Below, piece after piece: positions 1 to 36,948 of a DNA stretch of 36,948 bases. The DNA is from a virus: the IMG/VR virus record IMGVR_UViG_3300017726_000023, positions 1 through 36,948 of that record. One strand, 5' to 3'. Both the position numbers and the translations under genes were made by a program. The first letter of the stretch is position 1. Each line of letters starts with the position of its first letter. Below the pieces are notes generated by a model. It was given only the letters and a program-made list of their open reading frames with translations, made no database searches and was not told where the DNA came from.

Positions 1-660
1 ATATCTTCGATTACCATAAAAGTAATTTCCATTGGTTAGTTGTGCTTCAAAACTTAAACTAAAACTTTGCGGTAAGGTTGTAGCGCCTCCTCCAGCAGAT
101 GGCTCTAATGATATCTTCTGTGTGCTGTTATCGTATGTAAGAACATGGTTGTCTTGACCTGCACCTACTGACTGGTCTACGTCAAATATAAAATTACCTA
201 GCTTGACGTCACCTGTGCCATGTGGGTTTAGTTCAATATCACCGTTTGAACCGCTTATGATTTCATTACCGTTTACATCTAAGTCTCCACCTAGCTGCGG
301 TGTAGTGTCACTAACAATATCTTGTATACCATCTGCCCCAGCAGGTCCTTGAGCACCTTGTGGACCTGTAGCACCTTGTGGACCCGTAGCACCCGTAGAC
401 CCAGCAGGACCCTGAGCTCCTGTAGCTCCCGCAGGTCCTTGCGCTCCCGTAGCACCAGCAGGACCTTGTGGACCAGTGGCTCCTGTAGAACCTTGCGCTC
501 CTGTAGAACCTTGCGCTCCTGTAGCTCCTGTAGCCCCTGGGATACCAACTGAAGATACCGTCAAGTTGTTGACAGTAGATACTGCTGTAAGAACGGTTTG
601 TTGACTTGGGAGGTTTAGCTTTACTGTGTTACCAGTAGATATGTTTAGGGTCAAATTCAT
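1..660 (-). CDS. Collagen-like tail fibre/appendage protein (3' end outside window)
   Basis: The reading frame is open from an ATG at 660 to the left edge, giving 220 codons with no stop, so the C-terminus is missing. Residues 1-38 form a short beta-rich head. Residues 39-110 hold 24 uninterrupted Gly-X-Y triplets ([15 protein letters not shown] types). A more ordinary section follows with a '[12 protein letters not shown]' stretch of the kind common in phage fibre and tail-spike proteins. Collagen-like segments in phage fibres form trimeric rods, so a receptor-binding or virion-surface role is inferred. The start overlaps the stop of the upstream gene by one base (TAATG), which indicates translational coupling. 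The same DNA in other frames gives long Leu/Arg-rich shadows that are not genes. Confidence 0.85.
328..546 (-). repeat. Collagen Gly-X-Y repeat tract (24 triplets, 9-nt period)
   Basis: This 219-nt tract encodes 24 perfect Gly-X-Y triplets plus one closing Gly. Thr, Ala, Gln, Pro and Ser fill the X and Y positions. The DNA has a 9-nt period, with near-identical units such as those coding GAQ-GPA-GAT repeated several times. Such tracts can change length by recombination or slippage. Confidence 0.9.
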
Positions 661-1067
661 TATACGCTCACATCATCGTTTATAGTGAATGTTCCAGCAA
701 GCCACGTGGTAGCCTCTCCGCTGACTAATGCCTCAATATCATAAACGTACTCACCAGCTGCGGCAGCAGCCATGTTGGTGTTACTCCCAGTAATTACTAA
801 GCGACCAGTAGTACCTCCATCATTGAGAGAGGTTGTTAGTTGCTTAGTACCACTAGACGGTACTGTACTGAGTACGATGGCAGTGTCACTATCACCATAT
901 GCAGCGTCAGCGTTTAACGCATTTCTTACCTCCATCTTAATGGTGTAACCTGAAAGGTTAAGAGCAGCTCCTGCGGAGTCCGTCACATCAATAGATAGTT
1001 TGAAGGTATCTCCCTTTCTGCATGTGATATCCACACGCTTTGAAATATCAAGATTTATTTTAGACAT
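660..1067 (-). CDS. Small virion protein, BppU-N-terminal-like beta-sandwich
   Basis: This protein of 135 aa is rich in beta-strand-forming residues. Its N-terminal pattern ([17 protein letters not shown], then a '[11 protein letters not shown]' strand) resembles the N-terminal domain of phage baseplate upper proteins and related small head/tail proteins. It lies between portal and the collagen fibre, overlapping portal by 8 nt and the fibre by 1 nt, so all three are probably co-translated. A virion role as adaptor, decoration or neck protein is inferred from position. The exact role cannot be read from sequence. Confidence 0.6.
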
Positions 1068-3510
1068 CTCCTAGAATTTGATTTACTATATCTGTATTAG
1101 CGTCAGTCTGTTCTTCCATAACTGGACGCTCTCCTTTTCTTTGTGCTATAAGCTTAGACTGCTCAACAGCTTGCTTCTGTACCCTGTTGTCTTTTCTGTC
1201 TTCCTTAAGAACCTCTAGCTTTTCCTTGAACTCTTGGTCATCAGTCTTGAATCCAAGCGATGCTTGAGCACGAATCATTTCAATCTCTTTCTTCATCTGA
1301 TGGAGAGCAGAAGCAACTTGAACGTCTAACTGACCTTTAAGCTGCAACTTTTGAGCTTCTATTTGAGCTTCCATTTGCATCTTTTGAGCCTGAACCTGAG
1401 CAGCCATCTGCTGTGCTTGAGAGTTCGCCTGAGCCTGAGCCTGAATGTTTTGTTGTTGCATCTGCTGACGCATTTGCATTCTTTTTCTCCTTCTGATGGC
1501 AAGTAGCCTTTGAGCTTGGTCGATGTCCTTTACCTCTCTAACAGCGATAGCATCCTCAAGGTCTATCTCCCTTTGTGCTAACGAGGCTTGAAGGTTTTGC
1601 TCTAAGAATATTCTATCCTCGTCGGACATATCTCTAACAACTCTAATACCATAGTTGTACATAGGTATTTCATTAAAGCTACTTAGAATGTCCATACTTA
1701 TATCACCAATAGCCTTACTATAAACCCTATACAAAACAGAGTCATTAGGTATGACCTGAAGACATTTTATAATGTCAGAACAAACCCTCTTGTAAATAAT
1801 CAAGCTGGCATTTGTTATGTCGTAAAGGGCATTGTTACCAGCGGCAAGTGCCTGCTGTCTTACACCAACAAGAGCATCACCCTTAGGAGTAGATGCATCC
1901 ATGACCTCATTGATACCCGTAGCGTCACGAATCATTCTGAGGTAGTGGTTGTACAATCCAATGTACTCGTTGATGTTTCTAATACTATTCTCAATAGAAC
2001 GTATAGGAGGATTTTGGAATCCACCTTCTGGGTTCTTACTTCTATAGTAGAAGACACCCGTTTGTTCGTAAATGTCTTGAATGTCTAATGGTTGCAATTC
2101 ACCACCTCTACCGAGCTGGACGTTTTCCAGTCCTTCGATGTCAACCAATATACCGTCAGGCTTCGCCTTAGCGATTGCCTGTTGTATCTTCAAGTGAGTA
2201 AGTTGAAGTTGGTCAGCAAAACCAATGACACCACTCACTAAAGACTTAGGCATCATCCTCCTCATGTTAGTACAAGACACACTGTAAGACATCTTGGTCT
2301 TAGTTAAGTCGTGTATGTTCTTAGGCATGTTTGACTGAAGACCATAATTAAACAGACAGTTGTAACCTATAATAAAGCTACCAGAGTAGACCATCTGGTT
2401 CTCCATCTTTACTGGCTCTCTCTCGTACACAGAGTTTGGTGACTCCTTGTACTCAGAACCCTTGAAGTAGAACCCCATATTTCCATACTGAGATTCTTTA
2501 CTTTCATAATACACACAGTCAACTGTTAAGAACTCAAAGTCCATAACATCAACCAAGTAAGTGTCATAACCATAATTAAAGGTTCCTGAAGCTGTTGAGT
2601 AGTCTCTTCTAGCAAATGCCTTTGAGTCATTATAACTCTTGTGCATTACAGCTTTTGCTATCTCCTCATACTTCTCTTCTGAGATTTGATTCCCAGCTCT
2701 TCTCTTCAACTCCTGAATGCTAATCCTAGAAACATGACCAGCATAAACTATATCGCTTAAGTTTGGGTCCTCAGTATAACTATGAATGAAGTTTGCTGGG
2801 TCTATGTATCTAGTTACGATACCATAGTTGGGGTCGTTATCTCTTTTGACAACACCCATACCACATACAACTAAGTCTTCAATATTACGTCTGTATATGT
2901 CTTGGTCAAAATCATTCCAGTCCAACGTCAAGGATGTTGCCAACTGAGCAGCAATCTCTGAGCTAGTCTTGACGTTTTGGTCCATGAAGATTTCAGCCTC
3001 CTCGGTGGTATCTGGTAAAGTGTCTGGGTCTATATTTGGAGTAAGACCAATAGCCTTAGCTTCCATCAATAATTCCTTATCACCAATAGATGATTCTATC
3101 TCAGCCTTTTTTGCATCTTTCTCTTGCTTGCTAATAGGGTCTATAGCCTCTACCTTTGGGTATGGCTTTCTTGATAGGACTCTGTTAACAACTACCTTAA
3201 CAAACTTAGGGACGATAGGCACTGGACTCCAGTCGAGGTTCAGCAGTGTACCATCACCATTGTTTGGGTCAAGAGAGTTTAGAATCTGTTTATAGATGCT
3301 AGTGTCTTGTGTCCCGTTAGCGTAATCACGACTCTTTTCGAATTCGTGTCTTCTTCGGCTGTATAGGCTGGAGCTATCCTCCCCCCTTCCCCATTGCGCT
3401 TCTATCGCCTTTGCAAACTGCAAGCCATAGCTTTGACTCATCTTTTCCTCTGGTGAAGCAAACGGGTCTGGGAATCCTGCCTTATTCGTGTTTTTGTTTT
3501 TATAACTCAT
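1060..3510 (-). CDS. Portal protein
   Basis: This 816-aa protein lies directly downstream of the large terminase gene. Length, position and composition fit a podovirus-type portal: an alpha/beta body with many aromatic residues (about 1-640) and a Gln/Ala/Met-rich coiled-coil C-terminus (about 650-790, with runs of QAQ and MQM). Portal rings form the dodecameric DNA channel at one capsid vertex and dock the terminase during packaging. Similar long portals with Gln-rich tails occur in Bacteroidetes podoviruses and crAss-like phages. No Walker or nuclease motif is present. A TATATTTG box lies 22 nt before the ATG, so portal can be transcribed separately from terL. I rely on context and architecture, not on a diagnostic motif. 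Confidence 0.8.
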   Translation of the reverse strand: MSYKNKNTNKAGFPDPFASPEEKMSQSYGLQFAKAIEAQWGRGEDSSSLYSRRRHEFEKSRDYANGTQDTSIYKQILNSLDPNNGDGTLLNLDWSPVPIVPKFVKVVVNRVLSRKPYPKVEAIDPISKQEKDAKKAEIESSIGDKELLMEAKAIGLTPNIDPDTLPDTTEEAEIFMDQNVKTSSEIAAQLATSLTLDWNDFDQDIYRRNIEDLVVCGMGVVKRDNDPNYGIVTRYIDPANFIHSYTEDPNLSDIVYAGHVSRISIQELKRRAGNQISEEKYEEIAKAVMHKSYNDSKAFARRDYSTASGTFNYGYDTYLVDVMDFEFLTVDCVYYESKESQYGNMGFYFKGSEYKESPNSVYEREPVKMENQMVYSGSFIIGYNCLFNYGLQSNMPKNIHDLTKTKMSYSVSCTNMRRMMPKSLVSGVIGFADQLQLTHLKIQQAIAKAKPDGILVDIEGLENVQLGRGGELQPLDIQDIYEQTGVFYYRSKNPEGGFQNPPIRSIENSIRNINEYIGLYNHYLRMIRDATGINEVMDASTPKGDALVGVRQQALAAGNNALYDITNASLIIYKRVCSDIIKCLQVIPNDSVLYRVYSKAIGDISMDILSSFNEIPMYNYGIRVVRDMSDEDRIFLEQNLQASLAQREIDLEDAIAVREVKDIDQAQRLLAIRRRKRMQMRQQMQQQNIQAQAQANSQAQQMAAQVQAQKMQMEAQIEAQKLQLKGQLDVQVASALHQMKKEIEMIRAQASLGFKTDDQEFKEKLEVLKEDRKDNRVQKQAVEQSKLIAQRKGERPVMEEQTDANTDIVNQILGDV

Positions 3511-3532
3511 TATCTAGATTGGAGCTCACTTG

Positions 3533-3540
3533 CAAATATA
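3533..3540 (-). promoter_or_regulatory. TAnnTTTG -7 box before portal
   Basis: TATATTTG reads on the minus strand in the 53-nt gap between terL and portal, 22 nt before the portal ATG. It matches the Bacteroidetes -7 consensus. No clear -33 TTG is seen at the usual distance. Confidence 0.5.
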
Positions 3541-3563
3541 GCAATACATTGTCGTGTTTCAGA

Positions 3564-5672
3564 TTACTTATATCTTCGGAAGAAAACCTTCTCCTCAAAG
3601 TTAACGACCTTCTTCTTTTTCTTAACCTTTTGGGCAGCCAACAAAGCCAAGCCAGAGCTAATGGTAAGGTCAAACTTCGTCCTGTTGTCTATTTTAAATC
3701 CTATCCAATCTTCTAGTGTCCTGTTGAAATGCATCCTGCCTGGATTCCCCTCGTCATCTGAACCAACATGGTTATGTATGTAGTCCTCAATGGCTGAAGC
3801 GTGAGCCTGTATTACGTCTTGAGAGTTGGATGGTATACCCTTAGTCTTTACGGTCATTTGATTTTTAGAGGAGCTAAGATGAGCTGGTCTATCCATCACA
3901 TATCCATCATAACCCCTTGATTCAAAGTACCTTACGATACCATACTTGTTATTCTCAATCAGTAGTGGATAGCCATAGAAAACTGCTGCCATCAGAACAT
4001 CCTCATAGAATATACTAGCCATAGGTGGTCTACTCGCATACTCAGCAACGAACATGTTTGAAGCACCATCAAGATTAAACTTATTGTAAATGTGGCACGC
4101 ACCTTTTGATGACCTACCGTCAACTGTAGCGTCAAGGTCATAGCTATCTACTCCCCCACATCCAATGTTAGGATTCGGTGGGACCCTCTTACTTCCTTGA
4201 GTCTTCATCACACTCCTGTCTTCCTGAGATGGGGTCCAACAGATTCGCCATCTACCATTAGGGTCTGGATTGAATATAACCTTCGTGTCCTTTACACCGT
4301 TAGCCCATTGGAAGTTTCCAACAACAACAGGACTAGGGAACAGTGCATCGTTGTATTCCATCTGCTCGTATATTTTGCCAATGTTGAAAAGGCTACCCTC
4401 TATACTATCCCTGAACGCCTCATCAGTAGTGAAAGGGAACTGACGAACTATCTCATTCATCTCCCTAGCATCATGCTTAACGGCATCCCTCTCATTCTTT
4501 AAGAAGCTCTTAGAGCCCATAGCCATCATCTCACCATCAAGTGTTTGTATAGGTGATGAGGGGTCTACAGTTATCGGGTTCCCATGTACATCAAAGAATC
4601 CCTCTAGAGCTTCATAGGCAGGGATAAACAAACGATACAGACCTGAGGTAGTCCTACCATTGGCATTCCTCTTGTTTGTGTCAGAATCATCCCATAGCTT
4701 TTTGTACTCAGAACCGCCCTTGTCTAGTGGGTTTACCGTTGAGCCTACGAGTGCCTTACCCACAACCCTACGACCAACTATTAAACACGTTCTCTCAATC
4801 CTCCAAGCTTCCCTGATGTCAGCAGGCTTCTCCCACTTACCAGCCTCATCCATGTATAGCATGTGCAGCTTCTCACCATCGTAAGCGTTGTTAGTGGTGT
4901 TCTTCCAGTTGAGTACCGTGTTAAGTGCGTCACCTACATTGGTGGTCTTGTTGTTCTTTGTAATCCTCTTTGATGGCTCACGGAAGGCAAGCTCAACCCT
5001 TGGGTTTGTCGTACCGTCTTGAATTGGTTTGAAGAAGAATGGGTAGTTCCGAAACATCGAAACGCATTTCTTCATGAAGATATTCTCCTGAGCATCCTTA
5101 CCAGTCTTTGACTGAATGCCAAGAAGTTTGTCTTTAACTTGACTAGCTTCATTAACAAGGACAGAAGCGCAGATATTAGTATAACCAGACCTACGGCACT
5201 TAGTGTAAAGCTGCCCAATACAACGCGGGTCAACTTCGCAAGCAGCCATGTGAAGAAATATCTCTCTTTGGAACTTGAGGTAAGACGGGAACCCGACATC
5301 AATCTTGCTCCACTGTAGGAACATGTAGTGCCTCCCAGTGATAAACGTAGGTACACCCTGATTGTAAAACCAAAAACCTTCACTACGCCTTCGAAACTCC
5401 TCCTCGATATAAGGACGGAATCTTTCTCGAAACTCCTTTGGAGTCTGCTGCCACTCGTCCATGCTTCTAATACGGGACAACTCCTGTGGCATAGATACCC
5501 TTCTCCACACTTGCATACTTGTCTCCAAGTCTTCACCTGAGATTCCTGACTTTGGGGTCTTTGGTAAGCCAATGAGAAGGCTGCCGACTTCCACGATATC
5601 TCCGAGCGTACCCTTGGGGCAAATCTTAATAACCTTGTCATCATAACCCTCTACATCTACTAGATTGCTCAT
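3564..5672 (-). CDS. terL: Terminase large subunit (packaging ATPase/nuclease)
   Basis: This 702-aa protein drives DNA into the procapsid and cuts concatemers. A deviant Walker A lies at residues 159-165 (CRRSGYT, no GKT/S). Walker B is at 271-276 (MLYMDE) with catalytic E276, and a coupling motif LVGSTVN lies at 308-314. The C-terminal RNase H-like nuclease has acidic candidates D509 (GVDSYDLD), E573 (LLIEN) and D668 (KFDLTISS). A Lys-rich patch (QKVKKKKKVV) lies near the C-terminus. The start overlaps the upstream 96-aa gene by 4 nt (ATGA). The Walker A form with Arg-Arg-x-Gly-[FY]-[ST] is known in other phage terminases, so it is not a sign of inactivation. Confidence 0.9.
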   Translation of the reverse strand: MSNLVDVEGYDDKVIKICPKGTLGDIVEVGSLLIGLPKTPKSGISGEDLETSMQVWRRVSMPQELSRIRSMDEWQQTPKEFRERFRPYIEEEFRRRSEGFWFYNQGVPTFITGRHYMFLQWSKIDVGFPSYLKFQREIFLHMAACEVDPRCIGQLYTKCRRSGYTNICASVLVNEASQVKDKLLGIQSKTGKDAQENIFMKKCVSMFRNYPFFFKPIQDGTTNPRVELAFREPSKRITKNNKTTNVGDALNTVLNWKNTTNNAYDGEKLHMLYMDEAGKWEKPADIREAWRIERTCLIVGRRVVGKALVGSTVNPLDKGGSEYKKLWDDSDTNKRNANGRTTSGLYRLFIPAYEALEGFFDVHGNPITVDPSSPIQTLDGEMMAMGSKSFLKNERDAVKHDAREMNEIVRQFPFTTDEAFRDSIEGSLFNIGKIYEQMEYNDALFPSPVVVGNFQWANGVKDTKVIFNPDPNGRWRICWTPSQEDRSVMKTQGSKRVPPNPNIGCGGVDSYDLDATVDGRSSKGACHIYNKFNLDGASNMFVAEYASRPPMASIFYEDVLMAAVFYGYPLLIENNKYGIVRYFESRGYDGYVMDRPAHLSSSKNQMTVKTKGIPSNSQDVIQAHASAIEDYIHNHVGSDDEGNPGRMHFNRTLEDWIGFKIDNRTKFDLTISSGLALLAAQKVKKKKKVVNFEEKVFFRRYK

Positions 5673-5959
5673 TTAGAAAATTTCTCTGCAAACCCTCCTG
5701 AATAGTCTTTAGCATCCTCAATGGAGCCGTTAGCCTGTAAGTCTTTGACCATCTGCTCTAGCCTCTGTCTCTCAACGAGAAGCTCCTTGCAGTCAATCGC
5801 GGTCTGCTTGATTGATTGTAATTCTGCCTTTCTTTGCGTACCACCAGCCTCTGGGTCAACAGGCTTTCTGACCTCATCAATCATGTTATTGATTGCCACC
5901 TCCATAGACTTCATAAGTCTTTTGGCTGCTGCTGTTGTGGTGAACTTAGTTGACGACAT
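5669..5959 (-). CDS. Small helical protein before TerL; terminase small subunit candidate
   Basis: This 96-aa, mostly alpha-helical protein has a Thr/Ala-rich start, a central PVDPEAGG loop and an Arg/Gln-rich second helix. It ends 4 nt inside terL and starts 14 nt inside the GroES-like gene. Position just before terL and helical make-up fit a terminase small subunit, but no DNA-binding helix-turn-helix can be pointed to. It could equally be a small packaging or scaffolding accessory. The function is inferred from position only. Confidence 0.6.
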   Translation of the reverse strand: MSSTKFTTTAAAKRLMKSMEVAINNMIDEVRKPVDPEAGGTQRKAELQSIKQTAIDCKELLVERQRLEQMVKDLQANGSIEDAKDYSGGFAEKFSK

Positions 5960-6533
5960 AGCTGATGTTATCTGACAACATACGATAAACTATCGTGCCG
6001 TCATCAAGCTTCATCTTATAGTCTCTGTCCTTATCAAAACCTACAGTGTCTCCAGCCTTTACGCCCTGTGCTATATGGTCGGGATGAGGCATAAACATCT
6101 TAGCCTCCTTTTCGTATTCGACATCACTAACATCTAGGTCAACAATGATTCCAGATTCAGTGACCTCCTCAACAGACTCTACCTCTATAGGTTGTACGAA
6201 GACCCACCCAGCAAGCATGTGTAGCTCACCATCCGAATCCCTGTATGCAATAGCATGGCTTTGGTTTGTTTGGTTCTCATCATAAAATACGATGTACTTA
6301 TTCTCACCAAGTTCTAGGCTTTTACTTATAGTGACGTGGTGATGGAAGAACAGTGTATCTCCCTTCTTTACGCCAGTGTCGTAAATTAATGGTGCGCTAA
6401 GAACTTCGCCATAGCATATCCTGTGGTCGAACTCGTTGAACCTAGTGTCTAAAAATAATTCTTTTCCCCCGACAGTAACCTTGTCAGTTGTCTTCTCAGG
6501 GACCTGTACAATAAAGTGTCTTAAAGCTTTCAT
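5946..6533 (-). CDS. GroES-like co-chaperonin with two tandem domains
   Basis: This 195-aa protein appears to carry two GroES-type beta-barrels. Domain 1 (about 4-113) has 'GEVLSAP' (42-48) and 'VKKGDTLFF' (55-63). Domain 2 (about 112-195) follows the GroES order closely: an opening strand VFVQPIEVE, a mobile-loop-like GIIV (128-131), 'VKAGDTVGF' (158-166) and the ending 'YRMLSDNISYVV', comparable to GroES 'LIMSESDILAIV'. Phage GroES analogues (T4 gp31, RB49 CocO) replace host GroES so that GroEL can fold the capsid protein. That role is inferred here from its place beside packaging genes. Ordinary GroES is about 95 aa, so the doubled length is unusual. The fold assignment is from pattern matching, not a search. 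Confidence 0.7.
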   Translation of the reverse strand: MKALRHFIVQVPEKTTDKVTVGGKELFLDTRFNEFDHRICYGEVLSAPLIYDTGVKKGDTLFFHHHVTISKSLELGENKYIVFYDENQTNQSHAIAYRDSDGELHMLAGWVFVQPIEVESVEEVTESGIIVDLDVSDVEYEKEAKMFMPHPDHIAQGVKAGDTVGFDKDRDYKMKLDDGTIVYRMLSDNISYVVN

Positions 6534-6766
6534 TCGAAATTACAATCATATTCAATTAAAATAGGTAGATTCTCAATCGTCTTCCATATGTACGTTGAGT
6601 CGTCGTCTTCTACAAAGACATGATACCTTCTTACATTATACTTATATAGGGCTGCCTCGTCTTCCTTGATGGCACAGACATTACCCTGCCCAGCCCTCAT
6701 ACCGACATAGTATGCCAATGCGTCCTTGGGGTTTGCCCCAATGACAATCTTTCTTATTAAATCCAT
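6530..6766 (-). CDS. Small protein of unknown function
   Basis: This 78-aa protein opens with MDLIRKIVIGANPKDALAY and has mixed helix and strand character with an acidic centre. It overlaps the GroES-like gene by 4 nt (ATGA) and lies 4 nt after the next upstream gene, so it is part of the late operon. No family was recognised. The context suggests a packaging or virion accessory. Confidence 0.7.
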   Translation of the reverse strand: MDLIRKIVIGANPKDALAYYVGMRAGQGNVCAIKEDEAALYKYNVRRYHVFVEDDDSTYIWKTIENLPILIEYDCNFE

Positions 6767-6770
6767 TTGT

Positions 6771-7052
6771 TTAGTTTAAAAGAAAATTCATGTCACCGCT
6801 GCTTTCATCTTCAGATGCGACATAGGCTTCAGCCTGAAGTGTCATGAACTTCTCAAATTCTTCAATGTCTTTTACATTCCACCCGTAGTGTAGATTCCAT
6901 TTTTGAACCCCACCTCTGTCTTCCTCGATATACCCAACGGACATCGTGTACACCAACTCGACTGATGCTTTGTATTTATCAATAATGTCCTCTATGCGTT
7001 CGAACACATCTTGTAGTTCGTCGCGCATTGCTTCTTTTAAAATATCATCCAT
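6771..7052 (-). CDS. Small acidic protein of unknown function
   Basis: This 93-aa acidic protein has an N-terminal helix (residues 1-30, ILKEAMRDELQDVFERIEDI) and a short strand section, then a Glu-rich helix near residue 65. Its start shares one base with the stop of the fibre-like gene before it (TAATG), indicating coupling. No family was recognised. Confidence 0.7.
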   Translation of the reverse strand: MDDILKEAMRDELQDVFERIEDIIDKYKASVELVYTMSVGYIEEDRGGVQKWNLHYGWNVKDIEEFEKFMTLQAEAYVASEDESSGDMNFLLN

Positions 7053-7993
7053 TAGGCGTTAACAAAAACTGCTGGAGTAGCGATATTTGTTGTAGTATGG
7101 AGGTTTGCGTTTACAAGCCAAGTGTTTTCAGCAATCAGTGTGCACATAATTTCATCACCAACTTCACCACCCTTACCTCCATTAGCAACGTCTAGCTCTA
7201 TAACATCATTAGTAGTAACTGATAAAGGGACAGTATGTACTCTAAGGGGAATAGAAGAAGCACTTGTCTCATCTGCCATTATTACGGCTTTACCACAAAA
7301 GAACCCACTACTCGTTGCCCTTATCCTGTGGACAGTTCCGCCCTTGGGTGTCTTGATGACAAACTTGAAAAACATACCAACATTTGCTGCGGCTCCTGCT
7401 GGGAGATTGACTTCAACCTGAGAAGCTCCCATTGCGTTAAGGTCTAGGTAGTATGTTCTATTTGCACCAGTAGATGCGTTTCTATCCGCAGTGAGGGTGA
7501 CATCACTTGTGGATGTTATGTTTGTTATTGTCTCAAACCCCTTCTCTATGGTTATAGCGTTTGATGCAGTGTTAAGGTGTGCGTTGATACCATGACCACC
7601 TGTGAAGGTTAATGTCGCCCCATCACCACCAGCTGTACCTTGGATGGCTACAGTAGGGTCAGTACCAAAGTCTGAACCATTAGCATTACCAGCTGCTGTA
7701 GTTACAGATACACCAGAAGAACCTGGGAAGGCTCTTTTAGATATCACCCCGCCTGAGCTTATCACTAGCGAGCTTGACTCTGAAGTTGTAGCCAGCCCTG
7801 TGATTACCAAACCATCCGAACTTGCATCAAACTGCGTAGCGTCAGTGGCTAGGCTCAACCTTGTGTCATTACCCGCACCATCGCTAATCACATGATACCC
7901 ACTAGATTTAGCGGTTAGTATTGTGTTGTCAGTAGTTTTGAGTAGACCACTGTAACTATCTTTTATTCTGTTTCCTGAAAGATTAGTTCCCAT
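7052..7993 (-). CDS. Fibre-like or decoration virion protein
   Basis: This 313-aa protein is rich in Ser, Thr, Gly, Ala and Asn and has very few Cys. Its N-terminus (GNRIKDSYSGLLKTTDN) looks like the short head-binding segment seen at the start of many phage fibre proteins. A Gly/Ala-rich repeat-like section with alternating strands follows (about 40-170), then a more compact beta domain (about 180-313). A surface-exposed fibre or head decoration is inferred. It is the first gene leftward from a divergent promoter region, with a TATATTTG box 16 nt before the ATG, and leads the operon that runs into terL. Confidence 0.65.
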   Translation of the reverse strand: MGTNLSGNRIKDSYSGLLKTTDNTILTAKSSGYHVISDGAGNDTRLSLATDATQFDASSDGLVITGLATTSESSSLVISSGGVISKRAFPGSSGVSVTTAAGNANGSDFGTDPTVAIQGTAGGDGATLTFTGGHGINAHLNTASNAITIEKGFETITNITSTSDVTLTADRNASTGANRTYYLDLNAMGASQVEVNLPAGAAANVGMFFKFVIKTPKGGTVHRIRATSSGFFCGKAVIMADETSASSIPLRVHTVPLSVTTNDVIELDVANGGKGGEVGDEIMCTLIAENTWLVNANLHTTTNIATPAVFVNA

Positions 7994-7998
7994 CTTTT

Positions 7999-8006
7999 TA
8001 AATTTG
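7999..8006 (+). promoter_or_regulatory. TAnnTTTG -7 box before the winged-helix gene
   Basis: TAAATTTG reads on the plus strand 16 nt before the ATG at 8023. It faces away from, and lies only 3 nt from, the minus-strand box at 8010-8017. The spacing to the start codon is the same for both divergent genes. Confidence 0.5.
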
Positions 8007-8014
8007 TTACAAAT
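8002..8014. promoter_or_regulatory. 13-bp palindrome between divergent -7 boxes; possible operator
   Basis: ATTTGTTACAAAT is a perfect palindrome around a central T. It covers the TTTG ends of both divergent -7 boxes, so a bound repressor would block both promoters. Part of the symmetry comes from the boxes themselves, so the operator call is tentative. Confidence 0.4.
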
Positions 8015-8017
8015 ATA
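8010..8017 (-). promoter_or_regulatory. TAnnTTTG -7 box before the fibre-like gene
   Basis: TATATTTG reads on the minus strand, 16 nt before the ATG at 7993. It probably drives the leftward operon that includes the GroES-like gene and terL. Confidence 0.55.
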
Positions 8018-8022
8018 CTATA

Positions 8023-8451
8023 ATGGGAAGAAGTCATCCAAGTAGAAAAAGAAGGGACTTTAGTAAGTTGAATAACAGGTATGTCAACAAGAACTATTTA
8101 AAGAAGTGGTCTCTTGTTACCAAGGACATATCTAGCAACTACGGGGTGTCTCAGACAGAACTTGAGTTCATGTTGTTTATATATGACTACGAGTTTTTCA
8201 CTGTGTCACACGTAGCAAAGGTATTGAAGAGAAGCAAGAAGAAACTATACGACAGGACTGTGTTACCACTCAAGAGAGAGGGGCATATAGAAACGGTGTA
8301 CCACGGAAAGGGGGTGGATGCATATGTCGATGCGTTGTTCCATGAGCGAGGTGTAAACAATGAGAACAGATTGAGTCTGTCACAGAAGGGTAGGTTGCTT
8401 GTCCAGCGAGTGTATAGAAAGCTAGAGGGTGGGGAACCTATTAACTCTTAG
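8023..8451 (+). CDS. Winged-helix DNA-binding protein, putative regulator
   Basis: This 142-aa basic protein is the only plus-strand gene inside the leftward late block. After a very basic N-terminus (GRSHPSRKRRDF), residues 35-100 fit a winged helix: 'QTELEFMLFIYDYEFFT' then 'SHVAKVLKRSKKKLYDRTVLPLKREGHI' as the recognition region and a YHGKG wing. A C-terminal helix 'LSLSQKGRLLVQRVYRKL' is like the dimerisation helix of MarR/PadR-type proteins. It diverges from the fibre-like gene across a 29-nt gap with two opposing -7 boxes and a palindrome, so it may control itself and the late genes. The gene ends 1 nt from the convergent transglycosylase gene. Confidence 0.7.
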   Translation: MGRSHPSRKRRDFSKLNNRYVNKNYLKKWSLVTKDISSNYGVSQTELEFMLFIYDYEFFTVSHVAKVLKRSKKKLYDRTVLPLKREGHIETVYHGKGVDAYVDALFHERGVNNENRLSLSQKGRLLVQRVYRKLEGGEPINS

Positions 8452-8452
8452 A

Positions 8453-9034
8453 CTATCTATTAACCTCTGTCTGATACTCTCTATCAAACTTCTCGTTGTA
8501 GCCAAGAATCTTGTAAGCGTAGTCTTTAGTTTCTGTAGGAAATTCTTGTAGCCAGTCCAAAGAGTTGTATATATCATAACCCTTTTCCTTAACCTTATTA
8601 AGTAGTCTCACTGTTGCAGTAGGTCCAAAGTTATATGCGGCTAATGCTTTAGCCATTCTAACCTCTTCACTACCAGTATTCCAACTTCTATCTAAAAGGT
8701 TATCCATGTAAGCACGTTGAGCACTACGAGCCTGTGCTGCATCAGTTGGGTCAAAGTCATCACCAACCAAACCTTTGTCTTTCAAGAATCGTTCAGTGAT
8801 TGGGGTAATCTGTGCAGGTCCTCTAGCTCCAGCTGGTGATACAGCTTCTGTATTTGGTCTATCACCATACCCACTAGACTCCTTAAACTCTTGCCTTCTC
8901 AGTATAGTTTCATAGTTACCTGGTCCTTCAGCTGAAAAGTCAACACTTGCAGATGGTTTCTTTGGGTCACCATTATCTGAAAACCTACTTATTCTATATG
9001 CTTTTTTAGCAGACTCCCTTCTAGCAGACCTCAT
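8453..9034 (-). CDS. Lytic transglycosylase (SLT/lysozyme-like), virion-associated
   Basis: This 193-aa protein has the goose-lysozyme/SLT signature: catalytic Glu E52 in 'QEFKESSGYG', 'SPAGARGPAQITP' (66-78), 'ALAAYNFGP' (131-139) and 'FPTETKDYAYKIL' near 165-177. It cleaves the glycan strands of peptidoglycan. No signal peptide is seen, and it sits among virion genes away from the lysis cassette, so a role in local wall digestion during DNA entry is more likely than in lysis. The N-terminal 40 residues are Ser/Arg/Lys-rich and may anchor it in the particle. It overlaps the upstream gene by 4 nt (ATGA). Confidence 0.85.
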   Translation of the reverse strand: MRSARRESAKKAYRISRFSDNGDPKKPSASVDFSAEGPGNYETILRRQEFKESSGYGDRPNTEAVSPAGARGPAQITPITERFLKDKGLVGDDFDPTDAAQARSAQRAYMDNLLDRSWNTGSEEVRMAKALAAYNFGPTATVRLLNKVKEKGYDIYNSLDWLQEFPTETKDYAYKILGYNEKFDREYQTEVNR

Positions 9035-9369
9035 GCTTCAAGTTCTTTTTTTATTCTGTCTATAGTTGATTGGTAGTTCATCATCTGCTCCTTCAACATT
9101 CTCCTTTCTTTGAGAGTTTCTTTATAGTCGAATCTGTCCTCACCGCCAAGAGCTTTCAATCTCTGCTTTGTATCTTCTAGCATTTCTTCAGCAAACTTCA
9201 AGCTTTCTTCTGGAGTAGCCTTTTTTTCTTTAGGAGTTTTATCTACCATTGTACCCTCTTCAGCTCTACGCATTTTCATGCCGTACATTGCTTTCTTGAG
9301 GTCTTTAGAACCTTTTCCATCCGCTGCGAAGAACGGAACGGTTTTACCGTTGTGCTTTACCATTTTCAT
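9031..9369 (-). CDS. Small basic coiled-coil protein with MYGMK motif
   Basis: Using the ATG at 9369 this is 112 aa; a GTG at 9375 would add two residues but overlaps the -7 box, and an ATG at 9363 is also possible. The N-terminus is short and basic (KMVKHNGKTVPFF). A 'KKAMYGMKMR' motif lies at about 27-36, and a charged coiled coil (about 50-110) makes up the rest. The MYGMK motif recurs in the 95-aa protein at 10115-10402, which suggests a shared partner. A virion-associated role is inferred from position. Confidence 0.7.
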   Translation of the reverse strand: MKMVKHNGKTVPFFAADGKGSKDLKKAMYGMKMRRAEEGTMVDKTPKEKKATPEESLKFAEEMLEDTKQRLKALGGEDRFDYKETLKERRMLKEQMMNYQSTIDRIKKELEA

Positions 9370-9374
9370 AAGCA

Positions 9375-9382
9375 CAAATATA
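9375..9382 (-). promoter_or_regulatory. TAnnTTTG -7 box 5 nt before an ATG
   Basis: TATATTTG on the minus strand ends 5 nt before the ATG at 9369. With transcription starting just downstream of the box, the mRNA would have almost no leader. Confidence 0.55.
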
Positions 9383-9390
9383 ATAGTAAT

Positions 9391-9525
9391 TTATCTACCT
9401 TGAGATGCGTAAGGTTTCTTATAGTTTTGACTGCCCTTGTTGGAGGAGTTCTTTTTAGAGTGCTGTCCTGGTCTCTTCTTACGAACCTTCTTAACGTAAG
9501 TGTCGAATGTAGTTTTTCTAGCCAC
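9391..9525 (-). CDS. 44-aa very basic small phage protein (GTG start)
   Basis: The frame runs from GTG at 9525 to TAA at 9391 and encodes MARKTTFDTYVKKVRKKRPG, then a Ser/Asn/Lys-rich section ending in NYKKPYASQGR. The pattern (KKRPG, HSKK, NYKKPY, QGR) is like a tiny Lys/Arg-rich protein I recall from other marine phages. The start lies 8 nt inside the end of the DUF5824-like gene (GTGGCTAG). No ATG is available at the N-terminus, so GTG decides the start. It may be a DNA-associated virion component; the function is unknown. Confidence 0.7.
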   Translation of the reverse strand: MARKTTFDTYVKKVRKKRPGQHSKKNSSNKGSQNYKKPYASQGR

Positions 9526-9940
9526 GTCTCAAATCTGTATCGTGCTTCTTTGAGCCTCTGATGAAACTGTTGACTCTACCCATAGCCCATGCCGCCATAG
9601 ATGCTCCTCTTCTAGAACCTGAAGACATCCACGCACCTTGTCCGCGCCTGTACACCTTAGATAGTGTACCATATGATATGCCTGAGGACTTAGCCTTCTT
9701 CTGTAGTGTCGCTTTTGTGGAGGAGCTTAGTGGCTTTGCCTTAACCTTAGCACCCTTCTTAGCAACCCTCTTTCTGAAAGCACTCAAAGGTATTTTCTTC
9801 CCCGCCTTGTAAGCTGCCGCCATGGACTTCTTGTTCTTAGCATCCTCCTCTTCGGAAGCCTTGATGTCCTTGCCTTGCTTCGGGTCAGTGTACTTTTTAG
9901 GTAATCCTAATCTGTATGGTTGGGTTCTCTTACTTGCCAT
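9518..9940 (-). CDS. DUF5824-like conserved phage protein
   Basis: This 140-aa, highly basic protein has a Lys-rich first half (about 1-75). Its conserved C-terminal half reads 'GISYGTLSKVYRRGQGAW', then 'AAWAMGRVNSFI', then 'KKHDTDL'. The pattern of VYxRGxxAW, a WAMxRVxSF segment and a terminal D-L is what I associate with DUF5824, a family found mainly in phages with unknown function. The family name is from memory and was not searched. It overlaps the genes on both sides by 8 and 11 nt, as expected in a tight late operon of small virion-linked genes. Confidence 0.75.
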   Translation of the reverse strand: MASKRTQPYRLGLPKKYTDPKQGKDIKASEEEDAKNKKSMAAAYKAGKKIPLSAFRKRVAKKGAKVKAKPLSSSTKATLQKKAKSSGISYGTLSKVYRRGQGAWMSSGSRRGASMAAWAMGRVNSFIRGSKKHDTDLRRG

Positions 9941-10118
9941 GCTTGGCTAGTTTAAACTTTGCCTTTTCGACAGCTCCTGCGTGAGGCTGATACTCCCCAA
10001 CCATTAGATAGTATCTCCCAGACTCCTCCATCCAGTGATGTCCTTTTGGCGGGTCAATAGATACTGTCTTGTTGGTTATCGTGAGCTTCTGTCTCTCCTT
10101 TCTCTTGGCTGTCTTCAT
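9930..10118 (-). CDS. Small basic protein with PPKGHHWM motif
   Basis: This 62-aa protein has a basic N-terminal tail and a compact core, 'PPKGHHWMEESGRYYLMVGE' followed by 'HAGAVEKAKFKLAKHG'. It overlaps neighbours by 11 nt and 4 nt. The core looks like a conserved small phage protein family, but I cannot name it and give no function. Confidence 0.7.
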   Translation of the reverse strand: MKTAKRKERQKLTITNKTVSIDPPKGHHWMEESGRYYLMVGEYQPHAGAVEKAKFKLAKHGK

Positions 10119-10402
10119 GACTTCTTCTTTACCTTCATTCCGTACATAGCCTTCTCACCTGACTTTGCCATCTTCATCTGACGCTTTCTTTCTGTCTCAA
10201 CCATCTTATCCAAAGCCTCTGGTCTCAATCCAGACATTAAGTATATCATACTATACGTCTCAAGTTCTTCCTGTGGTATTTCTACATCTGGGAACTCCTC
10301 TGAGAATCTTTTCTTAGTATCAGCTAGTACGCTCTCCTTGGTTACCTTAGGGTCTCCATTTACTTCAGCACCCTCTTGTGCTTTTTTATACTTGTACATC
10401 AT
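10115..10402 (-). CDS. Small virion-associated protein with C-terminal MYGMK motif
   Basis: Starting at the ATG at 10402, right after a TATATTTG box, this is 95 aa. An upstream in-frame ATG at 10453 would give 112 aa but lies inside the preceding gene and in front of the box. The middle is acidic and helical (VLADTKKRFSEEFPDVEI). The basic C-terminus carries 'EKAMYGMKVKKKS', matching the motif in the 112-aa protein at 9031-9369. A C-terminal tag for binding a common partner, or for cleavage, is inferred. Confidence 0.65.
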   Translation of the reverse strand: MMYKYKKAQEGAEVNGDPKVTKESVLADTKKRFSEEFPDVEIPQEELETYSMIYLMSGLRPEALDKMVETERKRQMKMAKSGEKAMYGMKVKKKS

Positions 10403-10406
10403 GGCA

Positions 10407-10414
10407 CAAATATA
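10407..10414 (-). promoter_or_regulatory. TAnnTTTG -7 box 4 nt before an ATG
   Basis: TATATTTG ends 4 nt before the ATG at 10402. A TTG lies 17 nt further upstream, close to the expected -33 position. The box decides the choice of start for the downstream gene. Confidence 0.55.
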
Positions 10415-10415
10415 A

Positions 10416-10682
10416 TCATTTAGTAAGTCCCCAATTGTGGTTAGAGTATCCAAGGCTGACCTTGAAGTCTATGTCCCTGATGTTTAGTGACAGATTCTCC
10501 TTCTGACGCTTTATCTTAGCCTTTGTTCTAAACGCCTCTTTTATTATTCTGTTACGGTGGTAGGGTGAGTTCCAGATTAGTCTCTTATCATTCCCTGACA
10601 GAACGATGTCTCTCACCTTGTGTTCTTTCCTTGCCTTGCCATCATATATGACGACATCGCATAAGTGTATTGGGTCTCTCAT
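10416..10682 (-). CDS. Basic protein of unknown function
   Basis: This 88-aa protein opens with MRDPIHLCDVVIYDGKARKE, a possible beta hairpin. A strongly basic helix follows (HRNRIIKEAFRTKAKIKRQKE, about 42-62). Nucleic-acid or membrane binding is possible from charge alone. No family was recognised. It is the second late gene leftward from the control region. Confidence 0.65.
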   Translation of the reverse strand: MRDPIHLCDVVIYDGKARKEHKVRDIVLSGNDKRLIWNSPYHRNRIIKEAFRTKAKIKRQKENLSLNIRDIDFKVSLGYSNHNWGLTK

Positions 10683-10730
10683 GTTGCTCTAACGAAAAAT
10701 AATAAAGTGTATTGTGTAAGGACAGAAATA

Positions 10731-10937
10731 TTATTGCACTTGGTTCTTAGCAAGAAGAATCTTCACCTCTTGAACCTCCTTGAGTAATAGCTTGATGTCC
10801 TCCTTCATCTCAGAATTATCCGTCTCCAATGATATGACTCTTGACTTTAAAGAAGAGTAGTCAGCTTGATGCTTTATCCATATCCCAATCAATGAACCAG
10901 CTATAGCTATAAGCTCAAATTGTGTTAGTGCGTCCAT
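10731..10937 (-). CDS. Small membrane protein: one TM segment plus coiled coil
   Basis: From the ATG at 10937 (68 aa) the protein has a hydrophobic N-terminal segment (FELIAIAGSLIGIWI, about 6-20). A heptad-rich coiled coil follows (about 25-64: LKSRVISLETDNSEMKEDI and on). A longer in-frame start at 10961 exists, but a TATTTTTG box at 10943-10950 lies inside that extension, so the shorter form is preferred. The shape is like small phage membrane proteins with a holin-accessory or spanin-like form. It is the first gene leftward from the divergent control region. Confidence 0.65.
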   Translation of the reverse strand: MDALTQFELIAIAGSLIGIWIKHQADYSSLKSRVISLETDNSEMKEDIKLLLKEVQEVKILLAKNQVQ

Positions 10938-10942
10938 GACAA

Positions 10943-10950
10943 CAAAAATA
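10943..10950 (-). promoter_or_regulatory. TAnnTTTG -7 box 5 nt before an ATG
   Basis: TATTTTTG on the minus strand ends 5 nt before the ATG at 10937. It is the first leftward box at the edge of the divergent control region. Confidence 0.5.
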
Positions 10951-11024
10951 GTAAAAACCATCCTTCATAAATAAAAAACTACTCACCTGATTTGTAACAG
11001 ATTACATCCTCCCGAAATGTTCTA

Positions 11025-11107
11025 GGTACGAAATGCATAACATATATAGGGGAAGGGTACAGAATGCATAACATATATAGAGGGTACGAAAAGCACCACA
11101 TATATAG
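11025..11107. repeat. Three 25-bp direct repeats (iteron-like)
   Basis: The units lie at 11025-11049, 11056-11080 and 11083-11107. Each begins GGTAC, the first two contain the palindrome ATGCAT, and all end CATATATAG. The first two differ at only two positions; the third is more divergent in the middle. A partial fourth GGTATATA follows at 11110. Spacing is 31 and 27 bp, roughly three and two and a half helical turns. Iteron-like protein binding is inferred. Confidence 0.75.
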
Positions 11108-11164
11108 AGGGTATATAAATAAAGAAGCCTACGTCAGGGCATAGGCATGGCTTATTCACTTATT

Positions 11165-11247
11165 AGCTCACTGTATTCAAAGAGCTCAAGCGTAACAGAT
11201 TGTTGTTAGCTCTTTAGGTAGAGAACAAGACTGCGAAGCTAAGTCTT
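11165..11247. other. Cluster of small hairpins, possible structured RNA
   Basis: AGCTC (11165-11169) can pair with GAGCT (11182-11186), and AAGACT (11227-11232) with AGTCTT (11242-11247). A weaker CTCT/AGAG hairpin lies between them. The stems are short (4-6 bp), so chance cannot be excluded. Confidence 0.25.
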
Positions 11248-11304
11248 AGTGACTACCGTTGCGCTCATGAGCCGATGCGAAGTTACACGAAAAAAATGAC
11301 AATG

Positions 11305-11400
11305 TCAAGTATACTTGCGTTTATTCTTGCATGTGAGTTTACTATATAGGTATGTCACATATGCAAAGAATGATATCAAGAATACCAAGAAGTAAAACAT
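11305..11400 (-). CDS. Possible 31-aa membrane micropeptide
   Basis: This short leftward frame from ATG at 11400 encodes a hydrophobic stretch (MFYFLVFLISFFAYVTYLY) followed by a basic tail (KLTCKNKRKYT), which looks like a single-pass membrane peptide. A TATCTTTG box lies 35 nt upstream (11436-11443) on the same strand. It stands alone in the control region and no related sequence is known to me. It may be chance. Confidence 0.25.
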   Translation of the reverse strand: MFYFLVFLISFFAYVTYLYSKLTCKNKRKYT

Positions 11401-11435
11401 GATGAATCTGATGTATTTCAAGCCTCAAGTTTCCA

Positions 11436-11443
11436 CAAAGATA
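11436..11443 (-). promoter_or_regulatory. TAnnTTTG-type box in the control region
   Basis: TATCTTTG on the minus strand lies 35 nt before the 31-codon candidate frame. It could start a leftward transcript through the repeat array. Boxes of this degeneracy also arise by chance. Confidence 0.25.
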
Positions 11444-11515
11444 ACCCCGAAAACATATCGCTGGTTACGTGAAAATAGATGTCAGTAATACACACCGTGG
11501 GGATTATTATATTAT

Positions 11516-11548
11516 AAATCAATTGCTAAACAAAAAACAAATTGATTT
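11516..11548. repeat. 9-bp inverted repeat in AT-rich DNA
   Basis: AAATCAATT (11516-11524) and its exact complement AATTGATTT (11540-11548) are separated by 15 A-rich bases. The DNA just upstream (GGGGATTATTATATTATA) is also AT-rich. No T-run follows directly, so a terminator is unlikely; a binding site or an easily unwound origin element fits better. Confidence 0.5.
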
Positions 11549-11815
11549 TACAAAACCCACCCCCTAAAACTTTTTGCGATTTGCGCGTAGAATTCTAGCT
11601 TTTTCTGTAGACTCATGATGAGGTTGCTGATAGATGTATGCATAGTATGTGGGTACACGATGACAGTACAAGGATGCATTCGATTGATAGCTTGACGACA
11701 AGCAGGTACAATCACACCCACATTTTTTTTGCCTCTGCATATACTACCATCATTGGGGATTCAACAAACACATAAATTTTTTTTTACTCTGCACACAATA
11801 TTGAAAACATGCACG

Positions 11816-11822
11816 ACGTTAT
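11816..11822 (+). promoter_or_regulatory. ACGTTAT leader element, copy 1
   Basis: ACGTTAT followed by ACTATC lies 37 nt before the ATG at 11853, the first rightward gene. It is the first of seven copies in the early region. Confidence 0.5.
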
Positions 11823-11852
11823 ACTATCAAACAAACCAATAATTTTATAGTT

Positions 11853-12155
11853 ATGAGCAAAGCAATTAATCAATTCAAGTTAATGGATATCCTAGATTTC
11901 ACCGTAGAACAAAAGTACTATGAATGTGGAAATGAGTATCAGCAAAAGTTAGCGGAATTTAGTTTCGATGAAGTGTACGAAGGATACAAGTTATTTTTCT
12001 ATAGAATAGAATGTGAGAACACTACTCCATCTGTATACTATGAATCATCATCTAATCACGGAGGTTTTGCGTCGACTAGAAACACGTACAAAACACTTGA
12101 GGAAATGTGTGATATGTACGACGAATGGATTAACGAGAAAAGAAATCAAGGATAA
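11853..12155 (+). CDS. First rightward early protein, unknown function
   Basis: This 100-aa protein is acidic and rich in Tyr, Glu and Asn (NQFKLMDILDF, then ECGNEYQQKLAEF). It is the first gene of the rightward early block, behind the control region and an ACGTTAT element. First early genes in phages often act on the host. That is context only; no domain was recognised. Confidence 0.7.
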   Translation: MSKAINQFKLMDILDFTVEQKYYECGNEYQQKLAEFSFDEVYEGYKLFFYRIECENTTPSVYYESSSNHGGFASTRNTYKTLEEMCDMYDEWINEKRNQG

Positions 12156-12163
12156 ATCAAAAC

Positions 12164-12183
12164 GGGGGGGGGTTTCCCCTCCC
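12164..12183. other. G-tract/C-tract hairpin in an early leader
   Basis: A run of nine G (12164-12172) is followed by TTT and CCCCTCCC (12176-12183), allowing an 8-bp stem with one G-T pair and a very short loop. It lies 8 nt after the stop of the first early gene and 27 nt before the next ATG. No T-run follows. Confidence 0.5.
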
Positions 12184-12209
12184 TTCACTAACCACTAAAA
12201 TTTAATATT

Positions 12210-12596
12210 ATGACCGATTCATCTGTCAATACAATAAAAAAATTTGGAATCACTGATTGTAAAATCGCCTATAAGTCTAACACCGAGGAGGGATTTTCTG
12301 TAAAGGCATTAGCAAAAATTTTAAAGACAAGCACAAAGGAAGTTAGGCAAATGATTGAAGCAGGTATGGAAGTCGATAAAACGCGTGAAGATATAACGGC
12401 AATGATTACCGTAAGGTCTAAAAAAAGAACTGCCTACGGTCAATTTAAAAAAGGTGCTCAAGAATATTTGAACTTAAAAAACTTTAAACAGGCAAGAAAT
12501 TGCATTAAAGCCTGTGAGAAAATAGAATCAGAACTCCAATCGTTGAACAAATGTATTTGGGCTGAAACGTCGTTAATTGATTCATTAGAGAAGTAA
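12210..12596 (+). CDS. Small early protein with possible helix-turn-helix
   Basis: This 128-aa protein has a helix-turn-helix-like segment at about 30-52 (SVKALAKILKTSTKEVRQMI), then a basic stretch (VRSKKRTAYGQFKKG) and a helical C-terminus with several Cys. The segment resembles the first helices of small phage regulators, so DNA binding is possible. It lies between two G-tract hairpins. No family was identified. Confidence 0.65.
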   Translation: MTDSSVNTIKKFGITDCKIAYKSNTEEGFSVKALAKILKTSTKEVRQMIEAGMEVDKTREDITAMITVRSKKRTAYGQFKKGAQEYLNLKNFKQARNCIKACEKIESELQSLNKCIWAETSLIDSLEK

Positions 12597-12613
12597 AACA
12601 AACACACTAACAA

Positions 12614-12633
12614 GGGGGGGATTTCCCCTCCCC
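12614..12633. other. G-tract/C-tract hairpin in an early leader, second copy
   Basis: Seven G (12614-12620), ATTT, then CCCCTCCCC (12625-12633) can pair as a compact hairpin. It sits 17 nt after a stop codon and 16 nt before the ATG at 12650, as in the copy at 12164-12183. Confidence 0.5.
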
Positions 12634-12649
12634 ATTAAAACCCAATACC

Positions 12650-12799
12650 ATGAGTTTATCGAAAGTATGCGGAGACGAAACGCTGACCATCAGAAGATGC
12701 GAGAACGACAGTTACTCTGTTTGTTTGAATGATGAGTGCTTAAAGGATGGCATGACCATCGACGAGGCAGTGAATTTTTTTCAATCATTCGCACAATAA
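12650..12799 (+). CDS. 49-aa early protein of unknown function
   Basis: The frame from ATG at 12650 to TAA at 12797-12799 encodes 49 aa beginning MSLSKVCGDETLTIRRCEND. It has three Cys in the first 30 residues and a helical end (IDEAVNFFQSFAQ). The leader AAAACCCAATACC before the ATG is the same as that before the gene at 12848, which supports translation. No family is known to me. Confidence 0.6.
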   Translation: MSLSKVCGDETLTIRRCENDSYSVCLNDECLKDGMTIDEAVNFFQSFAQ

Positions 12800-12812
12800 A
12801 AGAAATACACTT

Positions 12813-12840
12813 ACGTTATTACTATATACACACTAAAACC
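12813..12840 (+). promoter_or_regulatory. ACGTTAT leader element, copy 2
   Basis: ACGTTATTACTATATACACA and an ACTAAAACC tail fill the gap before the ATG at 12848. Copy 3 is identical over these 28 bases. It begins 14 nt after the previous stop. Confidence 0.6.
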
Positions 12841-12847
12841 CAATACC

Positions 12848-13207
12848 ATGAATTTAAACATCGCAGATTTCCACAAAGAGTTAAACAGATTGTCAAAGAA
12901 TGAGAATGCCGTAAGAGATGACCAAGGAGGTGTAATCTTGTCAGAAGCTACAGATGTTCTCAACAAGCTAGTTACCATGCTTTTTAATGATATTGAACGG
13001 TCAAAAAACAATGTAAATACTCTTTTAGAAACGCATGAATACTTACAAAATGGAAGTCGTGAAAACTTCCCAAGACTCACTGATTTTCTAGATGAGAATG
13101 GTAGTAGTATTCAAAAGGATTATATCCAAAGAAATTGTGAATTCAGAAGAACTAACGAAAGTATTTTATTTGAATTAATGCTCATGATGAAAGGAGATGA
13201 GCAATAA
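12848..13207 (+). CDS. Early protein of unknown function (119 aa)
   Basis: This 119-aa protein is charged and helical, with alternating Lys/Glu/Asn stretches (LNRLSKNENAVRDDQGG, FLDENGSSIQKDYI). It has its own ACGTTAT leader element. No motif or family was recognised. Confidence 0.7.
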   Translation: MNLNIADFHKELNRLSKNENAVRDDQGGVILSEATDVLNKLVTMLFNDIERSKNNVNTLLETHEYLQNGSRENFPRLTDFLDENGSSIQKDYIQRNCEFRRTNESILFELMLMMKGDEQ

Positions 13208-13220
13208 AACAAATCAACTC

Positions 13221-13248
13221 ACGTTATTACTATATACACACTAAAACC
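13221..13248 (+). promoter_or_regulatory. ACGTTAT leader element, copy 3
   Basis: This 28-base copy is identical to copy 2. It begins 14 nt after a stop and lies 34 nt before the ATG at 13255. Confidence 0.6.
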
Positions 13249-13254
13249 AATATC

Positions 13255-13422
13255 ATGGAACCGTTTGAAGCAATAGTGACGTTCTACGTAAACTGTGGAC
13301 TACAGCAAAGAACATGGTCAGTAGAAAAAGAATTCAAGAACAAACAGCACTTGGATAACTTCATCTCATACATCGAAAGAAAAAAAGGATACAATTTAGA
13401 TGAGGTTCATACAATAAAGTAA
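13255..13422 (+). CDS. 55-aa early protein of unknown function
   Basis: The frame from ATG at 13255 to TAA at 13420-13422 encodes 55 aa starting MEPFEAIVTFYVNCGLQQRT. A short beta hairpin is followed by a Lys/Glu helix (EKEFKNKQHLDNFISYI). The leader repeat upstream and a second copy just after the stop support a real gene. Confidence 0.6.
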   Translation: MEPFEAIVTFYVNCGLQQRTWSVEKEFKNKQHLDNFISYIERKKGYNLDEVHTIK

Positions 13423-13430
13423 ATCAACTC

Positions 13431-13454
13431 ACGTTATTAATATATACACACTAA
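13431..13454 (+). promoter_or_regulatory. ACGTTAT leader element, copy 4
   Basis: ACGTTATTAATATATACACA with a CTAA tail, one base different from copies 2 and 3 in the shared part, lies 28 nt before the ATG at 13459. Confidence 0.6.
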
Positions 13455-13458
13455 GAAA

Positions 13459-13653
13459 ATGAAAAACTACAAAAGAAAAATTATCAAAGATGCAATAGTA
13501 CAAGCATTGAGGAATGGGAAAAAAGAAGCAATAATAGATGGCTTAACGGTAGATGTAAACTACGAGCCTCAAAGAGTAGGTACGATGACTCAACAGAATC
13601 TGTACTTTGAAAAGTGGCTGGATGCAATTATTAACAAACAAACCAATATCTAA
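13459..13653 (+). CDS. 64-aa basic early protein
   Basis: This 64-aa basic protein (MKNYKRKIIKDAIVQALRNG) ends with FEKWLDAIINKQTNI. Its stop is 4 nt before the ATG of the next gene, so the two are probably expressed together. Function is unknown. Confidence 0.65.
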   Translation: MKNYKRKIIKDAIVQALRNGKKEAIIDGLTVDVNYEPQRVGTMTQQNLYFEKWLDAIINKQTNI

Positions 13654-13657
13654 AAGC

Positions 13658-13972
13658 ATGAATACTAAGAAATCAAGAGTAAAAAGACAAGTAGAAACGG
13701 TATCCTTTTACGAGACGAGTATAGGGGCTATATCGAAACCAAAGAAGGTGATAATGAATGTTGAAGTTGAGGTTGAATCTGATTGGGGCTGTTTCGAAAT
13801 CGCTGATGAAGGTACTTGGGGTGAACAGTTTTACGCAGAAGGTGAACTAGAGATAGCTAACGGCGTGCTGTATGGATACGATGGAATCTTCGCACTTCCC
13901 GATTACATCATCGACATACTAAAGGAATTGAATATTAATACTGAACAAATAGAAAATGATTTGTATGAATGA
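13658..13972 (+). CDS. Early protein with beta-rich acidic core (104 aa)
   Basis: I place the start at 13658, just after the previous stop; an upstream in-frame ATG at 13607 would overlap that gene by 47 nt. The 104-aa protein has a basic start (NTKKSRVKRQVETV), then a beta-rich acidic core (MNVEVEVESDWGCFEIADEG) and a helical end. It overlaps the next gene by 8 nt. No known family. Confidence 0.65.
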   Translation: MNTKKSRVKRQVETVSFYETSIGAISKPKKVIMNVEVEVESDWGCFEIADEGTWGEQFYAEGELEIANGVLYGYDGIFALPDYIIDILKELNINTEQIENDLYE

Positions 13973-14234
13973 TAACAAGTTAATAGCAGAGTTCATGGGC
14001 GCAGATAACCTATACGATGGGATGTCTGATGCTAGAGCAAAGAGAATATATAATTACCACACTTCTTGGGATTGGCTTATGCCCGTAGCGCAAAAGTGCA
14101 GGCTAGATAGTAGATGCGAGTATGACGATGATGATTTTTGGAACGACATACATTGGGCTTTAGAAGAATGTAATCTTGCTTTAACATACAAAGCAGTAGT
14201 GGAATTTATTAAAAACAATAACGATGAAAGATAA
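13965..14234 (+). CDS. Conserved-looking small phage protein with SWDWLMPV motif
   Basis: From the ATG at 13965 this is 89 aa; an upstream ATG at 13956 adds three residues. The start MNDNKLIAEFMG and the central 'YHTSWDWLMPVAQK' are a pattern I recall from small proteins of Bacteroidetes phages and prophages. The function is not established. A helical C-terminus follows (HWALEECNLALTYKAVVEFI). It overlaps both neighbours by 8 and 11 nt. Confidence 0.7.
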   Translation: MNDNKLIAEFMGADNLYDGMSDARAKRIYNYHTSWDWLMPVAQKCRLDSRCEYDDDDFWNDIHWALEECNLALTYKAVVEFIKNNNDER

Positions 14235-14478
14235 AGTTTATTGGACTATGCGTAATGGTCATAAGATTGATGTAGATGACATGGATACTAACCACCTACG
14301 CAACACATTGAAGATGCTTATTAGACGTATTGATGCACTGAATATGAGGCGAGCAACTAGACGAGACTTCGTAGTCAATGGTGAGATGGCTCAAGAGCAT
14401 GCAGACAATTACGAAATCTACAGAGCAACGGGAATGCTTCCCGAAGACTTCCAACAAGAGAGATGGGAAGATTTTTAA
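14224..14478 (+). CDS. Small early protein, MRNGHKIDV type
   Basis: This 84-aa protein begins KDKVYWTMRNGHKIDVDDMD and continues with a helix 'HLRNTLKMLIRRIDALNMRR'. The form 'W-T-x-x-x-G-x-K-I-x-V-x-x-M' is common in small conserved phage proteins of unknown role. The start lies 11 nt inside the upstream gene, which suggests translational coupling. Confidence 0.65.
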   Translation: MKDKVYWTMRNGHKIDVDDMDTNHLRNTLKMLIRRIDALNMRRATRRDFVVNGEMAQEHADNYEIYRATGMLPEDFQQERWEDF

Positions 14479-14506
14479 GACATCAAACAATAAAACAATA
14501 TTGCTC

Positions 14507-14513
14507 ACGTTAT
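14507..14513 (+). promoter_or_regulatory. ACGTTAT leader element, copy 5
   Basis: CTCACGTTATAAAATAAAAA lies 20 nt before the ATG at 14527. The 3' part is more A-rich than in copies 2-4. Confidence 0.5.
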
Positions 14514-14526
14514 AAAATAAAAACAA

Positions 14527-14772
14527 ATGAAAGTAGTAAAGACGAAACATGATGGTTGGGAATGCGTACCCGAATTCGCTGAGGTAGCTGAAGTGATTAA
14601 CTGTTATCGAGGTACTCTGTTTGAGATAGAGTACATGCAAAGAAAGCTATCGGCAAACGACATCATTGAGGACTTGAAAGATTTATCATTCAGAATATCG
14701 TCAGCGTGTGAAGAATTACAAAGACAAGGCGTAAATGAAATGACATTCGAGACAATAAAAGAATCAGAGTAA
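14527..14772 (+). CDS. Small early protein (81 aa), unknown
   Basis: This 81-aa protein has a short basic start (KVVKTKHDGWECVPEF) and a helical rest (NCYRGTLFEIEYMQRKLSAN and on). It is set off by ACGTTAT elements on both sides, the second starting on the last base of its stop codon. No family was recognised. Confidence 0.65.
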   Translation: MKVVKTKHDGWECVPEFAEVAEVINCYRGTLFEIEYMQRKLSANDIIEDLKDLSFRISSACEELQRQGVNEMTFETIKESE

Positions 14773-14778
14773 CGTTAT
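14772..14778 (+). promoter_or_regulatory. ACGTTAT leader element, copy 6
   Basis: AACGTTATTAATACAAAC begins within the stop codon of the preceding gene and lies 25 nt before the ATG at 14797. Confidence 0.5.
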
Positions 14779-14796
14779 TAATACAAACAAAACAAA

Positions 14797-15417
14797 ATGA
14801 AATATACAGAAACAGACAATCTGGTTTACGAGATGCTTACAGAAAACACAGGAAGCCACATGCTCGATTCGGGTGGTGCTTACGGAAGGCATTGGGAACG
14901 AAACCAAAAGAAAACTATTGATGACTTCAGCAACGAGGAGGAGGAAAACATAGAAGAGATTAGTTGGATTGACAAGGATGATAAGACCCACATTGAATAC
15001 CAAAGAACTGTATCGGTCTTTCACTTCCTAAGCGACTTAGAACTTGACGACATATGCAACGAGTTCAACAGACTGAACACATTATGTAGTGATTGGGAAG
15101 GATTCCATTATGGAGTTTCAGAGGATGCATCCGACTATCTAAAAAGTATCGGTGAGGTAGAGATGAAACATCCGTTCAACACATACAACGAAGATAGCGA
15201 CCTTTCACAGATACTGCAAGGTGCTTGGGTAGAACTAGACGGTGAGCAATACTTACTGCTACAGATTCACAATGGTTGTGACGCAAGGGGTGGGTATACT
15301 GACGCTAAGTTATTCAAACCACACGAAGAGTATCGGATTCATGAGTACCTATCGCAGTACAAATATCAAGATGAGATTATAGAAGACCTAGAACACTTAG
15401 AAAAATACAGCGCATGA
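14797..15417 (+). CDS. Early protein with TGSHMLDSGGAYGRHWE motif
   Basis: This 206-aa protein is the largest of the early small-gene cluster. Near the N-terminus (residues about 16-36) it has a striking 'NTGSHMLDSGGAYGRHWERN' motif, which I recall as recurring in otherwise unannotated phage proteins. The rest is acidic, with a Glu run (NEEEENIEEI) and a Trp/Tyr-rich middle. A later 'NGCDARGGYTDAKLF' segment looks like a second conserved block. His, Asp, Gly and Arg together could suggest a binding or catalytic site, but no known enzyme motif fits. It overlaps the next gene by 4 nt. Confidence 0.7.
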   Translation: MKYTETDNLVYEMLTENTGSHMLDSGGAYGRHWERNQKKTIDDFSNEEEENIEEISWIDKDDKTHIEYQRTVSVFHFLSDLELDDICNEFNRLNTLCSDWEGFHYGVSEDASDYLKSIGEVEMKHPFNTYNEDSDLSQILQGAWVELDGEQYLLLQIHNGCDARGGYTDAKLFKPHEEYRIHEYLSQYKYQDEIIEDLEHLEKYSA

Positions 15418-15596
15418 AAACAAAGAAATTATATTGCTACGCGAAAGACTATAACAAAGTACGCGAAGCACTAACAGAATGGAATGTAAACTTCTCAGAG
15501 CAGGATGGATACTTCAAGCTAAACAATCAAGAAGCAATGACTATCGCTGAGAAACTATGTAACGATAAACTTTTACTCGCAGTAATAACTAATTAA
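15414..15596 (+). CDS. Small early protein (60 aa)
   Basis: This 60-aa protein (KTKKLYCYAKDYNKVREALT) looks like a small alpha/beta fold: strand, helix, strand (VNFSEQDGYFKL), helix. It is coupled to the upstream gene by an ATGA overlap. Function unknown. Confidence 0.65.
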   Translation: MKTKKLYCYAKDYNKVREALTEWNVNFSEQDGYFKLNNQEAMTIAEKLCNDKLLLAVITN

Positions 15597-15609
15597 AAAA
15601 AATATAGAT

Positions 15610-16050
15610 ATGGCACTAGAAATGGTCTTAAACAGAAAACACAAAGTGGTGAATCACGAATATGAACTTGATGCACCCAAGTATTCACTAACCTTAAATC
15701 ATGGTGGTGATGAAATCAAAGTAAAGAATCCTCTGGAGGTAAAGGAAGAGATATTCCATTGGCGAAATGCTTACAAGATTCACGATTGGTTCGTGGAGAA
15801 TGTTCAAGATGGAGACACTATGGGTGGGGAGTTCTTAGTCACCTATGAAAAGTTGAAATCACTAAGGGCTTTTTGCATGAAGATGCTTGAGGAGAAGCTT
15901 GACTCTGTAAATGATGACCCAAACGTCAACATGGATGAGGCACAAATCAACATGACGATAGCAAGCCTTGAGACAATAATCAATGAAGGTAAAAGGTTCT
16001 CAGCTAGAGGACATAGTAACCACCTAACTTATCATTCATCAATAGCATAA
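15610..16050 (+). CDS. Early protein of unknown function (146 aa)
   Basis: This 146-aa protein has a beta-rich start (NHEYELDAPKYSLTLNHGGD) and a helical, charged remainder. 'IHDWFVENVQDG' resembles a short conserved segment seen in small phage and plasmid proteins, without a known role. An A-rich leader precedes the start. An ACGTTAT element follows the stop. Confidence 0.65.
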   Translation: MALEMVLNRKHKVVNHEYELDAPKYSLTLNHGGDEIKVKNPLEVKEEIFHWRNAYKIHDWFVENVQDGDTMGGEFLVTYEKLKSLRAFCMKMLEEKLDSVNDDPNVNMDEAQINMTIASLETIINEGKRFSARGHSNHLTYHSSIA

Positions 16051-16066
16051 TAAATTAATTCAAATC

Positions 16067-16073
16067 ACGTTAT
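16067..16073 (+). promoter_or_regulatory. ACGTTAT leader element, copy 7
   Basis: CACGTTATATATACACT runs directly into the ATG at 16083, 16 nt after the start of the motif. It is the last strong copy found. Confidence 0.5.
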
Positions 16074-16082
16074 ATATACACT

Positions 16083-16295
16083 ATGGGAAAGACAAAAGAA
16101 GAATTTACACGAATGAGAGAGGAGCAATGCGTCTCCTCCTTCGAGTCGAATGACTGCATGAAGGTGATGCAAAACTTCATAGAGGTCAAGGAGAGATACG
16201 AGTACGGTGACATATCAGCTATGGAGTTTGTTCATAGATGCATGGACTTAGCGGAATCGGCTGAAAATTATGGGCTCAAAGACTGGGAATCATGA
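16083..16295 (+). CDS. Small early protein (70 aa)
   Basis: This 70-aa helical protein (GKTKEEFTRMREEQCVSSFE) has acidic and Cys-containing stretches. It is coupled to the next gene by an ATGA overlap at 16292-16295. No family was recognised. Confidence 0.65.
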   Translation: MGKTKEEFTRMREEQCVSSFESNDCMKVMQNFIEVKERYEYGDISAMEFVHRCMDLAESAENYGLKDWES

Positions 16296-16531
16296 AAATA
16301 ATTAACACATTAAAAACTTTGTTGAAGAATCTGTTGACTTTTAGAAAAAAAACCTCGAACTTTGAAAAAGAAAACGCAAGGGAGCGAAAGGCTTATGTCA
16401 ATCTAATCATGCAACAGAGTGTACTCTTAGATGAACACGAAGACTTATTAAAAGCATATGAAGACGCTCTTGAAGATAGCAATGGTAGCACCAATAGTGA
16501 TACTGTGCGCAATATTAAACCCTCTAGTTAA
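16292..16531 (+). CDS. Small coiled-coil early protein (79 aa)
   Basis: This 79-aa protein has a Leu/Lys N-terminus (IINTLKTLLKNLLTFRKK), amphipathic rather than clearly transmembrane, then a charged coiled coil with heptad spacing (about 24-66). The last 48 nt overlap a 32-codon hydrophobic frame in another phase. Confidence 0.65.
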   Translation: MKIINTLKTLLKNLLTFRKKTSNFEKENARERKAYVNLIMQQSVLLDEHEDLLKAYEDALEDSNGSTNSDTVRNIKPSS

Positions 16532-16580
16532 ACTTCAACTGTGGTTGATGAAAGAGGTAGAAACATTCTTAGAACTTTAA
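16482..16580 (+). CDS. Possible 32-aa hydrophobic peptide
   Basis: A frame from ATG at 16482 to TAA at 16580 encodes MVAPIVILCAILNPLVKLQL and a short acidic end, a possible single-pass membrane peptide. It overlaps the preceding gene by 50 nt and ends 15 nt before the annealing-protein gene. There is no supporting leader element, so it may be noise. Confidence 0.25.
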   Translation: MVAPIVILCAILNPLVKLQLWLMKEVETFLEL

Positions 16581-16595
16581 TATAATACAATACAA

Positions 16596-17129
16596 ATGAA
16601 TAATTACAAATTTAAAACCACAAACATACGTGGAAAACAATACGTCGAAGTAAACGAGCGTATTAAATTCTTCAGACAGGAGAACAAGTATCAGAATTGG
16701 ACAATCTCAACAGAGTTCACTGTGCTTAATGATGACCAATGCGTATGCAAGTGCATCGTCGCTGACGAACAGCAAAGAGTAATCGCTACGGGTCATGCAC
16801 ACGAGTTAAAGGCGAGCTCTCACATTAACAAGACAAGCTACGTTGAGAACTGCGAAACATCAGCTGTTGGTCGTGCTCTAGCTATGCTAGGTATCGGTAT
16901 TGATGTGTCCATCGCCTCAGCAAATGAGGTTCAAGATGCTATCGCCAAGCAAAACGCACCAAAGAAAGCCAAGAAAGAAGAATCTGTTGATGCACAGTTC
17001 GACAAGGCGGTATCTTATCTTAAGAAATCTGATGACAAGGCAGATGCTTGGAGCAAAATTGAGAAGCAGAGTAAGTCTAAATTTAGTAAAGAGCAGGTTG
17101 ATACTTTACTAGAACTAAGCGCACAATAA
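16596..17129 (+). CDS. Single-strand annealing protein (ERF/Rad52-like recombinase)
   Basis: This 177-aa protein carries the block typical of phage annealing proteins, 'SYVENCETSAVGRALAMLGIG' at about 81-101, preceded by beta strands (FTVLNDDQCVCKCIVADEQQ). Such proteins pair complementary single strands during recombination-dependent replication. The C-terminal third is a Lys-rich linker and a small helical domain. The next gene is an exonuclease of the RecE/Cas4 type, the usual partner. Its stop and the exonuclease start share a base (TAATG). The family is clear by pattern; the exact subgroup (ERF, Sak or DdrA-like) is not. Confidence 0.8.
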   Translation: MNNYKFKTTNIRGKQYVEVNERIKFFRQENKYQNWTISTEFTVLNDDQCVCKCIVADEQQRVIATGHAHELKASSHINKTSYVENCETSAVGRALAMLGIGIDVSIASANEVQDAIAKQNAPKKAKKEESVDAQFDKAVSYLKKSDDKADAWSKIEKQSKSKFSKEQVDTLLELSAQ

Positions 17130-17893
17130 TGCTGTCGATACAACTAGCAGAGAGCGTAGGGAAGGGACATCTTTCCTATAGCTCCATCAAGTACGCTCTT
17201 CAAGACATGAGATTGTGGGAGATGTACATGAGAGGTCAGCTCAAGAAGGAATCACCTGCGTTGTCATTCGGAAGTATGTATGATTGCTTACTGTTCACTC
17301 CGAAGGATTTCAAGAAGCAGTTCATGATTCTAGACGACAGAAAGATTTGTAAAACCATCGGTGGTCGAGCACCAAAGATGACTAACAAGTACAAGGCGTG
17401 GGCTAAGGACTACAAGGATGAAGCTGATGAGAAAGGTCTGGAGCTTATCTCTCACGATGACTTCACTAAGGCTCAAGAGATGATAGACAGATTAAAGAAG
17501 ACTGGTGTGCTTGAAGAATACTTGAAGGGTGACTATCAGTATGAGTTTAATGAAGAGGTCAATGGGGTTCCTGTAAGAGGATTCCTAGACTGTCTAAACG
17601 AGGGATACATCTCTGATAGTAAGACAACTCAAAGCTTGGACAAGTTTAGATACAATGTATTCAGCTTCGGCTATGACATCCAAGCCTACATCTACTGTGA
17701 GGTACTGGGTAAGGAAAAGTTCTACTGGGTTGCTCAAGAGAAGGCTTACCCATATGCAATCGGTGTGTATGAGGCAAGTTCAGAAACGCTACAGCGTGGT
17801 GCTGAGAAGTTCAACATGGCTGTAGAAAGAATAACAGAATACTTAGATAACAAACAGAACACAGTCACGTTCTACAAGAAAGGAATCATATGA
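17129..17893 (+). CDS. PD-(D/E)XK exonuclease (RecE/Cas4-like)
   Basis: This 254-aa protein shows the core of the RecB/Cas4/RecE nuclease family: 'LSFGSMYDCLLF' (45-56, where relatives often have His in place of D52), catalytic D154 in 'VRGFLDCL', D163-x-K165 in 'ISDSKTT', and Q185-x3-Y189 in 'YDIQAYIYC'. The helical region between (about 85-135) is family-typical. It should resect dsDNA ends to give single strands for the annealing protein encoded just upstream. The gene ends in an ATGA overlap with a small unknown gene. Confidence 0.8.
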   Translation: MLSIQLAESVGKGHLSYSSIKYALQDMRLWEMYMRGQLKKESPALSFGSMYDCLLFTPKDFKKQFMILDDRKICKTIGGRAPKMTNKYKAWAKDYKDEADEKGLELISHDDFTKAQEMIDRLKKTGVLEEYLKGDYQYEFNEEVNGVPVRGFLDCLNEGYISDSKTTQSLDKFRYNVFSFGYDIQAYIYCEVLGKEKFYWVAQEKAYPYAIGVYEASSETLQRGAEKFNMAVERITEYLDNKQNTVTFYKKGII

Positions 17894-18159
17894 ACACACG
17901 ACAACTCATAGAGAAAGCTAGTAAACACTTCGGTGTTGACTTCACTAAGAAGATTACGTTCAGGGATAAGGGATATAGTGAGAAATCAATGGTCGTTTAC
18001 TACGCCAAGTCCGAGCTTCTCATCCCAGTCTTTGAGCTAGAGAAACATCTTCCTAGCAGTTTGAATGAGCTTATACTACTATGGATGTTTGGTGAGCAGA
18101 AGATGTCTGACGTTAAGGAACGAAGACGGTACAAAAATTTTACACAATCAATTAAATAA
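17890..18159 (+). CDS. Small protein between exonuclease and SSB-like gene
   Basis: This 89-aa protein (NTRQLIEKASKHFGVDFTKK) has a mixed fold and a hydrophobic helix near residue 60 (LNELILLWMFG), ending in a basic tail (ERRRYKNFTQSI). Position inside the recombination operon suggests an accessory to exonuclease or annealing protein, but no motif supports this. The start overlaps the exonuclease stop by 4 nt. Confidence 0.65.
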   Translation: MNTRQLIEKASKHFGVDFTKKITFRDKGYSEKSMVVYYAKSELLIPVFELEKHLPSSLNELILLWMFGEQKMSDVKERRRYKNFTQSIK

Positions 18160-18167
18160 TAATCGTT

Positions 18168-18431
18168 ATGAGCGAAAAAAAAAGCAAAGTGTTTGCGGGA
18201 TACACTGAATCCCCAAGAGTAACGCAGAAGATTAGCTTTACTACAGAAGAGCTTGACAACCTCAAGCAATATGCAACAGGAAAGGGTAGGGTATACCTTA
18301 CGATAGTATCCCTTCCAGACAGAGAAGACAACCGCAGGATGAAGGCATTCGCAGAAGTCTATGACCCGAACGCTCCAATGGAACAGGAGAAGAAGGTTAA
18401 CAACATGGCAACAAACGACTTGCCATTTTAG
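18168..18431 (+). CDS. Small protein with SSB-like C-terminal tip (DLPF)
   Basis: This 87-aa protein has a basic start (SEKKSKVFAGYTE), a beta-rich centre (GRVYLTIVSLPDRED) and a flexible end finishing in 'ATNDLPF'. The last residues match the acidic-aromatic tip of bacterial SSB proteins (DDxxPF), which recruits partners. Position after the annealing and exonuclease genes suits a small ssDNA-binding protein. It is shorter than a standard OB-fold SSB (over 110 aa) and the OB fold is not certain. The start is ATG at 18168, preceded by the weak ACGTTAT-like TCGTTAT. Confidence 0.55.
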   Translation: MSEKKSKVFAGYTESPRVTQKISFTTEELDNLKQYATGKGRVYLTIVSLPDREDNRRMKAFAEVYDPNAPMEQEKKVNNMATNDLPF

Positions 18432-18440
18432 TGAGTAAAC

Positions 18441-18468
18441 GGAGGGGGGTTTTTTTCATTTCCCCTCC
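18441..18468. other. GGAGGGG/CCCCTCC hairpin before the tRNA
   Basis: GGAGGGG (18441-18447) and CCCCTCC (18462-18468) can form a 7-bp stem with a 14-nt, T-rich loop. It lies 9 nt after the SSB-like stop and 5 nt before the tRNA, so it may act as a terminator or a processing mark at the tRNA 5' end. Confidence 0.5.
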
Positions 18469-18473
18469 TCCAT

Positions 18474-18547
18474 ACTCTCGTAGCTCAGTTGGATAGAGCA
18501 TCTGCCTTCTAAGCAGACTGTCAAAGGTTCGAATCCTTTCGGGAGTA
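18474..18547 (+). tRNA. tRNA-Arg (anticodon UCU)
   Basis: A full cloverleaf is visible. The acceptor stem is ACTCTCG (18474-18480) with CGGGAGT (18540-18546, one T-G pair). The D-arm is GCTC/GAGC. The anticodon arm is TCTGC/GCAGA with loop CTTCTAA, anticodon TCT at 18508-18510, and the T-arm AAAGG/CCTTT has loop TTCGAAT. The discriminator is A18547 and CCA is not encoded. It reads AGA (and possibly AGG), and the phage genes around it use AGA and AGG very often, so it likely helps late translation. It is flanked on both sides by G/C-rich hairpins. Confidence 0.93.
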
Positions 18548-18590
18548 CGATTCAAGTAAGCCATTTGAATCTTAAGTGTGTACAATTGTA

Positions 18591-18620
18591 AGGGGAGGGT
18601 TTTATTGGTTAACCTCCCTT
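18591..18620 (+). terminator. Hairpin after the tRNA, possible terminator
   Basis: AGGGGAGG (18591-18598) pairs with CCTCCCTT (18613-18620) as an 8-bp stem including one G-T pair, with a T-rich 14-nt loop. The stem ends in TT and is followed by TACTTTCT. It would separate the tRNA from the next gene at 18656. The T-tail is weak. Confidence 0.45.
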
Positions 18621-18655
18621 TACTTTCTAAGATGTTATATTGAAAACAAAAAGCT

Positions 18656-18844
18656 ATGCCTAAGTACAAGTGCGAATGTCACGATAAAACATACACCATC
18701 TCTGATGTGAAGATTAAGATTAAGAATGGTGAGATATACTCAGAGGGAGCCGATTGCCCCAAGTGTGGGAACAACATGAAACTAAGTGAACCAAAGAGTG
18801 GGGTTGCCAACTTCAGTAGCAACTCGATGGGTCAAGTAAGATAG
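18656..18844 (+). CDS. Small zinc-ribbon protein
   Basis: This 62-aa protein has four spaced cysteines: C6-x-C8 near the start ('YKCECHDKTY') and C34-x2-C37 ('DCPKCGNN'), a classic zinc ribbon. The C-terminal tail is Ser/Asn-rich and probably flexible. Such small ribbons may bind DNA, RNA or protein. It lies just after the tRNA at the start of the replication block. The specific role is unknown. Confidence 0.7.
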   Translation: MPKYKCECHDKTYTISDVKIKIKNGEIYSEGADCPKCGNNMKLSEPKSGVANFSSNSMGQVR

Positions 18845-18868
18845 TCCAACAAATTTAATTTAAACAAT

Positions 18869-19081
18869 ATGAGATTCATAAAAAAACTATGGGTTAGGAT
18901 GACTACGCACAAATATATCTATGCGGTAATAGTCAAGACAGTAGACCCACTATTCAATGACTTCGAACCATACGTCTTAGTATCATTCAAGAAATATGAT
19001 GAGGCAATGAAGTTCAAGATAGCAAGACAAGAGGCACATGATGGTGAGTGCCTAGATATAAACAAAGTTTGGTTAACATAA
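18869..19081 (+). CDS. Small basic protein of unknown function
   Basis: This 70-aa protein (RFIKKLWVRMTTHKYIYAVI) has a basic, aromatic N-terminus and a mixed fold. The hydrophobic stretch 'YIYAVIVKTVDPLF' is too short for a sure transmembrane helix. It precedes a two-pass membrane protein gene. No family was recognised. Confidence 0.6.
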   Translation: MRFIKKLWVRMTTHKYIYAVIVKTVDPLFNDFEPYVLVSFKKYDEAMKFKIARQEAHDGECLDINKVWLT

Positions 19082-19093
19082 ATAAAAATAACT

Positions 19094-19315
19094 ATGAGAA
19101 AGTTTGATAACTATTGGGAGTATTTACTCCGTCAAAAACATCCGTGGGCTAGGCTCACAAATGTATGCGTAACACCAATCATATTGGTTATGGCTATGAT
19201 GAAGGCGTTTACTACAGGACAACCATACTTCTGGGTGATATGTTTGTTCGTCACGGTGATGGGATTCCAACAGCACAGACATTACTGGAACAAGTGGAAT
19301 GACAAACATCGTTGA
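19094..19315 (+). CDS. Small two-pass membrane protein
   Basis: This 73-aa protein has two hydrophobic helices, about 23-40 (NVCVTPIILVMAMMKAF) and about 45-60 (YFWVICLFVTVMG), with a basic N-terminus and a His/Trp/Lys-rich C-terminus (HRHYWNKWNDKHR). It could be a membrane factor acting on the host early in infection. It differs from the lysis genes by its place in the early block. No family match. Confidence 0.65.
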   Translation: MRKFDNYWEYLLRQKHPWARLTNVCVTPIILVMAMMKAFTTGQPYFWVICLFVTVMGFQQHRHYWNKWNDKHR

Positions 19316-19318
19316 GCC

Positions 19319-19564
19319 ATGAAGAATTTAGAGATAAAGATTTTTTCGCTGTGCGTCCTACTACAGGAGATGCTTGATGAGACTGAGGGTCACACAAACT
19401 TTAAGCACAAGGTAAGATACCACGTCAACAGCTTACAGAAGGAACTAGACAAGATACTAGACGTTGAGTTTGAAGAGGACAATGTTAGTCTGTTGATTAG
19501 TCACGCAACGAAGTCGTTGGAGTACGTGTTTGACACGATGATAGAAGAAGAAGAAGATAAATAA
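19319..19564 (+). CDS. Small acidic helical protein
   Basis: This 81-aa protein (KNLEIKIFSLCVLLQEMLDE) is helical and ends in a run of acidic residues (DTMIEEEEDK). The gene starts 3 nt after the stop of the membrane-protein gene. Function unknown. Confidence 0.65.
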   Translation: MKNLEIKIFSLCVLLQEMLDETEGHTNFKHKVRYHVNSLQKELDKILDVEFEEDNVSLLISHATKSLEYVFDTMIEEEEDK

Positions 19565-19580
19565 AAACAAAACATTAGAA

Positions 19581-20195
19581 ATGAATATATTCGAAGAGTT
19601 GAAGAGGGACTACCTCATCAAAATCGGGATGAAGGAGATTCCCGAAAACAGACAAGCCAGTAGCGTTGAAGCAAGAGCTGCACTATCCAATGCCATGATA
19701 CCATATTGCAGGCTGAAGAACATTGGACCACTGTGGAATCTTGACAGGAGCACAATCCACAACTACAAGAACAAGCACACAACATACATCAGAACTTCCG
19801 CAAACTATAGACGTTGGTTTTATTTGGCTTCCGAGATTGTAGAACAAAAGATTAATCAACAACCATATCAAACTTTTCTTTCTAAATCAAAGATGGCAGA
19901 GAGAGACAATCAACAACTGGTAACAATATCTAAAACTATAGAAATATTAACTCAAATTCATGGGAAAATCAAGCAAAGAGTTCGACCAAATAAATCCAAT
20001 TCACTACAAGAAGTACACGCAAGAAGTCTGGAAGATTATGCTCAAGGTCTGGGGCAAGGAAGCGTACATAGCATTCTGCGAGATGAACAGTTTCAAGTAT
20101 CGGATGAGAGCAGGGGACAAGCCGACAGCATCAATCGAGAAGGACATAGAGAAAGCGAGATGGTACGAACAACTGGCAAATCGTCTGCGCAATGA
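19581..20195 (+). CDS. DnaA-domain-IV-like DNA-binding protein with overprinted C-terminus
   Basis: This 204-aa protein has, in residues about 25-93, the form of the DnaA domain IV (Trp-repressor-like helix-turn-helix): 'SVEARAALSNAMIPYCRLKN', then 'NLDRSTIHNYKNKHTTYI', similar to DnaA '…DHTTVLHACRKI'. It could bind a phage origin. After about residue 127 the composition becomes Gln/Arg/Ser/Gly-rich because the frame overlaps the DUF3310 gene (19960-20241) in another phase. The stop overlaps the primase-helicase start (ATGA at 20192-20195), which suggests that this long frame is really used. The real size could be checked by mass spectrometry. Confidence 0.65.
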   Translation: MNIFEELKRDYLIKIGMKEIPENRQASSVEARAALSNAMIPYCRLKNIGPLWNLDRSTIHNYKNKHTTYIRTSANYRRWFYLASEIVEQKINQQPYQTFLSKSKMAERDNQQLVTISKTIEILTQIHGKIKQRVRPNKSNSLQEVHARSLEDYAQGLGQGSVHSILRDEQFQVSDESRGQADSINREGHRESEMVRTTGKSSAQ

Positions 20196-20241
20196 AGGAA
20201 AAGAAGGTAACAATATATCCGACAATATATCGAACACATGA
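19960..20241 (+). CDS. DUF3310-like protein
   Basis: This 93-aa protein follows the DUF3310 pattern: 'INPIHYKKYTQEVWKIMLKV', then 'FCEMNSFKYRMRAGDK', then 'IEKDIEKARWYEQL', matching the family signatures NPxHY, NxxKYxxRxxxK and DxxKAxWYL. DUF3310 (nucleotide kinase-like) is widespread in phages and its role is not settled. The gene starts inside the DnaA-IV-like gene in another frame (236 nt shared) and overlaps the primase-helicase by 50 nt, so three frames meet near 20192-20195. The family signature makes it more certain than the overlapping tail. Confidence 0.8.
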   Translation: MGKSSKEFDQINPIHYKKYTQEVWKIMLKVWGKEAYIAFCEMNSFKYRMRAGDKPTASIEKDIEKARWYEQLANRLRNEGKEGNNISDNISNT

Positions 20242-22000
20242 AGCAGTAGTAACTAGCTTAGATACTGTTCTCTCTAGAATCAAAGATGGAAAGAGCGAGC
20301 ATCGAATTCACAAGATACGTGAGGGCGATAAAAACGAAAAGCAAAACCTACCCGCAGTATGCTTTAGTGGTGTGTTTAAAGATGGTAAGAGGCAGGATGA
20401 TTTGCTTGAGTATCACAGTGGACTAATCGTACTTGACTTCGACCATGTTGATGTAGACAGAGCAAAGAATGCACTCGCTGCTGATAAGTACATTATGTCC
20501 TGTTGGGAATCACCAAGCGGTGATGGTGTAAAGGCTCTTGTAGAAATCACAAACACCGAGAGACATCGTGACCATTACAGAAGCTTGAAGAAATACTTCG
20601 ACGAGCAGTATGGTCTGGAGCTTGACAGCACAGGAGAGAACGAAAGTCGTGCGTGTTTCGAAAGCCATGACCCCGACATTGTAATCAAGAGTACATACGA
20701 AAAGTATGGGGGTATGCTGTCATCTCAATCCCAAGCACAAGAGGTTAGGACTACGGGTAGCAAGACCGACTTCATGAAGGTCAACATCGCTGCGATGATG
20801 CTCAACAAAGCCAAGGATGGTGAGAAGCACAACATGCTGATGAAGGCATCAACACTTATGGGTGGTTTCATTGCTAGTGGTATCGTCGAGGAAGCCGTAG
20901 CCATATGGGTTCTTGAGAGAGAGATTCAGAAGCACGAGCTCGATAACTTTGAGCAGGCTCAGAAGTCTATCAGAGAGGGTATTGAGAATGGTAAGAAGCT
21001 ACCTATATCTGAGGTCCTACACACTGAGGACAGGATACGTAGGGAGATGAAGCTTAATGATGGAGACATGTCGTTCATTAGTGGTGATGATGTTGATTAT
21101 GATTGGATAGAAAGCTACGTTGCGGGTGACATACCTGTGGGGCTATCGACTGGAAACAAATATGTCGATGAGCACTTTGTATTCAAGAAGGAGTTCGTAA
21201 TGATTAACGGACACTCGAACATTGGTAAAACCACCTTTGCGCTGTGGATGCTAGTAGCTAGTGCAATGAACCATGACTGGACGTGGGTAATATACAGTAG
21301 TGAGAACAAGACAGCGGCTGTCAAGATGAAGCTCATGCAGTTCGCATTGAACAAGCAGATTGGTAGGACTACCTATCAGGAAAGAGCTAAGGCTAGGAAG
21401 TGGGTTGAGGAACATTTCGTTGTTATCGACAACAGCAAGGTGTACAGCTACACGGACATCATTATATTCTGTGAAAAGATATATCGTGAGAGAGATGGAA
21501 AGGTTGACGGTCTATTCGTGGACCCATACAACAGCTTGAAGATTGAGATGTCAGGAAATAGAGGGGTAGGAGTTCATGAGTATCACTACGAAGCGGCAAG
21601 TGAGTTCCTTACATTCAGCAACAACATGGAGATTGCATGCTGGGTTAACGCTCACTCTGTAACAGAATCTCAGAGAAGAAAAGGGGATGATGGTCTACCA
21701 GTAGCTCCGTTTGCCGAGGATACAGAGCATGGTGGTAAGTGGGTGAATAGAAGTGACTGCTTCATTACCTTACACAGGAAGATTCAACACCAAGACGTAC
21801 TTCAAAGACGTGTTATTGAGATGCATGTGAGAAAGGTTAGGGAGACTGATACTGGTGGTAAACCAACACCATTCGCTCAACCATTGTACTTTGAGTTCAA
21901 TAGCTCCATGTCTGGATTTGGATGCTGCAAGCCTGAAAGTAAGTTATTCACACCCCTTGGTCAACAACTTATTGGAAAACAAGATGTGTTGATTACTTGA
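20192..22000 (+). CDS. Primase-helicase: BT4734-like domain plus RecA/DnaB-type ATPase
   Basis: This 602-aa protein fuses two parts. Residues about 1-170 match BT4734/VirE-N-like domains: 'VTIYPTIYRTHEAV', acidic D82-x-D84 in 'LIVLDFDHVD', and 'SPSGDGVKALVE', a profile found in Bacteroidetes primase-type proteins. Residues about 310-580 form a RecA-like ATPase with Walker A G340-HSNIG-K346-T347 and Walker B D444 in 'GLFVDPYNSLK', plus a later His-containing 'CWVNAHSVTES' motif typical of DnaB-type helicases. It should unwind and prime DNA at the fork. The first codons fix the start because the domain begins there, so the overlaps with the genes before it are real. Confidence 0.8.
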   Translation: MKEKKVTIYPTIYRTHEAVVTSLDTVLSRIKDGKSEHRIHKIREGDKNEKQNLPAVCFSGVFKDGKRQDDLLEYHSGLIVLDFDHVDVDRAKNALAADKYIMSCWESPSGDGVKALVEITNTERHRDHYRSLKKYFDEQYGLELDSTGENESRACFESHDPDIVIKSTYEKYGGMLSSQSQAQEVRTTGSKTDFMKVNIAAMMLNKAKDGEKHNMLMKASTLMGGFIASGIVEEAVAIWVLEREIQKHELDNFEQAQKSIREGIENGKKLPISEVLHTEDRIRREMKLNDGDMSFISGDDVDYDWIESYVAGDIPVGLSTGNKYVDEHFVFKKEFVMINGHSNIGKTTFALWMLVASAMNHDWTWVIYSSENKTAAVKMKLMQFALNKQIGRTTYQERAKARKWVEEHFVVIDNSKVYSYTDIIIFCEKIYRERDGKVDGLFVDPYNSLKIEMSGNRGVGVHEYHYEAASEFLTFSNNMEIACWVNAHSVTESQRRKGDDGLPVAPFAEDTEHGGKWVNRSDCFITLHRKIQHQDVLQRRVIEMHVRKVRETDTGGKPTPFAQPLYFEFNSSMSGFGCCKPESKLFTPLGQQLIGKQDVLIT

Positions 22001-22016
22001 CATTGAATGTTAATAT

Positions 22017-22490
22017 GTGTACATTCCCTCAATGGGAAGGAGACCAACTAGGAAAACAAGAAAGAAAAGAGACCTAAACCGTGGTGGTATAAAGTTGAAG
22101 TCAGGACTTGAGGCTTATTGTTATGACAGCCTAAAGCAACATAACATAGACTTCAAGTATGAGATGGATACTTTCTACCTCATGGATTCATTTAGGTATT
22201 CAGGTGTTTATCACAAGTCAACAAAGGGTAAGGACGTTATGACTGACGCAACTAACAAGGTTGTGTTACCAATAAAGTACACACCCGACTTCGTGAGTCA
22301 TAAACACAAGTTCATTATTGAGACCAAAGGTTATGTGCCTACACAGCACACCTTTCCATTAAGATGGAAGCTGTTTTTAAAGTATCTGAACGATAACGAC
22401 ATGAGTGACTACATGTTGTTTATCCCAAAGAACAAGAAGCAGGTAGACAAAACCCTTGAAATTATCAAAAATAACATAGATGAACACTGA
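22017..22490 (+). CDS. T7 endonuclease I-like Holliday junction resolvase
   Basis: This 157-aa protein starts at a GTG at 22017 (the ATG at 22032 is an alternative, 152 aa). It has a basic N-terminus (RRPTRKTRKKRD) and the PD-(D/E)XK core in the order of phage endonuclease I: E32 in 'LKSGLEAYCYDSL', P90-D91 in 'KYTPDFV', E102-x-K104 in 'FIIETKGY', then a basic helix 'RWKLFLKYL'. Such enzymes cut branched DNA made by recombination before packaging. The only ambiguity is the start. Confidence 0.75.
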   Translation: MYIPSMGRRPTRKTRKKRDLNRGGIKLKSGLEAYCYDSLKQHNIDFKYEMDTFYLMDSFRYSGVYHKSTKGKDVMTDATNKVVLPIKYTPDFVSHKHKFIIETKGYVPTQHTFPLRWKLFLKYLNDNDMSDYMLFIPKNKKQVDKTLEIIKNNIDEH

Positions 22491-22719
22491 AAAACTAAGC
22501 GAGCTGTATAGCTACTCAACGCAAGAGATTCAGAAGCTCACCACAGAGCTTTATGAAAACCTGCACGAGAGTTCGGGAGCTCCAGTGTCAGACTGGAAGC
22601 AACTGTTGGACATGGCTAGGGAGTACAAGAGACTTGTAATCATAGAGCTTGAGTCCATGAAGGCGGCACTAAAGGAATACAACGAAGTCAACGATGACCA
22701 GTTGGATACAAGACCTTGA
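22480..22719 (+). CDS. Small helical protein (79 aa)
   Basis: This 79-aa, mostly helical and acidic protein (NTEKLSELYSYSTQEIQKLT) overlaps the resolvase gene by 11 nt and the next nuclease-like gene by 26 nt. Its tight place between two nuclease-like genes suggests a helper role, which is inferred. No family is recognised. Confidence 0.65.
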   Translation: MNTEKLSELYSYSTQEIQKLTTELYENLHESSGAPVSDWKQLLDMAREYKRLVIIELESMKAALKEYNEVNDDQLDTRP

Positions 22720-23263
22720 GTGGGGAGATAGGCTTGAGGGTGCTTGGCTCTCTTACCTTGAACAACACCTGCCTGATAGAGAATTCGTATTGTCTACTGG
22801 TAAGGTATCTGAATGGGACATATGGGATAAGACACTAGACAGGAAGCACGAAGTCAAGTGGGATACTGTGGCTAAGGCTAGATGGAATAGCTACGGCAGA
22901 GAGAAGCCGCCTACAGGAAACTTATTCATAGAGTTCTACAATCCAAGGTCTGATAAAGATAGTGGTATTGCCGTGTCTGAGTCTGACTACTGGGTGTATA
23001 CAATGAAAGTATCCCCCGATGATTATGTGCCAGACATATCTTTTGAATACACCGTGGAGTACCTATCATTTGACAGATTAAAGCTGTTGGAGGGGTGTAG
23101 GAATGGCAACCTAAAGATTAAAGAAGTTGGTAGGGACAAGAGAAATAATCAAGAGGCAAACTCAAAAGGATGGATTTTACCTATCGACACAATAAAGAAT
23201 AACGAGGATGCGTTTGGGTTTATGAAACAAGGAGACTTAACTAAGTATGTCTTTCCAAAATAA
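22694..23263 (+). CDS. Putative PD-(D/E)XK nuclease or DNA-processing protein
   Basis: This 189-aa protein shows restriction-nuclease-like motifs: a helix with acidic residues ('DRLEGAWLSYLEQ', 12-24), then D42/D45 and E53-x-K55 in 'KHEVKWDTVAKAR', then 'GNLFIEFYNPRSDKDSGIAV' and 'ESDYWVYTM'. The E-x-K after an acidic strand and the 'GNLFIE' strand fit a PD-(D/E)XK fold. A role in recombination or in degrading DNA is inferred. The classical PD part is not clearly seen. The start lies 26 nt inside the previous gene. Confidence 0.6.
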   Translation: MTSWIQDLEWGDRLEGAWLSYLEQHLPDREFVLSTGKVSEWDIWDKTLDRKHEVKWDTVAKARWNSYGREKPPTGNLFIEFYNPRSDKDSGIAVSESDYWVYTMKVSPDDYVPDISFEYTVEYLSFDRLKLLEGCRNGNLKIKEVGRDKRNNQEANSKGWILPIDTIKNNEDAFGFMKQGDLTKYVFPK

Positions 23264-23273
23264 AATTTAATAA

Positions 23274-23804
23274 ATGAGTAAGATTAATTTTCCCGATGAG
23301 TTCAGTGTAATGAAAGAAGCCATCGAAGAGGTGTTTGAACTAGACCTACACTCTACTATTAGACAGAGAAAGTATGTGAACGCAAGAATGATTTTTTCAA
23401 AATCTATGTGTGACAGGGGTCATACTCGAACTGATGTAGCTAAATACTTAAAGAAAAATCACGCAACAGTGATACACTACTTGAAGTATTTTGAAGGTTA
23501 CTTGGCTACGGACATAGAGTTCAAAAGGAAATACAGAGATTGCACTTTGACATACAGGAATAAGTTCGAGCCAGTTCAAAAGATGAATAAGTCAAGAATG
23601 GAGCAGAAGCTCATAGAGCTCAGGAATGACAATGAAGACTTAAGAGGTAAAGTAGAAAGCTTGATGTCACAGATAAAGATTCTGAACCGTGAAGAAGATA
23701 GGTTCTCAGAAATCTATGACGTTATTCATGACCGAACTAGACGTGGGACTGAAGAAATGGTAAAGAATAAATTAAATAAAATGTTCAATGGATTATATGC
23801 CTGA
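23274..23804 (+). CDS. DnaA-domain-IV-like DNA-binding protein with coiled coil
   Basis: This 176-aa protein has at residues about 28-88 the same helix-turn-helix form as the protein at 19581: 'RQRKYVNARMIFSKSMCDRG', then 'TDVAKYLKKNHATVIHYLKY', close to DnaA domain IV ('NHATVIH' versus DnaA 'DHTTVLH'). The second half (about 105-165) is a charged coiled coil (ELRNDNEDLRGKVESLMSQI). It may bind the origin repeats and dimerise. It is the second gene of this type in the window, on the other side of the primase-helicase. Confidence 0.7.
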   Translation: MSKINFPDEFSVMKEAIEEVFELDLHSTIRQRKYVNARMIFSKSMCDRGHTRTDVAKYLKKNHATVIHYLKYFEGYLATDIEFKRKYRDCTLTYRNKFEPVQKMNKSRMEQKLIELRNDNEDLRGKVESLMSQIKILNREEDRFSEIYDVIHDRTRRGTEEMVKNKLNKMFNGLYA

Positions 23805-24063
23805 AGTATCGAAATTTAGAATAGAACAAATTATGGATGAGCTTAAGGATGCTGAAGCAATCCTAGCTGATGGATTTGAAGAGGCTCTTGTAGGTCACAC
23901 GCAGGGACCAAATATTGTCGCTGTATATGAATACGACATGTGTATCCACATCCTAATGGAGAGGGATGGGATGAGCTGCCTGGATGCAGTAGAATATATG
24001 GGGTTCAATGTACTTGGAGCGTATGTCGGAGAGAAAACACCGATATTCGTTTCTCTAAGGTAG
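23788..24063 (+). CDS. Small conserved-looking phage protein (91 aa)
   Basis: This 91-aa protein has the string 'GHTQGPNIVAVYEYDMCIHI' and 'CLDAVEYMGFNVLGAYVGEK' ending in 'TPIFVSL', a pattern I recall from phage proteins of unknown function. It overlaps the DnaA-IV-like gene by 17 nt. It is the last rightward gene and its stop lies 2 nt from the convergent holin gene, leaving no room for an intrinsic terminator. Confidence 0.65.
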   Translation: MDYMPEVSKFRIEQIMDELKDAEAILADGFEEALVGHTQGPNIVAVYEYDMCIHILMERDGMSCLDAVEYMGFNVLGAYVGEKTPIFVSLR

Positions 24064-24065
24064 AA

Positions 24066-24503
24066 TCACTTCCTAGTTTTCTCTATGGTTCTTCCTGCGA
24101 AGTAAGCACCAAAGGCTGTCAACATTAGAATCTGTAATAGGTCTATGTAGCTGTCCTTTACGTTGAACTTCCAGTCGTCAAGACTATCAAACACCATTGT
24201 AATGCAGAACATTACCATCAGTGTGATTAGGGTAACAGGTCTGATTAGTTTAGCGAGCTTTACATCACTACCCATGTCAGCCTTCCACCTCTCAGTGACG
24301 TTGTTTTGGTAAGCAATCTCAGCATCAACCATAGCTCTAGCTTCTTCGGGTGACACATCTGGCTCCTTATCGAGTAGATTCTTTACCACCCCAAGAGCTC
24401 CATTGTCTGGAAGTAAATCACCCACTGTCTCTAGAACTTTGGGTGCTTTTTCCTTCAGCCATTTACCTAGCTTGGTGTCTTTTATTTTCTTCTTAGAACT
24501 CAT
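24066..24503 (-). CDS. Holin (GTA-holin/3TM type)
   Basis: This 145-aa protein has a charged soluble N-terminus with an 'ERWKADMGSDVKLAKLIRPV' segment that, with the two hydrophobic helices that follow (about 86-106 'VTLITLMVMFCITMVF' and 118-139 'DLLQILMLTAFGAYFAG'), matches the GTA-holin/3TM phage holin pattern. Holins make holes in the inner membrane at lysis and let the amidase out. A third, amphipathic helix near 35-45 may sit at the membrane. A TATCTTTG box 5 nt before the start suggests its own transcript, useful for timing. It is followed (leftward) by the convergent early block. Confidence 0.8.
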   Translation of the reverse strand: MSSKKKIKDTKLGKWLKEKAPKVLETVGDLLPDNGALGVVKNLLDKEPDVSPEEARAMVDAEIAYQNNVTERWKADMGSDVKLAKLIRPVTLITLMVMFCITMVFDSLDDWKFNVKDSYIDLLQILMLTAFGAYFAGRTIEKTRK

Positions 24504-24508
24504 AAAAA

Positions 24509-24516
24509 CAAAGATA
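24509..24516 (-). promoter_or_regulatory. TAnnTTTG -7 box 5 nt before the holin ATG
   Basis: TATCTTTG ends 5 nt before the holin ATG at 24503. The upstream 30-nt gap is AT-rich. No -33 TTG was seen. Confidence 0.5.
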
Positions 24517-24533
24517 ATTAATAAATACTGACG

Positions 24534-25025
24534 CTACTTAATGATGTATTTCTGAGCGTAGTGCCTATGGACTCTGTTCGCCTGTAGCGTGTCTCTTTTA
24601 GTTGTTGTTTCTGTGCCGTCAAAACTTTCGTATTCCCACACACTATAAACTGTTACACTGTCTGGAGGTATGTCCACGAACACCTTCACAGTGTCATAAA
24701 TAACAATGTTGGTGACCTGCTCTAGCTCCACTACCCTGACAACCATTGAATCCCGTTCTTTTATTACCTCCCTAACTACAGTCTCTGTCCTTTCCATAAT
24801 GTTATTGATGGTCTCTTCTATCTCAACAACTATGGTGTCAATCTTAGTCTTGGTTATTGTGGTAGTTACTGTATCTCGAATGGTTTCATACCTGTACTGA
24901 GGAGTAGAATCTACTGTGTCAACTTCATTTTTGCAGTTTCGAATGAGTAGCGTACAGATTACAACTACTGCGGCTATAGCTACTATATGTTTACTACTTG
25001 CCTGCAAGCTCATTAAGTATTTCAA
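24534..25025 (-). CDS. Membrane-anchored protein, spanin candidate
   Basis: This 163-aa protein has an N-terminal transmembrane helix (about 11-28, 'KHIVAIAAVVVICTLLI') and a long Thr/Val/Glu-rich periplasmic part, with 'TVTTTITKTKIDTIVVEIEE' and a coiled-coil-like segment after it (about 70-105). That form suits an inner-membrane spanin or another envelope protein of the lysis cassette. The start is 32 nt inside the upstream gene, as often seen for overlapping spanin pairs. No family was named. Confidence 0.6.
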   Translation of the reverse strand: MKYLMSLQASSKHIVAIAAVVVICTLLIRNCKNEVDTVDSTPQYRYETIRDTVTTTITKTKIDTIVVEIEETINNIMERTETVVREVIKERDSMVVRVVELEQVTNIVIYDTVKVFVDIPPDSVTVYSVWEYESFDGTETTTKRDTLQANRVHRHYAQKYIIK

Positions 25026-25251
25026 GCCTTGCAGCAGTTCTAGCTAGGATGCTATCACTCTTGTGTAAGCGTATAGAAAGTTGCTCTATCTTAGCTTCTA
25101 AATAGATTGTGCGTTTAGAGCATGCCTCTATCTGACTAGTGTAGTTCATCCTGTTATCAATGTACAGATACCCAACCGCTAGTGTCACCAAGAAGAATAC
25201 CGCCATCGTAGGATTCTTTACAAACTGCTCGAAGGTAATCGGAGCTTTCAT
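24994..25251 (-). CDS. Small membrane protein with coiled coil, i-spanin candidate
   Basis: This 85-aa protein has one transmembrane helix (about 15-32, 'TMAVFFLVTLAVGYLYI') and then a periplasmic coiled coil (about 40-80: 'LEAKIEQLSIRLHKSDSIL'), the classic shape of an i-spanin such as lambda Rz. It overlaps the lipoprotein gene by 1 nt (TAATG) and the next gene by 32 nt. Which of the neighbours is its true outer partner is uncertain. Confidence 0.6.
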   Translation of the reverse strand: MKAPITFEQFVKNPTMAVFFLVTLAVGYLYIDNRMNYTSQIEACSKRTIYLEAKIEQLSIRLHKSDSILARTAARLEILNELAGK

Positions 25252-25496
25252 TACTTAGGTCTCACAGATTTTAGTAGTAGTCTGATTTTGCCGTCTTTTT
25301 CTTTTATCGCTGTGACATAAACAGTCTCACAGGACAATGACATCTGAGCAGTCTCACCAAACTCTATATCCCATTCTACTTCTGTAGTATGGCTGGTAGC
25401 ATGGTAATCAGTAACAGTAGCTCTTCTTATAGGTGTGTCATTACAACCTGCAAAAAGGACAAAAAGGACGCAAAGGGCAATTATTGCATTTCTCAT
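25251..25496 (-). CDS. Small lipoprotein, o-spanin candidate
   Basis: This 81-aa protein has a lipoprotein signal peptide: 'MRNAIIALCVLFVLFAGC' with lipobox FAGC and cysteine C18. The mature part is beta-rich ('TVTDYHATSHTTEVEWDIEF'). Outer-membrane lipoproteins of this size next to a TM-coiled-coil protein are the usual o-spanin, fusing inner and outer membranes at lysis. It lies next to the amidase gene. Confidence 0.65.
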   Translation of the reverse strand: MRNAIIALCVLFVLFAGCNDTPIRRATVTDYHATSHTTEVEWDIEFGETAQMSLSCETVYVTAIKEKDGKIRLLLKSVRPK

Positions 25497-25513
25497 TTCT
25501 CATAGTTCTAATT

Positions 25514-25927
25514 TTAATATATATCAAGAAATTTCTCTTTAACTACAAAGCTAGGGCAAGCCTTGGATGAAAATTCGTTGTGTCCATGAATAGTGATGTC
25601 TTCACCAAACAAAGTTCTGATTGAAGCAACCAGATGTTTAAAGGCATCCTCTTGTTCTGGAGTCATGGTGTCTTTTGGTTTGATGTCAGCATCTACCCCA
25701 CCTATGTAACAGATTCCGATGGTGTCTTTGTTGTGACCCCTTACGTGAGCACCCTGCTTGTCTACTGGTCTCCCTATAGCTATGCATCCATCTAGACTGA
25801 TAACGTAGTGATACCCTATATCAGACCAGCCTTTGGCTGTGTGCCAATTTCTAATTGTATCCACTGAATACTCTTTGCCCTCGACTGTAGCCGAGCAGTG
25901 TAATACTATTCTGTTTATATCTCTCAT
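25514..25927 (-). CDS. Endolysin: N-acetylmuramoyl-L-alanine amidase (amidase_2)
   Basis: This 137-aa protein has the T7-lysozyme-type zinc amidase residues at exactly the T7 spacing: H10, Y39, H116, K122 and C124 ('VLHCSAT', 'GYHYVI', 'IHGHNEFSSKACPSF'), equivalent to T7 H17, Y46, H122, K128 and C130. It cuts the bond between MurNAc and L-Ala. No signal peptide is present, so it depends on the holin for release. The gene overlaps the giant gene stop by 4 nt (ATGA). Confidence 0.9.
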   Translation of the reverse strand: MRDINRIVLHCSATVEGKEYSVDTIRNWHTAKGWSDIGYHYVISLDGCIAIGRPVDKQGAHVRGHNKDTIGICYIGGVDADIKPKDTMTPEQEDAFKHLVASIRTLFGEDITIHGHNEFSSKACPSFVVKEKFLDIY

Positions 25928-28900
25928 TCTTCTATATAATTTTCTTCAAGGTATATCTTTTCTGAAAGGATTCTAGGCTTAGTAATCCCAAGGTAAGTGT
26001 CAGTAAACTCCTTGTACTTAGAGAACTCAGCAGGTTTCATCTCTTCTTTCTTTGAGCGCATAAACACGTAATAGTCTTTACCGTCTTTTAGTGTTCTTGA
26101 AAGTTTTCTAAAGTCTTTGTTGTATTTAGCAAACTCTTCAGGATGGTTTTGCTTCATATAGAATTCAACTTCTATAGGTTTCATTGCGCTTTTAAATCTG
26201 TTGACTGCACGTTGCTGGTCAAATGGATTATCAGCCTTACCCTCTACAAGATTCATGATTCTATCCTTCCCTACGTCACCTTCAGTGTCCATTATTGCTT
26301 TTATCAACTCTGGATTAGATTCTTGAAGATATTCTAAAGCAAACTCTTCGTATGTTGCAAGCTCCTCTTCACTGCGGAACTTTCTTTCTTTAGGAGTGTC
26401 ATCAATCTTTCTTATGTATAGGTCTAACTCCTTGTTAGAGAAACCTAACAACTGAGCTGCGGTCAATCCAGCTTTAAGGGCAAAGTGCGTGTCCATGGCT
26501 TGCTTGTCCTGCGGTCTAACATAATACTCTTGACCTGACATGCTTATGATTTTATTACCAGGAGTAGATAGGTTTTCAATCGTGTTGGAAACGTCAGCTA
26601 TATAGTCCCCATAAGGTCCTGCGGTTGAACCAATTACACCAAACACATCTCCGTCAATCGCTCTCTGAATTGGAGTATATACATCAATGCCCCCTTCTGT
26701 TCTTTTCCATCTCTCATAACCATCTTCATCCCCAATGTTATAATCCCCATACATCATCCTGTCCATAGGGTACAACACAAATTTATTCGTCGCTCCTTTG
26801 ATGTTATCATCAATGAATGATAGTGGTGGTAATGGCTGGAAGTCAACTATCACTTGACCTAGAACACGATGCCATCTTTTCTTCTTTTCCTCCTCTGAAA
26901 TTTCTTCATCATCACCGAATAAAATAGACATCAGTGCTGGTATTATTATTGCGTTTACTGATGCAAACAAGGTGAGCTCGGAAAGGTGACCTAAAGTGGA
27001 TACAGCTCCTTCACCAGCTGTTTCTTTTTTACCAAGCTTCAACAAGTCAGACATTATACTACGCTTCTTGTTTACAGCAAACCTAGAGAATGGTAGTAAT
27101 ATGTTTCGAGCATACCATGATATAGCCGCCTTCTCATCTTTTGAATCAGTATATAAATCAGCAGCTTGTCTTGGTGTAGATGCAGCTTGGTCTTTAGACA
27201 CCATTGAGTTCGCATGACTAAGCGCATCTTGATTTGGGTTAGCAGCTTCTGCACTCCAATCTATTTCGTTAAAACTATCTACGACACCCTCACTAATAAG
27301 GAAGTCCCCATAGAATGCAAACCAAGACGCAACAGCAGCAACCTTATCCGTACCCTTAAGATTCTTCAGTGATATGTCTCTGAGTTTTTTCTGAATCTTT
27401 TCTAGCTTAGTCTCATCAAAGTTCATTGCACCACTGTACGGGTCGATGTTACCAGCCTCGTAGTCCCTTTGGAATACAGGTGAGTTTTTAAGTAGGTCGT
27501 ATCTACCCTTGTCAAGAGACAGCTTTGAGTCCTTTTGAGCAAATGTCCTACCCGTATATATCGCCATCTCCGCAACAACCTGCATCAAGTATGGTATTGA
27601 TTGAAGAGGGTTCTTTGTTTGGAACATCACAGAAATTAAAACAGATGACTGGGTTATAGTCTGTTTGATAAATCCACCGAACGCTTTCACAATTACTGCG
27701 TTTCTCAGGATGTTTAGTGGGTTGTTTCTAAGCTTCCTTCCAAACAGAGTGAATGTTGATTTGAACACGTCTGGAACCTTACCAGTGTCTTGAGCTACAT
27801 AAGTCATAAACTTCTTCTCAAGCTCCTTTCTCATAGGTTCAGATGGAATCAATTCAGAAACAGCATCACTATTCAAAACGAAAGATGCTTTTGCTACGTC
27901 TCCAACTGTGTTTGATAGAATTGTATTTTCTCTAAGTGTCCTCTCGTTTATCGAGATGAAATCTAAACCAATAATATTTCTACCACCAGAAAGTGAACGA
28001 GCATTACGCTCAAAAGATGAACCAGCAACCTTCTTCGTTTTAGATAATGTTGTGGCTTGTAAAGCCATTTGCATACCCCTCTGTATCTTCAGTATGTCCT
28101 CAACATCTTGATTTTTATTTTTAACCCTGATGTCAAATGGTGTATAGTTGTCCTCAATGACTAGCTCTTTCCCAAGATATCTCTCCACATAATTACTAAA
28201 GCTAGGTGCTTGAGAGTTGTGAACATCAACCATGAAGTCAACGAATCTAATCAACTCAGGACGTTCATTCTTGACTTTATCTTGAAGCCCCTGTATGTCA
28301 TTAGTATTGGAGAATAAGAAGTTGTAAGCGTCTCTTACTTCCTCTAGCTCTGACTTTGTGAGAGCAGTCTTGTTTTCCTTCTCATAATATTCAATAGTGC
28401 TCTTCATTGAATCACGAAGCTGGTTATACCATATTGCAGCAGCATTCTCGCCTTCAATTTCAACGGAAGGAATCTGTCTAGACATTGAGAATACCTGCAT
28501 GATAGCTCTGTCAAACCTTGTTGTAACACTACCACCATCTTTCTCTATCTCGTTGATTTCATTGTTCATCAACTCAACAAGCTGTGAGTGTATAAAATCA
28601 GCCTTAGAGAATGCAGTCTCCATACCAGCAAGACCAAGAGCAACCCTTAGCTTTGCCATCGTTTTGTTGTCGGTGACTATCAGGTTTCTCAAGAATGAGT
28701 CAACAGTATCCATCAATCTAAGAACTACTCTATCCCTAGCTTTAAGGTTTTTAGACTTCATTATATCTCTTAACCTCTTAGGGAAATCTAGTTTACCCAT
28801 AACCAGAGAATGCAGATAACCAATTCCGAACTTAGAATCATTAACCACATAGTCATCTATCTTGTAATCTAAGTTGATGATGTGTATTCTGTCAAGTTGA

Positions 28901-31900
28901 TTTAGCCTTTCTCTTAGGGAGTTTACATCTAAATCCTCTGCCTTGAACACACCAAGTATTTCGGCAAGCTGTGAGTCTTCTAGGATTTTCTCAATGTTCA
29001 TTACTATCCTAGGAATCATCACATCATTTATGATTGCCTCCTTCTTGAGCTCATCTTTTTCAGCAGCCTGTCTTGCAAGTTCTTCTACAACCTGTTCAAC
29101 GTGAGCTGGGTTTGCTGGGTCCAGCTGGTCGTTCTGATTCTTTTCGTTATACTCGTCTATGTAATTGAGGATAGCCCTACGACTTGCAGATAACCTGCTT
29201 CTCTCGTAGTTCTTTGTAATCTTATCGTACTCCTCTTGGAATGAAGTGTTGTTTTTCTTAGCTCTTCTCTCAGCCCTAGCAACAAAAACAGCCTGTCTAC
29301 CTAGCTCTTCCATAGCCTTGAAGTTTGAGACTATATCGCTTAATAGGTTTGCCTCAATCTTCTCTGGTGCTACACCAACATAAACCTCTTCTTCCTTGTC
29401 GAACTTGGCGGTAGCCGTTGACATGGAGTCAATGGTATTCATAATCGTTGCCACAAATGCTTGCAGCTCAGACTGAGGGATTAGTGCTGGGTCTATACTT
29501 GCCAATACCCTAGCTATCCTTGTGTACGTTGCCCTGCTCTTTAGTGCTTCACCCTTCTTCCTTCTTTTAGACATTCTCTTGAGCCTGTCTTGAAGTTTCT
29601 TTGTGATTTTTATTGCCTTTAGATACTGTTCAAGAGCAGCCTTCGCATCTCTTTCATCAAAGATTTTAGATATTCTATCAATGGCTGATTGCATTGCATC
29701 AAGACCTGAGTCCTTAACCTTCTTAGAGCTAGTCCTGTGCGCAGCTGCAACAGCTTTGAAGAGTCTTGCAAGTTGACCTCTTGTGAATGGAGTCTTGTTG
29801 TTCGCCTTCATCCTCTCGTCAACAACCTTGATTGCCTCCCTCATGAACTCTTGGAAGGTCTTAGACTTATTCATGACCTCCTCTAGCTTATTCCTAAGAT
29901 TCTTGGCTTCTGTAGAAAGTTTTCTCCTCTCTCTTTCAACCTTAGCAGCAACCTTCATCGCTTCCTTCTTACCAGCTGTCCTACCTGTCTTGTAAGCAAC
30001 AGCACTCTTGTACAATCGCTCGGCAGTTTCCTTGGTCATTCCAGCACCTATAAGGGCATCCATAACCTCTTTCTTTTTGTAAGCGAATGCACTTAGCTGA
30101 CTGCTTGTATCATCTTGTATTGATATAGGATTCTTTCTCCTATTATCTCTCTTGATTGATGGGTTTGGTGAAGCCTTGTCTATCATGTTGGCAACAACCC
30201 TAACAAGCGGGTCTTGAGCCTTTGCTGTATCAACAGCCTCGGACTCTGGTTGTAACTGCAAAGAACCATATTTAGCCTGACCCATACCAAGTTTAGCTTT
30301 AAATGACGCTTGAGCAGTTTTATCAGTATACACTTTTAACTTTCCAGCAGCCATGATACCTTCTGTTGTCGCCAGCTTTATGTAATCCTGCATGTTTAAA
30401 TAAGCTACAGTTCCGTCTGCTTTTTCAGCTTGAGCTTTAAGGGAGTCGAATGATGTCTTATTATTAAGCAACTTTATCTTTGGAGTCTTCTTATTGCCGT
30501 TCTCGTCAAGCATGTACATGATGCCTGGGTAAGAAGGATTATCTGGTTGAGAATCAGCAATAAGTTTTGAGTCAACCTCGATAACCGCATACACATGATT
30601 CTGAGGAACGCCATTTATAAACTTTTCCGTGAGAATATCTATAACAGACTCTTGAATAGCCCCACCAAGACTTAATGCGCCTACGTCCTTACCTAGAAGG
30701 TTACCAACAATACCCTTTGCTTGCTTAATATTTTCTTTTGCTTTCCCAGTTTTAAATGTAGCATTGAACACTACACGAACTCTATCTAGGAATAACTTTC
30801 TCTGGTCAAATGTTATTTGATTTTTGGGGTCGGACATATACTTTATAATCCTATTGCCAATCTCTATATTAGTTCCTTTATCTAGAGCAATTTCTCTTTG
30901 CTCTTTCTTGCTAAAAACTTCTTGATAAGCTTTAATAACAATCTTACCATATTGAGCTTCTGTTATGATTTTCTCCTCGGCAAGTTTAGTTGCTATTGTA
31001 CTAAGTATGTTAGCATGAGCAGTGACACCAGATGCGCTTGAAAGAAGCATTTCCTTTCTTCCAGTCATTAGAGAAATATAAATCTTGCCAGATGGTGAAT
31101 CTTCAAGCATCTTGTTTGCCTTTCTAACAAAGGCTGTTGGAAGCTCTTTGAACGCCCATGTGTCACCAGTGCTTATGGGATAGAACACCCCACCAGAACC
31201 ATTAAATATAACATCACCGTCGACTTTAACTTGACCGACAAACATGTTGTCTGGGACCATGCTTAGTACAACATCGTCTCCTACCACAGCTCTCAAGTCA
31301 TCTGCATATTCAACATTATCATCATACTTCTTACGGATTTCTTTATCTTCAGACTCTATATCATAAGACGTTTCGAATATCCCAAACTTCTGAGCCTTAA
31401 GCAGTGTGGCAGGATTTGATTCTTGTGTATTCTGTCCAGGGACTATTGATTGAAACTTTACTGTAGCACCTTCTTTGGTAGTAACGGTGAATCTTTCATC
31501 TGTTACAGAAACCTTTTCAGCATCTTTAGCAAGAACCAATGCGCCTATCTGAATAACTTCAGATGCAGCAACGACAGGCTTACCATCTCTCTTGTCGTAG
31601 AACCAACTGTGTCTGAAAGGGTTCATACCTACTTGAATCCATCCGTCTAGCTTACCTTCAGATAGGTCAGATATATTGTACTGGTCACCCTCCATAATCT
31701 TAACAGCTTCCTCTCTTAAAGCCTCAGGACTGTGGTTATTCCAGTCACCAAACATCCTAGCTATCGTAGTTTTAGGCTTATCTAATGCTATATTTAAAGC
31801 CGCTTTAGATGTGGAGTCAAACTGAACATCCTTGATGAGTGCTGTCTGTGCGTATCCTATCGACTTACCTCCTAAGAAAGGTGTTCTATCAGCAGTCCTT

Positions 31901-34900
31901 GAACCTTGATGGAGCGAAACCACCCAAACATCGTAGTTGTCGTAAGCAGGAATATCTAACCTAACACCAGTATAATAGTTGTCTGGGATATCCTTATTCA
32001 TCCCTATAATTCCTGACTCAAGTTTATTAGTGTTTAGTGCAGCACCAATGTCTAGTGTAGAAGGAATCTCAGGAACTTCTAAGAATGGCTTGATTGGTGA
32101 ATGAACTTTTACCGCCTCTAAGTATTGCTCTTGAGTCATCTCATTAGCAACGTAAGACTTGAGAGCGTCAAGAGCTCTTGGAACCCTCTTTTGTCTCTGA
32201 CTTTCATCAAGTTTTAACTCTCCTTTTCTTGCTTCTAACGCTTCTACTGTGGTGTTTTCAGCTTCAAGGAATGAGTCTATACCTGGCTTGTTTTGAAGCT
32301 CAACAAGTGGACCTTGTTGTTTCTTGTTAGCAATATTAGATGCGTAATCAAAAGCCTTCCCGTAGTCTTCCATACGGATACCCTCACCAACTTTACCTTC
32401 ACCGTCAACGAAGAAAACAATATCAGGCTGGTCCTTGAGAGGAGATGTCTCAGCATCCCAACCCTCAGGTGCAAAGTCTGGATTGAAGTCAAGTCTTGCG
32501 ACAGGTTTGAAGCCATTGTCAACGTACATGTTCTCAAGCCTAGTTGCGTAGGCATCAAAGAACTTACCTCCAGCCTCTACCTGCTTGTCAAACAAAGGCA
32601 CACTTACTCTTCCTAACTGTGAGTCTGCATTCTTAAACAGACCACCCATATAACCATCAGCGGTTACGTAAGAACCAGCAAGACCATCTCTAGTCATGAA
32701 TAACTTAGCCCCGTCGTCAAGCATCTTTTGTACTTGCTCTGTATTTAGGGGTGAAACCTGTATCATTAAGTTTCTGCCAAGCTCTTTGTCCCTATTGATG
32801 GCAGCAGCCATAGCGTCAGCATATCTAGATGCATCGGTAACCTCCTCCACATCTCTTAATCTAGCCTCAGGCTTTTGTTGTTTGTTTTCAAAGTCATCAA
32901 CTACAGTAGCCATGACCGAGTACCCCATTCTCTTGGAAGCCTCGGCAACATCGTCAAGTGCTGTAATCTGTTCCCCCTCACGGATTTCTCCAGAGATTTT
33001 TTGTATAGCACTAACAAGGTCTTCAAGCTTTGGCTTTGCTTGAATATCTATACCTGTGGTTGATTTGAGTAGACCTGTTATAGAGTCTGCGAATCTGTTG
33101 ACCATGCTTCTCTTGAACTCAATACCAACATCTTCGTTAGTAATGTCACCAAGAAGCTCAACTAAGAACTCTTCTGATATTATCGACCTACCACTCTCGA
33201 ATAACTGTTTTATTGTGCCATCACCGTCAAATTCTTTTATGTATGACTTTAGAAAGTTTTCATACTTTGTTTTAAGTTCACCACTCAGACCATTGAAAAG
33301 GTCTTGCGCTAACTTACGCATTGCCTTATCCCCAATGGTTTCTAGAAGGACCTCATGATATGCTTCGTGATATGCTGTGTTCTCCCTAATGGCAGGAGCG
33401 TAAAGATGTATTTCACTTGCAACACCCTCTTTGCTTCTTTTTATGTGTAGACCTCTAGAAAGTTCATTGTTAGTTTCTTTCTCAAAGGCTTCTGCTGTTC
33501 TGTGAAAAATAACCCTAACACCATCGCCAGTTTTAGCTAAAGCTTTTACAACTTGCAATGCGTTCTTCATTGATTTAAGAACCTGCTGTCCAGTGTTAGC
33601 ACCTACTGCTTCAAGAGGTTGGATGCTTTCACCCGTTGTTTGTTCTAATGCTTCAGATACCTCATCCAAGTTCTCCATTGTAACTTCAACAGAATCACCC
33701 TTACTGAATAATCCACCATAACCATTAAACAACTCATCAACCTTAGAAACATTATCTAGTATTCTCTGAGATTCACCCTGCCCGTCAATTTCATACTTTG
33801 CGCCTTCTTCTTTTTCAATGGAGTATCTTTCGTTATAAAGCTTTTCCATCTCAACTGCCACATCATTTTTAGCGTCACCAGTTAACTTACTATATTGAAT
33901 ACCAAGGGCAATCATTCTTTTTTGAACACCCATCAATTTTTCATATGCCTCTGGAGACTTCTCCCTGATGCTCTCGTAGAACTTTATCTTCTCTTTTCTA
34001 TTCTGTGCCGCTTCCATAAAAGCATTCGCAAGCTTTCGACCTATTGCAGCCTTTCCACTATTGGTGGTTTGTTCAGAGAGTTGGTTTTCTAACGTTTTTA
34101 TCTTTATCTGGTCTCTTATAAGGGGAGCGTCGTATAGTGCTAAAACTCCAGCAGAAGCTTTACTGGCGGCAAACATTCCCCCCATGGCTGTTACTTTTAA
34201 ACCACCCCCAACAGTACCCATACTCCCAGCAAGAAACAGCCCTGCGTAAGCACCATCTTTAACTGCTGATGTAAACTCTTTAGAATCAAACTTCTTACTA
34301 GGGACTGCTGCTACGTCGAGCAAGTATTGTACACCTGCTGTCGCTGCTTCTGTAGCACCCTCCTCAAGCATACCAATCCCAGTGCTTTTAAGAAAACCTG
34401 ACACCCAAGATTCTGCGCCTTTACGTGTAAGGCTACTTAATATCTTACCACCAACAATAGTTCCAACTAAGGCAGGGGCTCCCTCTGCGATACCATAGGC
34501 AGAAACGTATGCCGCCCTTTCCAACATGTTCATGTCGTTAAACCATTCCTCCTCTCTTACCCTTCCATAGGTAGTCAACATACCATAGGATGAGGTAACG
34601 GCAAACGTATTACGGTTTATTGCACCGAAGGGTTTAGTTGCTTTAAACAGTTTTCTTTTAGCAGCAAACCTTGCACCCGAACCTTTAGGAGCTCTTTTCA
34701 CAGCTCTAGCAAATCGACCTCTCGTTGCGGCAGCAGTAGCCATAGCTGCAACCATCATAGGACCACTATCCCCAAGCATTCTCAAGCCCTCTCCAACGAG
34801 ATTATCTAATTTCTCATCGTCGATGGATGCGTGTAGTGTGAAGTCCCCTTTTGAAGTAACGTCTGGAGTTAGTTCTATTGAGCCAACAGCCTCCTCGAAT

Positions 34901-35961
34901 GTTTCTCCGAAACCTCTATTCTTAAGGGGTATAGGTAATTCATCATCGTAAGACTCTTTAAGAATGTCCCAGCTTTTAACTGCTTCCTCTGAGTATCTAG
35001 TCATGTAACTGTCACCTGTAACAGCCCTTAATACATCTAGAATAGCCGCATCTCCAGACCTAGCAACATCTACAAGACTCCTCATAAATGCAGTTGAAAA
35101 ACCTAAGTCAAACTTTTTGTGATAGTCTGCACCACCAAGGTATCCATCTTGACTTAAGTCTACAGGAAGATTGTATTCATCTAGAAGGTACTTCTCATAC
35201 TTTTGAACCTTGGTTCTGTCACCCTTTATATCTTCTGGGATGAGTGACTCTAATTGTTCACCTGAAAGCATGGCAACCTTTCCACCAAAGAAAGATTCCT
35301 CTTCAGCTAAAACCTGCTCGACGGGAATGTCAATTATTGCATAACTACCAACTTCCTGGTAAGTTTCACCACCACCTTTAGCATAAGCAGCGACTCTCGG
35401 ACTTATACCAGCATAAAGGCTCTTTTTTATACTGGAATTCTCAATACCATCATTATACAACTCATCAAGTATGGCTTGACTAGCCGATTTTCTAGCCTCA
35501 TCATTAGGTGCTTTTTTGTAAGCTTCGGCTAGTAGGTTATACTTTTCGGATGGGATGTAAGGTGACTTACCGTCTTCAGATTCAAAGTGATTAAAATGAG
35601 AATCTACCCACTGTTCTGCGTTCCAGTTCTCCTCGTATACTGAATCAAAATTATCACCAAAACTTCTAGCGTATTGATTTAATATTGTGGTGTCTTGTGT
35701 TGGGATGTACCTTACTTCACCACCAATATCTACTAAAAGCGAATCCGAATCTTGAGACACCTCTTCTCCGTCCAAACTTCCAGTCGAGGGAAACTCCGTA
35801 GAATCCGTTCCCAAAAGAGAAGGAGAAGGTGAAACTTCTTCCGAAGCCAGTGAATCTTTTTTTTTTTTAGAATTGTAACTTGTGACAATCCCTAGCAAGT
35901 CATCTCTGCTTGCACCACTTGCTTGTGCTTCCTCTAAAAGAGCTTTTAATTCCTCATCCAT
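25924..35961 (-). CDS. Giant 3,345-aa virion/ejection protein with zincin-like domain
   Basis: One uninterrupted frame of 10,038 nt. The N-terminus ('ELKALLEEAQASGASRDDLL') precedes a low-complexity Ser/Glu linker. Glycine- and Ala-rich hydrophobic segments lie at about 395-420, 490-545 and 570-605, the last two around 'GIGMLEEGATEAATAGVQYL'. HEAYH at 865-869 is a HExxH zinc-metallopeptidase motif. Basic coiled-coil regions follow at about 1995-2160, and hydrophobic segments near 2760 and 3010. The mix resembles 'polyvalent' phage proteins that are packaged and ejected into the host, but no nuclease, methylase or polymerase motif was found. An 'RxxxK…YG' RNA polymerase motif was sought and not seen. 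The TATTTTTG box at 35966-35973 ends 4 nt before the ATG. An A12 run encodes Lys 32-35. Confidence 0.85.
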   Translation of the reverse strand: MDEELKALLEEAQASGASRDDLLGIVTSYNSKKKKDSLASEEVSPSPSLLGTDSTEFPSTGSLDGEEVSQDSDSLLVDIGGEVRYIPTQDTTILNQYARSFGDNFDSVYEENWNAEQWVDSHFNHFESEDGKSPYIPSEKYNLLAEAYKKAPNDEARKSASQAILDELYNDGIENSSIKKSLYAGISPRVAAYAKGGGETYQEVGSYAIIDIPVEQVLAEEESFFGGKVAMLSGEQLESLIPEDIKGDRTKVQKYEKYLLDEYNLPVDLSQDGYLGGADYHKKFDLGFSTAFMRSLVDVARSGDAAILDVLRAVTGDSYMTRYSEEAVKSWDILKESYDDELPIPLKNRGFGETFEEAVGSIELTPDVTSKGDFTLHASIDDEKLDNLVGEGLRMLGDSGPMMVAAMATAAATRGRFARAVKRAPKGSGARFAAKRKLFKATKPFGAINRNTFAVTSSYGMLTTYGRVREEEWFNDMNMLERAAYVSAYGIAEGAPALVGTIVGGKILSSLTRKGAESWVSGFLKSTGIGMLEEGATEAATAGVQYLLDVAAVPSKKFDSKEFTSAVKDGAYAGLFLAGSMGTVGGGLKVTAMGGMFAASKASAGVLALYDAPLIRDQIKIKTLENQLSEQTTNSGKAAIGRKLANAFMEAAQNRKEKIKFYESIREKSPEAYEKLMGVQKRMIALGIQYSKLTGDAKNDVAVEMEKLYNERYSIEKEEGAKYEIDGQGESQRILDNVSKVDELFNGYGGLFSKGDSVEVTMENLDEVSEALEQTTGESIQPLEAVGANTGQQVLKSMKNALQVVKALAKTGDGVRVIFHRTAEAFEKETNNELSRGLHIKRSKEGVASEIHLYAPAIRENTAYHEAYHEVLLETIGDKAMRKLAQDLFNGLSGELKTKYENFLKSYIKEFDGDGTIKQLFESGRSIISEEFLVELLGDITNEDVGIEFKRSMVNRFADSITGLLKSTTGIDIQAKPKLEDLVSAIQKISGEIREGEQITALDDVAEASKRMGYSVMATVVDDFENKQQKPEARLRDVEEVTDASRYADAMAAAINRDKELGRNLMIQVSPLNTEQVQKMLDDGAKLFMTRDGLAGSYVTADGYMGGLFKNADSQLGRVSVPLFDKQVEAGGKFFDAYATRLENMYVDNGFKPVARLDFNPDFAPEGWDAETSPLKDQPDIVFFVDGEGKVGEGIRMEDYGKAFDYASNIANKKQQGPLVELQNKPGIDSFLEAENTTVEALEARKGELKLDESQRQKRVPRALDALKSYVANEMTQEQYLEAVKVHSPIKPFLEVPEIPSTLDIGAALNTNKLESGIIGMNKDIPDNYYTGVRLDIPAYDNYDVWVVSLHQGSRTADRTPFLGGKSIGYAQTALIKDVQFDSTSKAALNIALDKPKTTIARMFGDWNNHSPEALREEAVKIMEGDQYNISDLSEGKLDGWIQVGMNPFRHSWFYDKRDGKPVVAASEVIQIGALVLAKDAEKVSVTDERFTVTTKEGATVKFQSIVPGQNTQESNPATLLKAQKFGIFETSYDIESEDKEIRKKYDDNVEYADDLRAVVGDDVVLSMVPDNMFVGQVKVDGDVIFNGSGGVFYPISTGDTWAFKELPTAFVRKANKMLEDSPSGKIYISLMTGRKEMLLSSASGVTAHANILSTIATKLAEEKIITEAQYGKIVIKAYQEVFSKKEQREIALDKGTNIEIGNRIIKYMSDPKNQITFDQRKLFLDRVRVVFNATFKTGKAKENIKQAKGIVGNLLGKDVGALSLGGAIQESVIDILTEKFINGVPQNHVYAVIEVDSKLIADSQPDNPSYPGIMYMLDENGNKKTPKIKLLNNKTSFDSLKAQAEKADGTVAYLNMQDYIKLATTEGIMAAGKLKVYTDKTAQASFKAKLGMGQAKYGSLQLQPESEAVDTAKAQDPLVRVVANMIDKASPNPSIKRDNRRKNPISIQDDTSSQLSAFAYKKKEVMDALIGAGMTKETAERLYKSAVAYKTGRTAGKKEAMKVAAKVERERRKLSTEAKNLRNKLEEVMNKSKTFQEFMREAIKVVDERMKANNKTPFTRGQLARLFKAVAAAHRTSSKKVKDSGLDAMQSAIDRISKIFDERDAKAALEQYLKAIKITKKLQDRLKRMSKRRKKGEALKSRATYTRIARVLASIDPALIPQSELQAFVATIMNTIDSMSTATAKFDKEEEVYVGVAPEKIEANLLSDIVSNFKAMEELGRQAVFVARAERRAKKNNTSFQEEYDKITKNYERSRLSASRRAILNYIDEYNEKNQNDQLDPANPAHVEQVVEELARQAAEKDELKKEAIINDVMIPRIVMNIEKILEDSQLAEILGVFKAEDLDVNSLRERLNQLDRIHIINLDYKIDDYVVNDSKFGIGYLHSLVMGKLDFPKRLRDIMKSKNLKARDRVVLRLMDTVDSFLRNLIVTDNKTMAKLRVALGLAGMETAFSKADFIHSQLVELMNNEINEIEKDGGSVTTRFDRAIMQVFSMSRQIPSVEIEGENAAAIWYNQLRDSMKSTIEYYEKENKTALTKSELEEVRDAYNFLFSNTNDIQGLQDKVKNERPELIRFVDFMVDVHNSQAPSFSNYVERYLGKELVIEDNYTPFDIRVKNKNQDVEDILKIQRGMQMALQATTLSKTKKVAGSSFERNARSLSGGRNIIGLDFISINERTLRENTILSNTVGDVAKASFVLNSDAVSELIPSEPMRKELEKKFMTYVAQDTGKVPDVFKSTFTLFGRKLRNNPLNILRNAVIVKAFGGFIKQTITQSSVLISVMFQTKNPLQSIPYLMQVVAEMAIYTGRTFAQKDSKLSLDKGRYDLLKNSPVFQRDYEAGNIDPYSGAMNFDETKLEKIQKKLRDISLKNLKGTDKVAAVASWFAFYGDFLISEGVVDSFNEIDWSAEAANPNQDALSHANSMVSKDQAASTPRQAADLYTDSKDEKAAISWYARNILLPFSRFAVNKKRSIMSDLLKLGKKETAGEGAVSTLGHLSELTLFASVNAIIIPALMSILFGDDEEISEEEKKKRWHRVLGQVIVDFQPLPPLSFIDDNIKGATNKFVLYPMDRMMYGDYNIGDEDGYERWKRTEGGIDVYTPIQRAIDGDVFGVIGSTAGPYGDYIADVSNTIENLSTPGNKIISMSGQEYYVRPQDKQAMDTHFALKAGLTAAQLLGFSNKELDLYIRKIDDTPKERKFRSEEELATYEEFALEYLQESNPELIKAIMDTEGDVGKDRIMNLVEGKADNPFDQQRAVNRFKSAMKPIEVEFYMKQNHPEEFAKYNKDFRKLSRTLKDGKDYYVFMRSKKEEMKPAEFSKYKEFTDTYLGITKPRILSEKIYLEENYIEE
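35857..35868 (-). repeat. A12 homopolymer in the giant gene
   Basis: Twelve consecutive A on the coding strand encode four Lys near residues 32-35, about 95 nt into the frame. Slippage here would shift the frame near the start of the whole 10-kb gene. Confidence 0.85.
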
Positions 35962-35965
35962 TCTT

Positions 35966-35973
35966 CAAAAATA
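35966..35973 (-). promoter_or_regulatory. TAnnTTTG -7 box 4 nt before the giant-gene ATG
   Basis: TATTTTTG ends 4 nt before the ATG at 35961, in the 21-nt gap after the upstream virion gene. A TTTTTTG lies 24 nt further upstream, a little beyond the usual -33 distance. Confidence 0.55.
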
Positions 35974-35982
35974 CTAAAGATT

Positions 35983-36948
35983 TTACTTTTGTGACTTCAA
36001 AAAATCACCCAACTGTTTTTCGTTTTGAGCTTGCTCTGCCTTTAATTCATCAAGGTCTACATTAGGAAACGCTCCAAGCATGGCATTTGCCATCACTGCC
36101 TTATTAACCTTTTGATTCCTTTTCGCCTCTTCAGCTTTTATGCTTTCTAGTGTTCTTGCTTGACCCAACTGAAGAATCTGGTCATATGTTAGCTTGTCAC
36201 CAGTTGCTGGGATTCTTTTTAATGCAGCCTCAACCTCATCGAATTGAGCATTTGCTGGCGGGATGTAAACAACATCATACTCTGTTTTATTACCGAAGTC
36301 TACGTCGAACCCTGCTTTACCTTTAAGAACTTTATAAGCTACTACTTCAGCAGTCTTAGGGTCCAAGATAACAGCGTCAACCATTATCTTTGAAGCTTTA
36401 CCTGATTCACCAAATTCAACTTGGGTACCAAAACTTTGACCTCCAACACTAAGCTTAACTCCAACACCTCGTTGCGATTGTTGTTTCTTATCCTCAACAC
36501 CTAGGTTGTATTTAGTGTTGTAAGGCTTAGGAATACCATCCATAACTTTCTCAAAGTTTGCCCTGTTCTTTTCGGCTTCTTTAGCCTGAGAAGCTCTATA
36601 GACATTTTGTTTAGATGTCTCGTCTATAACACCCATCATCCCTAATGTTAAATCTGCTGTGTACTCATAGTATTCTTTAATGGATTCTCTAGAATTTGTG
36701 ACATTTTCCATACCTGCTCCTTCAAGCATTTCATTAGTCACATCAAAAATAAAATCACCAGCTTCGTTGAAGCTACCACTAGTAACGGAAGTGCTTTTAC
36801 CTTCGTTGTCAGTATAAGTTTGAGTGTTTAATTCAGAGTTATATATAGTGTTAGCTTTTTCTATATCTTCCTCTGTCATTTCAGACCTACCAGGAATATC
36901 TTTAGTCTTATAATAAAATGCAGCAGCAGCTTCTGAAATCGCACTTGG
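35983..36948 (-). CDS. Putative virion protein (5' end outside window)
   Basis: The frame is open at the right edge: 23 codons before the first ATG (36879) read sensibly (PSAISEAAAAFYYKTKDIPG), so the true start is outside. The visible 321 residues are Lys/Glu-rich and helical at both ends. A beta-rich middle carries 'RGVGVKLSVGGQSFGTQVEF' and 'GKASKIMVDAVILDPKTAEV'. It lies directly upstream of the giant protein gene, so a virion or ejection partner is inferred. No family was recognised. Confidence 0.65.
   Translation of the reverse strand, partial: PSAISEAAAAFYYKTKDIPGRSEMTEEDIEKANTIYNSELNTQTYTDNEGKSTSVTSGSFNEAGDFIFDVTNEMLEGAGMENVTNSRESIKEYYEYTADLTLGMMGVIDETSKQNVYRASQAKEAEKNRANFEKVMDGIPKPYNTKYNLGVEDKKQQSQRGVGVKLSVGGQSFGTQVEFGESGKASKIMVDAVILDPKTAEVVAYKVLKGKAGFDVDFGNKTEYDVVYIPPANAQFDEVEAALKRIPATGDKLTYDQILQLGQARTLESIKAEEAKRNQKVNKAVMANAMLGAFPNVDLDELKAEQAQNEKQLGDFLKSQK

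Follow-up and report, generated by a model that had tools for sequence, protein, structure and literature searches.

A giant phage protein resembling polyvalent proteins carries exchangeable domains between a predicted zincin protease and a conserved C-terminal end

A 3,345-aa phage protein, probably of the polyvalent type

We analysed a virus record of 36,948 bases (hereafter the window), in which one gene on the minus strand encodes a protein of 3,345 aa, P0001. Our best reading of P0001 is that of a phage-type polyvalent protein, built like the virion RNA polymerase (vRNAP) of coliphage N4 but without a detectable polymerase. Comparison of profiles across its relatives showed that the modules between the zincin domain and the conserved C-terminal end are swapped from protein to protein. 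The explanation that we consider best, and towards which we lean slightly, is that P0001 is packed into the virion, leaves it together with the DNA and is cleaved by the zincin that it carries, which would free the cargo on the same chain.

The gene of P0001 and its neighbourhood

The genes on which the analysis of the neighbourhood rests are as follows.

25924..35961, minus strand: giant-protein gene encoding P0001 (open frame; full-length relatives L005-L024; alignment A1)
35983..36948, minus strand: upstream ORF, 321 aa visible, truncated at the end of the contig (homologous to the 621-aa protein ahead of the giant gene in L024)
25514..25927, minus strand: N-acetylmuramoyl-L-alanine amidase (endolysin), next downstream of the giant gene (Pfam Amidase_2, E 2.5e-14; PHROG lysis)
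1060..3510, minus strand: portal protein, a late gene on the same strand as the giant gene (phrog_6547, E 2.9e-195)
3564..5672, minus strand: terminase large subunit (phrog_6681, E 4.5e-201)

An earlier note on this DNA had placed an ORF of 3,345 aa at 25924-35961 without giving a strand. Both values are correct, and the frame runs on the minus strand (35961..25924) and is open throughout. Relatives of P0001 were found in more than 20 IMG/VR contigs (environmental phage), most of them full-length, and those of the close group have 3,286-3,348 aa, the same layout and 46-50% identity. Because so many contigs carry relatives and the close group is nearly equal in length, the ORF is, on this comparison of sequences, a real gene. 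No prophage copy was found with two patterns in 84,980 bacterial and archaeal genomes, a scan that distant copies can escape.

The giant gene lies in a late or virion gene setting. The terminase, portal, amidase and holin genes are all on its strand, and a muzzle gene lies upstream in relatives. The order is a muzzle gene, an ORF of ejection-protein size, the giant gene and an amidase gene; in the relative L024, the first two encode a crassvirus muzzle protein of 1,734 aa (PF25731, E 1.6e-14; PF25729, E 1.8e-9) and the 621-aa protein. The elemo phages, with Flavobacterium sp. BAL314 as laboratory host, have a comparable order, with a muzzle-like structural protein that is matched by the L024 muzzle, small genes, a 449-aa gene and a giant "structural protein". 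The ORF upstream of P0001 matches the 621-aa protein of L024 (E 2e-17) and possibly encodes a partner ejection protein. This neighbourhood supports the virion or ejection context that had been proposed for P0001 in the earlier note. The closest isolates to the terminase are phages of Flavobacterium, Cellulophaga, Tenacibaculum, Maribacter and Azobacteroides, so the host is likely to be a member of the Bacteroidota. The portal and large terminase in the window, together with the crassvirus-type muzzle in relatives, are best explained by a podovirus-like phage. Since no major capsid protein was identified within the 36,948-nt window, the window is probably a fragment of a larger genome, of ~55-70 kb as judged from relatives.

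P0001 contains a predicted zincin protease

Three features make up the predicted protease.

33127..33591, minus strand: zincin domain, residues 791-945 (AlphaFold2 model; alignments A7 and A11; profile match to the N4 vRNAP zincin)
33355..33369, minus strand: HEAYH, residues 865-869, predicted to supply two His zinc ligands and the catalytic Glu (sequence; alignments)
33157..33174, minus strand: EEFLVE, residues 930-935, with the predicted third zinc ligand E931 or E935 (alignment; model)

HEAYH had been reported at residues 865-869, and both this position and the flanks, LHIKRSKEGVASEIHLYAP and EVLLETIGDKAMRKLAQDLF, proved to be exact. It is the sole HExxH in P0001, against 0.016 expected from composition, and each close relative has one HEA[YF]H at the same position. 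In a wider alignment, H865, E866, H869 and E931 are kept in all 33 homologues that cover the site, and E935 in 32 of the 33, while these homologues diverge to ~20% identity. A metal-free AlphaFold2 model of residues 735-1850, built from 79 aligned sequences (mean pLDDT 87.9), shows in the zincin core (791-941) a helix, a strand, a helix, two strands, the HExxH helix, an insert and the EEFLVE helix. The metallopeptidase (MPTase) core of polyvalent proteins is described as an N-terminal helix, a three-stranded sheet, the HExxH helix and a Glu helix (PMC5512222). P0001 matches this description in modelled secondary structure and in the conserved H865, E866, H869 and E931. The earlier note had held that its zincin assignment would fall if HEAYH lay outside a zincin fold; in the model the motif lies inside one, and the assignment is supported by the predicted fold and by the invariant metal-site residues.

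A profile of 20 diverse zincin copies was compared with the N4 vRNAP zincin using hhalign, which gave a probability of 78% (E 1.8e-5) with HExxH in register, compared to 0.8% for the control against N4 C2. Zincin matches in a Foldseek search with the 735-1850 model were weak. Since the metal site is intact in 33/33 homologues down to ~20% identity, the zincin of P0001 is probably an active protease.

Three cargo modules follow the zincin

Behind the zincin, the model and the profile searches delimit a linker and three modules.

32872..32919, minus strand: linker, residues ~1015-1030, from the zincin module to the first cargo domain (pLDDT <50 in the model)
32362..32862, minus strand: D1, residues 1034-1200, GNAT (acetyltransferase) fold (model and fold search)
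31432..32301, minus strand: D2, residues 1221-1510, Phage_L5_gp82-like (PF25735, by relatives; phrog_586; profile searches)
30439..31416, minus strand: D3, residues 1516-1841, no named family, also present in the elemo structural protein and in further giant phage proteins

Searches of Pfam, PHROGs and the PDB with the whole of P0001 as a single sequence gave no significant match. Pfam searches with seven close relatives gave sub-threshold matches only, and PDB sequence searches with the profiles A1, A8, A10 and A5 gave no credible match. The earlier statement that residues 900-3345 hold no nameable domain is thus right for the single sequence but fails when relatives and the structure model are brought in. 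The multi-domain nature that the same note had proposed is supported, as P0001 has at least two biochemically unlike domains, with a zincin fold and a GNAT fold in the same model, plus the L5-gp82-like domain. The linker is at most a candidate cut site.

D1 matched 1ghe_B with a VIA Z of 11.4 over 136 residues (rmsd 2.8). The best ten Foldseek matches of the 735-1850 model were all GNAT proteins (best E 0.018), and since the matches were mostly of this kind, the search tells little about D2 and D3. The GNAT pyrophosphate-binding loop R/Q-x-x-G-x-G/A after strand 4, read by eye on the model strands, is absent in D1. The sequence at the expected acetyl-CoA loop is KNADSQLGRVSVPL, and relatives keep GGLFKN-DS-L there. 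Because the usual acetyl-CoA loop is missing, D1 may not be an acetyltransferase. D1 was also found in Microbacterium phage proteins annotated as minor capsid.

PF25735 (Phage_L5_gp82) was matched in 23 of 26 D2-bearing proteins, inside D2 in the first member, and phrog_586 in 28 of 29. Relatives of D2 are encoded in at least 558 stretches of the viral collection, and some D2 carriers also have ART-PolyVal, Zeta toxin, LPD23 or GNAT domains. No family name was found for D3 by domain and PDB profile searches. Structural neighbours among viral proteins included the elemo structural protein as well as ART-PolyVal, PcfJ-like and LPD proteins.

Modules are exchanged within a conserved frame

The remaining parts of P0001 are the N-terminal region and the C-terminal frame.

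33892..35961, minus strand: N-terminal region, residues 1-690, with Gly/Ala-rich hydrophobic segments (alignment, hydropathy)
28192..30324, minus strand: C1-C2, residues 1880-2590, which belong to the conserved frame (profile searches)
26758..28176, minus strand: C3, residues 2596-3068, the C-terminal part with the widest distribution, modelled as helical (profiles; model)
25927..26757, minus strand: C4, residues 3069-3345, helical protein end (profiles; model)
26920..26976, minus strand: residues 2996-3014, the sole segment with clear transmembrane hydropathy (2.11; Kyte-Doolittle)

Profiles of ten P0001 segments were compared with all ORFs of the fetched loci, among them 52 non-redundant ORFs of at least 1,900 aa; as the loci were fetched with P0001 modules as bait, counts describe this sample and not natural frequencies. 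The architecture of the close group, with Z for the zincin, is N1-N2-Z-D1-D2-D3-C1-C2-C3-C4. Architectures among relatives include N1-N2-Z-D1-D2-D3-C, N1-N2-Z-D2-C, Z-z2-D2-C and Z-LPD23-z2-C. D1 and D3 are missing from three proteins (L027, L089 and L090), one has D2 plus a second zincin-like motif (L025), and in another D1-D3 are replaced by LPD23 and two further HExxH sites (L026). Remoter giants retain Z and the C3 end, several of them with D2 and/or D3 in between or with D1 before Z. The domains of P0001 thus recur reshuffled in other phage proteins, as differing module sets in the 52 giants and, for D2, also in smaller proteins. Z lies before C3 in every giant protein where both were detected; in a few giants with a C3 end (L182, L183, L191 and L067) no zincin was detected. 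A rule by which the zincin always directly precedes the cargo was rejected, because D1 precedes it in several other giants, so that the border to the cargo is not in every case formed by the zincin. The most informative feature of P0001, the set of exchangeable domains that separates the zincin from the C-terminal end, was not in the earlier note, and membership in the described class of polyvalent proteins was also missed there.

Gly/Ala-rich segments lie at ~395-413, 487-505 and 575-593 and hydrophobic segments at 2748-2766 and 2996-3014, and these positions are conserved in relatives. Kyte-Doolittle means over 19 residues were 1.22 (490-508), 1.17 (590-608) and ~1.0 near 2750-2770. The hydrophobic Gly/Ala segments described earlier are therefore present but modest, and only 2996-3014 is transmembrane-like (2.11). 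The model of the C-terminal part is almost all helix (pLDDT 72). Its best fold match (Z 6.2 over 70 residues) was discarded, such Z values being common for helical models.

P0001 resembles polyvalent proteins and N4 vRNAP

Phage-type polyvalent proteins of the zincin-like MPTase class (PMC5512222) resemble P0001 in uniting unlike domains in one late-gene-linked chain, in having a zincin with an HExxH helix and a Glu helix, and in their mosaic module exchange. Relatives of P0001 carry LPD23 and ART-PolyVal, whereas P0001 itself has no named LPD or Pfam domain at cut-off. No description of its layout (Gly/Ala N-terminus, zincin, GNAT fold, L5-gp82, D3 and a long helical end) was found in the searchable literature.

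The vRNAP of N4, gp50, has 3,500 aa, an N-terminus that inserts into membranes and an extensive helical end (PMC12633501), which makes the earlier idea that P0001 crosses a membrane a reasonable one by analogy. P0001 is alike in size (3,345 aa), in its membrane-prone N-terminus, in its zincin of the same type, in the protein of 600-650 aa encoded next door and, as modelled, in a large helical C-terminal part. In contrast, the zincin of P0001 (residues 791-945) is in the first third of the protein, before the cargo, and that of N4 is in the C-terminal half, after the polymerase. No similarity was found between N4 C2 and the C-terminal profile of P0001.

The giant structural protein of the elemo phages (>3,637 aa, L002), the product of a gene annotated "structural protein", shares with P0001 residues 489-700, the zincin and D3, as well as the comparable gene order behind a muzzle-like gene. 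Unlike P0001, it is without D1 and D2 in these searches, has DUF3293, and its C-terminal end is not detectably related. The cargo proteins gp45-gp50 of phi-crAss001 are mostly helical, were found in virions by mass spectrometry and are thought to be ejected partly unfolded (PMC10172136). They are alike in being encoded after the muzzle gene, a comparison by gene position only. Crassviruses have several cargo proteins including an RNA polymerase, whereas the P0001 phage has one 3,345-aa chain in that place.

A proposed model for ejection and self-processing

By analogy with the polyvalent-protein class, it is quite probable that P0001 is packaged and ejected. P0001 would be made late and packed inside the virion, and would then be threaded through the tail either before the DNA or along with it, its hydrophobic N- and C-terminal segments contacting the host membrane. 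The zincin would cut P0001 itself, either post-packaging or post-entry. The freed cargo directly behind it (the GNAT-fold domain, the L5-gp82-like domain and D3) would act on host targets early in infection, and the helical C-terminal part would serve as a constant frame for packaging or delivery. P0001 itself is, by a small measure, the favoured substrate of the zincin over a host or virion protein. N4 vRNAP, which has a comparable zincin, is packaged uncut (PMC5512222), and self-cleavage is for this reason no certainty. Other observations that count against the explanation are the low hydropathy of most "membrane" segments, the few C3-end giants without a detectable zincin, the position of D1 before the zincin in other giants and the missing acetyl-CoA loop of D1.

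A packaged and ejected P0001 might instead use its zincin as a host-directed effector, cleaving a bacterial protein in the early phase of infection. The fully conserved metal site is compatible with this, and Iyer et al. name host cleavage as a possible role, N4 vRNAP with its MPTase being packaged uncut (PMC5512222). However, the type of zincin is constant while the adjacent domains change, which is easier to reconcile with a service role inside the protein than with a single fixed host target, and we consider a host-directed zincin rather unlikely. It is still less probable that the zincin is a head maturation protease acting on other virion proteins, with P0001 as a scaffold or internal head body. 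The late gene among structural genes and the "structural protein" label of the elemo relative would agree with such a role, but cargo modules with relatives beside enzyme and toxin-associated domains would be unexpected there.

We regard as very improbable that P0001 is a virion RNA polymerase like those of N4 or the crassviruses, so diverged that it is no longer recognisable. Its length (3,345 vs 3,500 aa), the zincin with a large helical part and the ejection-size protein encoded alongside would fit (PMC12633501). Against this, no RNA polymerase was found in P0001 by profile and BLAST searches with N4 residues 998-2103, by Pfam or by a scan for the D.DGD motif, and GNAT-fold and gp82-like modules lie mid-protein; the structure models of P0001 cover residues 735-1850 and the C-terminal part after residue 2590. 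A degenerate ORF or assembly artefact, made of joined or decaying genes with no coherent function, could be suspected, as the contig ends within a gene, but is contradicted by the independent full-length relatives (3,286-3,348 aa, same layout, 46-50% identity) and can practically be dismissed.

The polyvalent-protein class and the idea of its self-processing were published in 2017 (Iyer et al., PMC5512222), and direct tests of self-cutting by the zincins of these proteins appear to be few. The P0001 family offers a clean comparison, with a conserved frame and metal site and a variable cargo slot. Our tentative and still doubtful generalisation is that, in a broad uncultured group of Bacteroidota podoviruses, a constant giant frame from the zincin to the C3 end carries interchangeable host-directed enzymes that its own zincin frees post-ejection; the phage would then alter its early-infection arsenal by domain swaps inside one injected chain. 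The family also suggests that cargo other than a polymerase is delivered by phages whose tails are of the crassvirus type. The elemo phages of Flavobacterium are a cultured relative in which virion processing is directly measurable.

Genes and modules of the giant protein and its relatives

In one fetched viral locus carrying a relative of the giant protein, L024, an ORF upstream of the giant gene (L024:1982-7183) was assigned to the crassvirus-type muzzle proteins by a Pfam search that covered L024 only. Similar ORFs were present at the corresponding position in loci L009, L013, L014, L017, L018 and L027; the length across these loci and L024 is 1,734-1,781 aa. Since a muzzle-type ORF precedes the giant gene in these relatives, a crassvirus-like tail tip is probably common to their phages.

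D2, one of the cargo modules of the giant protein, is very common in uncultured phage contigs, where it was found in at least 600 stretches, at least 558 of them confirmed. The D2 motifs RLDIPAY, VSxH, GMNPxRxSxFY and QxGxLVxA are nearly invariant, and which suggests that D2 is an enzyme. In the giant proteins of loci L026 (1-11850), L192, L063, L065, L028 and L025, the conserved zincin of the HEA[YF]H type is followed further along the chain by a second or third HExxH motif, frequently HEIQH or HEVQH.

Other features of the window

D2 and the other features of the window are as follows.

1-660, minus: collagen-like tail-fibre ORF, cut by the contig end
5946-6533, minus: GroES/cpn10-like ORF, 195 aa (resemblance by eye)
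18474-18548, plus: tRNA-Arg, anticodon TCT, amid plus-strand genes
23274-23804, plus: ORF with KNHATVIHYLKYF, a motif similar to the DnaA C-terminal helix-turn-helix
31432-32301: module D2, L5-gp82-like

Comparable to the GroES/cpn10-like ORF is the annotated chaperonin cpn10 of the elemo phages of Flavobacterium, which lies immediately ahead of the terminase gene. The two divergent gene blocks of the window are separated by ~890 bases without an ORF of at least 60 aa (10962-11852), likely a control region.
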